Source: Magnetospirillum sp. (lineage in GTDB: Bacteria; Pseudomonadota; Alphaproteobacteria; CACIAM-22H2). From it: 64,000 bases of DNA. The notes below the pieces were generated by a model. It was not told the DNA's origin, searched no databases, and saw only the letters and a program-made list of their open reading frames with translations. The translations under genes and the position numbers were made by a program. The stretch spans positions 620,001 through 684,000 of the forward strand of contig JAPZUA010000002.1 of assembly GCA_027532905.1 (NCBI GenBank), read 5' to 3'. Below are positions 1-64,000 of this stretch, one piece after another. Positions within the stretch are counted from its first letter, which is position 1; each line of letters opens with the position of its first letter.

Positions 1-188
1 ATCCAGCCATAGAGCCACGCAAACGCGCGCAGCGGCCGCGCATTTGCAAGCGAAGCCGGACCCAGCGCAAATCCGATCGCGGTGCCGAAAGTTTGGGCGA
101 GGATGGCCGTCCAGACCGTCGTCAGCAGGGCCGCCGGCAGCATCGGCGATGCCAGCATCTGCCAGACGACGGCCCAGTTCCACGTCAC
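1..188 (-). CDS. Amino-acid ABC transporter permease, partial (N-terminal part)
   Basis: Only the first 62 codons are inside the window; the gene runs off the left edge. The visible residues form a first membrane helix of the His/Glu/Gln/opine (HisM/GlnP) permease family: a TTVWTAILAQ stretch like the one in the complete permease at 1362-2054. The GTG at 188 is preferred because it overlaps the stop of the upstream dehydrogenase as GTGA, the junction style used throughout the window. It is probably the second inner-membrane subunit of the amino-acid importer encoded by its neighbours. The ATPase is not visible and may lie further left. Confidence 0.75.
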   Translation of the reverse strand, partial: MTWNWAVVWQMLASPMLPAALLTTVWTAILAQTFGTAIGFALGPASLANARPLRAFAWLYGW

Positions 189-1339
189 GTCGCGATTTTC
201 CCGAGCGGCGTTTTGGCGAGCCACACTTTGCCGGGTTTCGGCGGGTTGGCGGGATCGCAGACATAGCTGAACAAACCGCGCGGCCGCCCGCCCATCGCGA
301 AGTCGAGCACGTTGGCAAGGCCGGGCGGGGCGGTTGCGACGTCGTGGGTCGTGTTCACGATGTGGAGTGCCGCACCCTGCAGCGAGATGGCCGCCGGTGT
401 GAGCGCGCAATGGATGCGCTGCGCACCCTCGATGACGATGTCGTCGCTTTCTTCGAGGCCGAATTTGGCGGGCTGGTAGTACATCGCCAGGCGCATATGG
501 ATGCGCTCCACGTCGCCCTCGTAGGCCCGCCCGTGCTGCGTGATGCCGATCACGCGGCCCGGCGGCAGGATGCCGAGCGCATCGGTGCCGGAATCGACGG
601 GAAAGTTGGCGGTTTCGATGTCCCAGCTTTCCTCGACGCGTTCGATGCCCATCCCCAAGCGCTCGGCCACCAATGCGATCGATTCCGGCATGCCCATGTG
701 GCCGACGATGCGCCCCGAGGCGATTTTGGCGCGGAAATCTTCGGGCGTGAGGCCGTAGCCGACATGGTCGATGTCGTGCGCACCGGTGCCCGTCACGTCG
801 ATGCAGCGTTTGATGTCCACCTTCGTGGCCGCCGTCGTGATGCGCGCCAAGGTCAGCACAAGCGCATCGAACACGAAGCCCGGATTGATGCCGCAGCCCA
901 CGAGCGCAACACCGTTGCGTTTGGCGGCGGCATCGAGGCGGGCGGCGATCGCGGGATAGCGCAAGGCCGGATAGAACATCGCCTCGGAGGCCGAAATTAC
1001 GTCGAGCCCGGCATCGAGGGCGGCCACAAGCTGGCCTTCGATCGCCTCGAGCACGGACTCGGTCATGTGGTAGACGACGTCGGCGGGCTCTTTGAGCGTC
1101 GCGAGGCACGCCTCGAGGGTCGGGCTCACGACGATGTCGAGGCCGAGCTGTTTGGCTTCCGCGCTGAGGTCGCTTGCACGCTTGCCGACGAGATGCGGCG
1201 CATGGTCGACAATGCCGACGATGCGGATGTCGGTCACGCCGGCCGCAAACGCTTTGACCATGAGCATGCCGAGCGAGCCGAAGCCCCAGATGATGGCGCG
1301 CAGTTTGCCGTCTTTGGCGGCCGGTCGGTGTTTTCTCAA
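185..1339 (-). CDS. Dihydrodipicolinate reductase-like NAD(P)-dependent dehydrogenase
   Basis: 384-residue cytoplasmic protein with an N-terminal Rossmann nucleotide-binding loop, WGFGSLG, at about residues 18-24. It resembles the dihydrodipicolinate-reductase-like / 2,4-diaminopentanoate dehydrogenase group of amino-acid dehydrogenases, with a conserved GCGINPGF segment in the middle. I chose a TTG start at 1339 because AAGGAG sits 7 bases upstream and the Rossmann strand begins about 13 residues later. Longer starts would run deep into the upstream permease gene. The gene lies between two permease genes of an amino-acid importer, so it probably oxidises or reduces the imported amino acid or amine. 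The substrate cannot be read from sequence. Confidence 0.8.
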   Translation of the reverse strand: MRKHRPAAKDGKLRAIIWGFGSLGMLMVKAFAAGVTDIRIVGIVDHAPHLVGKRASDLSAEAKQLGLDIVVSPTLEACLATLKEPADVVYHMTESVLEAIEGQLVAALDAGLDVISASEAMFYPALRYPAIAARLDAAAKRNGVALVGCGINPGFVFDALVLTLARITTAATKVDIKRCIDVTGTGAHDIDHVGYGLTPEDFRAKIASGRIVGHMGMPESIALVAERLGMGIERVEESWDIETANFPVDSGTDALGILPPGRVIGITQHGRAYEGDVERIHMRLAMYYQPAKFGLEESDDIVIEGAQRIHCALTPAAISLQGAALHIVNTTHDVATAPPGLANVLDFAMGGRPRGLFSYVCDPANPPKPGKVWLAKTPLGKIAT

Positions 1340-1361
1340 AATACGTCTCCTTGGGATTTCG

Positions 1362-2054
1362 TCACGCGCCCGTGGCACTTGGGCGCAAGGTTCGGATGCC
1401 GACGGCATAGCGACGTTCGAGCCGGACCTGGACGAAGGTCCAGACCGTCGTCATCGCCAAATAATAGAGTGCTGCGACCGCATAGAGTTCGACCGAACGG
1501 AAGGTTTCGTTGATCGCCATGCTCGTCACGCGCAGCAGTTCCTCGACCGAGATGACTGATAGCAGCGAGGTCGTGCGCAGCATGCTGTTGAATTCGTTGC
1601 CGACGGGCGGCAGCATTAGGCGGATCGCTTGCGGCAGCAGAATGGCGCGCAGCGACGTGCCCGTCGGCATGCCGAGCGCGCGGGCCGCTTCATCCTGGCC
1701 CGGATCGATTGCGGCGAAGGCAGCCCGTGCGATCTCGGCCATGTAGGCGCCGGCGTAGAGCGAAAGGCCGATCAGGCCCGCCTCCCATACGCCGAGGCGC
1801 AGCCCGAATTGCGGCAGGCCGAAATAGATCAGCAGCAGTTGTGCCAACAAAGGCGTGCCGCGCCACACAAGCACGTAAAGGCGGGCAAGTGCCGCGAGCG
1901 GGGCGGGCCCGCGGTCGCGGGCGAGGGCCGCCCCAAGGCCGATCGCCGTTCCTGCCAGCTGGGCAAGAACGGCGATCCACACCGTGGTGAGAGCCGCGTT
2001 CGCGAAGCGCGGATCGACGAGATACGTCGAGAAAACCGTCGAGGAGAACTGCAC
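1362..2054 (-). CDS. Amino-acid ABC transporter permease
   Basis: 230-residue inner-membrane permease of the polar amino-acid (HisMQ/GlnP) type. It has the opening TTVWIAVLAQ helix and the cytoplasmic coupling loop around EAARALGMPTG, which docks on the ATPase (EAA motif). I chose the GTG at 2054 because it lies 17 bases after the stop of the binding-protein gene and gives the family's usual length. An ATG at 2114 would overlap the upstream gene by 43 bases and add an arginine-rich tail. The gene is co-directional with the binding protein upstream and the dehydrogenase downstream. Confidence 0.85.
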   Translation of the reverse strand: MQFSSTVFSTYLVDPRFANAALTTVWIAVLAQLAGTAIGLGAALARDRGPAPLAALARLYVLVWRGTPLLAQLLLIYFGLPQFGLRLGVWEAGLIGLSLYAGAYMAEIARAAFAAIDPGQDEAARALGMPTGTSLRAILLPQAIRLMLPPVGNEFNSMLRTTSLLSVISVEELLRVTSMAINETFRSVELYAVAALYYLAMTTVWTFVQVRLERRYAVGIRTLRPSATGA

Positions 2055-2071
2055 GCGGACGTCGCTTGGGC

Positions 2072-2941
2072 CTAGGGCTGGATCGCGAATTCGGGCACGG
2101 CGGCGACCCCCCACTTGGCCACAATGCGCCCATAGCTGCCGTCGGCGCGCATCGACTCAAGCGCACCCTTGATCGAATCCGCAAGCGCGCGATTGGGCTT
2201 CAACGTGGCGATCGCAAGGCGGTTCGGGTTGAAGCCGACAAACGCCATGCGATATGCCGCCTGGTTCGCCGGCTCGCGATTGATGAAAAACGCACCTTGC
2301 GGATCGTTCACGTACACGGCCGCCGCCTGGCCCGCCACGAGCGCTTGGATCGCGTCGCCGTTCGTGTCGAAGGCGCGGATCGTCATCTCGGGCTTGCCGG
2401 CGGCTTTGAGCCGGTCGTTCTGGGCGCGCAGATTCTGGTGCGTGGTGCCGGCCGACGCGACGGCCACCGCACGGCCCGCGAGCTGGTCGAAGCAGGCCGA
2501 GTAGCTCGCCGCATCGCCGCTGGTCGGCGTGCAGCGCGCGATCTGCGGGTCGTTCGCGCGCATCATCATGCCTTCGCCCCACTGCACGTAGGACACCATG
2601 TTCATGATCTCGAGGCGCTGCGGGTTCACGAAGATCGCCGTGCACAGCGCATCGAAGCGGTTTGCCTGCAAGCCCGGCACGAGGCCCGGAAAAGCGAGAT
2701 TGGTCCAGCGGATCCGCAGATTGAGGCGCTTGGCGATCTCGCCGCAAAGATCGACATTGAGCCCGTCCATGCGGCCTTGCGCGTCGATGAACTGGTTCGG
2801 CGGGGCCGCGAAGTCGGCGGCAAAATGTATCTCGCCCGCAGTTTGAAGGGCCGAGGCCGGAACCGACTGCGCTTTGGCGCCGCCGGCTAACGCGATAAAC
2901 AAGGCAGCCGCAAAACCGGCTGCAAAACGGGCAAATTTCAT
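2072..2941 (-). CDS. Amino-acid ABC transporter substrate-binding protein
   Basis: 289-residue periplasmic binding protein, family 3 (polar amino acids). A typical signal peptide ends near AGGAKA-Q at about residue 24. The mature part holds the characteristic DGLNVDLCGEIAKRL segment at about 59-73 and a C-terminal YGRIVAKWG. The start at 2941 is supported by an AAGGGGG ribosome site 6 bases upstream. This is the first gene of the amino-acid importer operon, which continues with permease, dehydrogenase and second permease. Its promoter should lie in the 138-bp gap shared with the divergent flavoprotein gene. Confidence 0.88.
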   Translation of the reverse strand: MKFARFAAGFAAALFIALAGGAKAQSVPASALQTAGEIHFAADFAAPPNQFIDAQGRMDGLNVDLCGEIAKRLNLRIRWTNLAFPGLVPGLQANRFDALCTAIFVNPQRLEIMNMVSYVQWGEGMMMRANDPQIARCTPTSGDAASYSACFDQLAGRAVAVASAGTTHQNLRAQNDRLKAAGKPEMTIRAFDTNGDAIQALVAGQAAAVYVNDPQGAFFINREPANQAAYRMAFVGFNPNRLAIATLKPNRALADSIKGALESMRADGSYGRIVAKWGVAAVPEFAIQP

Positions 2942-3079
2942 GTCGTCCCCCTTTGGAAGTGCGCCGCACGGCGGATGCGGTGGCGGCGTCGTTCAAACAT
3001 TGCGTTCGTCGGGCCGAGCAGTGCAAATTATATGCCCTATCATAAAGACATTTCGTCGGGGATGGGAAGGGGCATAGCG

Positions 3080-4399
3080 GTGCGCGAGGCAGACGAGGGG
3101 CACGGCTACGCGCGCACGCTGTGGTATGCCGCACACCAAGCGCCCGCCGCAGCGCCGAGCCTTGCGATGGACGTTTCATGCGATGTCACGATCGTCGGTG
3201 CCGGCATCGTCGGTCTTTCGGCGGCACTGCATTTGGCCGAACGCGGCATCGATTGCGCGGTTGTCGAGACGGGAGCCGTCGGCAGCGGCGCTTCGGGGCG
3301 CAACACAGGCTTTGTGGTGCCCGCCCTCAACGCAAGTCTCGGCCCCGAAGAGATCGCGGCACGGCTTGGGCCCGAACGCGGCGCACGCTTGGTCGATCTC
3401 GTCGCCAAATCCGCCGATACGCTTTTCGACATTGTGCGCCGGCACGCGATTGCCTGCGATGCCGATCAGCGCGGCTTTATCCAGGCTGCACCGTGGGCGC
3501 GCCAAGTGCCGGGCGTCGCCGCACGCGTCGCTTCCTGGCGCCGCGCTGGTGCAGCCGTCGAACTGCTTGATGGGACGGCCGCCGCTTCGCGCATGGGAAC
3601 CGCATTCTATCGCGGTGCGATCGACTATACGCGCGGCGGCACCATCGATCCTTTGGCTTATGCGCGCGGACTTGCAGCACGCTTCGAAGCGCTGGGCGGC
3701 AAGTTGTTCGCGCATTCGCCGGTCGTGGCACTCACGCGCATGCCGGACGGGTGGACGCTTGACGCGCCTTCGGGAAGCGTTTCGGCGCGCCGCGTACTGT
3801 TCGCCACCAACGCGCTTGCAGGCAGCTTGTCGCCCGAGCTTGCGCGCAGCCAGATCCCGGTCGAGGTCCACCAGATCGCCACGGCACCGCTGCCGCCTGC
3901 AATCCGCGCGCGAATTCTGCCGCACGGCGGCTGCGTGACCGACATGCGGCGCGATCCGGTCGCGTTCCGGCTGTCGGCCGATGGGCGCCTCCTCGGCGGT
4001 GGCATGGCGGCTTTCGCACCCGGTGCCGATACGCGCCTGCCGCCGTTTTTCATGCGTCGTTTTGCGCGCCTGTTTCCCGATCTCGGCAGCCTTCCTGTCG
4101 ATTATGTGTGGCGCGGCACGGTGGCGGTCACGCGCGGGCTGATGCCGAAGCTGTTTGCTCTGGGGCCAGGCTGCCACGCGCTGATTGCGTGCAACGGCCG
4201 CGGTAATGCGCTTGGCACGGCTCTTGGTGCGGCCCTTGCTCAAGCGCTTGCGGCCGACGATTTCGCCGATTTTCCGCTGCCCCCCGAACCGCCCGCCCCG
4301 ATGGCGCTGCACGGCCTCGCGGCGTTGAGCCCGCGCCTGTGGCTGCCCTGGGCGCGGCTGCGCGACCAGATCGACAACGCCATCAACCCGCACGCTTGA
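3080..4399 (+). CDS. FAD-dependent oxidoreductase, DAO family
   Basis: 439-residue flavoprotein with the dinucleotide-binding GAGIVG at residues 40-45, preceded by a beta strand, and the SGASGRNTGF segment typical of glycine/D-amino-acid oxidase (DAO) family members such as DadA or PuuB. The C-terminal region has the family's G-R-G-N substrate/FAD contact. The GTG at 3080 has GGAAGGGG 7 bases upstream; an ATG at 3062 is an in-frame alternative. It is divergent from an amino-acid importer and 15 bases ahead of a cupin gene, so oxidation of an imported amine or amino acid is likely. The exact substrate is unknown. Confidence 0.85.
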   Translation: MREADEGHGYARTLWYAAHQAPAAAPSLAMDVSCDVTIVGAGIVGLSAALHLAERGIDCAVVETGAVGSGASGRNTGFVVPALNASLGPEEIAARLGPERGARLVDLVAKSADTLFDIVRRHAIACDADQRGFIQAAPWARQVPGVAARVASWRRAGAAVELLDGTAAASRMGTAFYRGAIDYTRGGTIDPLAYARGLAARFEALGGKLFAHSPVVALTRMPDGWTLDAPSGSVSARRVLFATNALAGSLSPELARSQIPVEVHQIATAPLPPAIRARILPHGGCVTDMRRDPVAFRLSADGRLLGGGMAAFAPGADTRLPPFFMRRFARLFPDLGSLPVDYVWRGTVAVTRGLMPKLFALGPGCHALIACNGRGNALGTALGAALAQALAADDFADFPLPPEPPAPMALHGLAALSPRLWLPWARLRDQIDNAINPHA

Positions 4400-4414
4400 G
4401 AAAGGAAAACCGCC

Positions 4415-4780
4415 ATGGGCGAGAAGATCATGTGGAGCCGCCAGGAAGACGTCGAACGCGTCTGGATTCACGAGGGCAAGGAGTTCAGCCATCGGCTGAT
4501 CGCGAAGTATCTGCAAGGGTCGAGCTTCTCGTTCCACATCACGACCTACATGCCGCATTTCGACACGGTCGTTAAAGGCGACGGCATCCACGAGGTGGTG
4601 CTCTATTGCATGCATGGCTGGTCGGAGCAGACCGACCTGTCGGACGGGCGCAAGCGCATCTTCAAGCCGGGCGATGCGATGTATCTGCCGCTGAACTACG
4701 AATACCGCCATGTCATCGGCGACGCCGGGCTCGTCGTCGCGGTTTCCTGCACGCCGTCGCGTACGCCGGGCGAGGTCTAG
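4415..4780 (+). CDS. Small cupin-fold protein
   Basis: 121-residue single-domain cupin. The two cupin motifs are visible as GDGIHEVVLYCMHGW (about 50-64) and the second-motif KPGDAMYLPLNYEYRHVI (about 86-103), so it is probably a small metal-binding beta barrel in the cytoplasm. It sits 15 bases after the flavoprotein with an AAAGGA ribosome site, so the two form an operon. It may act on the oxidoreductase product or be a sensor or isomerase; no specific activity can be assigned. The next 300 bases downstream are non-coding. Confidence 0.8.
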   Translation: MGEKIMWSRQEDVERVWIHEGKEFSHRLIAKYLQGSSFSFHITTYMPHFDTVVKGDGIHEVVLYCMHGWSEQTDLSDGRKRIFKPGDAMYLPLNYEYRHVIGDAGLVVAVSCTPSRTPGEV

Positions 4781-4934
4781 GGCTTCGCCATCTTGTATCC
4801 CTATTGTTCTATAAAGGATTTTCTGCCTAGATATAACTTTCAGTCGGATTCGAAGCAGAAATATGCTAAACAAAAGCCATCGTTGTCGTGGCTGTACGGC
4901 GGCGTACGCTGTTTGAAATGTGAAGAAAGACGAA

Positions 4935-4954
4935 GCTGGAATAGCGTTTCCAGC
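4935..4954. terminator. Stem-loop, 7-bp perfect stem (possible terminator)
   Basis: GCTGGAA at 4935-4941 pairs with TTCCAGC at 4948-4954 around a 6-base loop. It lies downstream of the flavoprotein-cupin operon. No clear T-run follows on either strand, so intrinsic termination is only one option. Confidence 0.35.
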
Positions 4955-4966
4955 GGGCCTTGCAAC

Positions 4967-4997
4967 ATGTAACCAGAAACCTTCGTCGTGGTTACAT
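4967..4997. repeat. 9-bp inverted repeat (ATGTAACCA / TGGTTACAT)
   Basis: ATGTAACCA at 4967-4975 is perfectly repeated in reverse at 4989-4997, with a 13-base spacer. The size and spacing suit a dimeric regulator site or an RNA hairpin. No gene starts nearby, so the role is open. Confidence 0.45.
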
Positions 4998-5020
4998 TTG
5001 TGGAATATCAATGCGATAAA

Positions 5021-5037
5021 TAGGTTACCGTAACCTA
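5021..5037. promoter_or_regulatory. 17-bp palindrome (TAGGTTA-CCG-TAACCTA)
   Basis: Perfect 7-bp arms around a 3-base centre. The core resembles LacI-family operators of the gluconate type, which are built on GTTACCGGTAAC; that comparison is from memory. It lies 42 bases beyond the stop of the sugar permease gene, not ahead of any annotated gene. Confidence 0.35.
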
Positions 5038-5079
5038 CTGTCGCAGGATGTTGCGTATTGCGGGCGACCGGGCGGTACT

Positions 5080-5916
5080 TCAGTTCGCAAGCGAGCCCTG
5101 CGTCATGCCTTTGACGAGGAATGGTTCGAGCAGGAAAAAAAGAATAAGCATCGGCAGCAGCGAGATTGTCGCCGCCGCCATCAGTGCCGACCATTCGACG
5201 AGATACTCGCCCATGAAAGACTGCAGCCCGACCGTCATCAGCCAGTTCTCGGGCTTGCTCATCAGCGTGCGTGCGAAGACGAGATCGGCCCAAGTGACGA
5301 TCGCGACATACGTGGCCGAGGCTGCGAGCCCCGGCCGCGCCAAGGGCAGCACAATGTGGCGGAAGGCTTGCCATTCGTTGCAGCCGTCGATCATCGCGGC
5401 CTGTTCGAGCTCGCGCGGGATTGCATCGAAAAACCCTTTGAGCAGCCACGTGGCGAAGGGCACGGCGATGGCGGCGTTGGCCAGGATCACGCCGGTCTTG
5501 GTTTCAATGAGGCCGACCTTCGAGAACAGGATGAAAAACGGGATGATGATCAGCGAGCCTGGCAGCATCTTGCTGGCGAGCAGGCCGAAGCCCATCGCCT
5601 GCTGCGCCTTGGTGCGGTAGCGCGACAGGCTGTAGCCCGCCATCGCGGCTGCGACGATCGCGACCGCCAGCGTGCCGACGGCGACGATCACGCTGTTGGC
5701 GAGCCACGTGAGGATGGGCTTGCGCGCGAATATCTCGGGATAGGCTGCAAGGCTCACGCGGTCGAGCGGGGGCAGGAGCGGCGGATTGCGCGAGAGCATG
5801 ATCTCGGTCGGCAGGATCGCCGTCATCGCGATCCAGTAGATCGGGAACAGCACCACGATTGCGATGGCGCAGCACGCGGCAAGCGTGGCAAGGCCATGGA
5901 GGCGGTTGCGGGTCAT
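5080..5916 (-). CDS. Carbohydrate ABC transporter permease, MalG type
   Basis: 278-residue inner-membrane subunit of the CUT1 sugar-importer class with six predicted helices. Its EAA coupling loop is visible as ELEQAAMIDGCNEWQAFRHIVLPL. The ATG at 5916 overlaps the stop of the MalF-type permease as ATGA, so the two are translationally coupled. This is the last gene of a binding protein - MalF - MalG set. No ATPase is encoded in this set; the MalK-like ATPase at 14997-16079 is the nearest candidate to energise it. Confidence 0.9.
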   Translation of the reverse strand: MTRNRLHGLATLAACCAIAIVVLFPIYWIAMTAILPTEIMLSRNPPLLPPLDRVSLAAYPEIFARKPILTWLANSVIVAVGTLAVAIVAAAMAGYSLSRYRTKAQQAMGFGLLASKMLPGSLIIIPFFILFSKVGLIETKTGVILANAAIAVPFATWLLKGFFDAIPRELEQAAMIDGCNEWQAFRHIVLPLARPGLAASATYVAIVTWADLVFARTLMSKPENWLMTVGLQSFMGEYLVEWSALMAAATISLLPMLILFFLLEPFLVKGMTQGSLAN

Positions 5917-6812
5917 TGGCCGTCCTGCTGCCGGCCCCAGCGCATGGCTACGAAGGCGAGGCCTGCGCATACGAACAGCATCAAGACGCCGACCGCCGAG
6001 GCGTAGCCCATGCGGAAGAACTGGAACGCTTCTTCGTAGACGAACATCGACAGCGTCTGCGTGGCGCGCGAAGGGCCGCCGCCGGTCGTGGCGAACACGA
6101 GGTCGAAATCTTTGACGACCCATAGTGTTTGCAGGATCACGGCGAGCACGGCCGCGGTGCGAATGCCGGGCCAGGTCACGTAGCGGAATTCGGCGGTCGT
6201 TCCGGCACCGTCGATGCGGGCGGCTTCGTACAAAGCCTGCGGCACCGATTGGAGGGCGGCGAGCAGCGTGAGCGTAAAAAACGGGAAGCATTTCCAAATC
6301 GTCGGCAGCAGCACGGCGTAGAGGGCGGTGTCGCTGTCGACGAACCAGGCGATGTCGCTCGTGATGAGGCCCAAACGGCGCAAGACCGAATTCACGACGC
6401 CGTAGGACGCATCGAACATCCACAGAAACGCGATCGCCGCAACCACACCGGGTACGGCCCAGGGCAGCAGCATTAAGCTGCGTACATAGCGCCGTCCGGG
6501 GAAGTCGCGGTTCAGCAGCAAGGCGATGCCGAGGCCGATCGCGAAGGACGGCACGATCGTACCGGCGGCGTAGAACAGGGTCACGGCGGCGGAATGCCAG
6601 ACCTGTTCGTCGCCGAGTGCCCGAAGGAAATTGCCGAAGCCGAGCGGCAAGCGGTCGAGCCGAGCGATGTTGGGTGCTCGGCCCTCGCGCAAGCTGGTCG
6701 CGAACACCGTGTAGAGCGGATACACGATGAGGCCCGCGACCATCAGAAAGGCGGGGCTGAGCAGACCGTAGGCGATGAAGGTCTGCCGCCGCCGTCGCAA
6801 GTACGCTCGCAT
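5913..6812 (-). CDS. Carbohydrate ABC transporter permease, MalF type
   Basis: 299-residue inner-membrane permease of the CUT1 family with a cytoplasmic N-terminal tail (RRRR) before the first helix. The EAA loop reads ALYEAARIDGAGTTAEFRYVTWPGI, and the family hallmark TTGGGPSRATQTLSMFVY is present near the C terminus. The ATG at 6812 shares one base with the stop of the binding-protein gene (TGATG). It pairs with the MalG-type permease downstream. The substrate is probably a sugar or sugar acid, judged from the surrounding catabolic genes. Confidence 0.9.
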   Translation of the reverse strand: MRAYLRRRRQTFIAYGLLSPAFLMVAGLIVYPLYTVFATSLREGRAPNIARLDRLPLGFGNFLRALGDEQVWHSAAVTLFYAAGTIVPSFAIGLGIALLLNRDFPGRRYVRSLMLLPWAVPGVVAAIAFLWMFDASYGVVNSVLRRLGLITSDIAWFVDSDTALYAVLLPTIWKCFPFFTLTLLAALQSVPQALYEAARIDGAGTTAEFRYVTWPGIRTAAVLAVILQTLWVVKDFDLVFATTGGGPSRATQTLSMFVYEEAFQFFRMGYASAVGVLMLFVCAGLAFVAMRWGRQQDGQ

Positions 6813-8053
6813 CAACGCAGCGGAACGGCGCGTTCGAGTTCGCGCTGCAGGCCGGCCATCACGGTCGGCGTGGGTTCTTCTGTCGAGATCAGCCGCATCA
6901 TCGCACGGCCGAAGATCGAGGCGTATTCGTTGTAGCCCTCCATCAAGGCGGGATTGGTCGGGAAGACCGATACCGCACTCGCGGCCGCATCCATCACGAG
7001 CTTCAGATGCGGCAGGCGCGCCGCAGCGTCGGCTCCGAGCGAACCGCGGCGCGGGGCTGGCGAGGCCGACTGGAGCACGTACTCGGCCTGCCATTTCGGG
7101 CTCGCGGCGAGCTCGAAGAATTTCCACACGAGCTCGCGCTTGTTGGCCGCAAGGTTCGCCGGCATATGCAGGCTGTTGGAGGTGCCGCCGGTTTCCTTCG
7201 GGAAGGGCACGCGGGCGACTTTGAGATGCGGGCGCACGGCTTCGGGGGCGCGGGCCACGAACGCCCATACCCACGGCCCGTCGCGCAGGAACGTCGCCTT
7301 GCCGTCGATGAAGAGCTGGCGGCCGGTCGTCGAGTTCATGCCGGGCGGGGCAAAGCGCATCGAGCGGCGATACTGGTCGACCGCCGCCACGACCTGGGCG
7401 TTGGCGAAATCGTAGCGCCCCTGGCGCAGCCAATCGAGGCCTTGGCCCATGACCCAGGTGCCCGCTTCGACCACGAGATTGGGATGCTCGATCGAGGTCG
7501 CCACGAGGCCAAACTGGCCCTGGTCGCGCTTCGTGGTTTTTTCGATCGCCTCGAGCCATTGGGCGGGCGTGGTGGGCACCGAAAGCCCGGCATCGGCCAG
7601 CAGCTTTTCATTGTAGTAGAGCAGGCTGCCGTAACCCATCAGCAACAGGCCTTGGGTTTTGCCCTCCCACTTCATCTCCGACTGCAAGGGCGTCCAGCTC
7701 TGCAGGATATCGGTGCGCGCGAGCCGGTCGTCGAGCGGGGCAAGCCAGCCTTGCGAAGCGAAGGCCGCGAAATTCCGGGTCGGCAGATGCACGATGTCCG
7801 GCGCGTTGTTGCCGGCAAAGCGCACGGTCAGCTGCTGCACATATTGTGTGAACGGGATCGAGTAGAGATTCACTTTGGCGCCGGGATTGGCCGCTTCGAA
7901 CTCGGCGATCACGGCCTTCCACCAGCCTGATACGCCGGGCTCTTCGGCCTGCCAGCTCGGGAAATCGAGCACGAGGGCGGGCGTTTGTGCGGCAGCCGAA
8001 TGTGCTGCGGCAGCGGCGGCGAGTGCGCCCGTCAGAAAGGTCCGGCGTTCCAT
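6812..8053 (-). CDS. Sugar ABC transporter substrate-binding protein (family 1)
   Basis: 413-residue periplasmic binding protein of family 1 (MalE-like). The N terminus starts M-E-R-R-T-F-L-T-G followed by an alanine-rich stretch and cleavage near AAAQ, which looks like a Tat-type signal. The hinge-region LVLDFPSW opening and the late AAASAVSVFPTNPALMEGYNEYASIFGRAM segment are typical. A GGAGG ribosome site lies 5 bases before the ATG. It delivers substrate to the MalF/MalG-type permeases directly downstream. The gene follows a DapA-family gene 21 bases away, in the same direction. Confidence 0.88.
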   Translation of the reverse strand: MERRTFLTGALAAAAAAHSAAAQTPALVLDFPSWQAEEPGVSGWWKAVIAEFEAANPGAKVNLYSIPFTQYVQQLTVRFAGNNAPDIVHLPTRNFAAFASQGWLAPLDDRLARTDILQSWTPLQSEMKWEGKTQGLLLMGYGSLLYYNEKLLADAGLSVPTTPAQWLEAIEKTTKRDQGQFGLVATSIEHPNLVVEAGTWVMGQGLDWLRQGRYDFANAQVVAAVDQYRRSMRFAPPGMNSTTGRQLFIDGKATFLRDGPWVWAFVARAPEAVRPHLKVARVPFPKETGGTSNSLHMPANLAANKRELVWKFFELAASPKWQAEYVLQSASPAPRRGSLGADAAARLPHLKLVMDAAASAVSVFPTNPALMEGYNEYASIFGRAMMRLISTEEPTPTVMAGLQRELERAVPLR

Positions 8054-8074
8054 GGTTTCCTCCGTTGGTTTTTC

Positions 8075-8983
8075 TTAGAGCGTTTTTTCGGTAGCGTAGG
8101 CGGCGTCGAGCAGTCGTTCCATTTCGGCCATGCCGAAATCCGTCGGCGTCAAAGCGGGCGCGCGGTCCACGATTTTGGAAAGCCCAAGCCGCCGCGCCAT
8201 CAGTCGCTTGCCGTAGCATAGGATGCCCGGTACGCCGCGCGTCATGAAAACGATCAGCGGAAGTACCGCTTCATGCAGGCGTTGGGCGCGGGCCAGCGAA
8301 GCTTGCGTGCCTTCGCGAAAGGCGCGGAAGATTTCGACCTGGATCGCCACGCAGTCCGGGGCTGGGATCAAGCCCGCCCCGCCGCTGCGCAGCAGGGAAA
8401 GAAACTCGAGCCCGCCATGCCCACCGAACGCATCGACCTTGCCGTCGAGGGCCGCAAGCGTTGTGGCGATATCGACCGACCAGCCTTCGGCCTTCAGCAA
8501 GCCGATATTGGCGTGCTTCGACACGAGATCGGCAAGCTCGAGCGGCTTCATCGAACTGTCGAGATTCACCGGGTTGTTCTGGATCGCCACGGGAAAATCG
8601 AGCGCATCGGCAATGCTGCCGAAATGGCGCTGCAAGGCGGACACATCGAGGCCTTTGCCGGGCGGGGGCTGCAGGATCGCCCAAGCCGCTCCGTTGGCGC
8701 GGGCCATGCGCGCGAATTCGATCTGGCCCTCGACCGTCGGTTCGCCGACCGTCACCGCGTAGGGCACGCGCCCGCCGATCGCCGCACCCACGGTCTCGAC
8801 AAGTAGGCGCCGTTCGGCCGTGTCGAGTTTATGGACCTCGGTCACAAGGCCGAGCACGGCAATGCCGTGGGCACCGGCGGCGATGCAATGATCGACTTGG
8901 GCGCGCATGGCACCAGCGTCGAGGGCGCCGTCGCTGCCGTAGAAGCAGTAGAGGATCGGGTAGATGCCCTCGAAGCGGTGCAT
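8075..8983 (-). CDS. DapA-family aldolase/dehydratase (2-keto-3-deoxy sugar acid type)
   Basis: 302-residue TIM-barrel protein of the dihydrodipicolinate synthase / N-acetylneuraminate lyase family. The Schiff-base lysine is present (K164, in GLLKAEGW). The tyrosine that normally precedes it at strand 5 is replaced by glutamine (Q135, in VAIQNNP). The usual GTTGE loop reads GLVTEVHKL. These changes argue against lysine biosynthesis and for a sugar-acid aldolase or dehydratase. Its start lies 5 bases from the stop of the sugar-acid dehydratase gene, and the second DapA-family gene lies two genes upstream. It probably cleaves or dehydrates the 2-keto-3-deoxy acid made by that dehydratase. Confidence 0.85.
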   Translation of the reverse strand: MHRFEGIYPILYCFYGSDGALDAGAMRAQVDHCIAAGAHGIAVLGLVTEVHKLDTAERRLLVETVGAAIGGRVPYAVTVGEPTVEGQIEFARMARANGAAWAILQPPPGKGLDVSALQRHFGSIADALDFPVAIQNNPVNLDSSMKPLELADLVSKHANIGLLKAEGWSVDIATTLAALDGKVDAFGGHGGLEFLSLLRSGGAGLIPAPDCVAIQVEIFRAFREGTQASLARAQRLHEAVLPLIVFMTRGVPGILCYGKRLMARRLGLSKIVDRAPALTPTDFGMAEMERLLDAAYATEKTL

Positions 8984-8988
8984 CGGGT

Positions 8989-10164
8989 TCAGCCTTTGAC
9001 GATATGGTCGAACACGGCAGGGGCGGGCTCCACGCCGTGCCCGGGGCCGCTCGGCAACGTGTAGGCGCCCGCCTTGCACGCCATGTCGCCGGTCACGTAG
9101 GCGAGGTTTTTGTCGAAGATCGAGTGCTGGTATTCGTGGTACGGCACGCGCTTCAAGGCGGCCGTCGCGTGCAGGCTCGCCGCCATGAACACGCCGATGC
9201 CGATCGAAGCGTGCGGGATCGTCTGCACGTGGAACGCATGCGCCATGCGGCCAATGTGCAAAAATTCGGTCACGCCGGTATGGCCCATCTCGGGCTGGAT
9301 GATGCCCATGGCGCGCGCCACGAAGCGCGGCCGGTATTCGAACACGGTGCGCCATTCTTCGCCCAGCGCCAACGCCGTGCCGATGCCGCGCGCCACGGCC
9401 ACCTGGCCTTCCATGTCTTCGGGCTCGCAGGGCGCTTCGGCGAAATAGAGGTCGTAGGCTTCGAGCTTGCGGATGAGGCGGATCGCCTCGGCAGCCTCGA
9501 ACTTCCAATGCAGATCGACCATCAGGCGCACGTTCGGGCCGACCGCCTCGCGCAAGGCCGCCATCTCTTTGACAATACCGTCGTCGGACATGGCGGCCGC
9601 GAACTTGATCGCGTCGTACCCCTTGCCCACCCATTCGACCGCAAGATCGCAGCGCTCGTGCAATGTCGCTTTCGGTAAGCCCGACACGTAGGCCGGAAGG
9701 GTGCGCGTGCGCGCGCCGCCAAGCAGATTGGCGAGCGGCAGGCCCGCAAGCTTGCCGTAGAGATCCCATACGGCGATGTCGACGCCGGCAAGGCTGTCGA
9801 CATAGTAGCCGCCGAAAAAGCCGCGCACGCGCATGAGGTCGTAGAGATCCTCGTGCAGCACTACGGGATCCGAAGGGTCGCGGCCGCGCATCACAGGGCC
9901 GAGCACATCGTCGATGATGGCTTTGACCGCATGCGGAGCCACGATGCCGTAGGTCTCGCCCCAGCCGACCTTGCCGCTCTCGCCGGTGATTTTCACGAGC
10001 ACCGACATGTCGGACGACGGATAGATCGACCGATTGCCCTTGCGGACGAGATAGCCCTTCTCGTTGACGCTCTCGCCTTCGCGCAGCGGCCCGAGATAGG
10101 GCACATCGCGCGGGATGGAAACGATGAAGCTTTCGACTTTGGCAATGGCGTCGAGCGGCGGCAT
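8989..10164 (-). CDS. Mandelate racemase/enolase-superfamily sugar-acid dehydratase
   Basis: 391-residue enolase-superfamily protein of the mandelate racemase subgroup. The magnesium ligands are visible with family spacing: D217 (VDLHW), E243 (FAEAP) and E269 (LGEE). The barrel base is His318 (PHAS), with E292 standing where Asp is usual in the Asp-His dyad. The strand-2 KxK motif is reduced to a single lysine, K187 (AIKFAA). Family members dehydrate aldonic or aldaric acids to 2-keto-3-deoxy acids, which fits the two DapA-family genes on either side. The ATG is one base after the upstream stop. The substrate stereochemistry cannot be told. Confidence 0.87.
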   Translation of the reverse strand: MPPLDAIAKVESFIVSIPRDVPYLGPLREGESVNEKGYLVRKGNRSIYPSSDMSVLVKITGESGKVGWGETYGIVAPHAVKAIIDDVLGPVMRGRDPSDPVVLHEDLYDLMRVRGFFGGYYVDSLAGVDIAVWDLYGKLAGLPLANLLGGARTRTLPAYVSGLPKATLHERCDLAVEWVGKGYDAIKFAAAMSDDGIVKEMAALREAVGPNVRLMVDLHWKFEAAEAIRLIRKLEAYDLYFAEAPCEPEDMEGQVAVARGIGTALALGEEWRTVFEYRPRFVARAMGIIQPEMGHTGVTEFLHIGRMAHAFHVQTIPHASIGIGVFMAASLHATAALKRVPYHEYQHSIFDKNLAYVTGDMACKAGAYTLPSGPGHGVEPAPAVFDHIVKG

Positions 10165-10165
10165 G

Positions 10166-11083
10166 TCAGGCGCTTTCTTTGAGCTTGTGGACCGAGAACA
10201 GGTCGGCGGCTTCGGCGGCGAGGATGGCGAATTCCGCGCTGTCGTGCGCATCGAAGACGGGACCGGCGGCGCGGGCTGCTGTGCAGTCCAGAAGCCCGCG
10301 CATCTGCAGCAAGGTTTTCGTCGCGCGCACGCGGAAGATCGCCTGGAACAGCAAAAGCGGCAGCGTGCGCGAATAGATGGTCCTTGCGCGTCCACGGTCG
10401 CCGCCCTTCCAGGCGCGCATCATGGCCACGTGCACGTCGGCAAGTTCGCTCGCGGGCATGGTGCCGCTGGCCCCGCGCGCAAGCTCGTCGAGCACATAGC
10501 GCGCGCCCGCACCGCCGAACACGCCGGCAAGACTGCCCTTGGTCGCAGCCAGAATCTTGGTCACGTGCTGGCCGCAAGGCAGGGTCTCTTCTTTGACGTA
10601 GCGAATCGCGGGCACTTGCGTCGCGATCTCGGCCACCAATTCGGGTGCGAGGCCCGCACCCATCGGCGAGGGCGCGTTCTGCAGCATCAAGGCCAGCGGC
10701 GTGCGTTCGGAAACGGCGCGGTAGAAAGCCACGTGTGCGGCCACATCCTGGCCGCAGGCGGAGGGTGCCATGATCATCGCGGCAACCGCACCCGCCTTGC
10801 GGCCTGCCTCCGCAAAGCCGGCAGCCGCTTCGGGGGTCGCGGCACTCGCACCGACAATGAACGGGATGCGGCCCGCGAGGCGTTCGCCCAGAAACGCCAC
10901 GAGATCGGCGCGTTCGTCGGCGGTTAGTTTTTCGACCTCGCTCGCCATGCCGGGAAACACGATGCCGTCTGCACCGCTTGCGAGCACGAAATCGAAGATG
11001 CGCGCAAACGCCGCACGGTCGACCGCACCCTGGGGCGTGAATGGGGTGGGGAGGACCGGAAACACGCCCGAAAGTTCGCTCAT
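10166..11083 (-). CDS. DapA-family protein (second 2-keto-3-deoxy acid enzyme)
   Basis: 305-residue DapA/NanA-family TIM barrel. The Schiff-base lysine is K164 (IRYVKEET), and the strand-5 tyrosine is again glutamine (Q135, in LMLQNAP). It is clearly diverged from the homologue at 8075-8983, so the two may act in succession (dehydratase then aldolase) or on different epimers. The ATG overlaps the stop of the MalG-type permease as ATGA, tying it to the second sugar importer. A role in lysine synthesis is unlikely in this context. Confidence 0.85.
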   Translation of the reverse strand: MSELSGVFPVLPTPFTPQGAVDRAAFARIFDFVLASGADGIVFPGMASEVEKLTADERADLVAFLGERLAGRIPFIVGASAATPEAAAGFAEAGRKAGAVAAMIMAPSACGQDVAAHVAFYRAVSERTPLALMLQNAPSPMGAGLAPELVAEIATQVPAIRYVKEETLPCGQHVTKILAATKGSLAGVFGGAGARYVLDELARGASGTMPASELADVHVAMMRAWKGGDRGRARTIYSRTLPLLLFQAIFRVRATKTLLQMRGLLDCTAARAAGPVFDAHDSAEFAILAAEAADLFSVHKLKESA

Positions 11084-11916
11084 TTGACTGATCCTGCTGT
11101 GACGCCTTGTATGAACCACCGTTGCAGAAAACCGAACGCGATGACGATCGGCAGCGACGCCACCAGCGAGGCCGCCATCGCACCGCCCCAATCGGCATTA
11201 ACTTCGTTGAGATAGCTCAGCAGCAGGCCGGGGCCGACCGTGCGCTTGTCTTCCGACACGATCAGCGTCATCGCGTAGAGCAGATCGTTCCACGACCACA
11301 TGAAGCCGTAGAGAAAAACGGTGACGACGGCCGGGATCGAAACCGGCAGCACGATCGTGTGGAAGATGCGCAGCTCGCTCGCCCCGTCGGCGCGGGCTGC
11401 CTCGATGAGCTCGCTCGGCACCTGGCTGAAATAGCTGTAGAGCATGTAGGTCGATACCGGCAGCGCGAAGACGATGTAGGAGAGAACGAGCCCCGGCCGG
11501 GTATCGATGAGGCCCAAATCGGTCATCATCGGATAGAGGCTGATCAGCAGCAGCCCGAACGGGAAGACCTGCGCCGACAGCAGCAGCAGCATGATCGCAC
11601 GCCGCCCCGGATACTGGAATTTGGCGAAGGAATAGCCCGCATACATCGCAAGCAGCGAGTTGATCGCCGCCGCACTGCCCGAAACGATCAGGCTGTTTTT
11701 GAGATGCAGCAAAAGCTTGCCGCGCGTGATCGCGGTCTCGAAATTGTCGAGCGTGGGCGCATGCGGCCACAATGTGGGCACGATGCGGTAGAGCTCGGCA
11801 TTGCCTTTGAAGGCGGAAATCGCAAGCCAGTAGATCGGGAAGAACAGGAAGAAGCCGATCGCGACGGCGCAGAGTGCAAAGATCGTGCGGGCGGTGAGCG
11901 AGGAGAGATCGAACAT
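11080..11916 (-). CDS. Carbohydrate ABC transporter permease, MalG type (second importer)
   Basis: 278-residue CUT1 inner-membrane permease with six helices and an EAA loop, SELIEAARADGASELRIFHTIVLP. The C terminus (QRWFIQGVTAGSVKG-like end) is the usual MalG-type tail. It starts 3 bases after the stop of its MalF partner. It belongs with the binding protein at 12858-14141 and the ATPase at 14997-16079, so this importer is complete within the window. Confidence 0.9.
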   Translation of the reverse strand: MFDLSSLTARTIFALCAVAIGFFLFFPIYWLAISAFKGNAELYRIVPTLWPHAPTLDNFETAITRGKLLLHLKNSLIVSGSAAAINSLLAMYAGYSFAKFQYPGRRAIMLLLLSAQVFPFGLLLISLYPMMTDLGLIDTRPGLVLSYIVFALPVSTYMLYSYFSQVPSELIEAARADGASELRIFHTIVLPVSIPAVVTVFLYGFMWSWNDLLYAMTLIVSEDKRTVGPGLLLSYLNEVNADWGGAMAASLVASLPIVIAFGFLQRWFIQGVTAGSVK

Positions 11917-11919
11917 TGC

Positions 11920-12855
11920 CTAGACCCCCCGCAGCAGATGGCGAAGATAGAAATAGGCTGCCGGCATGATCGTTGCGACCCATAGGAGGCCAACCGCTGA
12001 GGCGAGGCCCAAATCCCACTGGTCGAAGGCGCGGCGGAAGACTTCGATCGACAGCACGGTCGTGGCGCGCACCGGGCCGCCGCTCGTGAGCGCATAGATC
12101 GTGTCGAAATGCTGCAGATTGCCGATGAGACCGAGCACGATCACGACAAGCACGACGGGGCGCAGATGCGGCAGAATATGGTCGCGAAGGATCGCGAAAT
12201 TGCCCGCTCCATCGACGCGCGCCGCATCGACCTGCTCGCGGTCGAGGCTCTGCAGCCCTGCGAGGAAAAATGACATAAAAAGCGGGATCGACAGCCAAAC
12301 CTTTGTGACGACGACGGCGACCATGGCACCGGTCGCGTCCGACAGCCAGGCCTGCTGGCGGTCGATGAGGCCAAGTTCGATGAGGCCAGCATTCAATACG
12401 CCGTAGCGGCTGTTGAAGATCCAGCCCCACACGAAGGCCGTAACTGTGCTCGGCAGCACCCACGGGATCAGCGAAGCCGCGCGCAAGGCCGTGCGGCCGC
12501 GAAAAGGTTGGTTCAAGATCAGCGCCCAGGCGAGGCCCAGCACGAGCGTGAAGGCTGTCGCCGCCGTCACATAGATCGCGGTCGTGACGAACGAGCCCAT
12601 GATTTCGGGCGATGCAAGTATCGTCTTGAAATTGTCGAAGCCGATGAAACGCGGGATCGGCGTGCGCAGATCGTTGCGCGTGAATGCGATGCCGAGCGCG
12701 CGCACGAAGGGCAGTGCGATCACGCCCGCAAAGGCGAGCAGGGCAGGGATCAGAAAAAGCCAGCCGATGCGCCGCTCGTTGGCCTTCAATCCCCCCCGCC
12801 GTGCGGCGGGGGAGACGCGAAGGGTCGGACTTGCAAGGGTGGCGGCCGATGCCAT
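11920..12855 (-). CDS. Carbohydrate ABC transporter permease, MalF type (second importer)
   Basis: 311-residue CUT1 permease. A 30-residue cytoplasmic tail precedes the first helix. The EAA-type loop reads REQVDAARVDGAGNFAILRDHILPHL, and the TSGGPVRATTVLSIEVFRRAF signature follows. The N-terminal tail coding sequence contains an 8-bp perfect hairpin (12793-12812) encoding the residues around ARRGG. The gene lies 2 bases after the stop of the binding-protein gene. It is the channel subunit of a sugar importer within the sugar-acid cluster. Confidence 0.9.
   Translation of the reverse strand: MASAATLASPTLRVSPAARRGGLKANERRIGWLFLIPALLAFAGVIALPFVRALGIAFTRNDLRTPIPRFIGFDNFKTILASPEIMGSFVTTAIYVTAATAFTLVLGLAWALILNQPFRGRTALRAASLIPWVLPSTVTAFVWGWIFNSRYGVLNAGLIELGLIDRQQAWLSDATGAMVAVVVTKVWLSIPLFMSFFLAGLQSLDREQVDAARVDGAGNFAILRDHILPHLRPVVLVVIVLGLIGNLQHFDTIYALTSGGPVRATTVLSIEVFRRAFDQWDLGLASAVGLLWVATIMPAAYFYLRHLLRGV
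12793..12812. repeat. G/C hairpin inside permease coding sequence
   Basis: CCCCCGCC at 12793-12800 pairs perfectly with GGCGGGGG at 12805-12812 around a GTGC loop. It lies in the segment coding for the cytoplasmic tail of the MalF-type permease, where extra residues are tolerated. It looks like a small palindromic insertion, but I saw no second copy in the window. Confidence 0.4.
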
Positions 12856-12857
12856 CG

Positions 12858-14141
12858 TCAGCCGCGCTTGGCCATCGAGGCCTTCATGCGCGACTGCATC
12901 GAATCGGCAGCCGCACTTGCGGACTTCTGGCCGAGCAAGGCGGCTTGGGTTTCCTCGCTGAGGATCGTCGAGAGTTCGGGCGAGTTGTCCCAGATGCCGA
13001 TCTCATGTTTGCCCGTGGCGACGGTGGCTTCGCCCCAGGCTTTGAGGAACGGGTCGTTCTGTACGACAGGTGCGGCGCGACCGGATTTGGTAACGGGCAG
13101 TCCGCCCACTTGCAGCGGAAATGTCGTCTGCACGCCATCGGACAGAATGTGCGAAATCCACTTCGCGCCCGGGCCGTTGCGGTCGCGATTGGCCGGGCTG
13201 TTGAACAGAGTCACAATGTGGCCCCATTCGACCGAGCGCGGGACGTCGCCTGCCTTGAGCACCGGCGTTTTCATCGGTACGACAAACGCGTCGGCCGCAG
13301 GCCCGCGGCCCGAGAAGCTGCGCGCGAACGTGCGTGCGACAGGCGGGTCGAAATAGAAAGCCGCGTTGCCTTGCGCAAACAGGCGCCGCGAGTCTGGCCG
13401 GTCGATCTCGGGTGCGACGAGCCGGTCTTTCATGAGGCCGGCGATGAAATCCATCGCGGCTTTGCCTTCAGCGGAGGCGACATGCACTTCGCCCGCCTCG
13501 TCGATCATCCGCGCGCCGAACGCCCAATAGATCAGCAGCACGTCAAGCGGGATCGATGAGGGGTTCTTCGTCGCCATCGCGAACGGCACCGAGTTCGGGA
13601 CCTTGTCGCGCACGGCAATCAATGCCGTGCGGAATTCGGCCAGCGTTTCGGGAATTTTGGCAACGCCCGCTTTGGCGAGCACTTCGGAATTGGCGACCAT
13701 ACCGACCGAGCCCGAAATCAGCGGAATGCCGATCTGTTTGCCGCCGACGCGACCCAGGCCCAAGGCCGTCGGCGCCAAAGCCGCTTCGATGGCAGGCCGG
13801 CCGAGCAGCGCATCGAGATCGACGATCTCGGGCAATGCCGCCATCGAGGGTAGCCAGCGATCCTGCAACTGCACGCTGTCGGGCAGCGTCTTTGAGCGCT
13901 GGCGCAGCATGACATTGCGCTGCGTGTCGCCCCACGCGGTCGCAATCGGTTCGACGGTTACGCCGCTTGCGGTCTTGAAACTGTCGAGCAGGCTCACGAC
14001 AAAGGGTTTGTTGGGTTCTTCGGCGTAGCTGAAGCTCATGAAGTTCAGCTGGCCGGACTGTGCAGCAGCCGGACGAACGGCGAGGCTGGCCGCACCGGCG
14101 GCAGCCAAAGCGCCGAATTGGCGACGGTTGAATTGGGCCAT
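12858..14141 (-). CDS. Sugar ABC transporter substrate-binding protein (second importer)
   Basis: 427-residue family 1 periplasmic binding protein. The N terminus contains N-R-R-Q-F-G followed by an alanine-rich helix and an AAAQ cleavage site, a good twin-arginine signal. The mature protein starts SGQLNFMSFSYAEEPNKPF and carries the family's late DNSPELSTILSEETQAAL segment. The ATG at 14141 has a GGGGAG ribosome site. It is first in its importer set (then MalF, MalG). The 91-bp gap upstream carries two stem-loops that may set its expression above that of the permeases. Confidence 0.88.
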   Translation of the reverse strand: MAQFNRRQFGALAAAGAASLAVRPAAAQSGQLNFMSFSYAEEPNKPFVVSLLDSFKTASGVTVEPIATAWGDTQRNVMLRQRSKTLPDSVQLQDRWLPSMAALPEIVDLDALLGRPAIEAALAPTALGLGRVGGKQIGIPLISGSVGMVANSEVLAKAGVAKIPETLAEFRTALIAVRDKVPNSVPFAMATKNPSSIPLDVLLIYWAFGARMIDEAGEVHVASAEGKAAMDFIAGLMKDRLVAPEIDRPDSRRLFAQGNAAFYFDPPVARTFARSFSGRGPAADAFVVPMKTPVLKAGDVPRSVEWGHIVTLFNSPANRDRNGPGAKWISHILSDGVQTTFPLQVGGLPVTKSGRAAPVVQNDPFLKAWGEATVATGKHEIGIWDNSPELSTILSEETQAALLGQKSASAAADSMQSRMKASMAKRG

Positions 14142-14164
14142 TGTCGTTTCTCCCCTCGAGATTT

Positions 14165-14184
14165 CGGACCTCGCGGAAGGTCCG
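14165..14184. other. Stem-loop in the gap between SDR and binding-protein genes
   Basis: CGGACCT at 14165-14171 pairs with AGGTCCG at 14178-14184, 7 bp perfect with a 6-base loop. On the minus-strand transcript it sits just upstream of the ribosome site of the sugar-binding-protein gene, so it may protect the 3' part of a processed mRNA. Confidence 0.4.
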
Positions 14185-14196
14185 TTGTTCTTTTTG

Positions 14197-14217
14197 CTGC
14201 GCGCCGCGACCGCGCAG
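14197..14217. other. Second stem-loop in the same gap
   Basis: CTGCGCG at 14197-14203 pairs with CGCGCAG at 14211-14217, 7 bp perfect with a 7-base loop. On the minus strand it lies just after the SDR stop and before the stem-loop at 14165-14184. It could be an attenuating or mRNA-processing element. Confidence 0.4.
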
Positions 14218-14232
14218 TTGTTGCGAAGGCGT

Positions 14233-15000
14233 CTAGACCACGCCGGCGTCGAGCACGAAAGTCTGGCCGGTGCAGCGTTGCGATTCCGCCGACGACAGCC
14301 ACAAAGCGAGCTTGGCGACGTCCGCGGGTTCGAGATGTTCCTTGAGGCATTGGCGGTCGAGATAGGCTTTGAACTTCGCCGGATCCTCGGCATTGGCGCG
14401 CGCGATCTGTTTTTCGGTCAACACCCAACCGGGGGCGATCGAATTCACGCGGATGCGCAAACTGCCGAGCTCGCGCGCGAGCGATTTTGTGAGACCCATA
14501 ATCGCGGATTTGGCGGTCGTATAGGCGATGAGGCCGGCGGCCCCGAACATCCACGAGATCGAACCAAGATTGACGATCGCTCCGCCGCCCGCTTCGCCCA
14601 TCGCGGGCGCAACCGCTTGGGCGGTAAAAAATTGGTGGCGCGCATTCACGGCAAAGCGCTCGTCCCACAATTCGGGCGTCATGTCGCGCCACGGATGGCG
14701 CGCGTCGTCGCCGGCATTGTTGACGAGGGCGCGGAAGGTTCCTGTCTTCGCGGCAAGCTCTGTCGCGGCCGCGCGCAAGGCCGGCACGTCGCGCAGATCC
14801 ACACAGGCGGTTTCGATTTTCGTACCCGTTTGCGCTGCAATCGCATCGGCGGTTTGGCGCAGGCGCTCGGCATTGATGTCGATCGCCGCAACGCGCGCCT
14901 TCTGAGCGGCAAAGGCCGCAACGAGGGCTTCACCGATGCCCGAGGCACCGCCCGTTATCAGAACCGGCATTCCGGCGAGATCGGGATAGATCGCACTCAT
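14233..15000 (-). CDS. SDR-family NAD(P)-dependent oxidoreductase
   Basis: 255-residue classical short-chain dehydrogenase. The cofactor motif TGGASGIG is at 16-23, NNAG at 94-97, and the catalytic S147, Y160 and K164 (AYTTAK) are intact. The C-terminal [20 protein letters not shown] is the usual end. In this sugar cluster it is the natural candidate for the first oxidation of the imported sugar to a lactone, which the SMP-30 domain encoded two genes upstream could open. The ATG overlaps the stop of the ABC ATPase as ATGA. Confidence 0.87.
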
Positions 15001-16079
15001 GCGGCCACCTTCGCTTCGGTCGATGTTTGGCAACGCATACCGTCGGCGGCAAAAACATGCGCTTGAGTCCAATCGACGGCGAGGCGAACGGGTGCGCCGA
15101 CCCCAAGCGCGCTGTCGCCGACCTGGCGCACGATCAGCGTTGCGTTTGCGCGCGCAAGGCGCACATGCGCAAAGAGATCGGCCCCGTGATGCTCGACCGC
15201 GACTGCGGTTCCTTCGAAATCGGTGGCTTCGCCGTCCGCGCTGAGCCGCAGATGTTCGGCGCGCAGGCCGATTTCGGCGGCGTTTGCCGCGCGAAGCGGT
15301 GTAGGCGTGCCGTCGGCCAAGCGAACGATGCCGTCGGCGTCGCTCGTGGCGGGAACCAGATTCATGCGCGGCGAACCGATGAAGGTCGCAACGAAGCGGT
15401 TGGCGGGCCGCCGGTAGAGATCGAGCGGTGCCCCCACTTGTTCCACGCGGCCCGCATGCATCACGACGATCTTGTCGGCGAGCGTCATCGCCTCGATCTG
15501 GTCGTGCGTGACATAGACCATCGTCGTGCCGAGGCGCTGCTTGAGGCTCGCGATCTCGGTGCGCATGTCGATGCGCAAGGCGGCGTCGAGATTGGAGAGC
15601 GGTTCGTCGAACAGGAACACGCGCGGCTCGCGTACGATCGCGCGCCCGATCGCTACACGCTGGCGCTGGCCGCCGGAGAGTTGGCGCGGCTTGCGCGTCA
15701 GCAGGGCGTCGAGGCGCAGCACGGCGGCGGCGGCACCGACACGGCGCGCGATTTCGTCTTTCGGCGTGCCCGCAAGACGCAGCGCATAGCCCATGTTTTC
15801 GGCCACGCTCATGTGCGGATAGAGCGCGTAGGACTGGAACACCATCGCAATGCCGCGCTTGGCGGGCGGCACGTCGTTGACGATCTCGCCGTCGATCGCG
15901 ATGTTCCCCGACGTGACTTCGTCGAGGCCGCAGATGAGGCGCAGCAAGGTCGATTTGCCGCAGCCCGAGGGACCCACGAACACGACGAACTCGCCATCGT
16001 CGATCTGCAGATCGATGCCGTGCAGCACATGCGTGCCGGCGAAATTCTTGCGGACGTTTTCGAGGCGGACGCTGGCCAT
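14997..16079 (-). CDS. Sugar ABC transporter ATP-binding protein (MalK/UgpC type)
   Basis: 360-residue ATPase with Walker [10 protein letters not shown] at 36-44, Q-loop near residue 82, signature LSGGQ at 134-138, Walker B VFLFDEP at 154-160 and a C-terminal TOBE-type regulatory region from about 235. This is the CUT1 class that energises MalF/MalG pairs. It is the only ATPase for the two sugar importers in this cluster and may serve both, as shared MalK-type ATPases do elsewhere. An AAGGAG lies 12 bases before the ATG. Confidence 0.9.
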
Positions 16080-16095
16080 TTTCTTTGCGAGCTCC

Positions 16096-17820
16096 TTAGC
16101 CTGCGAACGGGGATTCCGCCAAACCGCGGAAGCCGGATTTGAGGGCGAACACGCTGCCCGAGAGCGGTGCTTCGGCGAGCTGCTGGGCCGACAGACGAAT
16201 GCGCGCACTTGTGATGTAGAGCGTGGAAAGGTCCGGCCCGCCGAACGCGCAGCTCGTCGGGCGCGGGACGGGCAGGTTGATCACCCGGTCGACTTTGCCG
16301 TCGGGGTCGTAGCGCGTGACGCACCAGCCGTCCCAATGCGCCGACCACACGAAGCCTTCTGCATCGACAGCAAGCCCGTCGGGCGTGCCCACGCCGTCGG
16401 GCAATTGCACGAATACGCGCCGATTGGCGATCGCGCCGGTTTCGATGTCGTAATCGTAGGCGTAGATGCGCTTGGGGCCTGAGTCCGTGAAATAGAAGGT
16501 ACGGTCGTCGGCACTCCAACCGAGTCCGTTCGACACGTGGAAGCCGCTGTCCATTTTTGTGCAGCGCCCGTCCGGGTCGAGGCGATAGAGCGCACCGTGG
16601 CCCGGCGTGGTGTCGATCGCGAGCGTGCCGGCCCACAGGCGGCCGCGCCGATCGCATTTGCCGTCGTTGAAACGGTTGCCCGGGCGGTCGGCCTCGGGGG
16701 CGGCGATGGTGGAGATGCCGCCGCCGTCGAGATCGATGGTCTTGAAGCCGCTCTGCATGGCCGCGACAAAACCGCCGCGGCGGCGCGGCACGATGGCGCT
16801 GATGAGTTCCGGCATCGGGTGCGAGATGAAGGCCCCGCTTTCGGGATCGGCGACGATCGCGGCCGGGGCGAGGATATCGACCATGAGCAGGCGATTGGCC
16901 TCGGGAAGCCACACCGGCCCCTCGCCAAGGAACGCTGTGGTCGGCACGGCAGAGACTAGATCGTCGCGATCCGACCCAAGCGGGCGCGGGCTTATTTGGA
17001 TCGACATTGCGACTTGTCCTGCATTGCCGGAAATACGTCGGGCGGCTTCCATCACGTCGCGCCCAAGTGCGTGCAGCTTGTCGACGGGCAGCCGGTAGGA
17101 GGGGCCGACGATCGCGATGGCGCCGATCGAGCGTGCGCGCGGATCGAGGATCGGGGCGCCGACCGAGTTGATGCCCAGATGCTGCTCTTCGAGCGATACG
17201 GCATAGCCGCGCGCTTTGGTGAGATCGAGTTCGCGGTCGAGCGGATCGCGCTCGGCGATGGTGTTGGGCGTGAAGCGTCGCAGACCCAAGGCATTCAACA
17301 GCCGGTCGCGCGTGAGCGGATCAAGATGGGCGAGGATCGCCTTGCCCGCACCGCTCGCATGGCACGCCGTGCGCGAACCGACACCGTTGCCCAAGCGCAC
17401 CGCCTGGGCCGCTTCGCGCTGGTCGATATAGAGGATGCTGTCGCCGTCGAGGATGCCGAGGCGGATCGTCTCGCCCGTCAAATCGCGCAGCCGCTCGAGT
17501 TCGGGCTCTGCGGCACTGCGCAGATCGAACTGGTCCCACACGCGATGGGCCATCTCGAACAGGCGGAAGCCGAGGCTGTAGGTCTGGTCGCGCTCGTCGA
17601 TGCGCAGCAGGCCGGCTTCGACGAGGGTTGCGAGCATGCGGTGGGCAGTGGCGCGGGTGAGGCCAGCTTTGTCGGCAATTTCGCTGAAGCGTAGGCGGCT
17701 CGGGTTTTCGGCAACGATATCGAGCAGCGACAGACCGCGCCGCAAGGCTTGGGCGCCGGGGATTTCGCGCCCCTGGTCGTTCGGCACTTCGCTGTCGGCA
17801 ACAACCGCCAGTTTTTTCAC
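16096..17820 (-). CDS. IclR transcriptional regulator fused to SMP-30/gluconolactonase domain
   Basis: 574-residue protein in one uninterrupted frame. Residues about 20-80 are an IclR winged helix-turn-helix and about 95-265 its effector-binding domain. From about 272 to the end it is a six-bladed SMP-30/gluconolactonase/LRE domain. The lactonase metal ligands match: E300 (GEGPVW), N385 (RFNDGK), N431 (SNGLGW) and D481 (PDGLAVD). Met272 lies exactly at the junction, preceded by an AGGA ribosome-site-like word about 10 bases upstream, so a free lactonase may also be made. The start is GTG with AGGGGG upstream. It is first in the sugar-acid operon and probably controls it. Fused as one chain it would couple sensing to lactone hydrolysis. 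Confidence 0.88.
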
Positions 17821-17858
17821 GTTTCCCCCTGATGCCCAGCGCTTCGTCTGGTGCGCGT

Positions 17859-17871
17859 TTCATATTATGAA
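17859..17871. promoter_or_regulatory. Palindrome TTCATA-T-TATGAA (candidate IclR operator)
   Basis: A perfect 6-bp inverted repeat centred on one base, about 40 bases upstream of the IclR-fusion start and in the gap shared with the divergent mutarotase gene. IclR regulators usually bind such palindromes in their own promoters. The assignment is by position only. Confidence 0.4.
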
Positions 17872-17891
17872 CGCCTGTTTCATGTCAACGT

Positions 17892-17901
17892 AGAATATTC
17901 T
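17892..17901. promoter_or_regulatory. Palindrome AGAATATTCT (second candidate operator)
   Basis: Perfect 10-bp palindrome in the same 168-bp divergent gap. It is flanked by an imperfect repeat, TGTTTCATG near 17877 and CATGGAAACA near 17910. A regulator bound here could control both the sugar operon and the mutarotase gene. Confidence 0.3.
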
Positions 17902-17988
17902 TTCACGATCATGGAAACACAGGACATTTAATGTCACAAAACGGTTGTGGTTCATTGTGTTCATGAATTGCCTACGGGGAATGCGACA

Positions 17989-18867
17989 ATGGGGGCTGAA
18001 ATCCAGATCGGCAATTCGGCGATCGCGGCGCGGTTTGCGTTGCGCGGTGCCGAACTTGTGAGCCTCGAATGGCAGGGTGTGCAGACGCTGTGGCAGCGCG
18101 ACCCGGCCTGGTGGGACGCATGCGCGCCGCTGCTGTTTCCGGTGATCGGTCGCTCGAAGGACGGGGCCGTTTCGATCGCCGGCAAAACCTATCCGATGCC
18201 GCCGCACGGCTTCTTCCGCGATCGCGACTGCACAATTGTTGCGCACGACGCGCAGTCCGCGATCTTCGAGCAGAAGGACGACGCGCAAACGCGGCTGCAT
18301 TATCCGTTTGCCTTCAATCTGCGCGTCGAAGTGCAGGTCACGGCGACGGGATTGTCGTTTGCGGCAAAGGTGCGCAACGATAGCGACGAAACGATGCCCT
18401 ATTGCTTCGGTTACCATCCCGGTTTCGTGTGGCCGCAGGAAGCGGCCTTGCGCAGCCGCTATGTCTGTCTGTTCGATCAGCCCGAGACCGCACCCATTCG
18501 CCGTGCCGATGTAGCGACGGGCCTGTTGAAACCGCAATCTTTTCCGACGCCGGTGGTCGGACGACGTTTGGCGCCCGTTGATTCGATGTTCGCGGCAGGT
18601 GCCCTCCATTTCGAATCCGTGGCCTCACGCCGCGTTTGGTTCGGGCCGGAGGGCGCAGCGGGGATCGCCGTACGCTTCCCCGATTCGCCGCAACTCGGCA
18701 TCTGGACGAAGCCCGGTGCTCCGTTTTTATGTATCGAGCCGTGGCAAGGACTTGCCGAGATCGAAACGAGCGACGGCGGCTTGGAGCGGCGACCCGGTGT
18801 ACGGTTTTTGGCACCGGGTGCGCATGCGCGCTATCGCCTGTTCTTCGACTTCGAAACTGCTGCTTGA
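17989..18867 (+). CDS. Aldose 1-epimerase (galactose mutarotase) family protein
   Basis: 292-residue cytoplasmic beta-sandwich protein of the LacX/aldose-1-epimerase group. Visible marks are PPHGFFRDRDC (about 67-77), CFGYHPGFVWP (about 137-147) and GIWTKPGAPFLCIEPW (about 237-252), which supply the family's His and Glu catalytic residues. The ATG at 17989 has GGGGA 8 bases upstream; an upstream in-frame ATG at 17947 has none. It is divergent from the IclR-lactonase fusion and probably converts sugar anomers for the SDR dehydrogenase of that cluster. Confidence 0.87.
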   Translation: MGAEIQIGNSAIAARFALRGAELVSLEWQGVQTLWQRDPAWWDACAPLLFPVIGRSKDGAVSIAGKTYPMPPHGFFRDRDCTIVAHDAQSAIFEQKDDAQTRLHYPFAFNLRVEVQVTATGLSFAAKVRNDSDETMPYCFGYHPGFVWPQEAALRSRYVCLFDQPETAPIRRADVATGLLKPQSFPTPVVGRRLAPVDSMFAAGALHFESVASRRVWFGPEGAAGIAVRFPDSPQLGIWTKPGAPFLCIEPWQGLAEIETSDGGLERRPGVRFLAPGAHARYRLFFDFETAA

Positions 18868-18890
18868 GCACTGATTTTAAAAGAAAAATG

Positions 18891-18921
18891 CGTTTGTATA
18901 CATTCATCTTGCATACAAACG
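18891..18921. promoter_or_regulatory. 9-bp inverted repeat upstream of hyuA (candidate operator)
   Basis: CGTTTGTAT at 18891-18899 is perfectly inverted at 18913-18921 (ATACAAACG), spacer 13 bases. It lies in the AT-rich 98-bp gap before the first HyuA gene, about 45 bases upstream of its ATG. The TTGTAT/ATACAA halves resemble operators of FCD-type GntR regulators. It could also act as a weak hairpin after the mutarotase gene. Confidence 0.4.
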
Positions 18922-18965
18922 TCATTTGATATTGCATGTGCGCACCTGGACTGGAGCAAGACACG

Positions 18966-21011
18966 ATGTTTCGAATTGGCGTTGACGTTGGCGGGACCTT
19001 TACGGACTTCACGATTCTGGACGAGCGAAACGACGCCATTCGCTTTTTCAAAGTGCCCTCGACGCCCAAGGATCCTTCGCAGGCGATCGAAGACGGGCTG
19101 CGGCAGATCATCGCGACGTTTTCGATCGATCCGGCCGCGATCGGCTATTTGGGGCACGGCACGACGGTCGCTACGAACATCGTGATCGAGCGGCGCGGCG
19201 CGCGCACGGGCCTTTTGACCACGCACGGCTTTCGCGACGTGCTCGAGCTCGGCCGCCAGGCGCGGCCGTCGATCTACGATTATCGCATACAGAAGCCGCC
19301 GGTCCTCGTGCCGCGCGAACGGCGCGTGGAAGTGACCGAGCGCGTTGGCCCCGACGGCACGGTGCTCACACCGCTCGACGAAAAGTCGCTGACCGAGTCC
19401 GTCGAAGCGTTGCGCGCGGCCAAGGTCGAGAGTGTCGCGATCTGCTTTTTGCACAGCTATCGGCGCGCCGACCACGAGCAGGCTGCCAAGCGCGCGGTCG
19501 AGAAGCTGATGCCGGAGGCTTATGTCAGCGTCTCGAGCGAGATTCTGCCGGAGTTCCGCGAGTTCGAGCGCGTTTCGACGACGGTCGTAAACGCGTTTGT
19601 GGGCCCACGTATGGGCAATTATCTCGAACGCTTCCAAGCGCGCGTGCGCAGCGTGGGCATCGACGTGCAGCCTTATACGATCCATTCGAACGGCGGCCTC
19701 ATGTCGATCGAAACCGTGCGCGCCTGCCCGGTGCGCTCGTGCGTTTCGGGGCCTGCGGCGGGTGTGGTAGGGGCCGCCGAAATCGGCCGTGTTTCTGGCT
19801 TCCCCGATCTGATTACGTTCGACGTCGGTGGTACGTCGACCGACGTGTCGCTGATCCGCGATTCCAATCCGAGCTACACGGCCAATCGGCTCGTCGCGGG
19901 CTATCCCGTGAAAACGCCGATGATCGACATCCATGTGATCGGGGCGGGCGGCGGTTCGATCGCGCGCATCGACGATGCGGGTGCGATGAAAGTGGGGCCT
20001 GAATCCGCCGGTGCCGATCCGGGGCCGGTCGCCTATGGGCGCGGCGGGACGGCGCCGACGATTACGGACGCCAATCTGTGCTTGGGCCGTCTTGACGCAA
20101 CGAGCTTGCTCGGCGGACGCATGACGATCAATCTCGACGCCGCCAAGCGCGCGATCCACGACACGATCGCCAAGCCGCTTGGTCTGTCGATCGAAGCTGC
20201 GGCCCATGGCATCGTGCAGATCGCCAACGCCAATATGAGCCGTGCCATCCGCTCTGTCTCGATCGAGAAGGGCTACGATCTGTCGGAGTTTGCTTTATGC
20301 GCGTTCGGCGGGGCCGGGCCTCTGCATGCGGCCGAAGTGGCGGTCGAATGCGGCATTCCGCGCGCCCTCATTCCGCGCGAGCCGGGCACGCTGTGCGCGC
20401 GCGGCATGCTGCTGACCGATCTGTCGTCTGACTATGTGCGCAGCCATTTCTGCGACGCGAGCCCCGAAAACTGGCGCGCGGTGCTGGCCCTTTTCGACGC
20501 GATGATCGCGGAAGGCAATGCGTGGCTTGCACGCGAGGCCATCGCTGAGCCGCGGCGGCGCTTCAAACGCGTGCTCGACGCGCGCTATCGCGGCCAGAAT
20601 TTCGAAGTGAAAGTCGGCTGCGACGGCTTGGGCGCCCACGCGCTCCACACGCTTGTCGAACGGTTCCACGCAGCACATCTGCTTGCCTACGGCTATTCGA
20701 TCCCAGGTCGCGAAATCGAGTTCGTGTCGGCTCGCATCCAGGCGATCGGCGAAGTGCCCAAAGCGCCGCAGGCCAAGGTTGCGGGCGGCACCACGCTTGC
20801 CGCCGCCACGATCGGGGCCCGAAAGGTCTATATCGATGCGCGCCACGGCTGGCAGGAAGCGCCGGTCTACAGCCGCGAGAAGCTGCCGATCGGCATGGAC
20901 ATCATGGGGCCTGCGATCGTGAACGAGATGAGTGCGACTACGCTCATCCTGTCCGGCCAGACCGCGCGCGTCGATCTTTGGGGAAACATCGTTCTGCAGG
21001 TTGCACCATGA
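18966..21011 (+). CDS. hyuA: Hydantoinase/oxoprolinase subunit A (HyuA family)
   Basis: 681-residue ATP-binding subunit of the N-methylhydantoinase / 5-oxoprolinase family. The N-terminal phosphate-binding IGVDVGGTFTDF is at 4-15, and the ASKHA-type GGTSTDVSLI and FGGAGPLHAAEVA segments follow. Family enzymes use ATP to open lactam or imide rings, or carboxylate ketones as in acetone carboxylase relatives. The ATG at 18966 follows a GGAG. It is coupled to HyuB by an ATGA overlap and heads a long co-directional cluster with a peptide-type importer. The actual substrate is unknown. Confidence 0.88.
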   Translation: MFRIGVDVGGTFTDFTILDERNDAIRFFKVPSTPKDPSQAIEDGLRQIIATFSIDPAAIGYLGHGTTVATNIVIERRGARTGLLTTHGFRDVLELGRQARPSIYDYRIQKPPVLVPRERRVEVTERVGPDGTVLTPLDEKSLTESVEALRAAKVESVAICFLHSYRRADHEQAAKRAVEKLMPEAYVSVSSEILPEFREFERVSTTVVNAFVGPRMGNYLERFQARVRSVGIDVQPYTIHSNGGLMSIETVRACPVRSCVSGPAAGVVGAAEIGRVSGFPDLITFDVGGTSTDVSLIRDSNPSYTANRLVAGYPVKTPMIDIHVIGAGGGSIARIDDAGAMKVGPESAGADPGPVAYGRGGTAPTITDANLCLGRLDATSLLGGRMTINLDAAKRAIHDTIAKPLGLSIEAAAHGIVQIANANMSRAIRSVSIEKGYDLSEFALCAFGGAGPLHAAEVAVECGIPRALIPREPGTLCARGMLLTDLSSDYVRSHFCDASPENWRAVLALFDAMIAEGNAWLAREAIAEPRRRFKRVLDARYRGQNFEVKVGCDGLGAHALHTLVERFHAAHLLAYGYSIPGREIEFVSARIQAIGEVPKAPQAKVAGGTTLAAATIGARKVYIDARHGWQEAPVYSREKLPIGMDIMGPAIVNEMSATTLILSGQTARVDLWGNIVLQVAP

Positions 21012-22720
21012 CCAAGCGCATCGCCGACCCGATCCAGATGGAAGTGTTTTCCAATCGCGTGCTCGCGATCGCCGAAGACATGGGCTCGATCCTGATCCGC
21101 TCGTCCTTCTCGACGAACATCAAAGAGCGGCGCGACTGCTCGACTGCGATCATCGACGCCAACGGGCGCTTGATCGCCCAGGCCGAGCACATTCCGATCC
21201 ATCTCGGCGCCATGATGGGCGCCGTCGAGACGATCCTCAAACGCTACAAGCTTGAAGATCTCGCGCCCGGCGACGCGTTCATCTGTAACGATCCGTATCT
21301 GGCGGGCGGCAGCCATTTGCCCGATATTTCGATCATCACGCCCGTCCATATCGGCGGGCGCGTGCGCTTTTTCGCGGGCAACATCGCGCACCATGCCGAT
21401 GTCGGCGGCCGCAATCCGGGTTCGACTTCGGGCACGTCGCGCACGATTTTCGAGGAGGGCATTCGGCTGCCGGTCATCCGCATTGCGCGCGGCGGCACCA
21501 TCGACGAAGACCTCATCGAACTCATCGCCTCCAACACGCGCGACCCCGAAGAACGTCGCCTCGATTTGCGAACGCAGATCGGCACGAACGTGCGCGCAGG
21601 CGCCATGCTGTTGCAGCTGTGCGACCGCATGGGCTGGGACGCGGTCGCCCAAGCCATTGAAGACGTGCTGCTCTACACGAGCCAGCGCCTTAAAAACCGC
21701 ATCGCGGCCTTGCCCGACGGCGACTATCGCTTCGAGCGCGCGATGGACGACGACGGTTTCCCGGGGCCGCAAGTGCCGATCGTGTGCACGGCGCGCATTC
21801 GCGGCGAAACGCTGACCTTCGATTTTGCGGGCTCGGGACCGGAGGCGCGCGGGGCCATCAATCTGCCGGACAGTGCCTTGAAGGCATCGGTCTACTACTG
21901 CGTCAAAGCCGTGCTCGATCCCGGCCTCATGCCCAATCAAGGGGCGATCGATCCGATCCGCATCGAGGCGCCCGCAGGCAGCATCGTCAATCCGCGCCCG
22001 CCTGCGGCCGTGGCGGCGCGCGCCGTCACGTCGAACCGCCTGTGCGGGGCCGTTTTCGGCGCCTTGTTCCAAGCCTTGCCGATCGAGCGCGCTATGGCGT
22101 CGAGCAACGATTCGACGTCCGCCTCTTCGGTCTCAGGTTGGCATCCGCGGCGTAAAACGACCTACGTCTATCCCGAGAGCATGGGCGGGGGCATTGGCGC
22201 CTTCCAGGACCGCGACGGAATGGACGCTGTGCATGTGCACACGGTCAACTCGACCAATCTGCCGGTCGAAGCGCTCGAACTCGAATACCCGCTGCTGCTC
22301 GACGAATACTGTTTCGTGCCGGATTCCGGCGGGGCGGGGCGGCATCGGGGCGGGCTCGGCATGGCGCGACAGATCCGCATCCTCAACGACGGCTCGACGC
22401 TGTCGGTGCGCTCGGACGCGCATATCGTTTCGGCACCCGGCATGTTCGGCGGCCTGCCCTCGAGTGTCACGCGCATCGTGCGAAATCCGGGCACGGATCG
22501 CGAAGAAGTGCTGCATTCGAAGGCATCCGGCCTTTCGGTCGGGGCAGGGGAAACCGTGCGCGTCGAAACGCTCGGCGGCGGCGGGTTCGGCCCGCCGTCC
22601 GAACGGCCACTCGATCTGCTTGCGGCCGATCTGCGTCAGCAGAAAGTGTCGCTTGCAGCCGCCAACCGCGACTACGGTCCTGCGATGGTTGCAGCAGCGC
22701 TGGCTTTGCCCACGCCTTAG
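21008..22720 (+). CDS. hyuB: Hydantoinase/oxoprolinase subunit B (HyuB family)
   Basis: 570-residue partner of HyuA. The family landmarks are present: DMGSILIRSSFSTNIKERRD near the start, FICNDPYLAGGSHLPD (about 92-107), HHADVGGRNPGS (about 131-142) and the late SGGAGRHRGGLG. The ATG overlaps the HyuA stop as ATGA. Together A and B should form a cytoplasmic heteromeric ATP-dependent amidohydrolase or carboxylase-like enzyme. A second, diverged HyuA/HyuB pair is encoded at 35-38.8 kb on the other strand. Confidence 0.88.
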   Translation: MTKRIADPIQMEVFSNRVLAIAEDMGSILIRSSFSTNIKERRDCSTAIIDANGRLIAQAEHIPIHLGAMMGAVETILKRYKLEDLAPGDAFICNDPYLAGGSHLPDISIITPVHIGGRVRFFAGNIAHHADVGGRNPGSTSGTSRTIFEEGIRLPVIRIARGGTIDEDLIELIASNTRDPEERRLDLRTQIGTNVRAGAMLLQLCDRMGWDAVAQAIEDVLLYTSQRLKNRIAALPDGDYRFERAMDDDGFPGPQVPIVCTARIRGETLTFDFAGSGPEARGAINLPDSALKASVYYCVKAVLDPGLMPNQGAIDPIRIEAPAGSIVNPRPPAAVAARAVTSNRLCGAVFGALFQALPIERAMASSNDSTSASSVSGWHPRRKTTYVYPESMGGGIGAFQDRDGMDAVHVHTVNSTNLPVEALELEYPLLLDEYCFVPDSGGAGRHRGGLGMARQIRILNDGSTLSVRSDAHIVSAPGMFGGLPSSVTRIVRNPGTDREEVLHSKASGLSVGAGETVRVETLGGGGFGPPSERPLDLLAADLRQQKVSLAAANRDYGPAMVAAALALPTP

Positions 22721-22853
22721 TGTGTCGGCGGCAATTGCAAACAGGAAAGACGACCAACGATGCGTAACGATGGCATGAAACTCGCAACGCAAGGACCGAC
22801 GCAAATCGTCCGTGCAACGGCGCGGCGAATGCCACAGATGTATGACAAACGAC

Positions 22854-22884
22854 TTGACCGTCCGTCGCGAGATTGCCTTATTGT
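22854..22884 (+). promoter_or_regulatory. Possible promoter ahead of the peptide-type importer
   Basis: TTGACC at 22854-22859 is followed, after 17-19 bases, by the AT-rich CTTATTGT. It lies in a 200-bp gap with no gene between hyuB and the binding-protein gene. The -10 element is weak, so this is tentative. Confidence 0.3.
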
Positions 22885-22920
22885 AGGCAACAGCTTCGAA
22901 GATAAAACAGGAGGCGTCCC

Positions 22921-24537
22921 ATGACCTTTCGGTATATCGCAGCGAAGCTTCAGGCGCTTGCCTTCGCTTCGTTGTTTGCAGCTTCGGCAGCATTTGCGCA
23001 AACGCCGGTCTCCGGCGGCAACCTCACCATCGCATTTCCGGCGAACCAGGAACCGGCCTCGTTGGACGGGCATATCGATCCGTTCCAGTCGACATGGCTG
23101 TTCAACTCCTTCATCGCCGATCCGCTCGTGATCCTCGACGCCGACGCGGTCTACAAGCCCGCCTTGGCGCTGTCGTGGGAGCTTTCGCCCGACAGCAAGA
23201 TCTGGACGTTCAAGCTGCGGCCGGGCGTGCGCTTCCAGGACGGTACGCCGTTCAACGCCGCCGCCGTCAAGTTCAACGTCGAACGCATCGTCGATCCGCG
23301 CACGGCCTCCAAGCAACTCGCCAGCGAAATCGGCCCCGTCAAATCGGTCGAAGTCGTCGACGATATGACCGTGCGCTTCGTCTATGACCAAGCGTGGGTG
23401 ACGCTGCTCGACGGTCTGCGCCGCACGCCGATCTGGTCGCCGACGGCAGCCCAGCGCTTCAGCCTCGCCGACTTCCAGCGCAACCTCGTTGGCACGGGTC
23501 CGTTCTCCTTGGCGGAATGGATCACCAACGACCGCATGGTGTTCCGCCGTTGGGCTGATTACGGCGGCTGGAACAGCGCTTCGGCCCAGCAGGGCCCGGC
23601 CTATCTCGATAGCGTCACGATCCGCTTCATCGGCGAAAACGCCGTGCTGAACGAAGCCGTGCGCGCCGGCACCACGCTCGTCGGCTTCACGCTGACGCCC
23701 GACGCGCGCGACATCTACAAGGACAAGCCGAACTTCGTGTTCCTGTCGCGCGGACAGTCGGGCACCGGGCTGCATCAGGTTATGAATATCCGCAATCCGC
23801 CACTCAGCGACATTCGCGTTCGCCAAGCGCTGCTGTTTGCGCGCGATTCCGCTGCCCTTAACCGACTGCTCTACGACGGCACTTACATCCCGTCGGACGG
23901 GCCGCTCGACAACGTGCATCCTTGCTTCTGGCCGGGCGCTTCGGCCATGTACCAGCCCAATCTCGATCGCGCGCGCCAGCTTCTCGACGAGGCCGGTTGG
24001 CGTACGGTGCCGGGCCAGCCGATCCGCCAGGCGCGTGGCGTTCCCGGCGTTGCCGACGGCACGCCGCTGCGCGTGCGCTGGAGCACGATCCATCACCGCG
24101 AAATCGGCGAGGCGATGCAGCAGCAGCTGCGTCGCGTCGGCGTGGATCTTGCGGTCGAATTGCTGCCGGGCCCGATCCAGCTCGACCGCGTCAATCGCCG
24201 CGACTTCGATCTGATGTTCCTGCGCCAGCGCTCGCCCGATCCGGTCATTCTCGACCAGGTGTGGAACTCGCGCTGGGACCAGCCGGGCGGCTGGGCGTGG
24301 ACCGGCTACAAGGGCGAAGAACTCGACCGCACGGTCGCTCAGCTTCGCGTGGTCTCCGACCAGGGCGCACGATGCGAAGCGGCGCGCAACGCCCAGAAGA
24401 TCATCATGGACAATGCGCTGGTCTTCCCGACGCTAAGCCAGCCCGTGTTCATCGCCATGTCGCCGCGCGTGCAAAATTTCCGCATGGGCTCGGAGGGCAA
24501 CTGGTTCTTCCTGCATTCGACCTGGATCCAGAGATAG
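22921..24537 (+). CDS. ABC transporter substrate-binding protein, family 5 (peptide/opine type)
   Basis: 538-residue periplasmic binding protein of the DppA/OppA family. The signal peptide ends near SAAFA-Q (about residue 26). The mature part shows the family's LALSWELSPDSKIWTFKLR and VRFQDGTPF segments and the GTGPFSLAEW turn. An AGGAGG ribosome site precedes the ATG. It is followed by a strong hairpin and then two permeases; the matching ATPases are at 30072-32095, after four enzyme genes. The ligand may be a modified amino acid, small peptide or glycoconjugate rather than a true peptide. Confidence 0.88.
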   Translation: MTFRYIAAKLQALAFASLFAASAAFAQTPVSGGNLTIAFPANQEPASLDGHIDPFQSTWLFNSFIADPLVILDADAVYKPALALSWELSPDSKIWTFKLRPGVRFQDGTPFNAAAVKFNVERIVDPRTASKQLASEIGPVKSVEVVDDMTVRFVYDQAWVTLLDGLRRTPIWSPTAAQRFSLADFQRNLVGTGPFSLAEWITNDRMVFRRWADYGGWNSASAQQGPAYLDSVTIRFIGENAVLNEAVRAGTTLVGFTLTPDARDIYKDKPNFVFLSRGQSGTGLHQVMNIRNPPLSDIRVRQALLFARDSAALNRLLYDGTYIPSDGPLDNVHPCFWPGASAMYQPNLDRARQLLDEAGWRTVPGQPIRQARGVPGVADGTPLRVRWSTIHHREIGEAMQQQLRRVGVDLAVELLPGPIQLDRVNRRDFDLMFLRQRSPDPVILDQVWNSRWDQPGGWAWTGYKGEELDRTVAQLRVVSDQGARCEAARNAQKIIMDNALVFPTLSQPVFIAMSPRVQNFRMGSEGNWFFLHSTWIQR

Positions 24538-24545
24538 GCATGGTC

Positions 24546-24582
24546 GGCGGCGGCGCCTTCGCACAATGTCGGCGCTGCCGCC
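24546..24582. other. Large intergenic hairpin between binding-protein and permease genes
   Basis: GGCGGCGGCGCC at 24546-24557 pairs with GGCGCTGCCGCC at 24571-24582 (11 of 12 bp) around a 13-base loop. It occupies most of the 72-bp gap. Such stems commonly stabilise the upstream binding-protein mRNA or reduce read-through to the permeases. Confidence 0.5.
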
Positions 24583-24609
24583 CACCTCTATCTTGACGTA
24601 TCGGTCTCG

Positions 24610-25551
24610 ATGAGCCGCTATATCGTCAGTCGGCTGCTGCAGCTCGTGCCCGTGCTGTTTCTGATTTCGTTGATCGTCTTCCTGGTGATGCACACCTTGC
24701 CGGGCGATCCAGCGGAGCTGATGCTGCAGGGTGCGGAGGGCGGTGCCGTGACGCCGGAACGCCTCGCGGAGCTGCGCACCGAAATGGGGCTCGACGATCC
24801 GCTTGTTGTTCAGTACATGCGCTTTGTGGCCGGCGCTTTGATCGGCGACCTCGGCGAGTCAATCCGCTTCCGCACGCCGGTCAGCGCGCTGATCGCCGAA
24901 CGCTTCTACTACACGATGGAACTCGCGGTCGCCGGCCTTGTCTGCGCGCTCGCGATCGGCGTGCCACTCGGAATGATTGCGGCCGTGCGCGTAAACGGCA
25001 TCTTCGACACGATCGCAATGGGCATCGCCTATGTCGGCGCTTCGGTGCCGATCTACTGGCTGGGGCTCGTACTCATTCTCGTGTTCGCGTTCAATCTCGG
25101 CTGGTTTCCAGCGGCAGGTGCGCAAGACTGGAACTCGCTGGTGCTGCCGGCCTTCACGCTCGGCTTTGCGTCGGCGGGTCTCATCTCGCGCCTCGTGCGC
25201 TCGAGCATGATCGAGGTGCTGCAGGAAGACTATATCCGCACCGGCCGCGCCAAGGGCCTCTCGGAACCGATCGTGCTGTGGCGCCACGGCCTCAAAAACG
25301 CGCTCATCCCGGTCGTTACGATGGTCGGGCTGCAGTTCGGCGGGCTACTCGCCGGTGCTGTCGTGACCGAGACGGTGTTCAGCCGTCCCGGCATCGGGCG
25401 CCTCATCGTCAGCGGCATCCTGTCGAAGGATTATCCGCTGGTGGAGGGCTGTGCTTTGTTCCTGGCGGTCGTCTATCTGTTGGTCAATCTGTTCGTCGAC
25501 ATTCTCTATGCGTGGCTCGATCCGCGTATTCGCTACGGGCGGGCCGCATGA
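24610..25551 (+). CDS. Peptide-type ABC transporter permease, DppB family
   Basis: 313-residue inner-membrane permease with an N-terminal MSRYIVSRLLQLVPVLFLISLIVF helix-type opening, a periplasmic loop with LPGDPAEL, and the coupling loop YIRTGRAKGLSEPIVLWRHGLKNALIPVV, which marks the DppB family. The ATG lies 27 bases after the hairpin at 24546-24582. It pairs with the DppC-type permease that overlaps its stop. Confidence 0.9.
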   Translation: MSRYIVSRLLQLVPVLFLISLIVFLVMHTLPGDPAELMLQGAEGGAVTPERLAELRTEMGLDDPLVVQYMRFVAGALIGDLGESIRFRTPVSALIAERFYYTMELAVAGLVCALAIGVPLGMIAAVRVNGIFDTIAMGIAYVGASVPIYWLGLVLILVFAFNLGWFPAAGAQDWNSLVLPAFTLGFASAGLISRLVRSSMIEVLQEDYIRTGRAKGLSEPIVLWRHGLKNALIPVVTMVGLQFGGLLAGAVVTETVFSRPGIGRLIVSGILSKDYPLVEGCALFLAVVYLLVNLFVDILYAWLDPRIRYGRAA

Positions 25552-26441
25552 GCAACAGTGCCGCAACAGCCGCCGAAGCCGAAGACGCGGCCCGCCTGCG
25601 CGCCGGGCGCAAGCGGGCCTGGCAGCGCTTCATGCGCAATCGTGGCGCCGTAGGCGGGGCGCTCGTGCTGATTGCCTGGAGCATTGTGGCCTTGCTCGGC
25701 GTGCATATCGTGGCGCACGATCCGACTGAAATGCTGGGTCTGCCGCGCCAGCCGCCCTCGGCCGAATTCTGGTTTGGCACCGATCTTCTGGGGCGCGACA
25801 TTTTCAGCCGCGTGCTGGTGGGCTCGCAAGTGTCGCTGCAGTTGGGACTGATCAGCGTCGGCCTCGGTGCAATCCCCGGCGTGGCGTTGGGGCTCGTGGC
25901 CGGTTATTTCGGCGGCTGGACCGATACGCTCGTGTCGCGCCTCACCGATGCGATGCTGGCGTTTCCGTCGATCCTGCTTGCCCTTGTGATTATCGCCGCA
26001 CTTGGCCCCAGCCTCAAAAACGTGATGATCGCCGTTGGGATCGGCACGGTGCCGCTTTATGCGCGCCTCGTGCGCGGCAGCGTGCTGTCGGTCAAGACGC
26101 TCCCCTATGTCGAGGCGGCGCGCGTCGTCGGCAATCCCACGTACCGCATCCTGCTGCGCTACGTGCTCGTCAATTGCTACGCGCCGATCGTGGTGCTGTC
26201 CACGTTGCAGGTCGGCAACGCCATCTTGATCGGTTCGGGCCTATCGTTCCTGGGCTTGGGCGCGCAGCCGCCGACGCCCGAATGGGGCCTCATGTCGGCC
26301 GAAGGGCGCGACGTGCTGCGGCGCGCCTGGTGGATCTCGACCTTTCCTGGCCTTGCGATCCTGACCGTCGTCGTCGCCTGCAATCTGGTCGGCGACGGTC
26401 TGCGCGCGGCTCTCGACCCGAGGATGCGCGTCGATGGCTGA
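25548..26441 (+). CDS. Peptide-type ABC transporter permease, DppC family
   Basis: 297-residue DppC-type permease. A charged cytoplasmic tail precedes the first helix, FGTDLLGRDIFSRVLVGSQVSL is the family signature, and the coupling loop is around YVEAARVVGNPTYRILLRYVL. The ATG overlaps the DppB stop as ATGA. The downstream enzyme gene begins 8 bases before this gene's stop, so the transporter and the metabolic genes form one transcription unit. Confidence 0.9.
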   Translation: MSNSAATAAEAEDAARLRAGRKRAWQRFMRNRGAVGGALVLIAWSIVALLGVHIVAHDPTEMLGLPRQPPSAEFWFGTDLLGRDIFSRVLVGSQVSLQLGLISVGLGAIPGVALGLVAGYFGGWTDTLVSRLTDAMLAFPSILLALVIIAALGPSLKNVMIAVGIGTVPLYARLVRGSVLSVKTLPYVEAARVVGNPTYRILLRYVLVNCYAPIVVLSTLQVGNAILIGSGLSFLGLGAQPPTPEWGLMSAEGRDVLRRAWWISTFPGLAILTVVVACNLVGDGLRAALDPRMRVDG

Positions 26442-27855
26442 ACCGCTCGTCGGCATCCAGATAAGCCCGATCAGCTTCGTCGACGAGGGTGTGGAAGGGT
26501 GCCTCGACACGCTGCAGAGTCGTGCCCGCGTCAACGCACTGATGATCGGTACGGTGTCGTGGCTCGGCCTCAAGGTCGGGCGGCGGATCAGCGCCGAGCT
26601 TGATGGCTGGCCCGACCACGGCGTGCCGGCACCTTACACGATGCGCGGTGGTTCCTACATTCGCGTGCGTCCCGAATTCTATTGCCGTACCGCAATCGGC
26701 GATTTTCGCGCGCACGATCCCGAGTTCGGCGACCGCGACGTGCTCGATATGGTGATACCGGAAGCGCGCAAGCGCGGCATGAAAGTGATCCCCGAGTTCA
26801 TGGAGCCGCTGTTCAAATATGCCGGCCACGGCTCGGCGGCGAGCGTCGAGATCCCCGGCATGGCGCAATGCATGGAGATCGACGTGCTGGGCCGCATCGG
26901 CGGCGAGCCGTGCACGTCGAACCCCGACTATCGCGCCTGGTGGCACGGCATCGTGGAAGAGCACTGCCGCAGCTACGACATCGACGGCATCATGTGGTGC
27001 AACGAGCGCAATTCGCCGCTCGACCGCATGATGCAGGGTCAGGCACCTGGCTGCTTCTGCCCGCATTGCCGCAGCGAAGCAGGTGCACGCGGCATCGACG
27101 TCGAGCGCGTGCGGCTCGCGTTCCGCGAGGTCTGGCGCTTCTTCCAGGAGGCGCGCGCGGGAGCATCGTTCGTAGACGGCAGCTTCGTCGAGTTTCTGCG
27201 CGTGTTGCTGCGCAATCCCGAAGTGCTGCTGTGGGAGCGCTTCTGGCTCGAACGCTCGAAGGATCTCGACCGCGAGCTCTACGGCATCGTCAAATGGTGC
27301 AATCCGAAGCTTTCCTTCGGCCTCAATGTCTGGAACCGGAACCATTTCAATCCGATCCGCAAAGCCCAATGGGCGTGGGCGGAGCAGACGGACTATGCTG
27401 ATTGGGTGAAGCCCATCGTCTATCAGCATCAGGCCGGCGAAGTGTTCGCCAAGGAAATGGGTTTCTTCGCGTCGTCGCTGTTGCGCGACTTCGAAGCCGA
27501 CGAGTTCGTGCCCGCGATGTACAAGCTCTTGGGCTTGCGCGAGGCGCCGTGGAAAGAGATCGTCGCGGCCGGCATGGATCCCGACACCTACGTGTTCGGC
27601 CAATGCGAAGATGCGGTGCGCGGCTGTGCCGGCAAGGCCAAGGTCTATATGGGGATCGGTGTGGATGCGCCGCGCACGCTGGCGCATCAGGCCGTATGCA
27701 CGCCCGACATCGTTTATCGCAGCGTGCACGCGACGTTCCGCGCAGGCGGCGAGGGGATCGTCTATTCGCCCAATTACGCGGGCATGAATCTTTCCAATCT
27801 CGACGGCGGTGCGCGCGCCCTCGACGAGCTTGGATTCGGCGGAGGGACGGCATGA
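26434..27855 (+). CDS. Putative TIM-barrel glycoside-hydrolase-like protein (unknown substrate)
   Basis: 473 residues, no signal peptide, so cytoplasmic. I do not recognise a named enzyme. The strand motif YDIDGIMWCNERN (about 181-193) followed by a Cys cluster C207-x-C209-x-x-C212 resembles the hypothetical glycosyl hydrolase (GHL6-like) group, in which acids on barrel strands are followed by a CxCxxC element. Other possible catalytic acids are E121 and E124 (PEFMEP). It overlaps the DppC gene by 8 bases and the aminotransferase by 4. It may process the imported compound, perhaps a glycosylated or sugar-like amide. Confidence 0.6.
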   Translation: MAEPLVGIQISPISFVDEGVEGCLDTLQSRARVNALMIGTVSWLGLKVGRRISAELDGWPDHGVPAPYTMRGGSYIRVRPEFYCRTAIGDFRAHDPEFGDRDVLDMVIPEARKRGMKVIPEFMEPLFKYAGHGSAASVEIPGMAQCMEIDVLGRIGGEPCTSNPDYRAWWHGIVEEHCRSYDIDGIMWCNERNSPLDRMMQGQAPGCFCPHCRSEAGARGIDVERVRLAFREVWRFFQEARAGASFVDGSFVEFLRVLLRNPEVLLWERFWLERSKDLDRELYGIVKWCNPKLSFGLNVWNRNHFNPIRKAQWAWAEQTDYADWVKPIVYQHQAGEVFAKEMGFFASSLLRDFEADEFVPAMYKLLGLREAPWKEIVAAGMDPDTYVFGQCEDAVRGCAGKAKVYMGIGVDAPRTLAHQAVCTPDIVYRSVHATFRAGGEGIVYSPNYAGMNLSNLDGGARALDELGFGGGTA

Positions 27856-29027
27856 CGCGGTTGCTGGCATCGCTTTCGGGGCGCATGCATGAAGAAGACG
27901 TTTCGGTGCGCACGCGGCTCCTCGAGATCGCCGCGAAACTGCCCGACGTGATCGCGCTCGGGCGCGGCGATCCGGACTTCCACACGCCCGCCCATATTGT
28001 CGAAGCCGCCAAGCGTGCGATCGACGCAAACGAGCACCATTACACGCACCCGACCGGCTTGCCGCAACTGCGCGAGGTTATCGGCGCGCATCTGAATGGC
28101 CAGTACGGTCTCGATTACGGCGTCGACGAGATCGTGGTGACCGCGGGCACGCAAGAGGCCGTCATGCTGTGCATGCTGGCCCTCGTCGATGCGGGCGACG
28201 AGGTGCTGATCCCGTCGCCGCGCTTCACGTCCTACGATTCGGCCGTCGAAATGTGCGGAGGTGTGGTGGTCGATATTCCGACCGAGCAGGCCAGCGACTA
28301 CGCGCTGCGCCCGGAAGAGATCGAGCGACGCATCACGCCGCGCACGAAGGCAATCATTCTGATCTCGCCGAACAATCCGACCGGTGCCGTAACGCCGCCC
28401 GAGAACGTGCGCGCGATCGCCGAAATCGCCGAGCGGCGCAACGTGGTCGTGATCGCCGACGAAATCTACGCGCGCATCATCTTCGCCGGCTCCACGCATC
28501 TGTCGATCGCGACACTGCCGGGCATGAAGGCGCGCACGATCACGCTTAATGGTTTTTCGAAGTCGCATGCGATGACGGGCTGGCGCGTGGGCTATCTCGC
28601 GGCCCCGCGCGAATTCGTGCGCCGAATCACCGAGGCGCGCCACACGCTGTCGATCAACGCGGCAACGCCCTCGCAATGGGCCGCCCTTGCGGCGTTGCAG
28701 GGCCCGCAAGAGCCTGTCGAGGCGATGGTGCGGGCCTATGGCGAGCGGCGCACGCAAACGATGGCGGCCCTCGATGCGCTCGGCTTCACCTACGGTCACC
28801 CGGGCGGGGCGTTCTACGTCTACACGAACGTGTCGCATACGGGCCTGAAAGCTGGCGCCTTCTGCGAGGCGTTGCTGCGCGAGGCGCGCGTTCTCGTATT
28901 CCCCGGCACTTTGTTCGGCGATCCGGGCGATAGCCATATTCGCATCAGCTTGCTGCAGCCGGCCCTCCGCATCGGCGAAGCGTTCGAGCGTATTGCCATG
29001 GCCAAGCAGCGTCTGTTCGCGTCGTGA
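27852..29027 (+). CDS. Class I/II PLP-dependent aminotransferase
   Basis: 391-residue fold-type I aminotransferase of the aspartate/aromatic group. The PLP lysine is K237 (GFSKSHAMTG), NNPTG is at 174-178, DEIY at 203-206 and the substrate-carboxylate arginine is near the C terminus (HIRIS). The ATG overlaps the upstream stop as ATGA. In this operon it probably removes or transfers the amino group of the imported or ring-opened compound. A catabolic role is more likely than biosynthesis because it lies inside a transporter operon. Confidence 0.88.
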   Translation: MTRLLASLSGRMHEEDVSVRTRLLEIAAKLPDVIALGRGDPDFHTPAHIVEAAKRAIDANEHHYTHPTGLPQLREVIGAHLNGQYGLDYGVDEIVVTAGTQEAVMLCMLALVDAGDEVLIPSPRFTSYDSAVEMCGGVVVDIPTEQASDYALRPEEIERRITPRTKAIILISPNNPTGAVTPPENVRAIAEIAERRNVVVIADEIYARIIFAGSTHLSIATLPGMKARTITLNGFSKSHAMTGWRVGYLAAPREFVRRITEARHTLSINAATPSQWAALAALQGPQEPVEAMVRAYGERRTQTMAALDALGFTYGHPGGAFYVYTNVSHTGLKAGAFCEALLREARVLVFPGTLFGDPGDSHIRISLLQPALRIGEAFERIAMAKQRLFAS

Positions 29028-29034
29028 GTGTGCG

Positions 29035-30071
29035 ATGAGCCTCGGCTTTCTTCTCGTCGGGCTCGGCAATCGCGGGGGCCAATGGGCTGCCATTCTCGCG
29101 CAGCACGCGGCCGCGCATCTCGTGGCGGCCGTCGATACGGATCCCGCACGCCGCGATGCGTTCGCAGCGCGCTTCCCGGGCGTGCCGACCTACGCGTCGT
29201 TGGCCGAAGGGCTTGCTCGGTCGAAGGCACAGGCGGTGCTGCTGGTCACGCCGCCCGTCGATCGTCTCGCCCAAGCCGAAGCAATTTTTGCGGCCGGTCT
29301 GCCGCTTCTGGCCGAGAAGCCGCTCGCTGACACGATGGAGGAAGCCGCCGCCATCGTACGGGCAGCCGAGCGGTCGGGCAGCACGCTCAGCGTCGGGCTC
29401 AATTTCCGCTATCTCGCGGTCACGCAAGCGATCCGCGATCTGGTGGCACGCGAAGCGTTCGGCAAGCCCGGGTTTGCGCAGTTCATCTACCAGCGCAATC
29501 GCGACGGCATGCGGCCGGGGCTCAACCGCTATCCGCTGACGATGCGCCATCCGATGATGCTCGAACAGTCGATCCACCATCTCGATCTGATCCGCTTTGC
29601 CTATGGGCGTGAGGTTGCGAGCATCCAATGCCGCACCTGGAACCCGGCCTGGAGCATGTATGCGCACGACGCCAATGTGAGCTGCCTGCTGACGCTCGAA
29701 GACGGCATGGCCGTCGACTATTTGGGGACATGGACCGGCGGCTGGGACGCGCTCAAATTTCAGTGGCGCACGGATTGCGCCAATGGAGTAATCGTCCAGC
29801 GCGAATTGTTTGACGATCTTGCGACCGCGCGCACGCGCGACGAAGCGCTTTCGCCGGTAGCACTTGCGCAATGTGTGCCGTTCGTGGACGACAGCAAGGC
29901 GTTGCTGGCCGCGTTCGCGGCAGCCGTCGCCGCCGGAACGCCGCCGCCCTGCGGCGGGCGCGATCATCTGCGCACGCTCGCCCTGTGCTGGGCCGGGCTT
30001 GAGTCGGCAGCGTCCGGTGCACGCGTCGTGCTTACGGAATTCTACGCGCGCCATCGCCTGGAGGACGCGCT

Positions 30072-30075
<4 letters not shown>
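29035..30075 (+). CDS. Gfo/Idh/MocA family oxidoreductase
   Basis: 346-residue NAD(P)-dependent dehydrogenase. The N-terminal Rossmann loop is VGLGNRGG (about 7-14) and the family's EKPLADTMEEA (about 98-108) is conserved. Family members oxidise sugars, inositols or modified amino sugars. The ATG at 29035 lies 7 bases after the aminotransferase stop. Together with the hydrolase-like protein and an aldo/keto reductase in the same operon it hints at a substrate with a polyol or sugar part. Confidence 0.87.
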
Positions 30076-31060
<985 letters not shown>

Positions 31061-31064
<4 letters not shown>

Positions 31065-32095
31065 AGCCGCTCGTTTCGGTCGAGAAGTTGCAGGTCCATT
31101 TCCCGGTCTATCGCGGGATCGTGTTCGAGCGTCAAGTCGGCACCGTCCAGGCTGTGGACGGCGTCGATCTGCAGATACGGCGCGGCGAGACGCTAGGCCT
31201 TGTCGGCGAATCCGGCTGCGGCAAATCGACGGTTGGGCGCGCCATTTTGCGGCTGCAGCAGCCCACCGGCGGGCGCATCCTGTTCGACGGCGCTGATCTT
31301 GCCACGCTTGAAGGCGAGGCAATGCGCACGTTCCGCCGTCGCGTGCAGCTGATCTTCCAGGATCCTTACGCGAGCCTCAATCCGCGCATGAGCGTGGGCG
31401 AGGTGCTGGCCGAACCGATTCTGCTCTATGGGTTGCGGCAGGGTGCGGCTGTGGGTGAGCGCGTGCGCGAATTGCTGTCGCTTGTCGGCTTGAGCCCCAG
31501 CCATGCCGGCCGCTATCCGCACGAATTCTCGGGCGGTCAGCGCCAGCGCATCGGCATCGCGCGCGCATTGGCGTGCGAACCCGATCTCATCGTGTGCGAC
31601 GAGCCGGTGTCGGCTCTCGACGTGTCGATCCAAGCGCAGATCGTCAATTTGCTGCAGGATCTGCAGGAGCGGCTGTCGCTCGCCTATCTGTTCATCGCGC
31701 ACAGCCTCAACGTGATCAAACACATCTCGAGCCGCGTCGCGGTGATGTATCTGGGGCAGGTGGTTGAGATCGGCGAGACGGCCGATGTCTACGGGGCCGC
31801 ACGCCATCCCTATACGCGCGCGCTGTTGTCGGCGGTCCCTGTTCCCGATCCTGAAATCGAGCGGCGGCGCACGCGCATCATCCTGCAGGGCGACGTGCCG
31901 AGCCCGATGGACCCGCCGCCCGGTTGCCGGTTTGCAAGCCGTTGCCCGATCGTCGAAGATCGCTGCCGTACGAGTGCACCTTCACTCGCACAGGCCGGGG
32001 CGAATACGAGCCTTGCTGCCTGCTGGCGCACGGCTGAGTCGCAGACCCTGATGCCCGATTTGTTTTCGCCCCAAACTGGAGAAACGATCCGATGA
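31061..32095 (+). CDS. Peptide-type ABC transporter ATP-binding protein, DppF family
   Basis: 344-residue ATPase with Walker [24 protein letters not shown], signature FSGGQRQR and Walker [13 protein letters not shown]. The C-terminal [12 protein letters not shown] element is typical of DppF. The ATG overlaps the DppD stop as ATGA and its own stop overlaps the aldo/keto reductase start in the same way. It completes the five-subunit importer. Confidence 0.9.
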
Positions 32096-33081
32096 AATTC
32101 AATCCTTTGGGCCGCTCGGGCCTGATCGTGAGCAAGGTGTGCCTCGGCGGCAATTCGTGGGGTGCCAAAGGCCGCCGTGCATGGGCCGGGTTCGACGCCG
32201 ACGACAGCGTGCCGTTTTTCCGCCGCGCCCTCGATCTCGGGATCAATTTCTTCGATACGGCCGACGCCTACAATATGGGCCTCTCGGAGACGATCATGGG
32301 CGAAACGCTTATGGGCTTCGTGCCGCGCGAGGAGATCGTGATCTCGACCAAGGTCGGGCTCAAGATGGGCGACAAGCCGAACCGCCACGGCCTCGGCCGC
32401 AAGCACATCCTCGCCTCGATCGACGCGCAGTTGAAGCGTCTCAAAACCGACTACGTGGACGTCTACCAGATACATCGTCTCGACGACATCACGCCGATCG
32501 AAGAATTCATGGAGACGCTCGACATTCTCGTGCGCTCGGGCCGCGTGCGCTATATCGGCGCTTCGACGATGCCGGCATTTCGGCTCGCACAGATGCTGGC
32601 GGTTGCCGACCGCTACGGCTATGCCCGGCCGATCGTGATGCAGAATCTCTACAATCTCATCCAGCGCGAGGAAGAGCGCGACATGAATGTGCTGTGCCTC
32701 GAAGCGGGGCTCGGGCTCATTCCCTATTCGCCGCTGGCGCGGGGATTCCTCGCCGCCAACCGGGTCAAAGGTGGGGGCGGGGAGACCGAGCGCGCCAAGA
32801 GCGACGCGGGTGCGAAACAGGAGCTCTATCGCGACTGCGATTGGGCGATCATTGATGCGCTCAAGAAAGTCGCGGCCGCGCGCGGCTGCAAGCCTGCCCA
32901 AGTCGCGTTGTTGTGGCTGTGGTCGAAACCGGTGATGGCCGCACCCATCATCGGGGCCACCAAACTCGAGCAGCTCGACGATGCGGCAGCGGCCAGCGAC
33001 ATGGTGCCGCTCAATGCTGCCGAAGTCGCCGCACTCGAAGCGCCTTATCAGTGGCGCCCGCATCCCGGCTGGGGGCTCTAG
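32092..33081 (+). CDS. Aldo/keto reductase
   Basis: 329-residue NADPH-dependent TIM-barrel reductase. The catalytic tetrad is complete: D55, Y60, K87 and H128 ([18 protein letters not shown]). It closes the plus-strand catabolic operon. Its stop overlaps the stop of the convergent flavoprotein gene by 3 bases (33079-33081 against 33078-33080), and no terminator hairpin separates them. A carbonyl made by the aminotransferase or the dehydrogenase is a plausible substrate. Confidence 0.88.
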
Positions 33082-34463
33082 GCGGAGACGCTGCGCGCGG
33101 CGGCTTCACCCGCAATGCGCCCAAGCCCGACGGCCGACAAGAGGCCGTTGCCGGAGAGATAGCCCCATACGGCGGGACCCGAGACGCCGCACGCCGCACC
33201 GCCGGCGGCAAAAAGGTTGGGCAGTGTCGTACCGTCCGCACGGCAGACGCGTGCGTCGGCATCGACCACGAGCCCGCCTTGCGTGTGGAACAGCGCACCG
33301 GTTACGCGAACGCCCCAGAATGGCGGGGAGAGCGGCTGTTTGCCGGAAAAATCGCGTCCGAACGGATCGGGCGATGCGTTATGCGTCTGTGCGATCGCGT
33401 GTGCGAGATTGTCGTGCGGCAGGCCGAAGGCGACTGCAAGCGCTTGCGCATCGGGGAATTCGCGCACCGCACCGAGCGCGATTGCCTGTCGATATTCTTC
33501 GAACTGGAGCGCCGCCGCATGGCAGCGACCGTCGTAGATACAAAATGCAACGCGCTCGGGCTGCTGGAGCACTGCGACCGATTGCTCGGAATAGCCGTGA
33601 TGCTCGTTCGAGAAACGGTTGCCGTTGCGATTGACCTGGATGCCGCCTTCCATCATCACGGCCCAGCTGATCAATATGCCGTGCGGATCGGCGACCGACC
33701 CGTGGCCTTGGTAGGCGCCCAGATGCCGCGTGGCGGCCCCCAGCGCCTGGCCCCACGCCACCGCATCGCCGCGATTGCCGGTATGGCCAAAATAGAGCGC
33801 ATCGCGCATCTCCGGCAGAAACTGCGCGACCATCTCGGAATTGCCGCCGAAGCCATTGCAGGCAAGCACGAGTGCTTCGCACCTGAGTCGCTCTTGCGTG
33901 CCGTCGGGCCGCAAGAGGCCCACGCCGCGCACGCGTCCGTCGTTGTCTGCATAAAGTTCGACGACGTGCGCGTTCGTCAGCGTTTCCGCTCCGGCCGCTG
34001 CGGCGGCAGCGACCAGGCTGTCCATGAGTTCGGCGCCAGTACGCCGGGGCGTTCCGTGCATGCGCAGGGCGCTGTGGCCCGGATATAGAAAGCCTTCGAG
34101 GAGTTCGAACGGGATCGCATGGCGGCGTGCAAGCCAGTCGACTGTGGCGCCGACCGTTTCGGTCAAGCGGGCCACCAACAACGGATCTGCCTCGCCCTTA
34201 GCCTTGCGCTGGATGTCGGCGGCAAAGAGTGCGGGCGTATCGGCGATGCCTTTGGCACGCTGCATCGCCGTGTTGGCCGCCGGTACGAGGCCCGACGACA
34301 GGGCCGTCGAGCCCTGCGGCTGCGGGTCGCGTTCGAGCATCGCGCAGTCGATGCCCGCGTCGCGGCAGGCAAGTGCCGCAACATGGCCGGCTGCCCCAGC
34401 ACCGACGATCAGCACCGGGATGAGTGCTTCGAACGAAACACCGTCGGCGCTGCGGATGCTCAT
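33078..34463 (-). CDS. FAD-dependent oxidoreductase, fumarate reductase / ketosteroid dehydrogenase type
   Basis: 461-residue soluble flavoprotein of the FAD_binding_2 family. The nucleotide-binding GAGAAG is at 21-26 and ERDPQPQGSTALSSG follows. The C-terminal GGAACGVSGPAVWGYLSGNGLLSA is the usual FAD-contacting end. No haem-binding or membrane segment is seen. The ATG overlaps the stop of the isochorismatase-fold gene as ATGA. It is last in the minus-strand operon and may introduce or reduce a C=C bond next to a carbonyl, for example making the substrate of the aconitase-type hydratase upstream. Confidence 0.85.
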   Translation of the reverse strand: MSIRSADGVSFEALIPVLIVGAGAAGHVAALACRDAGIDCAMLERDPQPQGSTALSSGLVPAANTAMQRAKGIADTPALFAADIQRKAKGEADPLLVARLTETVGATVDWLARRHAIPFELLEGFLYPGHSALRMHGTPRRTGAELMDSLVAAAAAAGAETLTNAHVVELYADNDGRVRGVGLLRPDGTQERLRCEALVLACNGFGGNSEMVAQFLPEMRDALYFGHTGNRGDAVAWGQALGAATRHLGAYQGHGSVADPHGILISWAVMMEGGIQVNRNGNRFSNEHHGYSEQSVAVLQQPERVAFCIYDGRCHAAALQFEEYRQAIALGAVREFPDAQALAVAFGLPHDNLAHAIAQTHNASPDPFGRDFSGKQPLSPPFWGVRVTGALFHTQGGLVVDADARVCRADGTTLPNLFAAGGAACGVSGPAVWGYLSGNGLLSAVGLGRIAGEAAARSVSA

Positions 34464-35053
34464 GGCAACGATGCGAAGTCGGCGCAGCGCATCACGGGCG
34501 AGATGGCGCCCAACGACGCAACGGCCGTGGCGTGGACGCGGGCGTCGAAGGCGGCACAGCCGTCTTCGAGCAGCACGGTCTTGAAATCGCGCACATGCGC
34601 GTCGCGCAAAGTGCTCGCCACGCCGCCATTGGTCACGATGCCGCAGATTGCCAGCGTATCGATGCCGGCTTTGCGCAACACCCATTCAAGCCGCGTCATG
34701 TAGAATGCCGAATAGGCGACTTTCTCGACCGAGATGTCGGCTGGCTTCAGCGCGTCGACAAGGTCGTGCCCCCAACTGCCGGGCGCGAAGTCGCCCTTTG
34801 CCAGAAACGGCCGCAGCTTTTTAAGATGCGCCGAGATAAAGGGATCGCCGCCCTTGCCGGGGACCAGCGTAAAGTGCGTCGAGACGATCCAGCCGCCTTG
34901 CTGGCGCACGCGCGCGGCGACTGCCGCGACGCGCGCAGGTACAGCCGCGATCTCCGCACTCGTCTGCCCCGCACGCCCGTAGGCGCCTTTGGTATCGAGA
35001 AAATCGTTCTGCAGATCGCAGATAAGGAGGGCCGTCGTCGAAAGATCGCTCAT
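34460..35053 (-). CDS. Isochorismatase-fold hydrolase lacking the catalytic cysteine
   Basis: 197-residue protein of the isochorismatase/cysteine hydrolase superfamily. The catalytic Asp13 (CDLQNDF) and Lys111 (VEKVAYSAF) are present. The nucleophile position of the GxxTxxCVxxT motif is glycine: GIVTNGGVAST, Gly144. Known members without this cysteine, such as the isochorismatase PhzD, act on vinyl ethers rather than amides. A deamidase role like that of maleamate amidase is therefore doubtful. It lies between HyuA and the flavoprotein with 4-base overlaps on both sides. Confidence 0.85.
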   Translation of the reverse strand: MSDLSTTALLICDLQNDFLDTKGAYGRAGQTSAEIAAVPARVAAVAARVRQQGGWIVSTHFTLVPGKGGDPFISAHLKKLRPFLAKGDFAPGSWGHDLVDALKPADISVEKVAYSAFYMTRLEWVLRKAGIDTLAICGIVTNGGVASTLRDAHVRDFKTVLLEDGCAAFDARVHATAVASLGAISPVMRCADFASLP

Positions 35054-37086
35054 CGCCGCCTCACGATCAGATTGCCGAAACGATCGACTGTCGCCGCCAG
35101 ATCGGGCTCGATCACGGTCGTTGCGTCCGGCTGTTCGAGAATGGCCGGACCTTCGATGCGCGCATCGACCGGCAGTGCGAGCCGGTCGTAGATCGCGGTT
35201 TCGGCCCATGCACCGTCGAACCAAACCGACCGCGTGCCTGTCTTGGCGGCGGCAACGCTGCCACCTTGCGGGGCGAGACGCGAAAGATCGATCTTCGGGC
35301 GCCTTCCCACGACCGCGACGCGCAACGTCAGCACGCGCATTTCGATGCCTTCGAGCAGTCGCCCGAAGGCGGCCTTGTAGGCTTTTTCGAAAGCCGCGCG
35401 AATGGCGGCCGCATCCGGCTTGGCATCGTCGAGCGGGACGGCCAGCGTGTGCGTTTGGCCGACATAGCTCATGTCGAGTTCCATTTCGCACGCGATCGCT
35501 TCAAGCTCGACGCCGGCGGCACGCACAAGGCGCTCGCCTTCTGTCGCGTAGTCGGCGATTGCTTTGCCGAGAGCTTGCGTATCGAGCGCGCCAAGCGGGC
35601 GGTTCACGGTGCGCACGAAATCGTGGCGCATGTCGGCAATTACGCAGCCCAAGGCCGACGTAACGCCGGGAAAGCGCGGCACGAGCGTGGCGCCAAGCCC
35701 TGTTTCTTTCATCAGCGCGCCGGCATGCAACGCACCCGCACCGCCGAACGGCATGAGCGCAAAACGCTGCGGATCGTGGCCGCGTTCGATCGATACAAGG
35801 CGCAAAGCACCCGCCATGCGGCTATTGGCCACGCGCGCGATCGCTTCTGCCGCCGCCAACGTCGCAAGCCCGAGTGGGACGGCAACATGCTGGTCGATGG
35901 CGCGTTTGGCGGCATCGATATCGAGGGAGGTGAGTTTGCCGCCGATGGGGCGTGCGGCATTGATGCGGCCCATCACGACATTGGCGTCGGTTACGGTCGG
36001 GCGCGTGGCACCCAGGCCGTAGGCGGCCGGGCCCGGATCGGAGCCCGCACTTTCGGGGCCGATCTGCAGCAGGCCACCGCGATCGACCCAGGCGATCGAT
36101 CCGCCGCCCGCACCGATCGTCGTGATCTCGATCATCGGCGTGCGTACGACCATGCCGAATTCGATCGTCGACTGTGCCGCAAGAGCCGCCTTGCCGTCGG
36201 CGATGAGGGCGACGTCGAAAGAGGTCCCGCCCATGTCGCCCGTCAGCACGTCGGCGAAGCCGGCACTCTTGGCGATGTGCGCAGCCGCAATCACGCCCGC
36301 AGCAGGCCCCGACAGAGCCGTGCGCACGGGCAGGCGTGCGGCCGTCTCGACCGACATGACGCCGCCGTTCGACTGCACGATCAGCAATTGGCCTTTTGCA
36401 CCGCCGTCGACAAGCCGCTTGTCGAGCCGCGACAGATAGGAAGCGACAACGGGCTGCAGATAGGCGTTCAGCGACGCCGTTGAGGCGCGTTCGAACTCGC
36501 GGATTTCGGGCAGGATTTCGTGCGACGCGGTCACGTACGGGTTCGGCCAAACTTTACGCAACGTCGCGAGGGCGGCGCGTTCGTTGGCGTCGTTGGCATA
36601 GGCGTTGATGAAAACGATCGCGACAGCCTCGGCACCGGCCGCGATCAGCTGGCGTGCCGCTGTCTCGACGGCGCCCAGATCTACCGCTTCGCGCACTGTG
36701 CCGTCAGCCAATGTGCGTTCGGGAACTTCAAGGCGCAGGTCGCGCGGGATGGCCGGCACGAACTCGCCCCACAGACCCCAGGTCTGGCGCCGGTCGCGGC
36801 GGCGCATTTCCAGCACATCGCGAAAGCCCCGCGTCATGATCACGCCGGTGCGCGCGCCTTTGCGCTCCAGCAACGCGTTGGTACCGACGGTCGTGCCGTG
36901 CACAACGGCGGCAATTCGCGCGAAATCCGCTTCGCCGGATTTAATGCCGGCGACGAAGCCGATCGACTGGTCGCCGCGCGTCGAGGGTACCTTGCGCGTT
37001 TGTGCCACGCCCGTGGCTTCGTCGAAGAAGAACAGATCGGTAAAGGTTCCGCCGACATCGACGCCGACGACAAGACTCGGTTTCAT
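35050..37086 (-). CDS. hyuA: Hydantoinase/oxoprolinase subunit A (HyuA family), second copy
   Basis: 678-residue HyuA-type subunit. The N-terminal VGVDVGGTFTDLFFF, the ASKHA segment GDMGGTSFDVALI and the FGGAGALHAGAL nucleotide contact are all present. It is only moderately similar to the copy at 18966-21011, so it is not a recent duplication. It overlaps HyuB upstream and the isochorismatase-fold gene downstream by 4 bases each. As in its relatives, ATP-driven opening of a cyclic amide or activation of a carbonyl is expected. Confidence 0.88.
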   Translation of the reverse strand: MKPSLVVGVDVGGTFTDLFFFDEATGVAQTRKVPSTRGDQSIGFVAGIKSGEADFARIAAVVHGTTVGTNALLERKGARTGVIMTRGFRDVLEMRRRDRRQTWGLWGEFVPAIPRDLRLEVPERTLADGTVREAVDLGAVETAARQLIAAGAEAVAIVFINAYANDANERAALATLRKVWPNPYVTASHEILPEIREFERASTASLNAYLQPVVASYLSRLDKRLVDGGAKGQLLIVQSNGGVMSVETAARLPVRTALSGPAAGVIAAAHIAKSAGFADVLTGDMGGTSFDVALIADGKAALAAQSTIEFGMVVRTPMIEITTIGAGGGSIAWVDRGGLLQIGPESAGSDPGPAAYGLGATRPTVTDANVVMGRINAARPIGGKLTSLDIDAAKRAIDQHVAVPLGLATLAAAEAIARVANSRMAGALRLVSIERGHDPQRFALMPFGGAGALHAGALMKETGLGATLVPRFPGVTSALGCVIADMRHDFVRTVNRPLGALDTQALGKAIADYATEGERLVRAAGVELEAIACEMELDMSYVGQTHTLAVPLDDAKPDAAAIRAAFEKAYKAAFGRLLEGIEMRVLTLRVAVVGRRPKIDLSRLAPQGGSVAAAKTGTRSVWFDGAWAETAIYDRLALPVDARIEGPAILEQPDATTVIEPDLAATVDRFGNLIVRRR

Positions 37087-38774
37087 TGGGCGGCGTCCTT
37101 GGCCTGTGCGGGATAGTCGCGGTTGGCGGCGGCTTGTGTCACATAGCCAAGGGCCACGTCACGGGCGATCGCGTTGGCCGGGCGTTCGTTCGGGAGGCCG
37201 TAGCCGCCCCCACCCGGCGTTTCGAGGCGCAGGCGGTCACCCTTGGCGATGTGCAGGCCGGTCATCTTCGATGCCATCGGCGGCTGCGCCGTGCCGCCGG
37301 TCGCGGTTGGATAGGAGAAGCGATTCATCGCGGCTTCCTTGCCACCCGCGACTCCCGGCGGAGCCGTGCGGCCGCGCTCGCCGAACAAGAACACGTCGGC
37401 TTGCTCTTCGAGCAATTCGAGTTCGTAGACGGCACCAAGCCCGCCGCGATGGCGTCCGGCACCGCCGCTGTCGGGCCGCAGCGCCCACTGCGTGAACAGT
37501 ACCGGATAGGCCGCTTCGAGAATTTCGACGGGCGGGATCGTCGCCGTCGAGATGGGTGCGTTGCCGTGGTTGAGCCCGTCGCTCTCGGGACTGCCGCCGA
37601 GGCCGCCGCCGAAGAACGAGAACATCACCCAGCGCCGCCCGTCGCGTCGGTGGCCTGCAAGCGACAGCGCGTTGATGGTGCCGTAGGCGCAGCCATTGAC
37701 GGCAAGCGGCGCCGCTTTGGCCAATGCCTGGAACACTACGTCGATCACGCGCAAGATCGTTTCGGTGTAGCCGCCAACGGGTTTGGGCGCTTGCGCGGAC
37801 AGCAGCGAGACTTCGGGGATCGTGAACGAGATCGGTTCGAGGCAACCCGCATTCGCTGGCACGTCGCGGAACACGTGCTTGAGCGCCACGTAGCACGACG
37901 CGATTGCAGTCGAACGCGCGATGTTGACGGGGCCCGCACAAGGCGGCGACGAGCGCGAGAAATCGAGCGACATCGTCTCGCCCTTCTTGACGATGTCGAG
38001 TGCTATTCTGAGCGGCACGTCGGAAATGCCGTCATTGTCGAGCCAGTCTTCGGCCGAATAGGTGCCATCGGGCAACTCGGCGATGCAGGCACGCATAAGC
38101 TTGGCGGCGCGCGCGCGCAATTCGCCGAATGTTTCGGCGATCACGGCACCGCCATACTGGTCGAGTAACGTGTCCATGCGCTTGACGCCGAGATCGAGCG
38201 CGTTGATCTGGCCCGACATGTCGCCGTACAGCGACAAGGGCAGGCGGCTGTTGCATTTGAGGATGTCGACAATGTCGGCATTGAGGCGCCCAGCCGAAAC
38301 GAGTTTCACAGGCGGGATATGCATGCCCTCCTGGAAGCTTTCGGTCGCCGCCGGATTGTAGTTGCCCGGCACGTTGCCGCCCACATCGTGCCAATGGCCG
38401 ACCGAGGCGAGCCAGCAGAAAAGCCGGCCGTCGCGGAAATAGGGGCGCACGAGCTTAAAGTCCGAAAGATGCGTGCCGCCGTCGTAGGGGTCGTTGAACA
38501 AGAATACGTCGCCATCCGCCAAGCTGCCGTCGCGCTTGACCTTGGCGATGACCGCGCGCACGGCAAACGCCATGACGCCGACGAAGATCGGCAATCCCGA
38601 TTTCCCCTGGACCAGCGTGTCGCCGTTCTCGGCGTCGTAGAGCCCGTGCGAGGCATCGTGCGCCTCGGCGATGATCGGATTGAAGGCGGTGCGGAACAAG
38701 GTTGCATCCATCTCGTCGGCGATTTGCTCGAGACGGCCTTTGAGGACGGCGAGGGTGACGGCGTCGATTGTCAT
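37083..38774 (-). CDS. hyuB: Hydantoinase/oxoprolinase subunit B (HyuB family), second copy
   Basis: 563-residue HyuB-type subunit with VFLFNDPYDGGTHLSD (about 89-104), GHWHDVGGNVPGN (about 126-138) and SGGAGRHRGGLGAVYELEL near the C terminus. Gene order here is HyuB then HyuA, the reverse of the 19-22.7 kb pair. The ATG overlaps the stop of the lyase gene as ATGA. It is part of one long minus-strand unit that runs from the GntR-proximal importer to the flavoprotein. Confidence 0.88.
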   Translation of the reverse strand: MTIDAVTLAVLKGRLEQIADEMDATLFRTAFNPIIAEAHDASHGLYDAENGDTLVQGKSGLPIFVGVMAFAVRAVIAKVKRDGSLADGDVFLFNDPYDGGTHLSDFKLVRPYFRDGRLFCWLASVGHWHDVGGNVPGNYNPAATESFQEGMHIPPVKLVSAGRLNADIVDILKCNSRLPLSLYGDMSGQINALDLGVKRMDTLLDQYGGAVIAETFGELRARAAKLMRACIAELPDGTYSAEDWLDNDGISDVPLRIALDIVKKGETMSLDFSRSSPPCAGPVNIARSTAIASCYVALKHVFRDVPANAGCLEPISFTIPEVSLLSAQAPKPVGGYTETILRVIDVVFQALAKAAPLAVNGCAYGTINALSLAGHRRDGRRWVMFSFFGGGLGGSPESDGLNHGNAPISTATIPPVEILEAAYPVLFTQWALRPDSGGAGRHRGGLGAVYELELLEEQADVFLFGERGRTAPPGVAGGKEAAMNRFSYPTATGGTAQPPMASKMTGLHIAKGDRLRLETPGGGGYGLPNERPANAIARDVALGYVTQAAANRDYPAQAKDAAQ

Positions 38775-39640
38775 TTGGGGTCCTTGGCTTCGTAGCGTTT
38801 GCCGTTGGTGAGCATCGCATCGGTGCCCAGTGCTGCATTGATGCGCACGAAATCGTACATGCGGTCGGCCATGCCGGCGGTAGTGCCGTTTTGCTTGAGG
38901 CCTGCAAAATAGCTTTCGAGCGCATGTGCGACCGCACGCGCAGTACCGCCGGGGAAGATCGCGATGCGAAAGCCGAGCGCTTGCAACTCGACTGCCGACA
39001 GCAGCGGCGTGCGTCCGCCTTCGACCATGTTGGCAAGAACCGGTAGGCGCTTGCCGAAGCGGCTTGCGACCTCCGCCAAGCCCGCGCGGTCGGGCGGGGC
39101 CTCGACGAACAGCACGTCAGCCCCGGCTTCGACATAGGCCTCGGCGCGGTCGAGGGCTGCGGCAAAACCTTCGACTGCGATCGCGTCTGTACGCGCCACG
39201 ATCAGCGTTTCGGCCGAGCGGCGTGCATCGAGCGCCGCCTTGATCTTGCCGACCATTTCGCCGGTCCCAACCACGCCCTTGTCGCGCAGATGGCCGCAGC
39301 GCTTGGGGAAGATCTGGTCTTCGAGCTGCAGCGCGTTCGCACCATTGCGTTCGAAGAGCCGCACAGTGCGCTGGACATTCAGCGCATTGCCGAAGCCCGT
39401 ATCGATATCGACGATAAGCGGGATCGTTGCGCGCTCGCGGATGGCGCCAAGCGTGTCGGCCGCTTCCGTTGCCGTCACGAGGCCGATATCGGGCAGACCG
39501 AAACGGCTATAGCAGATTGAAGCGCCCGAGAGATAGGCGGCCTCGAAGCCAGCCTGTTCCGCAAAACGGGTCGTGAGCCCGTCGTAAACGCCGGGGGCCA
39601 GCAGGATCTCCTGCTTTTGCAGGCGCGCACGCAGGCTCAT
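38771..39640 (-). CDS. Isocitrate lyase/PEP mutase superfamily lyase
   Basis: 289-residue TIM-barrel enzyme. The superfamily catalytic motif is K113-R-C115-G-H117, and the magnesium-binding VDIDTG (78, 80) and LED (107-108) are in place. The cysteine-containing loop marks true C-C lyases (methylisocitrate, 2,3-dimethylmalate) rather than PEP mutases. It is directly coupled by an ATGA overlap to the two-subunit hydratase upstream. Such a hydratase-lyase pair acts in the clostridial nicotinate pathway as dimethylmaleate hydratase and dimethylmalate lyase. The substrate here is not known. Confidence 0.85.
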   Translation of the reverse strand: MSLRARLQKQEILLAPGVYDGLTTRFAEQAGFEAAYLSGASICYSRFGLPDIGLVTATEAADTLGAIRERATIPLIVDIDTGFGNALNVQRTVRLFERNGANALQLEDQIFPKRCGHLRDKGVVGTGEMVGKIKAALDARRSAETLIVARTDAIAVEGFAAALDRAEAYVEAGADVLFVEAPPDRAGLAEVASRFGKRLPVLANMVEGGRTPLLSAVELQALGFRIAIFPGGTARAVAHALESYFAGLKQNGTTAGMADRMYDFVRINAALGTDAMLTNGKRYEAKDPK

Positions 39641-40128
39641 TTTCTTGCTGCCTTCAGTTTCTTTTCGAGATGGGGAATGAGGCCGCCGTCATTCAGCATC
39701 GCCAGCAAATGGGCGGGCAGCGCTTCGCATCGCAAAGCCAAGCCCGTGGTGCGGTTCTGGATCGTGCCGCGCGCGGCATCGACGGCGAGTTCGTCGCCTG
39801 CTGCGATCTTGTCGATATCGGCGCACACGAGCGGCGCCAAGCCGAGATTGACGGCGTTGCGGAAGAACAAGCCCGCAAACGACCGCGCAATAACCGCCGC
39901 GACGCCCAGATGTCGCAAAGCTTGCGGGGCTTGTTCACGCGACGAGCCCATGCCGAAATTGTCGCCGCCGACCACGAAGTCGCCCGCGCGTACGGTTGCG
40001 GCGAAAGTCGGATCGACCGCCTCGAGGCAATGGCGCGCAATGTCCTCGATGCCGAACTTCATGTAGAGGCCGGGGGCAAGCATGTCGGTATCGACATTAT
40101 CGCCGTAGACGAAGGCTTTGCCGCTCAT
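39637..40128 (-). CDS. Aconitase-type hydratase, small subunit (LeuD-like)
   Basis: 163-residue swivelling subunit of the 3-isopropylmalate dehydratase / homoaconitase family, short archaeal-type form. GDNVDTDMLAPG opens it and GDNFGMGSSREQAP is the phosphate/substrate-contacting loop. The substrate-recognition loop at 22-25 reads YMKF instead of the YLVY of isopropylmalate enzymes or YLRT of homoaconitases. That argues for another substrate such as maleate, citraconate or dimethylmaleate. The ATG at 40128 overlaps the large-subunit stop as ATGA. Confidence 0.87.
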   Translation of the reverse strand: MSGKAFVYGDNVDTDMLAPGLYMKFGIEDIARHCLEAVDPTFAATVRAGDFVVGGDNFGMGSSREQAPQALRHLGVAAVIARSFAGLFFRNAVNLGLAPLVCADIDKIAAGDELAVDAARGTIQNRTTGLALRCEALPAHLLAMLNDGGLIPHLEKKLKAARK

Positions 40129-41399
40129 TCCAGCATCTCCCGCGGATCGACGATGTGGCCCGCGACGGCCGCTGCTGCGACAGCATAGGGCGATCCGAGA
40201 TAGACTTTGGACTCGCGATGCCCCATGCGGCCTTTGAAATTGCGCGCCGTGGAAGAGAGGCAGACTTCGCCTTGCGCCAGTACGCCCGCACCGTAGCCCG
40301 CGCACGCACCGCAGCCGGTCGGCAACAGGATGGCGCCGGCTTCGAGCAGAATTGCGAGTGTGCCGTCGGCGGCTGCCGCTGCCGTCATGCGCTGCGAGGC
40401 GGGGGCGACGAGCAGGCGTGTGCCAGTCGCGACTTTGCGGCCTTTGAGAATGTTGGCGGCCATATGCAGGTCGGAGAGTTTGGCGCCCGTGCACGCCCCG
40501 ATATAGCACTGGTCGATCTTGGTGCCGCGATGCAGGTCAGCCGCATCGGAATTCTCGGGCGAATGCGGTGCGGCGATCTGCGGCGCCAACGCGCCGCAAT
40601 CCACGTGCCAGGTCGCTTCATACGACGCATCCGCATCGGACCGCCAGCGCGCAATTTCTGGATCGGCTGCGGAAGGGTTTGCGTTGCGCAGGAACGCGGC
40701 CGTCGTTGCGTCGGGCGCGATCAAACCGGTCTGGGCACCCAGCTCGGCCGACATGTTGGACAGCACCATGCGCTCCTCCATGCCGAGAGCGGCGATCGCC
40801 GTACCGGCATATTCGATGGCGTCGTAGCGGATCGTCGACATACCGATCTTGCGGCACAGATGCAGCATCACGTCTTTGGCGCATAGCCCCGCACCTAAGC
40901 GGCCGCCGAGCTCGATCCGGTGCGTGCGCGGCGTGCGCAGCCAGATTTCGCCGGTCGCGAGCACGCCCGCCATTTCAGTCGCACCGATCCCGAACATGTA
41001 GGCGCCAAATGCGCCGCCCGTGGGCGAATGCGAATCGCCGCCCACGCAGAACATGCCGGGCTTGAGATGGCCGCGCTCGGGCAGCACCACGTGGCAGATG
41101 CCCTGCATGTCGTGGAAATTCGCGATCGCGTTGTCGGCCGCCCATTTGCGCGTGAGATCGAGAATCGCGGCGCTTTCGCCGTCGACTGCCGGCACGTAAT
41201 GGTCAGAGACGAGCACGATCTTGGCCGGATCCCACACGCCCACACCGAGCCGTTCGAGCATCGGCTTCACGCGGCGCGGACCGCCCGAATCGTGCATCAT
41301 CGCAAGATCGACGCGGCAGGTAACGATGTCGCCGGGGGCGACACGCGATTGCCCGGCGGCATTGGCGACGATTTTCTCGGCGAGTGTCGATCCAAGCAT
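40125..41399 (-). CDS. Aconitase-type hydratase, large subunit (LeuC-like)
   Basis: 424-residue catalytic subunit, the length of archaeal-type LeuC/HacA rather than bacterial LeuC (about 470). The three [4Fe-4S] cysteines are C303 (IGACTG), C363 and C366 (PTGCGAC). GGDSHSPTGGAFGA (about 120-133) is the usual substrate loop. It adds or removes water across a C=C bond of a dicarboxylic acid together with the small subunit. Position in a catabolic operon with a lyase and an importer makes leucine synthesis unlikely. It begins 3 bases after the LivF-like gene stop. Confidence 0.88.
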   Translation of the reverse strand: MLGSTLAEKIVANAAGQSRVAPGDIVTCRVDLAMMHDSGGPRRVKPMLERLGVGVWDPAKIVLVSDHYVPAVDGESAAILDLTRKWAADNAIANFHDMQGICHVVLPERGHLKPGMFCVGGDSHSPTGGAFGAYMFGIGATEMAGVLATGEIWLRTPRTHRIELGGRLGAGLCAKDVMLHLCRKIGMSTIRYDAIEYAGTAIAALGMEERMVLSNMSAELGAQTGLIAPDATTAAFLRNANPSAADPEIARWRSDADASYEATWHVDCGALAPQIAAPHSPENSDAADLHRGTKIDQCYIGACTGAKLSDLHMAANILKGRKVATGTRLLVAPASQRMTAAAAADGTLAILLEAGAILLPTGCGACAGYGAGVLAQGEVCLSSTARNFKGRMGHRESKVYLGSPYAVAAAAVAGHIVDPREMLE

Positions 41400-41402
41400 C
41401 GG

Positions 41403-42113
41403 CTACATCCCCAAATAGGCTTTGCGCAATTCGGGGTCGTTGGCAAGTGCGCGCGCCTCGCCCGACAAAACGATGCGGCCGTTTTCCATGACGTAGGCGC
41501 GGTGTGCGATCGCGAGCGACTGCACGACGTTCTGCTCGACGAGCAGCACGGCAAGGCCCTCTTTATTAAGCCGTTCGATCAGCGCGAACATCTCTTCGAC
41601 AAGCAGCGGCGACAGGCCGAGCGAAGGTTCGTCGAGGATCAGCAGGCGCGGTTCGGCCATCAGGCCGCGGCCGATCGCGAGCATCTGCTGTTCGCCGCCC
41701 GACAAGGTTCCGGCTGCCTGCGCAAGGCGCTCGCGCAAACGCGGGAAGGTGTCGAGCACGCGTTCGAAGTTCCTTGCGCGATTGGCGTGGCCGCGGCGAT
41801 AGGCGCCGAGCAGCAGGTTCTCGCGCACCGAGAGATTGGGGAAGACGCGTCTTCCCTCGGGCACTTGGATTAGGCCCTTGGCGACGATCTGGGCGGGATC
41901 GCTTGCCGTGATGTCGTCGTCGCCGAAGTTTATGCGCCCTGCCCAGGCCCGATAGAGGCCGCTGACATTGTTGTTGAAGGTCGATTTGCCGGCCCCGTTG
42001 GAGCCGAGCAGGGCGACGATTTCGCCTGGCGCCACGTTGAGCGTGGCGCCGTGCAACACGGGGGCGGGGCCGTAGCCCGCGACGAGGTCTTGCACGGCGA
42101 GGAGGGCGGTCAT
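41403..42113 (-). CDS. livF: Branched-chain-type ABC transporter ATP-binding protein (LivF)
   Basis: 236-residue ATPase with Walker A GSNGAGKST, signature LSGGEQQMLAIGRGL and Walker B LLILDEPSLGLSP. These are the LivF marks of the hydrophobic amino-acid transporter class. The ATG overlaps the LivG-type stop as ATGA. Members of this class also import amides, urea and aromatic or dicarboxylic acids, so the substrate should be read from the catabolic genes downstream. Confidence 0.9.
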   Translation of the reverse strand: MTALLAVQDLVAGYGPAPVLHGATLNVAPGEIVALLGSNGAGKSTFNNNVSGLYRAWAGRINFGDDDITASDPAQIVAKGLIQVPEGRRVFPNLSVRENLLLGAYRRGHANRARNFERVLDTFPRLRERLAQAAGTLSGGEQQMLAIGRGLMAEPRLLILDEPSLGLSPLLVEEMFALIERLNKEGLAVLLVEQNVVQSLAIAHRAYVMENGRIVLSGEARALANDPELRKAYLGM

Positions 42114-42847
42114 GCGGATGCGCCTGCGATGCGTTGGGCGGCACCGTGCCCGAGATAGGCTTCGACGACTTCGGGCCGTGCGGCCACTTCCTGCGGAGTG
42201 CCCTCGGCAATCATGCGGCCCTGGTTCAGAACATAGACGCGCTCGGATAGGCGCATCACGGCGCGCATCACGTGTTCGATCAGCAGGACGGTCGTGCCGG
42301 CGTCGCGCACGGCGCGGATGATCGGCACGATCTCGTCGATTTCGGTCGGATTGAGGCCGGCCATGACCTCGTCGAGAAGGATGAGCTTCGGCGAGGTTGC
42401 CAGAGCCCGCGCCACCTCAAGCCGCTTGCGTCCGGCAACGGTCAAGGTGGCAGCCGGTTGGTCGAGCATACTGCCCATGCCGAGACGCGTTGCGATTTCG
42501 CCAGCCCGCGCAAGGGCCGTCTGCCGGTCGGGCTCGCGCAGATGGGCGCCGACCGCGATATTCTCGCGCACGCTAAGCGCGCCGAAGGGCTGCACGATCT
42601 GGAATGTGCGCACGAGGCCGCGCCGCGCGATCGCATGCGGCATGAGGCCGGTGATGTCGGCACCGTCGAACGTGACGCTGCCGCTGTCGGGTCTGTGGAA
42701 GCCCGTCATCGCAGCAAAAAGCGTGGTTTTGCCCGCACCGTTGGGGCCGATCAGCGCCACGATGCTGCCGGCCGCCACTTTCAGCGAGGCTTGCGAGACG
42801 GCGACCAGGCCGCCGAAGCGCTTGGTGATATTCTGCGCTTCAAGCAC
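42110..42847 (-). CDS. livG: Branched-chain-type ABC transporter ATP-binding protein (LivG)
   Basis: 245-residue ATPase with Walker A GPNGAGKTT, the LivG-type signature variant LTVAGRKRLEVARAL in place of LSGGQ, and Walker B KLILLDEVMAGLNP. This signature variant is known in part of the LivG family. The start is GTG at 42847, overlapping the LivM-type gene by 8 bases. It pairs with LivF downstream. Confidence 0.9.
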   Translation of the reverse strand: MLEAQNITKRFGGLVAVSQASLKVAAGSIVALIGPNGAGKTTLFAAMTGFHRPDSGSVTFDGADITGLMPHAIARRGLVRTFQIVQPFGALSVRENIAVGAHLREPDRQTALARAGEIATRLGMGSMLDQPAATLTVAGRKRLEVARALATSPKLILLDEVMAGLNPTEIDEIVPIIRAVRDAGTTVLLIEHVMRAVMRLSERVYVLNQGRMIAEGTPQEVAARPEVVEAYLGHGAAQRIAGASA

Positions 42848-43805
42848 GGTTGGTTACCTCGGCCTTGCGCTTGCGTCGCAAGAGGCCTGCAAGTCCGTCG
42901 GGCAGGAAGCGGACCATCACGACAAGCAGCACGCCGTAGAAGACGAGATGGATGCCGGGCGCATCGCCCATAATACGGCGCGCAAGTTCCGACGCCGCAT
43001 GGAGCACGACCGAGCCGATCAGAGGCCCGAAGATCGTGCCGAGCCCGCCGATGATCGGCACCAGCAGAATCTCGACCGAAATACCTGGCCCGTACGCAAG
43101 CGACGGATCGATATAGAGATAGAACTGCACATAAAGCACGCCGCCGACACCGGTCATCGCACCCGAAAGAGCGATGGCGCGGACCTTCAGCGCGTAGGCA
43201 TCGACGCCAAGGGCGGCAGCCGCCGCTTCGTTTTCGCGCACGGCCATGAGCTGGGCGCCGAAGCGGGAATTCTCGATGCGCCAGGCGAACCACAGCGACG
43301 CAAGAACCAGAACGAGCACGATGTAGTAGAAGCCGATCGGTCCCGGCTGCAATTGCGCCCAGCCCGGCTGCAGCGGCACGAACAACCCGACGCCGGCACC
43401 GGTGAACGCCACGGCATTGGCGAGAATGCGGAACACTTCGGCAAAGGCAAGTGTTACGAGCGCGAAATACGAGCCGCGCAAGCCGTAGCGAAACGAGAGA
43501 TAGCCGGCTGCCCAACCGACGGCACCGGCGGCCAAAGCGCCCAGCGGCAAGCCAAGCCACGGATTGAGCCCGAAGGCGGTCTGCGCAATCGCGGCCGCGT
43601 AGGCGCCCGTGCCGAAGAAAAGCGCGTGGCCGAACGAAAACTGGCCGCCATAGCCGCCCAGAATGTTCCAGGCCTGACCTAGATATGCGAACAACAACGT
43701 CGTGAATGCAAATTTGATCCAGAATCCGCCCTCCGCAACCAGCGGGAAGGCGAGGGCCGCAATCAGGCTCGCACCGAGCAGCATTCTTTGCAGCCATAAG
43801 CTCAT
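42840..43805 (-). CDS. livM: Branched-chain-type ABC transporter permease (LivM)
   Basis: 321-residue inner-membrane permease with about nine hydrophobic segments. The family core GYGGQFSFGHALFFGTGAYAAA is near the N terminus, and the coupling loop RFGAQLMAVRENEAAAAALGVDAYALK is in the middle. The ATG overlaps the LivH-type stop as ATGA. It forms the channel with LivH. Confidence 0.9.
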   Translation of the reverse strand: MSLWLQRMLLGASLIAALAFPLVAEGGFWIKFAFTTLLFAYLGQAWNILGGYGGQFSFGHALFFGTGAYAAAIAQTAFGLNPWLGLPLGALAAGAVGWAAGYLSFRYGLRGSYFALVTLAFAEVFRILANAVAFTGAGVGLFVPLQPGWAQLQPGPIGFYYIVLVLVLASLWFAWRIENSRFGAQLMAVRENEAAAAALGVDAYALKVRAIALSGAMTGVGGVLYVQFYLYIDPSLAYGPGISVEILLVPIIGGLGTIFGPLIGSVVLHAASELARRIMGDAPGIHLVFYGVLLVVMVRFLPDGLAGLLRRKRKAEVTNRA

Positions 43806-44677
43806 GCGAGGCGGCTCCCGAACAGACCGGTCGGACGAAACAGCAGCAATGCGATGAAAATGACGAAAATGCCAAGTTGGCCGAGTTGCTGGCCGAGAAA
43901 CAGACCGCCGACTGATTCGGTGACGCCTATCGCAAGGCCACCGACTAGCGCGCCCGTGAACGAACCCATACCGCCTAGCACCACAACCGTGAAGGCCACG
44001 AGCACGAACACGTTTCCGACACCGGGGCTCACATAAAACGAGGGAAGAAGCAGACAGGCCGCCGCACCGAGAACGGCGGTGCCGATGCCGAAACTAAGCG
44101 CAAAGACATGGTCGACGTCGATGCCGACGAGTTTTGCACCCTGGCGCTCTTTGGCGACGGCGCGGATTGCGCGGCCGAGATCGGTGCGCTCGATCGTCCA
44201 CCACAGCAATGCGGCGATGCCGAGGGCTGCCACGAAACCGATGGCGCGCGGATAGGGCACGAGGGCGATTCCGAGATCGAGCATCTCGTAGGAAATCGGT
44301 GTTTCGATCGTGCGCGTATCGGCACGGAAAAAATAGAGCGCGAGATTCTCGATCGCGATCGAAATGCCGAGTGTGACGAGCAGCACGTTCTGGTCCTTGC
44401 CGTGGCTCGCCTTGCCGATGACCCAGCGCTGCAGCGCGTAGCCCACGACGAAGAAAGCAGTCGCCAGCAGCGGCATGGCGAGATACGGATCAAGCCCGAG
44501 ACCGGCATGCGCGAAAAAGGCCGCGTAGAGGGCAGCCATCAGCAGACTGCCATGCGCGAAATTGATGATGTGCAGCACGCCGTAGATCAACGTGAGGCCG
44601 AGGGCGACGAGCGCGTAGACGGCACCCAATGTAAGCCCGTTCACGATCGACGGCAGCAGGATTTGAAATTCGATCAT
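43802..44677 (-). CDS. livH: Branched-chain-type ABC transporter permease (LivH)
   Basis: 291-residue inner-membrane permease. NGLTLGAVYALVALGLTLIYGVLHIINFAHG near the N terminus is the LivH hallmark. The coupling loop RAIRAVAKERQGAKLVGIDVD follows, and the C-terminal half is rich in GG-containing helices. It begins 53 bases after the binding-protein gene, beyond a perfect 11-bp hairpin. Confidence 0.9.
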   Translation of the reverse strand: MIEFQILLPSIVNGLTLGAVYALVALGLTLIYGVLHIINFAHGSLLMAALYAAFFAHAGLGLDPYLAMPLLATAFFVVGYALQRWVIGKASHGKDQNVLLVTLGISIAIENLALYFFRADTRTIETPISYEMLDLGIALVPYPRAIGFVAALGIAALLWWTIERTDLGRAIRAVAKERQGAKLVGIDVDHVFALSFGIGTAVLGAAACLLLPSFYVSPGVGNVFVLVAFTVVVLGGMGSFTGALVGGLAIGVTESVGGLFLGQQLGQLGIFVIFIALLLFRPTGLFGSRLA

Positions 44678-44693
44678 TGCAAGGAAAGCCGAA

Positions 44694-44722
44694 GGCGGTG
44701 CTGCACAAACGGCAGCACCGCC
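44694..44722. other. Perfect 11-bp intergenic hairpin between binding-protein and LivH genes
   Basis: GGCGGTGCTGC at 44694-44704 pairs with GCAGCACCGCC at 44712-44722 around a 7-base loop. It fills the 53-bp gap. No T-run follows in the minus-strand transcript, so partial attenuation or mRNA 3'-end protection is more likely than full termination. Confidence 0.5.
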
Positions 44723-44730
44723 GCCGAACC

Positions 44731-45972
44731 TCAGCCGCGCCCGACGGGGCGCGGGAAGACGGGGTTGCCCGACGCAAACTCGACCGGGAAGATGAGCTTG
44801 ATGTCGCGCTGCTGGACTTGCGTCACCACCGGACGCGCGCCCTGGTTCTGGCCGTTCACGAACCGTGTCGGGCCGTAGGGCATGATGTGGTCGGAGAAGG
44901 TCGACGAGGCGAGGGCCGCCGTCACGGCCGCCTTGTCGGTGCTGCGCGCACGCTCGATCGCGTCGGCGAGCAGCAGCATGCAGCTATAGGCCAGGAACAC
45001 TTCGTAGGTGAAGAACAGGCCCTGAGCTTCGATGCGGTTCTTGAGCGCCAGGGAAGCAGCCTTGCGCGGATCGAACCAGTGATTGCAGTCCATCACCAGG
45101 TCGGCGGCCTGCGGGAACTCCTTGACGAAGCGGTAGGACGAAGCACCTCCGCCGAGGATCGAATAGATACCCTTGGTCTGCACGCGGTTCTGCTGGAGGG
45201 CGCGCGCGAACAGCACGTATTCGTCGTAGTAGTTGGACGGAATGATGAGGTCGGGCTTGCGCGCCTGGATGCGCAGCACGATGTTTGAAAAGTCGCGCGT
45301 CGGATTGGCGTGGCGGATCGTTTCCATCACTTCGAAGCCGAGCTGCGGCAGGCGCTGGTTCAGCGTCGTCGCCATGCCGGTTCCGAAGGCCGATTCCTCG
45401 TGCACGATCATAACGGTTTTGGTCGGCTTGCCGGCTTGGTCGTTGATGCGAACGAGGTTCTCGAGTGCTGTGTCCACGATCGTCCCGATGCCGGGGCCGA
45501 AGCGGAACGTGTTGGTGAGGCCGCGCGTGACGATCTGGTCGACAACGCCGACATCGACGATGTGCGGCAGGTTGTGGCGAGCGGCGGCCTGCGTGGTCGC
45601 AAGCGCAATGCCCGACGCGAACGGCCCGACGATGGCGACGGCACCTGCTTCGTTGAGCTTGTCGACTTCAGCCGCACCCACGTCGGGGCGCGACTGGGCA
45701 TCGGCGAGCAGCGCTTCGAGGCGTGCACCGCCCATCGAGCGAATACCGCCGCGCGCGTTGATGTCTTCGATCGCGAGGACCGCGCCCTGGCGGGCCTGGC
45801 CGCCGGAGAAGGCCAAAGCGCCCGTCACCGGATGCAGTACGCCGACCTTGATGGTCGCCGCCTGTGCGCGGCCGATACCGGGGGCTGCGAGTGCGCCGAT
45901 GGCGGCGGCACCTGCCAGAACCGCGCGGCGGTCGAATTTCTTTGCGCTAAGTTTGTCGTTTGCATTTGTCAT
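44731..45972 (-). CDS. Branched-chain-type ABC transporter substrate-binding protein
   Basis: 413-residue periplasmic binding protein of the LivJ/LivK (type 1 fold) family. The N terminus is K-K-F-D-R-R-A-V-L-A-G with an alanine-rich helix and a cut near RAQA, a twin-arginine-like signal. The mature start KVGVLHPVTGALAFSGGQARQGA is diagnostic. GGGAG lies ahead of the ATG. It is the first gene of the importer-plus-catabolism operon. The GntR/UTRA gene 54 bases upstream is the probable local regulator. Confidence 0.88.
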   Translation of the reverse strand: MTNANDKLSAKKFDRRAVLAGAAAIGALAAPGIGRAQAATIKVGVLHPVTGALAFSGGQARQGAVLAIEDINARGGIRSMGGARLEALLADAQSRPDVGAAEVDKLNEAGAVAIVGPFASGIALATTQAAARHNLPHIVDVGVVDQIVTRGLTNTFRFGPGIGTIVDTALENLVRINDQAGKPTKTVMIVHEESAFGTGMATTLNQRLPQLGFEVMETIRHANPTRDFSNIVLRIQARKPDLIIPSNYYDEYVLFARALQQNRVQTKGIYSILGGGASSYRFVKEFPQAADLVMDCNHWFDPRKAASLALKNRIEAQGLFFTYEVFLAYSCMLLLADAIERARSTDKAAVTAALASSTFSDHIMPYGPTRFVNGQNQGARPVVTQVQQRDIKLIFPVEFASGNPVFPRPVGRG

Positions 45973-46026
45973 TTTTTGACTCCCTGTTTTTTGTCGAAGA
46001 TCCAGCGTAGGTACAGGCGGGGGCGT

Positions 46027-46833
46027 TCAGGCGTGCGACCACATGCGCGTCACGGGGCCGCGTACGCGGGCGAGTTTGGTGCGGTATTGGTAGCGGTCGG
46101 GACGATAGAGAATGGCGATATGTTCGACGGGTCGGCCGCGCTGGTCGAACACGGTTCGCACGACCGACAGCAGCGGCGAGCCCACGCGCACGTCTAGCGC
46201 TTTGGCCACACTGGGGCCGGCCAAGACGGCCGACAGAGTTTCGTCGGCCGAGCCGACGAGGCACCCCGCCTGTTCGAGCAGAGCAAGCAATGGCTTGTGC
46301 GCTAGGTCGCGGGCCGTGAAGGCGCGGCCGATCTCGGCGGGAACCCAGCTTGTGGAATAGGAAAGCGGCACGCCGCCGTGGCGCCGCACGCGTACCGCGC
46401 GCTGTACCTCGCTGCCCACGGCCAGTCGCAGCGATTTTGCGACCGTCTCCGGGGCGGCGCCGTAGCCGAATTCCAGAATATCGACTTTCGTCTCGAGCCC
46501 GACTGCGAGCAGGTTCTCGATGAGGCCCGAGATGTTCGCCTCGACCGGCGCACCCGCAACTTGGCCAACAAGCTGCGTGCCGCGGCCGCGGCGGCGCACG
46601 ACGAGGCCCTCGGCGGCCAGTTCGTCGAGGGCGCGTTTGGCGGTGATGCGGCTTACCGAAAAGTCGGCGCTGATCTGCGCTTCTGTCGGCATGCGCGCGG
46701 CCCCTTCGAAAGCGCCCGCGGCGATCTGCTCGCGCAGAATGAGATATATCTGATGGTAGAGCGGGGTCGGCAGATCGGCATCGACCGATGTGTGACCGGA
46801 CTTGCTCTTCGGCGATTGGCGGGATACTCGCAT
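46027..46833 (-). CDS. GntR-family regulator with UTRA domain (HutC type)
   Basis: 268 residues. The winged helix is at about 22-90 (PLYHQIYLILREQI, TEAQISADFSVSRITAKRALDELAAEGL), and the C-terminal UTRA effector domain is about 110-255. Members of this subfamily repress catabolic operons and are released by a pathway metabolite. It precedes the branched-chain-type importer on the same strand, so control of the 33-46 kb operon is likely. It is distinct from the GntR/UTRA protein encoded at 59036-59791. Confidence 0.87.
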   Translation of the reverse strand: MRVSRQSPKSKSGHTSVDADLPTPLYHQIYLILREQIAAGAFEGAARMPTEAQISADFSVSRITAKRALDELAAEGLVVRRRGRGTQLVGQVAGAPVEANISGLIENLLAVGLETKVDILEFGYGAAPETVAKSLRLAVGSEVQRAVRVRRHGGVPLSYSTSWVPAEIGRAFTARDLAHKPLLALLEQAGCLVGSADETLSAVLAGPSVAKALDVRVGSPLLSVVRTVFDQRGRPVEHIAILYRPDRYQYRTKLARVRGPVTRMWSHA

Positions 46834-46900
46834 GACTGCAAGTTAGCACGGCGAGTTCGCCAATGCTATAATGTTATGTCATTCCGTTTCCGCACTCGAT

Positions 46901-47338
46901 TCAGGGCTTCTCGTAGGCGACGAACGCGCATTCGATGCCGTCGAAGGCGCGCGTATATTCGCGTACGCAGCGCCAGCCGTGGCGTTCGTAGAAGCGCCGT
47001 GCGGGTGCGTTGTCGCGGAAAGATTCGAGCGTCGCCGCGCCGTGCGCTTCGGCGTCGGCAAGCAGGGCGGCGGCAATCCCCTGCTTGCGCCGCTCAGGCG
47101 CGATGAACAGCATTTTGATGTAGCGGGCTTCGGTCAGATGGAAGCCGACGACCGCACCGTCCGTCTCGGCGAGCGTGGGTGCAACGGTCTCGAGCGCGAA
47201 GCGCAGGGCGAAATGCGAGAAGTCGAAGCGTGCCAATACGGGGGGCGGCAGCAGATCGGCAAAGCCGAGGCAATAGGCGGCTTCGGCGATGGTCGCGAGG
47301 GCCGGGAAATCGGCGGGCCGTGCCGGGCGCAGAATCAA
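46901..47338 (-). CDS. GNAT-family N-acetyltransferase
   Basis: 145-residue acetyltransferase. The acetyl-CoA loop is KMLFIAPERRKQGIAAALL, with the R/Q-x-x-G-x-A pattern, and the C-terminal NAPARRFYERHGW is typical. The only good start is TTG at 47338: it overlaps the DppC stop as TTGA, has GAGG 6 bases upstream and gives normal length. It is the last gene of the peptide-importer set of the recycling locus. It could acetylate an imported amino sugar, peptide or a toxic analogue; no substrate can be assigned. Confidence 0.8.
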   Translation of the reverse strand: MILRPARPADFPALATIAEAAYCLGFADLLPPPVLARFDFSHFALRFALETVAPTLAETDGAVVGFHLTEARYIKMLFIAPERRKQGIAAALLADAEAHGAATLESFRDNAPARRFYERHGWRCVREYTRAFDGIECAFVAYEKP

Positions 47339-48156
47339 TGCGAACCTCGCAGGCGTGGATCGAGCGTATCGCGCAGAACGTCGCCGAGCAGGTTGAGTCC
47401 GAAGGACAGCAGCAGGATCGCAGCCCCAGCGAAGACCGACGTCCACGGCGACAGCAGTAGGAAATTGCGCCCCTCGGCCAGCATCATGCCGAGTGAGGGA
47501 ACCGGCGGCTGCGTGCCGAGCCCCAGGAACGACAACGAGGCTTCGACCAGAATGGCAGCCGACAGCAGAAGGCTCGTTTGCACCAGAACGACGCTTGCAA
47601 GATTGGGTAGCACATGCAGGGCGATGATGCGCAGATCCGACGCCCCAACCGAGCGGGCTGCCAGCACATAGTCGCTCTCGACGATCGACAGGGCCGGTCC
47701 GCGCAGCAGGCGCGCGAAGATCGGCGTGTATACGATGCCGATGGCAATGGCGGTCGTGACTGCGCCCGGCCCCAGAACCGCGATGATGCCGATCGCGAGC
47801 AGAATGACCGGGAACGCGAACAGTACGTCCATCGTGCGCATCAGCACGCGCTCGATGAGGCCCCGGTAGTAGGCCGCTGCTAGACCGATCGCACCGCCCA
47901 AGAGCAATGCGCCGCCGACGGCCGTGGCCGATACTGCAAGCGAGGCGCGAATGCCGTAGACGATGCGCGAGAGTGTGTCGCGTCCGAACTGGTCGGTGCC
48001 GAGCCAATGCAACGCGTTGGGGCCTTTGAGGCGCTGGATTACGTCCTGCGACAAGGGATCGTAGGGCGCAACGAACGGGGCGAACAGGGCCGCCACGAGT
48101 TGGAGAAACACCAAGAAACTTGCGAACCAAAAGAGTTTGGAGGCGGACCGTGTCAC
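47335..48156 (-). CDS. Peptide-type ABC transporter permease, DppC family (recycling locus)
   Basis: 273-residue DppC-type permease with LGTDQFGRDTLSRIVYGIRASL near residues 52-73 and the coupling loop YVLAARSVGASDLRIIALHVLPNL. The start is GTG at 48156 in a GTGA overlap with the DppB gene. Together with DppB, the binding protein at 49177-50697 and the ATPases encoded divergently at 51900-53821 it forms a complete importer, probably for cell-wall fragments. Confidence 0.9.
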   Translation of the reverse strand: MTRSASKLFWFASFLVFLQLVAALFAPFVAPYDPLSQDVIQRLKGPNALHWLGTDQFGRDTLSRIVYGIRASLAVSATAVGGALLLGGAIGLAAAYYRGLIERVLMRTMDVLFAFPVILLAIGIIAVLGPGAVTTAIAIGIVYTPIFARLLRGPALSIVESDYVLAARSVGASDLRIIALHVLPNLASVVLVQTSLLLSAAILVEASLSFLGLGTQPPVPSLGMMLAEGRNFLLLSPWTSVFAGAAILLLSFGLNLLGDVLRDTLDPRLRGSH

Positions 48157-49115
48157 AACCGGCCTTCCAGCCGCACGCGCGGATCGATGACGGCGTAAAG
48201 AAGGTCCACTGCGAAATTCGCGACGACGAAGCCCGACGTCACAAGCAGGATCGCCGCCTGCAGCAGCGGATAGTTGCGCTCCGAGATCGCCCCCAGGATC
48301 AGCCGTCCGAGCCCAGGAATAGCAAAAACCTGTTCAACGACGATGGCGCCGCCGAGCAGATAGCCCGTCATGATCCCGACACTCGTCACGAAAGGGATCA
48401 GCGCGTTGCGCAGCGCATGTTTGAACAGCACCGAGCGCTCCGAAACGCCCTTGGCGCGCGCAGTGCGCACATAGTCTTGCTGCAAAGCATCGAGCATCGC
48501 CGAGCGCACGAGGCGCGCGAGATTGGCGAGGATCGGCAAGGCCAAGGCGATGGCCGGCAGCAGCAGGCGCGTGAAATTGCCGAGCGGGTCGCTTGCGAAC
48601 GGCACATAGCCCAGCATCTGGAGGTCCGGGGCGAGCGTTGCGAGCCCGAGGATCATCATGATGCCGAGCCAGAAGGAAGGTACGGTGAGGCCGACGACCG
48701 AGGCGATCTGCAGGGCCGTTTCCTGCCAGCCGCCGCGCAAACGTGCCATCGCCACGCCAAGAGGTACAGCAAGGCCTGCACCCAGCAGCAGGCTCAAGCC
48801 GGTCAGCTGCAAGGTCGGCCACACATGTTTGGCGATTTCGCCGATCACCGGCTGGCCGGTCCATAGCGACGTGCCGAAATCGCCAGTAAGAACGGCGCCG
48901 AGCCACTGCGCGTACTGCACGGGGATCGGCAGATCGAGCCCCATGCGCGCGCGCATCTCGGCCATGCGTTCAGCCGTCACCTCGGCATTGGCGCCCAGCA
49001 TGATCGCGACCGCATCGCCGGGCACGAGGCGGATCATCAGGAAGGTGAGCATCGACACGCCGACCAGCACAATTGCAAGGTCGGCGAAACGGGTGCGTAG
49101 AAAGCTTCGCGACAT
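48153..49115 (-). CDS. Peptide-type ABC transporter permease, DppB family (recycling locus)
   Basis: 320-residue DppB-type permease. A first helix is followed by a periplasmic loop with VPGDAVAIMLG, and the coupling loop is YVRTARAKGVSERSVLFKHALRNALIPFV. It lies 61 bases after the binding-protein stop, beyond a long hairpin at 49133-49170. Confidence 0.9.
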   Translation of the reverse strand: MSRSFLRTRFADLAIVLVGVSMLTFLMIRLVPGDAVAIMLGANAEVTAERMAEMRARMGLDLPIPVQYAQWLGAVLTGDFGTSLWTGQPVIGEIAKHVWPTLQLTGLSLLLGAGLAVPLGVAMARLRGGWQETALQIASVVGLTVPSFWLGIMMILGLATLAPDLQMLGYVPFASDPLGNFTRLLLPAIALALPILANLARLVRSAMLDALQQDYVRTARAKGVSERSVLFKHALRNALIPFVTSVGIMTGYLLGGAIVVEQVFAIPGLGRLILGAISERNYPLLQAAILLVTSGFVVANFAVDLLYAVIDPRVRLEGRL

Positions 49116-49132
49116 TATCTGCGGGAGCAGTT

Positions 49133-49170
49133 GCGGCAGCGCCGGACGATCGCGCGTCCAGCGCTGCCGC
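49133..49170. other. Long intergenic hairpin between binding-protein and DppB genes
   Basis: GCGGCAGCGC at 49133-49142 pairs with GCGCTGCCGC at 49161-49170. Inside it GGACG pairs with CGTCC after one mismatch, giving about 15 bp of stem and a 6-base loop. It occupies most of the 61-bp gap and is probably a transcript-stability or attenuation element. Confidence 0.5.
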
Positions 49171-49176
49171 TTTGCT

Positions 49177-50697
49177 TCAGCGCGCCAGCGTGACGTTCAT
49201 GAGGCTCATCAGCGACCGGTTGGCGATGATGTCGAAGCCCTGCACGTTGGTGCGCGTGGCCGTGAAGAGCTGGCCGTAAGTGAGCGTGGCCGCCGGCCCC
49301 TCGCAGGCCAGGATCGCCTGCGCGCGATCGTAGGCGGCCTTGCGCGCCGGCATGGCCGTTTCGCGACGTCCGGCATCTAGCAGCGCATCGAGCGTCGGGT
49401 TCGAGTATTTGAACACGTTCGTCGATCCGCCGGTGCGGAAGGTGCGGTAGTAGTAGTCGTCGGGATCCGTGCTGCCGGCGTTCGTCGAGGCGAACGCGTC
49501 GAAGTTCGAATTGCGCCAATCCTGCACGAACTGGCCGATCTCCGGGATGCGCAGCTCGACGCGGAAGCCAGCCCGGTTGAGCTGCTGCTGCACGACCTGG
49601 GCGATGTCGCGAATGTCCTGGCGCGGCAGTACCAGCAGCGTGATCGCGACCGGCGTCGTGACGCCTGCTTCGCGCAGCAGGGCTTGCGCTTTGGCGGGAT
49701 CGTGCTTGAAGCACGGGAAGGTCGCCGGATCGACAGCCCAATCTTTGAGGGCCGGCGACAGCGAGCCGCCCGGTACGCCAGCGCCGAACAAAGCGGCCTG
49801 GACGATTTCGGCGCGGTTGATCGCGTAGTTCAGCGCTTCGCGAACCTTGGCGTTGTCGAAAGGCGGCTTCGACACGTTCATGCCGATCAGCGTATAGGCA
49901 AGCTCGAGCGTGTCGACGATGCGCACATTCGGGCGGCCGCGCAGCTGCAAAGCCGTTGCCGCGTCGATATTGGGCAGGATCGAGTACTGGCCGCTGGTGA
50001 GGCCCACCTGGCGTGTTGCGGATTCCGGCACGATGTTGAATTTGACGCCGGAGACAGCGGGCTTGCCGGCGTTCCAGTAGCCTGCATGCTTCTCGAGTGC
50101 GATGAAGCTGTTGGGCTGCCATTCTTTGAACTTGAACGGGCCGGTGCCAACGGGTGCGCGCTGCAGGCTGTCTTTGTCCGCTTCGAAGGCGCGCGGCACG
50201 ATGGCGATCGAGGCAAGTGCCGTCAGCAGCGGTGCCGAGGGCTCTTTCAACGTCAGCACCACGGTGCGGGCATCCGGGGCCGCAGCTTTATCGAGAGCCG
50301 CAAGGCGGCTTGCGAGCGGCGAGGCGATGGTAGCCGACATAACGCGATTGAAGCTTGCGACAACGTCGGCAGCTTCGGCGGGCTTGCCGTCGTGGAATGT
50401 CAAATTGGCGCGCAGGCGGAACGTGTAGGTGAGGCCGTCCGGCGAGACCGTCCAGGATTCGGCGAGGCCCGGCACCGTGCGCAGATCCTTGTCGATGACC
50501 GTGAGGCCCTCGTAGATCGTGCCGCCGACGATCGTCGTCGAGTTGAAGGCGGTAACGATATGCGGGTCGAGACCGGCGGGCGAACCATCGACGGCCATTT
50601 CGATCGTCTGCGCGGTTGCGGCCGGGATCGCAAGCGCCATGGTGCACGAAGCCATCAATGCGCCAAGCACCAATGCGCCTTGCCAATTCTTCCTCAT
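49177..50697 (-). CDS. ABC transporter substrate-binding protein, family 5 (probable muropeptide/peptide binder)
   Basis: 506-residue DppA/OppA-type periplasmic protein. The signal peptide ends near PAATAQ (about 30). The mature part shows LDPHIVTAFNSTTIVGGTIYEGL, LAESWTVSPDGLTYTFRLR and PVGTGPFKFKEW. The ATG at 50697 has GGGAGG 7 bases upstream, itself next to a perfect hairpin. It is divergent from anmK and shares its control region. That position makes anhydro-muropeptides, or the disaccharides or peptides released from the wall, the most likely cargo. Confidence 0.87.
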   Translation of the reverse strand: MRKNWQGALVLGALMASCTMALAIPAATAQTIEMAVDGSPAGLDPHIVTAFNSTTIVGGTIYEGLTVIDKDLRTVPGLAESWTVSPDGLTYTFRLRANLTFHDGKPAEAADVVASFNRVMSATIASPLASRLAALDKAAAPDARTVVLTLKEPSAPLLTALASIAIVPRAFEADKDSLQRAPVGTGPFKFKEWQPNSFIALEKHAGYWNAGKPAVSGVKFNIVPESATRQVGLTSGQYSILPNIDAATALQLRGRPNVRIVDTLELAYTLIGMNVSKPPFDNAKVREALNYAINRAEIVQAALFGAGVPGGSLSPALKDWAVDPATFPCFKHDPAKAQALLREAGVTTPVAITLLVLPRQDIRDIAQVVQQQLNRAGFRVELRIPEIGQFVQDWRNSNFDAFASTNAGSTDPDDYYYRTFRTGGSTNVFKYSNPTLDALLDAGRRETAMPARKAAYDRAQAILACEGPAATLTYGQLFTATRTNVQGFDIIANRSLMSLMNVTLAR

Positions 50698-50711
50698 CTG
50701 TGCCTCCCTTT

Positions 50712-50731
50712 GGCACCCGTTTTCGGGTGCC
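50712..50731 (-). other. Perfect 8-bp hairpin in the 5' leader of the binding-protein gene
   Basis: GGCACCCG at 50712-50719 pairs with CGGGTGCC at 50724-50731 around a 4-base loop. In the minus-strand transcript it ends 3 bases before the GGGAGG ribosome site, between the -10 element and the start codon. It may stabilise the leader or modulate translation. Confidence 0.45.
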
Positions 50732-50756
50732 GATTGCGACGATCCGTCTGTTTCGA

Positions 50757-50785
50757 TATATAGTCCTCTAGAATACCAATTGCAA
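50757..50785 (-). promoter_or_regulatory. Promoter of the peptide-importer operon (minus strand)
   Basis: Read on the minus strand, TTGCAA (50785-50780) is followed after exactly 17 bases by TATATA (50762-50757), a good sigma-70 pair. The shared operator-like element overlaps the -35 and the spacer. Confidence 0.5.
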
Positions 50786-50792
50786 TCCACTT
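50772..50792. promoter_or_regulatory. Recycling-locus operator, copy 1 (anmK / importer)
   Basis: On the minus strand it reads GGA-N7-TGGTATT (complement of AATACCA at 50772-50778 and TCC at 50786-50788). It is flanked by AAGT, exactly as in the copy at 54984. It lies between two divergent genes and over the importer promoter, so bound regulator would control both. Confidence 0.6.
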
Positions 50793-50805
50793 GGAGTCCA
50801 ATCCC

Positions 50806-51903
50806 ATGACCGGCTTTCCCCGACGTTCGGCGATCGGCGCCATCAGCGGCACTTCGATGGACGGCATCGACGTGGCGTTTCTGAAGACCGACGGCACGCG
50901 CGTGGTGCGCACGGGCCTCGGCAAATCCTATCCCTATCCTGACGCATTGCGCAGCGAACTGCTCGAATTTCTGCGCGACCCAAGCCTTGCCGAGCGCGAC
51001 CCGCTGGTGCAGCTCGAGGCGAAGGTCACAGAAGCGCATGTGCAGGCGATCGCGCGCTTCATGCGCGATCACGCGATCGAGCGCAATCAGGTCGATGTCG
51101 TCGGCATGCACGGGCAGACGGTTTGGCACCGACCCGAGCGGCGCTTCACGCGCCAGCTTGCCGACGGCGTGCACGCCGCACGGAGGCTCGGGCTCGATGT
51201 CGTTACGCGGTTTCGCGATGCGGATGTGGCGGCCGGGGGCGAGGGCGCACCGTTTGCACCGCTCTACCATCGCGCTCTTGCGGCCGATTTTGCAAAACCG
51301 CTGATGGTTCTCAATCTGGGCGGCGTGGGCAACGTCACCTACATCGACGCCGACACGACGATCGCGTTCGATACCGGCCCCGCATCTGCCTTGCTCGACG
51401 ATTTCGTGCGCCGCCGCCGTAATATGCCGTTCGATGCGGGCGGCGCACTTGCCGCGTCGGGCAAGATCGACGAAGCCGTGCTGGAGGAGCTTTTAGGCAA
51501 TCCGTTTTTTGCCGCCAAGCCACCGAAATCGCTCGACCGCAACGATTTCCACGCGCGTGCAAAAATCGTCGACACGCTCGGTGACGCGGACGGTGCGGCG
51601 ACGCTTGCGGCTTTCACCGTCGCGGCGACGGTCGCCGCCAATTCGCATGTGCCGCAGATGCCCAAGCGCTGGCTTGTGACCGGCGGAGGCAGGCTCAATG
51701 CGACCTTCATGGAAGGCTTGCGCAAAGCGCTCGGCGTACCGGTCGATCCGGTCGAAGCGGTCGGCTGGAACGGCGATCTGCTCGAGGCCGAGCTTTTCGC
51801 CTTTCTGGCCGTGCGCTCGCTGTGCGGCCTGCCGCTGAGCCTGCCCACCACGACCGGCGTGCCGCAGCCGATGACGGGCGGTCGATTGGCGCGCGCGGCA
51901 TGA
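50806..51903 (+). CDS. anmK: Anhydro-N-acetylmuramic acid kinase
   Basis: 365-residue kinase of the AnmK family. GTSMDGIDVA near residues 15-24 is the ATP-binding start, LNLGGVGNVTYI the middle strand, FDTGPASALLDDF and VTGGGRLNATFMEGL the later family marks. It opens and phosphorylates 1,6-anhydroMurNAc to MurNAc-6-phosphate, the substrate of MurQ encoded at 58149-59039. The ATG follows a GGAG by 9 bases. It is coupled by ATGA to the DppD-type ATPase, linking uptake and recycling. Confidence 0.93.
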   Translation: MTGFPRRSAIGAISGTSMDGIDVAFLKTDGTRVVRTGLGKSYPYPDALRSELLEFLRDPSLAERDPLVQLEAKVTEAHVQAIARFMRDHAIERNQVDVVGMHGQTVWHRPERRFTRQLADGVHAARRLGLDVVTRFRDADVAAGGEGAPFAPLYHRALAADFAKPLMVLNLGGVGNVTYIDADTTIAFDTGPASALLDDFVRRRRNMPFDAGGALAASGKIDEAVLEELLGNPFFAAKPPKSLDRNDFHARAKIVDTLGDADGAATLAAFTVAATVAANSHVPQMPKRWLVTGGGRLNATFMEGLRKALGVPVDPVEAVGWNGDLLEAELFAFLAVRSLCGLPLSLPTTTGVPQPMTGGRLARAA

Positions 51904-52856
51904 GTGCTGCGGTTCTCCAAGTCGCCAATCTCACGATCGCACTCAAGGACCTCGCCCTGGTCGAGGACGTATCGTTTGAGATTGCGGCGGGCGAAACGCT
52001 GGGGTTGGTTGGCGAGTCCGGATGCGGCAAGAGCGTTACCGCACTTGCGATCCAGCGCTTGCTGCCGTCGCCGCCGCTTGAGATCGCGGCTGGGCGCATC
52101 CAGTTTTCCGGCCGCGATCTTGCTAGCCTCGATGCGGCGGCGCTGCGCCGCGTGCGCGGCGGCGAGATCGGTATGATCTTCCAGGAGCCTATGACGTCGC
52201 TGAACCCCGTCTTCACGATCGGCGACCAGATCGGCGAGGTTTTGGCAATCCATCGCGGCTACGACCGGCGGCAATGCGACGCACGCGCGGCGGAACTTCT
52301 CGACCTTGTCGGCATTCCGGCTGCGGCGAGCCAACTCGAGCGCTATCCGCATCAATTGTCGGGGGGGCAGCGCCAGCGCGTGATGATCGCGATGGCGCTT
52401 GCCTGCGAGCCCAAACTTTTGATCGCCGACGAGCCGACGACGGCCCTCGACGTGACCGTGCAAGCGCAGATCCTCGAACTCATCGACCGGCTGCGGCGCG
52501 ATTTGGGGCTCGCTTGTCTTTTGATCACGCACGATCTTGGCGTGGTCGGCGAGGTCTGCGCGCGCGTGGCGGTCATGTATGCAGGCCGCATCGTCGAGCA
52601 GGGGCCGGTCGAGCTGCTGTTCGGGCAGCCGCGCCATCGCTATACGCGTGCCCTCCTCGATACGATCCCGGCTGCAAACGTGCCGGGCCGCCCGTTGCCA
52701 GCGATTCCGGGCAACGTGCCGCCGCCGGGGGCGCGGGCCGCCGGTTGCGCTTTTGCCGAGCGCTGCACTGCCGCCGAAGTACGCTGCCGCACGCAATTGC
52801 CGCCGACAACGCGCATCGACGGGCGCAACGTTGCCTGCTGGAATCCCGTGCCATGA
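51900..52856 (+). CDS. Peptide-type ABC transporter ATP-binding protein, DppD family (recycling locus)
   Basis: 318-residue ATPase with Walker [22 protein letters not shown], signature LSGGQRQR and Walker [15 protein letters not shown]-terminal GCAFAERC-type cysteine pair is present, as in DppD. It overlaps anmK by ATGA and the DppF gene by 4 bases. Its permease partners are encoded on the opposite strand at 47.3-49.1 kb, so the importer is split across a divergent promoter. Confidence 0.9.
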
Positions 52857-53821
52857 CAGCACTCCTTGAAGTTCGCGAACTCGTCAAAACATATACCGAC
52901 AAGCGCGGTCGGCGCGTGTCGGCCGTCGACGGCGTCAATCTCGATCTGGCGCAAGGCGAGGTGCTGGGTATTGTCGGCGAGTCCGGCTGCGGCAAGACGA
53001 CGCTCGGGCGTACGATCCTGCGCTTGATGGCGCCCGATGCCGGTACGATCCGCTTCGAGGGTACGGACATCGCGCAACTGCCCGAGCGTCGCTTGAAGCC
53101 GTTTCGGCGCGAGATGCAGATGATTTTCCAGGATCCGTTCGGCTCGCTCAATCCGCGCCACAGGGTGGGTACTATCGTCGGCGAGCCGTTGGCGATACAC
53201 GGGCACGGTGACGGCGCAAAGCGCGTCGCTGAGCTGCTCGAAACGGTCGGCTTGGGTGCAGCGGCAGCCTCGCGTTTTCCGCACGAGTTTTCGGGCGGCC
53301 AGCGCCAACGCATCGCAATCGCGCGCGCCCTTGCGTTGGGGCCGAAGCTGATTGTCGCCGACGAGCCTGTATCGGCCCTCGACGTTTCGATCCAATCGCA
53401 GATCATCAATCTGATTGCCGATCTGCGGCGGCGTCTGCATCTGTCGATGCTGTTCATCACGCACGATCTCTCGGTCGTGCGCCATGTCAGCGACCGCATC
53501 GCGGTCATGTATCTGGGCCGTATCGTCGAGAGCGGGGCGACCGAGGCGATCTTTGCGAAGCCCCGCCATCCCTATACGCAAGCGCTGATCTCGGCCATTC
53601 CGCGGCCACCGACGGCGGCCAAGACCGCGTCGTCGCGCATCGTGCTGAAGGGAGAAATTCCCGATCCCGCCGATCCGCCGCCGGGATGCCGCTTCCATCG
53701 CCGCTGCCCGATCGCGACCGAGATCTGTGCGCGCGCCGTGCCCGAGTTGAAGATGCAGGCGGACCGGCTGGTCGCCTGCCATCACGCGCTGAGCGACGCA
53801 CCGCCCGCCCAGACGCGCTGA
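52853..53821 (+). CDS. Peptide-type ABC transporter ATP-binding protein, DppF family (recycling locus)
   Basis: 322-residue ATPase with Walker A GESGCGKTT, MIFQDPFGSLNPRH, signature FSGGQRQR, Walker [13 protein letters not shown] and the C-terminal PPPGCRFHRRCP element. The ATG overlaps the DppD stop. Its last 40 bases overlap the 3' end of the convergent nagA gene (53782-53821), which is unusual even for this compact region. Confidence 0.9.
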   Translation: MTALLEVRELVKTYTDKRGRRVSAVDGVNLDLAQGEVLGIVGESGCGKTTLGRTILRLMAPDAGTIRFEGTDIAQLPERRLKPFRREMQMIFQDPFGSLNPRHRVGTIVGEPLAIHGHGDGAKRVAELLETVGLGAAAASRFPHEFSGGQRQRIAIARALALGPKLIVADEPVSALDVSIQSQIINLIADLRRRLHLSMLFITHDLSVVRHVSDRIAVMYLGRIVESGATEAIFAKPRHPYTQALISAIPRPPTAAKTASSRIVLKGEIPDPADPPPGCRFHRRCPIATEICARAVPELKMQADRLVACHHALSDAPPAQTR

Positions 53822-54948
53822 ACACGCAGGTCTGCGTCGAGTTCGACGATGTCGGCTTTGCGCCCGCGCGCAAGGTGCCCGAGCCGGTCTTGAAGGCCCA
53901 GAAACTTCGCAGGCGTGACGCACGCCATCGTCAACGCATCGACGCGTGCTATGCCGACATGCAAGACGGCGTTGCGCACGGCACCCGCCATGTCGAGATG
54001 CGCCCCTGCAAGCGTGCCGTCGGCGGAGGCGAGCTTGCCGTCGGCAAGCGACACCTTGCGGCTTAGGAGATCGAAAGACGTTTGATCCGAGCCGACGGAC
54101 GGCATCGCATCGCTGACGAAGAACAGGCGCTCGTGCCCCATCAGGCGATAGGCCATCCGCACAACGAGTGGGTCGACATGCAGCAAGTCGCAGATCACGC
54201 TTGCGAACACGCGTGCATCGTCGAACGCAACGCCCGGAATTCCGGGCGCGCGCGCCGATATCGGCGCCATGGCGTTGAACAGGTGTGTGACACCGGTCAA
54301 GCCTTCGTCGAGCGCGCGTCGGAAAGCGGGCGCATCGGCCGCCGTGTGCCCGGCCGCGACGCGCAAACCTCCGGCGACAAGCTCGGCAATGAAACCGGCG
54401 GGGACTTCCTCGGGCGCTAGTGTGACAAGCGATTGACCGATTTTTGCGAAGCGCAGCAGCGCTGCTTTGCCGACCGCATCGAGGCGCGCAACCGCTTGTG
54501 GCGGATGAATGCCGATGCGGGCCGGGCTGATGAATGGGCCTTCGAGATGGAAGCCTGCCACGCCTGCCATCGTTAGCGTCGATGCAGCGTCGGCGAGCCG
54601 TTCCAGGACATCGGGCGTGTCGGTGATCAATGTGGGTAGCAGCGAAATGGTGCCCAGGCGGCGGTGGCTTGCGACGATGTTCGCGATCCCGGCGTGCGTC
54701 GGCGCATCGTTGAGCAGCACGCCGCCGCCGCCATTGACTTGCGCATCGACAAAGCCCGGTGCGAGCAAGAATCCCGGTGTTGGCGCATTTCCGGCAAGCG
54801 AAGGTGCGAGCTGCTGGCGCGGCAGTACGTCGGCGATATCGCCGCCCTGCAGCACGATTGCGTGGTCGTGCCGCAAGGTCGCACCGTCGAACAGCAAGTC
54901 GGCAGCAAGAATGGCGATTTCGCCGCGGGTCGTCGTATCGTCTTTCAT
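53782..54948 (-). CDS. nagA: N-acetylglucosamine-6-phosphate deacetylase
   Basis: 388-residue amidohydrolase. The metal ligands are E136 (HLEGP), H201 (AGHTAAD) and H222 (THLFNAM), and the catalytic Asp280 lies in FVSDAMP. PGFVDAQVNGGGG near the N terminus is the family mark. It removes acetate from GlcNAc-6-phosphate made by MurQ or by the kinase at 56306-57169. The ATG at 54948 is chosen because the longer frame to 55002 would begin inside the control region shared with murA. It is divergent from murA. Confidence 0.92.
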   Translation of the reverse strand: MKDDTTTRGEIAILAADLLFDGATLRHDHAIVLQGGDIADVLPRQQLAPSLAGNAPTPGFLLAPGFVDAQVNGGGGVLLNDAPTHAGIANIVASHRRLGTISLLPTLITDTPDVLERLADAASTLTMAGVAGFHLEGPFISPARIGIHPPQAVARLDAVGKAALLRFAKIGQSLVTLAPEEVPAGFIAELVAGGLRVAAGHTAADAPAFRRALDEGLTGVTHLFNAMAPISARAPGIPGVAFDDARVFASVICDLLHVDPLVVRMAYRLMGHERLFFVSDAMPSVGSDQTSFDLLSRKVSLADGKLASADGTLAGAHLDMAGAVRNAVLHVGIARVDALTMACVTPAKFLGLQDRLGHLARGRKADIVELDADLRVQRVWAGGASLSA

Positions 54949-54978
54949 CGGCACAGCAATTGTTTTCGGGCTCGGAAC

Positions 54979-55009
54979 TTGACAATACCAATGCAAAACC
55001 ACTTAGTCT
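54979..55009 (+). promoter_or_regulatory. Promoter of the murA operon
   Basis: A perfect TTGACA -35 box lies at 54979-54984. The best -10 candidate is TAGTCT at 55004-55009, with 19-base spacing, a little long. The operator-like element occupies the whole spacer, a classic repression arrangement. Confidence 0.45.
54984..55004. promoter_or_regulatory. Recycling-locus operator, copy 2 (nagA / murA)
   Basis: On the minus strand it reads GGT-N7-TGGTATT, flanked by AAGT (complement of AATACCA at 54984-54990 and ACC at 54998-55000). It matches copy 1 at 14 of the 14 bases outside the N7 spacer except the third position (T for A). It lies in the 89-bp gap between nagA and murA. Confidence 0.6.
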
Positions 55010-55037
55010 CGACTTGGTTTTCAGGGAAGGTGGGGCA

Positions 55038-56297
55038 ATGGACAAGCTGCAGATCGACGGCGGCAGGCGGCTTGAAGGCACCATCGCCATTGCGGGTGCC
55101 AAAAACGCCGCATTGCCGCAGATCGCCGCCTCGCTTTTGAGCCCGTATACGCTGACGCTGACCAATCTTCCGCAGGTCGGCGACGTCGCGAATATGTTGG
55201 GTGTGGTCGGCCGCCATGGCGTAGGCGTCAACGTTGCAGGCCCGCATACGGCGACACTCGATGCGGGCCCTGCCAATCATGTCGAAGCGCCCTACGATGT
55301 GGTGCGCAAAATGCGTGCGACCGTGCTGGTGTTGGGGCCGCTTGTCGCGCGCTTCGGGCGGGCGCGCGTGTCGTTGCCGGGCGGCTGCGCCATCGGTGCG
55401 CGGCCCATTGATCTGCACATGAAAGTGCTGGCGCAGCTCGGCACGTCGGTCGCTATCGAGAGCGGCTATATCGTGGCCGAAGCGCCCTCGGGCCTCGCCG
55501 GCGCGCGCATTGTGCTGGCCTCGCCCTCGGTCGGGGCCACGCAAACCGCAATGATGGCGGCCACATATGCGACGGGCGAAACTGAAATCGTCAATGCAGC
55601 GGGCGAGCCAGAAGTCGCCGATCTGGCCGCGTGCCTTGTCGCGATGGGAGCGAACATCGAAGGGGCGGGTACGCATCGTATCGCTGTGCAAGGCCCAACA
55701 AACTGGCGTGCGGCTCGCCATCATACGATCCCGGACCGCATCGAGGCCGGCACCTATGCGATGGCGGCCGCTATCACGCGCGGGCATTTGGAGCTTACGG
55801 GCGCGCGTCTCGAGCATCTGGGGGCGCTGGCACAGATGCTCGAGACGGTTGGTGCGCGCATGTGGCCGACCGATCGCGGCCTCATGGTCGCGTGCGACGG
55901 CCGCGTTGCGGCGGCCGATATCTCGACCGAGCCTTATCCCGGTTTTCCGACCGATCTGCAGGCCCAGTACATGGCGCTTATGGCCGTGGCCGACGGCGCT
56001 TGCGCGATCCGCGAAACGATCTTCGAAAACCGCTTCATGCATGTGCCGGAACTCGTGCGCATGGGGGCGGACATTTCGCTGCGCGGGTCGACCGCTCTGG
56101 TGCGCGGACGATCCACGCTCGTCGGCGCACCGGTGATGGCCACCGATCTGCGCGCCTCGGTGTGCCTTGTGCTCGCAGGGCTCGTGGCCGAGGGGCAGAC
56201 GACGGTGTCGCGCGTCTACCATCTCGATCGCGGCTACGAGGATCTCGCGCGCAAGCTTGTGCGTTGCGGGGCCGCCATCCGCCGCGTGCCGGAATAG
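55038..56297 (+). CDS. murA: UDP-N-acetylglucosamine 1-carboxyvinyltransferase
   Basis: 419-residue MurA, the first committed step of peptidoglycan precursor synthesis. K22-N23 (AKNA) and the PEP-reactive cysteine C117 ([12 protein letters not shown]) are conserved, so it should be active and fosfomycin-sensitive. The ATG at 55038 has GGAAGGTGGGG upstream. It is unexpected among degradative recycling genes and may be a second, recycling-regulated copy; whether the genome has another murA cannot be seen here. It is followed 8 bases later by the amino-sugar kinase gene. Confidence 0.92.
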
Positions 56298-56305
56298 GAC
56301 GGGCG

Positions 56306-57169
56306 ATGGCGCGCACGCTTTTCATCGGCATCGACGGCGGCGGGACGGGCTGCCGTGCGCGCATCGAAGACGATGCGGGCAATGTGCTCGGGCTCGGGCT
56401 TGCCGGGCCTGCGACCTCGCGGCTCGGGCTCGAAAAACTTTGGCAGTCGCTCGCGACCGCGTTTGGCGGTGCCATCGCCGAAGCCGATTTGTCGCCGGAC
56501 GAGGTTGCGGCGATGCGCGCCGGTATCGGCATTGCCGGCTACGGCCGCAAGGGTTTTGCCGAACAGCTGCAGGCCGTGCGCCATCCGTTTGCGCAGGCGG
56601 TCTACACGAGCGACGCGATGGCAGCATGCGTGGGCGCGCATGGCGGTGCCGACGGCGGGATTGTGATCATCGGTACGGGTTCGATCGGCATTGCACGCGT
56701 CGGCGGTTCGGAACTGCGTGTCGGCGGCTACGGTTTCCCGATTTCCGACGAGGGCAGCGGTGCGGATCTGGGCCTGCAGGCCGTGCGCCTCGCATTGCGT
56801 GCACATGACGGCCGCCACGAAGCGGGCCCGCTGCTGCGTGCGGTGATGGCGCGCTTTGCCGACGCGCCTGCCGACGCAGTCGCGTGGATGGACAATGCGA
56901 CGGCGACCGACTACGCCACACTCGCACCGCTCGTGATGCGCCATGCCGATTTGGGCGATCCGGTCGGCCGGCGGATCGTTCAGAACGCCGCCGAGCAGAT
57001 CGACGGGCTCGTGCGCGCCTTGCTCGAACGCGGTGCTCCGCGCGTTGCGTTGCTCGGCGGGCTTGCGAGTGCCATGGAAGCATGGCTCGCGCCGGACGTG
57101 CGCCGTCGCCTGTCGCCGCCGCTCGGCGATGCTATGTCGGGTGCGATTGCTCTCGCGCGTGCGCTTTAG
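56306..57169 (+). CDS. BadF/BadG-family amino-sugar kinase (probable N-acetylglucosamine kinase)
   Basis: 287-residue ASKHA kinase. GIDGGGTGCRA at 8-18 is the phosphate-1 loop, IIGTGSIG the middle strand and GYGFPISDEGSGADLG the family signature shared with eukaryotic-type GlcNAc kinases. Phosphorylation of GlcNAc, or glucosamine, to feed NagA would complete the pathway. It lies 8 bases after murA. Its stop overlaps the convergent DMT gene stop by 3 bases. Confidence 0.85.
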   Translation: MARTLFIGIDGGGTGCRARIEDDAGNVLGLGLAGPATSRLGLEKLWQSLATAFGGAIAEADLSPDEVAAMRAGIGIAGYGRKGFAEQLQAVRHPFAQAVYTSDAMAACVGAHGGADGGIVIIGTGSIGIARVGGSELRVGGYGFPISDEGSGADLGLQAVRLALRAHDGRHEAGPLLRAVMARFADAPADAVAWMDNATATDYATLAPLVMRHADLGDPVGRRIVQNAAEQIDGLVRALLERGAPRVALLGGLASAMEAWLAPDVRRRLSPPLGDAMSGAIALARAL

Positions 57170-58041
57170 GCCGGTTTCGGTTTCTTCGCGCGCAGCATCA
57201 GCAGCGAGCCGCCGAGAATGAGGACGGCGCCCGCCCACAAGCTCGGCTTCGGGACTTCGGCGAACAGCAGATAGCCAAGCAATGCCGCCCAAATCAGGCC
57301 CGAATAGTCGGCAACTGCGACGCGTGCGGCAGGCAGTTTGGCGATCGCACTGGCGAATGCAAGATAGCCGCCGGCACCGAACAGCCCGAGTGCGGCAAAC
57401 AGGAGGCCGTCTTGCAGTGTCGGCAGGGCAACTTCGATTGCTACGATCGCAGGCAGCAGCAGTGCCGAGGCAAGCAACGACTGCGTCAGCACGATCGTCA
57501 CGACGGGTTCGTGTGCGGTCTGCGCGCGCAGCAGAACATTGCCGAGCGCGTAGGTGACGGGCGAGGCGATGGCGCAAGCGAGGGCGAACCAAGGACGCGG
57601 CACACTTTCGTCGGCCTGCGCGTCGCCGAGGGCCACCCAAACCACACCGGCAAAACCGCACGCGATCGCCACCGCCGTGATGCGATCGACCTTTTCGCTT
57701 AGCAAGAGGGCGCCGAACAGGGCCACGAAAATCGGTGCGGTGTAGGACAGCACAAACACTTCGGCCAATGGCAGATGCCCGAGCGCATAGAAAAACGCGG
57801 ACGTGGTCGCGACCATCAGAACAGCACGTAGGCCGTGCGCTGCCAATCGATCGCGGCGCGGCCAACCGGGACGCAGTACGAATGCGGCAGCGCCGATCCA
57901 CAGGGCCGAAAACGCGAAACGCGCGAAGACGATTTGAAACGTGCCGTAGTCGGCGGCGAGCGCTTTGGCGATCGCATCCATAACCGTCAGCAAGGCAATG
58001 CCGCCGATCGCGAGGGCAAACATGCGCGCTTCAGTCGACAT
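57166..58041 (-). CDS. DMT-superfamily transporter (EamA domains)
   Basis: 291 residues, ten predicted membrane helices in two EamA repeats, with ASPVTYALGNVLLRA and the C-terminal LILGGSLLMLRAKKPKPA typical of the drug/metabolite transporter family. The ATG at 58041 has AAGGA 6 bases upstream. It is divergent from murQ and shares the doubled operator, so it may move an amino sugar, amino acid or peptide connected with recycling. The direction and substrate are unknown. Confidence 0.85.
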   Translation of the reverse strand: MSTEARMFALAIGGIALLTVMDAIAKALAADYGTFQIVFARFAFSALWIGAAAFVLRPGWPRRDRLAAHGLRAVLMVATTSAFFYALGHLPLAEVFVLSYTAPIFVALFGALLLSEKVDRITAVAIACGFAGVVWVALGDAQADESVPRPWFALACAIASPVTYALGNVLLRAQTAHEPVVTIVLTQSLLASALLLPAIVAIEVALPTLQDGLLFAALGLFGAGGYLAFASAIAKLPAARVAVADYSGLIWAALLGYLLFAEVPKPSLWAGAVLILGGSLLMLRAKKPKPA

Positions 58042-58086
58042 TGTCGGTCCTTGCCAGGCATGATTTTGAACGTTTGGCCGCGGCAA

Positions 58087-58101
58087 AGTGGTATTGCCAC
58101 T
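58087..58101. promoter_or_regulatory. Recycling-locus operator, palindromic copy (DMT / murQ)
   Basis: AGTGG-TATTG-CCACT, perfect 5-bp arms, contains the TGGTATT core at 58089-58095. It covers the -35 box of murQ. It lies 11 bases from copy 3, so this gap holds two sites. Confidence 0.5.
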
Positions 58102-58122
58102 CGACCAGAAAGGTCATATAGT
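58094..58122 (+). promoter_or_regulatory. Promoter of murQ
   Basis: TTGCCA at 58094-58099 and TATAGT at 58117-58122 are separated by exactly 17 bases. Transcription would start near 58129, giving a leader of about 20 bases. Operator-like elements cover both boxes. Confidence 0.5.
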
Positions 58123-58128
58123 GGTATT
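58112..58128. promoter_or_regulatory. Recycling-locus operator, copy 3 (DMT / murQ)
   Basis: On the plus strand GGT (58112-58114), 7 bases, TGGTATT (58122-58128): the same spacing and core as copies 1 and 2. It overlaps the murQ -10 box and lies upstream of the operon that contains the GntR/UTRA gene, suggesting autoregulation. Confidence 0.6.
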
Positions 58129-58148
58129 ATGTTTTGCCGAACAATGCA

Positions 58149-59039
58149 ATGACGACCGAAAACGCCGACAAGCGATTTGTCGATCTGGACGCGCGGCCAT
58201 TGGCCGACGCACTTGCGGCAATGTGGCAAGGGCAGGTGCGTGCGGTTGCCGCCATCCGCCCGGCCTTGCCCGCGATCGCAGCAGCGGTCGAGGCGGCCGC
58301 CAAAGCGCTCGGCACGCGCGGGCGGCTCGTCTATGTCGGGGCAGGTACATCGGGCCGCGTTGCGGTGCAGGACGGATCGGAATTGCCGCCCACCTTCGAT
58401 TGGCCCGAGCGGCGCGTCGTGTTTGCGATGGCCGGGGGGCCGCGCGCCTTTTTGCGCAGTGTCGAGGGCGCCGAAGACGATGCCGAGGCTGGCGCCAAAG
58501 CCATGCGCCGTCTGCGCGTCAAAGCGGGCGACGTCGTGATCGGCGTGGCCGCAAGCGGCACCACGCCGTTCACCGTGTCGGCATTGCGCGCGGCACGGCG
58601 GCAAAAAGCCGTCACGATCGCGTTGGCAAGCAACCCCAAAACGCCGCTCTTGTCGGCGGCGGCGTTTCCGATTCTGGTCGAAACCGGCAGCGAAGCGATC
58701 GCCGGTTCCACGCGCATGAAGGCGGGCACGGCACAGAAGATCGTGCTCAATCTTCTGTCGACCGGCATCATGCTGCGCTTGGGCCGCGTCTATCGCGGGC
58801 TCATGGTCAATATGCGCCCGACCAACGCCAAGTTGCGGCGGCGCGCCGAAGCGATGGTCGCCAAGCTCGGGCATTGCACGGTGCAAGAAGCTGCAAGCGC
58901 TTTGGATGCGGCCAAAGGCGAGATCAAACTTGCCGTACTTCTGCGCGCAGGTCTTGGCCTTGCAAAAGCGCGGGCACTGCTCAAGCGCCATGACGGACGT
59001 TTGCGCGCCGCCCTCGCCGAAATCGAGACCGACCGATGA
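58149..59039 (+). CDS. murQ: N-acetylmuramic acid 6-phosphate etherase
   Basis: 296-residue SIS-domain enzyme. YVGAGTSGR (62-70), the catalytic glutamates E78 (GSELPPTF) and E109 (SVEGAEDD), and GSEAIAGSTRMKAGTAQK are conserved with the spacing of E. coli MurQ. It cleaves the lactyl ether of MurNAc-6-phosphate to GlcNAc-6-phosphate and D-lactate. The ATG at 58149 has no clear ribosome site and a very short leader. The next gene starts within its stop (ATGA). Confidence 0.93.
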   Translation: MTTENADKRFVDLDARPLADALAAMWQGQVRAVAAIRPALPAIAAAVEAAAKALGTRGRLVYVGAGTSGRVAVQDGSELPPTFDWPERRVVFAMAGGPRAFLRSVEGAEDDAEAGAKAMRRLRVKAGDVVIGVAASGTTPFTVSALRAARRQKAVTIALASNPKTPLLSAAAFPILVETGSEAIAGSTRMKAGTAQKIVLNLLSTGIMLRLGRVYRGLMVNMRPTNAKLRRRAEAMVAKLGHCTVQEAASALDAAKGEIKLAVLLRAGLGLAKARALLKRHDGRLRAALAEIETDR

Positions 59040-59791
59040 GTGCGGCTCTTGGCGAAATCCGGCTCGATCCGAAGAGTCCGACGCCGCTTTATCTGCAATT
59101 GGCCGAAAGCATCCGCAATCTGATTGCCGAGGGGCGCATTCGCACGGGCGATGCCTTGCCCTCCGAGCGCGAACTCAGCCAGACGAGCGGCATTTCGCGC
59201 GTGACGGTGCGCAAGGCGATCGATGCGCTGTTCCGCGAGGGACTCTTGTCGCGCCGTCACGGCTCAGGGACCTACATCGCCCCGCGCATCGAACAACCCG
59301 CAGCTTTGCTTGCTGGCTTTTCGGCGGACATGGCGAGCCGCGGCATGAAGCCGGGTTCGCAGCTGATCGAGCATTTGGTGGGGGCGCCCACGCCCGAAGA
59401 AGCGCTTGCGTTGGGCTTGGGCATCGGTGCGACGGTGCGGCGCCTGGCGCGCGTGCGCACGGCCGACGGCGAGCCGCTCGCGATCGAGCGCGCGGCGATT
59501 CCGACGTCGTTTTTGCCGCACTACGCGCCGCAGGATTCGTCGCTCTATGTCGCCCTCGAACAGCGCGGCTACCGGCCCGTGCGCGGTTTGCAGCGCCTTC
59601 AGGCGTCGCTGGCCTCGCCAAGCGAAGCGGCCCTGCTCGGCATCCCGACAGGGGCTGCGATCCTGCGCATCGAGCGGCGCTCGTTTCTTGCGAACGGCAC
59701 CCCGGTCGAGTTCACGCGCTCGGCCTATCGCGGCGACCGCTACGATTTCATCGCCGACGTGAGCGAGCTCAAGCGCGAAAGCAAAGTCTGA
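59036..59791 (+). CDS. GntR-family regulator with UTRA domain (candidate regulator of the recycling locus)
   Basis: 251 residues. The winged helix is at about 16-82 (TPLYLQLAESIRNLI, SERELSQTSGISRVTVRKAIDALFREGLL), the UTRA domain at about 100-245. HutC-type proteins of this sort (NagR/DasR, YvoA) sense GlcN-6-P or GlcNAc-6-P. It lies between murQ and the SIS gene with overlaps on both sides. The GG(T/A)-N7-TGGTATT elements in the three divergent gaps of this locus are its most likely targets. Confidence 0.88.
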   Translation: MSAALGEIRLDPKSPTPLYLQLAESIRNLIAEGRIRTGDALPSERELSQTSGISRVTVRKAIDALFREGLLSRRHGSGTYIAPRIEQPAALLAGFSADMASRGMKPGSQLIEHLVGAPTPEEALALGLGIGATVRRLARVRTADGEPLAIERAAIPTSFLPHYAPQDSSLYVALEQRGYRPVRGLQRLQASLASPSEAALLGIPTGAAILRIERRSFLANGTPVEFTRSAYRGDRYDFIADVSELKRESKV

Positions 59792-60795
59792 TGTCGGCGA
59801 TGGCCGACGAGATCGCCGAATGCGCGCGCGTGGTGCGCGGCATTCGCTTGCGTGGCGCCGAGATCGCGGCCGTCGCAGTCCGCCTCGATCTCGGCTCTGC
59901 CAAGCTCGCACTTGTGTGCGGACGCGGCAGTTCCGGCCATGCGGGCGTGCATTTGCGCTATCTGATCGAAACGCGCCTGGGATTGCCGGTTTCGAGTGTG
60001 GCGCCGTCGGTCTTCTCGGCCTTCAAAGGCGACATGCGGCTCGATCGCGTGCCGTTTTTTGTGATCTCGCAATCAGGCCGCAGCCCGGATCTTGTCGTCG
60101 CAACGCAAAAGGCGCGCGCTTGCGGTGCGCGCACGGTCGCGATCGTCAACGACGTGCATTCGCCCGTTGCTGAAGCCGCCGAATTCGTGCTGCCGCTCGA
60201 GGCGGGCTCCGAAATCTCGGTCGCGGCCACAAAGTCCGTCGTGGGCTCGATGGCGCTTGGGGCTGGTCTCGTTGCAGCACTCGCGCAGGATGCCGTGCTC
60301 GACCAAGCGCTCGATCGTTTGCCCGATCGGCTCGAGTCCGCATTGTCGCTCGATTGGCAGAAGCTGCTCGCACCGCTTGGCGAGGCGCAATGCGCCTTCG
60401 CGATCGCGCGCGGCTTTGGCCTCGGCGCCGCGCGTGAGATTGCGCTGAAGCTTGCCGAAACCTTGCGCCTGCCGGCCTTCGCCTACAGTGCAGCCGAGTT
60501 TCTGCACGGGCCGCGCGCGTCGTTGGGTGCGCGCATGCCAGTGATCGTTTTGCGTTTGGGCGACGAAACGGCGGAGTCTGTCGATGCGACGGTGCGTACG
60601 TTACGCGCAGCAGGGCAGGCGGTCTTTGTGTGTGGCGGCGACGGCGATCTTGCTTGGATCGCCGACGATCATCCAGCCATCGATTCGATTGCGATGCTCG
60701 TCCCGGCCTATCGGTTGATCGAGCAAGCAACCCGACGCGCCGGTTTCGATCCCGACAATCCGCCGCATCTCAAGAAGATCACTGAAACTTTATAG
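59791..60795 (+). CDS. Double-SIS sugar isomerase (GlmS-like; probable glucosamine-6-phosphate deaminase)
   Basis: 334 residues with two SIS domains and no glutaminase domain. CGRGSSGHAG (about 43-52) and ISQSGRSPD are the first-domain sugar-phosphate loops, YSAAEFLHGPRASLG is the GlmS/AgaS-type second-domain mark, and the C terminus DPDNPPHLKKITETL matches the isomerase group. This architecture belongs to NagB-II-type deaminases, which would turn GlcN-6-P into fructose-6-P and ammonia and finish the route. The ATG shares one base with the GntR stop (TGATG). Confidence 0.85.
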   Translation: MSAMADEIAECARVVRGIRLRGAEIAAVAVRLDLGSAKLALVCGRGSSGHAGVHLRYLIETRLGLPVSSVAPSVFSAFKGDMRLDRVPFFVISQSGRSPDLVVATQKARACGARTVAIVNDVHSPVAEAAEFVLPLEAGSEISVAATKSVVGSMALGAGLVAALAQDAVLDQALDRLPDRLESALSLDWQKLLAPLGEAQCAFAIARGFGLGAAREIALKLAETLRLPAFAYSAAEFLHGPRASLGARMPVIVLRLGDETAESVDATVRTLRAAGQAVFVCGGDGDLAWIADDHPAIDSIAMLVPAYRLIEQATRRAGFDPDNPPHLKKITETL

Positions 60796-61190
60796 GGCGT
60801 CGATGCCGTGCGGGTCGATTCGGTGCCAATGAAGTGGAACGCGGTATTTAGTTACGTCAGGCCGACCATTTATGCACAGGCCGATCCATCGAGATATTAT
60901 TAGGTTTTCTTATATCTTGGCCTGGGGCTGTCATTTGATTTTATTTAAATTTTCTACAATGCTGTTCTTAAAGCGTTAATTTGCATCTTGTTGATTAGGG
61001 AAGTTTATTAAATCGATGTGCCCTTAGTTTAGGCAGAACGCAATAAGGTGCGACATAAATGCTGCGTTTTCGACCGATTGAACTTGTCAATTTGAGACGC
61101 AAAGTGCTAATTTTAGATAATTATTGTTAATGGCGAACTGATCAGCCGTTCTACTTTGCTACCGTAAGGCCTTGTGAGGGAGTTGGTGTT
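60796..61190. other. AT-rich non-coding gap before the repeat-protein gene
   Basis: About 395 bases, clearly lower in GC than the coding DNA around it, especially 60890-61140. No open frame with coding character and no obvious hairpin terminator after the SIS gene. It probably contains the promoter of the repeat protein; several AT-rich -10-like words make a single choice unsafe. An ATG at 61133 opens a frame of only three codons. Confidence 0.5.
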
Positions 61191-64000
61191 ATCACCATTT
61201 CGCTGAACGCATCGGGCGGATTGAATTCGTTCTCGTCCTCCAACGTTACGATCAACGGTGGGGCAGGAGACGACACAGTCGTATTCACCGGTCCGGTGAC
61301 TGCGGGTGCGATCAATTTGGGTGGCGGCAACGATCAACTGATCCTGACGACCGGCGACAACCGGGTCAATGTTTCGGGCATTGAGTCGATCTCAGCGAAT
61401 ACCGGCAGCGATACGTTGTCGATCACGGCAGCACAGACCGCGGGCTTCGTCGATCTCGGCGCGGGCGCCGACCGCCTCAATCTTGCGAATTTCGACAATG
61501 CGCTGACCGTCGCGAATGCCGAGACGATCGTTGCCGGCACCGGCAACGACACGATCGTGCTCGCGGGCGCGCAGACGGCAGGCTCGATCAATCTCGGTGC
61601 CGGCAACGACCGCCTCGTTCTGGCGGCCGGCACCGACAACAGCTTCACGATGAGCAACGTGGAAACGCTCGTCGCGGGCTCGGGCAGCGATACGATCGCG
61701 CTGGGCTCCGCATATACGGCAGGTTCGATCGATCTTGCGGGCGGCAACGACGCGCTGGTGCTCGGCAATTTCGCGAATACGCTGACGGTCGCCAATGCAG
61801 AGACGGTGTTGGGCGGCACCGGTGCAGACAGCGTGACGCTGGGTTCTAGCTACCAATCCGGCCAGTTCGTCGATCTGGGAGCGGGCAACGACCGTCTGGG
61901 CCTCGGCGATGGCGGCAACACGATTACGGCCGCCAATGTCGAACGCGTGTTCGGTGGTACTGCTGCCGATACGGTTACGCTTGCGGCCGGACAGACGCTC
62001 GGCACGATCGATTTGGCTGCGGGCAACGACCGGCTCGTGCTGGCCGACGGCGCCAATTCGTTGACGGTCGCCAACGTCGAAACGATCGTCGGCGGTTCCG
62101 GTGCGGATACGATCACGCTGAATGCCGCGCAAACGGCCGGCCTGGTGGCACTGGGTGCGGGTGCTGACCGTCTCGTGCTTTCAAACAGCGACAATTCGGT
62201 CACCGCAACCGGCGTTGAGACGATCCTCGGCGGCACGGGTGCGGACCAAGTGGCGCTCGGCGAAGCGCAGGTCGGCGGTGCGATCAATCTTGGCGCCGGC
62301 AACGACCGCCTCGTTCTGGCAGCGGGTACCGACAACAGCTTCACGATGAGCAATGTCGAAACGCTCGTCGCAAATGCCGGCAACGACACGATTACTTTGG
62401 GTGCGGCTTATTCTTCCGGTTCCATCGACCTCGCGGGCGGCAACGACACGCTGGTGCTCGGCAATTTTGCGAACGCGCTGACGGTCGCCAATGCCGAGAC
62501 GGTGTTGGGCGGCAGCGGTGCGGACAGCGTGACGCTGGCCGCTGGCTACCAGAACGGCCAATTCGTCGATCTTGGCATCGGCAACGACCGTCTCGCGCTT
62601 GGCGACGGCGGCAATACGGTTACGGTCGCCAATACCGAGCGCGTGTCCGGCGGCATCGCGGCCGATACTGTCACGCTCGCCGCTGCGCAGACGCTCGGCG
62701 CGATCGATCTTGGGGCGGGCAACGACCGGCTCGTGCTGGCGGCCGGCAACAACACGCTGACGGTCGCGAATGTCGAAACGCTCGTCGGCAACACGGGTGC
62801 GGACACGATCGTGCTTGGTGCGGCACAGACGGTCGGCGCCGTCGATCTTGGTGCTGGCAGCGACCGGCTGGTTTTGGCGAACGCCGACAACGCGGTGACC
62901 GCGACCGGCGTTGAGACGATCCTTGGCGGCACGGGTGCCGACCGGGTGACGCTGGGTGCAGCGCAAGTCGGCGGCGTGATCAATCTGGGTGCGGGCAACG
63001 ACACGCTGATCGTCGCGTCCGGTACCGACAACAGCTTCACGCTGGTCAATGTCGAGACTCTGGTCGCCGGTTCGGGTCGCGATGCGATCACGCTTGGTGC
63101 CGCGGTCACCAGCGGCGCCATCGATCTTGCCCAAGGCGGCGACACGCTCAATCTCGGTAATTTCGCCAATACGCTGACGGTCGCCAACGTCGAGACGTTG
63201 GTCGGCGGCTCCGGCAACGACAACGTCACGCTCGCGACGAACTACAATGTCGGCGCTGTTCCGTATGCGAGCGACCCTGCGTCGGTCGCACCGATGGCCG
63301 CGTCGTCTGCGTTGTCGGTGGCGCTCGGCGCGCCCACAGTCGCGAGCATGGGGACGAGCAGCGTCTCGATGACGTTCCTCGGGGGCTCGGCCGGCTACAA
63401 CAGCAGCTACGGCGTCTACACGATCGGCGCCGACGGTCTGCCGACGACCGGCAAGGTCGTGTGGGCCAATGTCAAGAACGCGAACGCGACTTCGACGCTT
63501 TCGGGCCTCGATCCCGCGACGACGGGCTTCTTCCTGATCCCCGACGGTGCGAGCCAAAACGGCAACCGCATCACAAACGGCGAGACGGTGCGCTTCGAGC
63601 GCAGTTCGCAGGGCGTGTGGACAGCGATCGACGCAGACGGCAATCGTTTCGCCGGGTCCGGCGGTGCGAACGTTATCTTCGACAAGCCCAACCTCAATCC
63701 CGGCAACCGCCGTCTTGAGTTCGACTGGAACCGTGAAACCGGCGACCAGAATTGGGAAGACATTGCGGTCGGCGGCGACGCCGACTTCAACGATGTCAAC
63801 GTGACGACGAGCTGGACGTCGAACAACAACGGCACCGTCAGCATTCCGCTCACCATTGCCGCCCCGGCACCCAATGCCGACGGTTCGCCCGCCGCAATCC
63901 AGGTTGCAGGTCTGCCGACCGGTTCGGTGCTGCGCGACGCGTCGGGCAATGCGATCGCGGCCGGCGTGAACGGCGTCTATTCGCTGAATTCGGCCCAGCT
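61191..64000 (+). CDS. Giant repeat protein with RTX-like units and a DUF4114-like domain, partial
   Basis: At least 936 codons, open at the right edge. From about residue 60 it consists of about 13 units of 46-47 residues. Each combines a GGxGxDxUx nonapeptide-like stretch (GGTGADSVTL) and a second (LGAGNDRLVL), as in calcium-binding RTX proteins. A DUF4114-like domain follows at about 735-885 (FFLIPDGA, NWEDIAVGGDADFNDV). No ATG, GTG or TTG in frame precedes 61221. ATC at 61191 lies 8 bases after a GAGGGAG ribosome site and is used here as start; TTG at 61221 is the alternative. It is probably a secreted surface or adhesion protein; the C-terminal secretion signal is not visible. Confidence 0.75.
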   Translation, partial: MTISLNASGGLNSFSSSNVTINGGAGDDTVVFTGPVTAGAINLGGGNDQLILTTGDNRVNVSGIESISANTGSDTLSITAAQTAGFVDLGAGADRLNLANFDNALTVANAETIVAGTGNDTIVLAGAQTAGSINLGAGNDRLVLAAGTDNSFTMSNVETLVAGSGSDTIALGSAYTAGSIDLAGGNDALVLGNFANTLTVANAETVLGGTGADSVTLGSSYQSGQFVDLGAGNDRLGLGDGGNTITAANVERVFGGTAADTVTLAAGQTLGTIDLAAGNDRLVLADGANSLTVANVETIVGGSGADTITLNAAQTAGLVALGAGADRLVLSNSDNSVTATGVETILGGTGADQVALGEAQVGGAINLGAGNDRLVLAAGTDNSFTMSNVETLVANAGNDTITLGAAYSSGSIDLAGGNDTLVLGNFANALTVANAETVLGGSGADSVTLAAGYQNGQFVDLGIGNDRLALGDGGNTVTVANTERVSGGIAADTVTLAAAQTLGAIDLGAGNDRLVLAAGNNTLTVANVETLVGNTGADTIVLGAAQTVGAVDLGAGSDRLVLANADNAVTATGVETILGGTGADRVTLGAAQVGGVINLGAGNDTLIVASGTDNSFTLVNVETLVAGSGRDAITLGAAVTSGAIDLAQGGDTLNLGNFANTLTVANVETLVGGSGNDNVTLATNYNVGAVPYASDPASVAPMAASSALSVALGAPTVASMGTSSVSMTFLGGSAGYNSSYGVYTIGADGLPTTGKVVWANVKNANATSTLSGLDPATTGFFLIPDGASQNGNRITNGETVRFERSSQGVWTAIDADGNRFAGSGGANVIFDKPNLNPGNRRLEFDWNRETGDQNWEDIAVGGDADFNDVNVTTSWTSNNNGTVSIPLTIAAPAPNADGSPAAIQVAGLPTGSVLRDASGNAIAAGVNGVYSLNSAQ
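61632..63240 (+). repeat. Tandem coding repeat with a 696-bp superperiod
   Basis: The word coding for TDNSFT recurs at 61632, 62328 and 63024, exactly 696 bases apart (232 codons). Each superunit holds five 46-47-residue units with distinct variants (ending NFANTL, GDGGNT, ADGANSL-like, SDNSV-like, TDNSF) in the same order. Two full superunits and part of a third are present. Confidence 0.85.

Follow-up and report, generated by a model that had tools for sequence, protein, structure and literature searches.

What does the protein do whose gene lies, in a Magnetospirillum sp. contig, between importer and aminotransferase genes? The locus was analysed within a stretch of 64,000 nucleotides, called here the window. 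A preliminary description of it had proposed a cytoplasmic TIM-barrel hydrolase-like protein, resembling only hypothetical glycosyl hydrolase groups, with a CxCxxC cluster and a role in the first step on the imported compound. We favour, with moderate confidence, a glycoside-hydrolase-like enzyme of an uncharacterised family, acting within a conserved import-and-catabolism operon to break a glycosidic bond in an amino-acid- or peptide-like compound after its uptake.

The open reading frame at 26434-27855 on the + strand starts with ATG and encodes 473 amino acids with zero internal stops. When 84,980 species genomes were searched with peptide patterns, 101 encoded relatives came out, a lower bound because the patterns must match exactly, and 80 were kept. 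Thirty-five aligned relatives (alignment A1, 36 rows with the window protein) are 61–79% identical to the window protein, and a near relative, L002, is 98% identical. Codon differences at positions 1, 2 and 3 numbered 83, 54 and 211 against relative L004, over 468 codons, and 9, 3 and 108 against L002. Mostly third-position differences, together with the existence of relatives, point to a genuine + strand gene and not a chance frame, so that on the sequences compared the ORF is a real gene. An opposite-strand ORF of 579 aa overlaps it at 26290-28029. The extent of the ORF, the DIDGIMWCNE motif and the cysteines C207, C209 and C212 had been correctly given. No signal peptide was seen by eye at the N-terminus of the window protein, in agreement with the cytoplasmic place claimed for it, a place that we infer.

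A larger alignment of 79 rows comprises the window protein and the 80 fetched loci apart from two, L059 (cut by a contig end) and L069 (frame interrupted), which leaves 78; according to the phylum labels of the sequence records, its rows span nine phyla. In at least 78 of these 79 rows, 120 columns are conserved, and conservation of this extent across nine phyla would be as for one narrow activity.

The setting between importer and aminotransferase genes was confirmed, with a DppC-type permease gene before and a class I/II aminotransferase gene after, and this linkage is conserved. The start of the gene overlaps the end of the permease gene by 8 bases, and its end overlaps the aminotransferase start by 4 bases, ATGA (Table 1). 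The aminotransferase is closest to aspartate/aromatic aminotransferases. Against GntC it scored 335.8 bits for a cut-off of 415, and it was below every cut-off among the matches listed.

Table 1. Genes of the operon and candidate sites in the encoded glycoside-hydrolase-like protein (window coordinates).
Feature	Coordinates	Strand	Basis
DppA-type solute-binding protein (SBP_bac_5)	22921..24537	+	family match
DppB-type permease	24610..25551	+	named from sequence and place
DppC-type permease	25548..26441	+	start placed by hand
TIM-barrel glycoside-hydrolase-like protein, 473 aa (P0001)	26434..27855	+	relatives, alignment, model, structure matches
C160, fourth Cys of putative Zn site	26911..26913	+	all-or-none with C207/C209/C212, 79 rows
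N190-E191, end of strand beta4; proposed general acid/base	27001..27006	+	79/79 rows, strand 185-190, GH42 'NE' position
C207-x-C209-xx-C212	27052..27069	+	all-or-none; fewest tree changes 2
K326 ... Y330, on or just after beta6; Y330 at the place of the GH42 beta6 Tyr	27409..27423	+	79/79 rows
D411, end of strand beta7; proposed nucleophile or base	27664..27666	+	79/79 rows, strand 403-411
PLP aminotransferase class I/II	27852..29027	+	family matches
Gfo/Idh/MocA oxidoreductase	29035..30075	+	family matches
DppD-type ATPase	30072..31064	+	family match
DppF-type ATPase	31061..32095	+	by eye from ORF list; start placed by hand
Aldo/keto reductase, last gene of the coupled run	32092..33081	+	family match

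No Pfam family reached its cut-off with the window protein, no NCBIfam family came close to its own, PHROGs gave no match, and no PDB sequence matched at E≤0.001 (best E 0.012). The protein thus belongs to no characterised family in the profile searches (Pfam, NCBIfam, PHROGs), as had been proposed, and was not placed in one of unrelated function. The GHL10 profile (PF02638) gave 20.2 bits, below the curated cut-off of 27.9, over residues 99-186; it matched 35 of the 36 A1 members at E≤1 (best E 4.5e-05). GHL6 (PF14871, curated cut-off 35 bits), suggested earlier as a home family, is not supported as such: it had no match to the window protein at E≤1, it matched 9 of the 36 A1 members at that threshold (best E 0.00097), and it scored 13.6-17.5 bits in three of four distant homologues. 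GH42 (PF02449) was absent among the matches at E≤1 for the window protein and the 36 A1 members. When profiles were compared (hhalign), the probability was only 13.7 with four GH42 proteins and 82% with one GHL10 protein, over residues 100-196; after addition of the four distant homologues to the profile, Cwp19 came out as the first PDB match (E 0.0033). The window protein would thus stand outside, yet adjacent to, GHL10, GHL6 and GH42. A GHL6-bearing alpha-L-fucosidase, Mfuc3, has been assayed, according to excerpts of PMC4723247. Among the papers listed in literature searches covering few subscription journals, none was by its title on this enzyme family or gene cluster.

An AlphaFold2 model from the 36-row alignment (pLDDT 87.4, pTM 0.89) has its strands in the order of a beta/alpha barrel, that is, a TIM barrel. 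Among the matches listed (Foldseek, VIA-align), the top solved structures were Cwp19 (Z 25.3 over 314 residues, 3.5 Å) and, tied with it, PgaB (Z 25.1); the alpha-L-fucosidase 6tvk had Z 24.2, a GH164 beta-mannosidase about 22, and GH42-type enzymes 20-22.5, the GH family numbers of some matched PDB entries being those we take them to carry. The PgaB C-terminal domain, 6tvk and GH164 are alike as TIM-barrel carbohydrate-active domains (Z about 22-25), at just 9-14% identity to the window protein. The model and the solved glycosidase matches back the TIM-barrel, glycosidase-like fold put forward earlier. The resemblance to hypothetical glycosyl hydrolase groups only, which holds for sequence (GHL10), does not hold for the fold, since characterised glycosidases match it. 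A shared fold by itself shows no function. Residues 44-67 (except two) and 128-132 have pLDDT below 50, and several low-pLDDT residues are nonetheless invariant, for example K47, R50, D61, H62 and H132; this would be in keeping with a mobile loop that closes over the substrate.

Enzymes of clan GH-A have a (beta/alpha)8 barrel with one Glu on beta4 and another on beta7. By strand position, and not superposition, the barrel and the beta4 Glu are present here, with Asp instead of Glu on beta7. According to excerpts of PMC5765458, beta4 of related TIM-barrel glycosidases ends in the acid/base (in a GH42 enzyme, Glu161 together with Asn160), beta6 in a Tyr, and beta7 in a second acid, where Cwp19 has Gly. 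N190-E191, Y330 and D411 would correspond to a clan GH-A-like layout, in which E191 would be the acid/base and D411 the nucleophile or base, all these equivalences following strand order and position. In the structure prediction, which had been suggested for finding conserved acids, the invariant E191 and D411 fall on beta4 and beta7, and their catalytic part is read from this position.

The same combination of TIM barrel, Asn-Glu on beta4, Tyr on beta6 and acid on beta7 is described for GH42 beta-galactosidases (PMC5765458, PMC8573354), among them the Thermus A4 enzyme (1kwg) and Gal42 of Bacillus sp. BY02. GH42 enzymes differ from the window protein by ending beta7 in a Glu nucleophile, against D411 in all 79 rows, by an identity of at most 16% in structure alignment, and by length, solved GH42-type chains having about 640-700 aa. 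The difference from GHL10/Cwp19 bears on both strands: in the excerpts on Cwp19, beta4 ends in Asp196 (N190-E191 here) and Gly328 occupies the beta7 place (an acid here). Three of the four distant homologues retain E191; the fourth, L083, has Q in this column as aligned and a Glu close by. Y330 is conserved in three of the four, and K326 in all four (83/83 rows overall). Position 411 is E, N, N and D in these homologues, and position 409 is D in all four and G in all 79 rows. Given Asp411 and these residues, the chemistry at beta7 may differ. A Schiff-base aldolase built on the invariant K326 was considered and rejected: this residue lies four before Y330, the counterpart of the Tyr of GH42 and Cwp19, and is probably deep in the barrel, and we keep it as an oddity only.

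The CxCxxC cluster is present as C207, C209 and C212, and the preliminary description had missed its fourth member, C160, and its limited occurrence. All four Cys are present in 45 of the 79 rows and all four are absent in 34 (for example in Pseudooceanicola antarcticus, L050), with zero intermediates. On a tree built without the Cys columns the state changes at least twice; the tree is a quick one, without bootstrap and with a very long L083 branch, and this minimum of two does not separate gain from loss. In the four distant homologues, positions 160, 207 and 209 are always Cys and position 212 is Cys or His, which suggests an old site, later lost. The weak GH42 profile alignment (probability 13.7) pairs C160 with a GH42 Cys. 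Excerpts of PMC8573354 describe a comparable arrangement, Zn bound in some GH42 enzymes by Cys113, Cys153, Cys155 and Cys158 around the acid/base Glu148 (the first ligand is printed once as Cys11 and once as Cys113). Both families would thus have, in some members only, a C...CxCxxC four-Cys site around the beta4 acid/base; the cluster starts 16 residues past the acid/base here, versus 5 in Gal42. A search of the literature by residue number found no paper on the residues that bind zinc in the Thermus GH42 enzyme.

By analogy, the four Cys are probably a putative structural Zn site near the acid/base. Because all four are absent in 34 of 79 orthologues, the site is, on the alignment, dispensable, and the cluster first noticed most likely makes up three of the four Cys of this dispensable structural site for a metal. 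That CxCxxC is instead a metal or redox centre with a functional or catalytic role is highly improbable in our judgement. The window protein and 44 other rows do carry the cluster, and the authors of the Gal42 study report, in the excerpts of PMC8573354, that Zn raised both activity and thermostability, and they argue that the Cys-Zn motif serves stability as well as catalysis. However, those excerpts also state that the Cys cluster is not conserved in GH42 and cite previous work in which the Zn of a different GH42 enzyme was outside the catalytic cycle and steadied a domain; and the 34 orthologues without any of the four Cys keep E191, Y330 and D411, which are found in 79/79 rows.

Neighbours were counted by tblastn (E≤1e-20) in the 48 of 80 loci having at least 6 kb on both sides, a threshold at which paralogues in large families, Dpp and Gfo among them, are counted too. 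These counts were preferred because antisense ORFs mask several true genes in ORF families (family 14 runs antisense to the aminotransferase). The window DppF, a wrong-frame query, was left out. An amidohydrolase was found in 45 of the 48 loci, the window aminotransferase family in 42, and DppD in 36, followed by DppC (30), DppB (29) and the window DppA (15). Gfo/Idh/MocA and an M32 carboxypeptidase each occurred in 24, a hydantoinase/allantoinase-like protein in 23, Ldh_2 in 21, and DUF4438 and an M24 enzyme in 19 each. Over the 80 loci, DppB homologues were present in 39 at E≤1e-20; at 45% identity or more over half the query, the amidohydrolase was present in 60, the aminotransferase in 54 and DppD in 42. 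PuuE-like and DoeB-like proteins also occur among the neighbours, and no sugar kinase was seen among the neighbour families scanned. For DUF4438, the nearest solved protein is the uncharacterised TM1086, and a literature search found no paper using the name. The window HyuA and HyuB genes adjoin the importer; hydantoinase A/B was tried as part of the pathway and rejected: with matches at E≤1e-20 in only 4/80 and 6/80 loci, we treat these genes as passengers.

The matches of the amidohydrolase are to Xaa-Pro dipeptidase (207 bits for a cut-off of 500), to arginine carboxypeptidase and to ochratoxinase, i.e. it would be of an amide-cutting type. It could not be noticed from the window because this genome has just a 37%-identical relative, at another place. 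Nineteen carrier genomes were chosen by hand from 81, mostly ones with no amidohydrolase visible next to the gene. In 15 of them it was present at E≤1e-50, and each best match was also ≤1e-70; identity is at least 58% in 11 of these 15 and 42-51% in the rest. The four without it at E≤1e-50 are the window genome (G000) and three others. At E≤1e-60, with at most 6 candidates scored per genome, it was found in 0 of 289 genomes of the class, including the close carriers G000 and G128; what this class sample shows is that the partner is rare, and not that the two co-occur. The amidohydrolase would therefore be a strong but not obligate partner.

The gene itself is also rare. Matches at E≤0.001 were obtained in 4 of the 289 class genomes, namely the window genome, its near relative, a 31% homologue and a 70-residue match. 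The gene was found in at least 2 of 398 genomes of the phylum (at most 4 candidates scored per genome); for the order the figure was 3 of 23, and for the genus 2 of 11. From these counts the distribution of the family is patchy. Mapped on the tree, the phylum labels take 15 changes where the minimum is 8; horizontal transfer is likely, although genome bins and mislabelled MAGs add noise and the excess of changes is no proof. Two of the distant homologues lie in tandem on a Parabacteroides plasmid, beside TonB-receptor and SusD-type genes and near two BglX genes (presumably GH3), a family 43 glycosylhydrolase and a glycerate kinase. Another, on a Granulicella plasmid, has an N-terminal twin-arginine motif (RRRFLK, by eye); its locus contains 4-hydroxyproline-epimerase-like, DapA-like and GH127-annotated genes and adjoins an Xaa-Pro aminopeptidase-like gene, all of these neighbours scoring below NCBIfam cut-offs (epimerase 404 versus 442 bits). 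By their gene content, the two loci are read as carbohydrate or glycoprotein loci.

Under the reading we favour, the Dpp-type importer would take up an amino-acid- or peptide-like compound, and the cytoplasmic glycoside-hydrolase-like enzyme would hydrolyse one specific glycosidic bond (C-O or C-N), removing a sugar-like part. The amidohydrolase, of which the window genome has no close copy, would open an amide, the aminotransferase would deaminate the released amino acid, and Gfo/Idh/MocA, aldo/keto reductase or epimerase-type enzymes would handle the sugar-like part. Placing the glycoside-hydrolase-like enzyme first, as the preliminary description did, is a matter of inference; the amidohydrolase could as well act first.

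This assignment draws on the fold matches, on E191, Y330 and D411 in 79/79 rows with 120 conserved columns, on the linked amidohydrolase, aminotransferase and importer with gene overlaps on both sides, and on the carbohydrate or glycoprotein type of the two distant loci. Against it, no family cut-off was reached, the GH42 profile comparison was weak, beta7 carries Asp and L083 has Q in the E191 column, the neighbours are mostly of amide or amino-acid type with no sugar kinase seen, and the amidohydrolase is missing in the window genome and three more of the 19 carriers. Some of these points would suit a glycosidase scaffold that has lost its activity on glycosides and hydrolyses or eliminates another bond (cyclic amide, imine or C-N) of a nitrogen-rich compound, which we consider unlikely, though deserving serious weight. 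Its neighbours would be the Xaa-Pro-dipeptidase/ochratoxinase-type amidohydrolase, the hydantoinase/allantoinase-like protein, M24, M32, PuuE-like and DoeB-like proteins and the aminotransferase, and it could account for Asp in place of Glu on beta7 and for the invariance of K326 in 83/83 rows. However, N190-E191, Y330 and a beta7 acid are retained as in glycosidases, the named structural matches are glycosidases or carbohydrate-active domains, and distant homologues stand beside beta-glucosidase-, GH43- and GH127-annotated genes.

Since Cwp19 and PgaB are the best structural matches, and M32 and M24 peptidases and an oligopeptide-type importer lie near by, the enzyme might also act on amino-sugar chains or muropeptides in cell-wall recycling. 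We hold this to be quite improbable: Cwp19 and GHL10 have, in the excerpts of PMC5765458, Gly at the catalytic beta7 place that is acidic here, we recognised no muropeptide-recycling enzyme among the neighbour families scanned, and a gene present in 3 of 23 genomes of the order is unlike a housekeeping step. As for the substrate of the glycoside-hydrolase-like enzyme, mycosporine-like amino acids were considered and set aside: the literature matches listed were reviews or UV biology, with no degradation cluster by title. A doubtful but more specific proposal is that the enzyme is the key deglycosylating step of an undescribed, horizontally shared pathway that degrades a glycosylated compound of imino-acid or peptide type, such as a proline or hydroxyproline unit carrying a glycosyl group. 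The idea comes from the epimerase-like, GH127-annotated and Xaa-Pro aminopeptidase-like genes of the Granulicella locus, which is one locus, and from the close relatives, which pair with the Xaa-Pro-dipeptidase-type amidohydrolase and often with M24 prolidase-like enzymes.

If the imino-acid reading is true, the family would be a new glycoside hydrolase family with a shifted beta7 acid. The all-or-none four-Cys set offers a clean natural experiment on structural metal sites in TIM-barrel enzymes. A conserved set of this enzyme, amidohydrolase, aminotransferase and importer in distant phyla would imply a common, unrecognised environmental nutrient. Once known, the substrate would give a name to the pathway in Gemmatimonadota, Trueperaceae, Chloroflexota, Rhodobacteraceae and further groups together, and the glycoside hydrolase families would probably gain a new member.

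The cluster that holds the gene of P0001, the TIM-barrel glycoside-hydrolase-like protein, is flanked on both sides by HyuA/HyuB-type pairs. The families closest to the first pair were caprolactamase subunits, with scores under the cut-off, and few matches to this pair were found among the loci of P0001 relatives. The IclR-type ORF could be a regulator-enzyme fusion or could have lost a stop.

Features in the window and in the loci of P0001 relatives
Feature	Coordinates	Strand	Remark
HyuA/HyuB-type pair, first	18936-22720	+	one flank of the operon
HyuA/HyuB-type pair, second	35050-38774	-	other flank of the operon; groups with the first pair by similarity
574-aa ORF	16096-17820	-	IclR-type regulator (HTH and effector domain) and SMP-30/gluconolactonase domain in one frame
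Two DUF4438 genes, Ldh_2, M24 and divergent M32 carboxypeptidase	L058:2357-3304		one block; also in other Rhodobacteraceae/Gemmatimonadota loci

In many loci of the relatives, the DUF4438/Ldh_2/M24/M32 block stands ahead of the cluster, DUF4438 being matched in 24 of the 80 loci. Among the papers searched, none used the name DUF4438.

A polysaccharide-type locus of Parabacteroides (L085:14848-17881) carries two distant homologues of P0001 in tandem, in which His takes the place of the fourth Cys (CCCH). In a Gemmatimonadetes bin, the reading frame of the relative is broken close to its start (L069:7995-8075), which may be an assembly error.

Within P0001 itself, residues 44-67 (window 26563-26634) are highly conserved in the alignment of relatives, yet structure prediction gave them very low model confidence. 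This stretch is possibly a substrate-closing loop.
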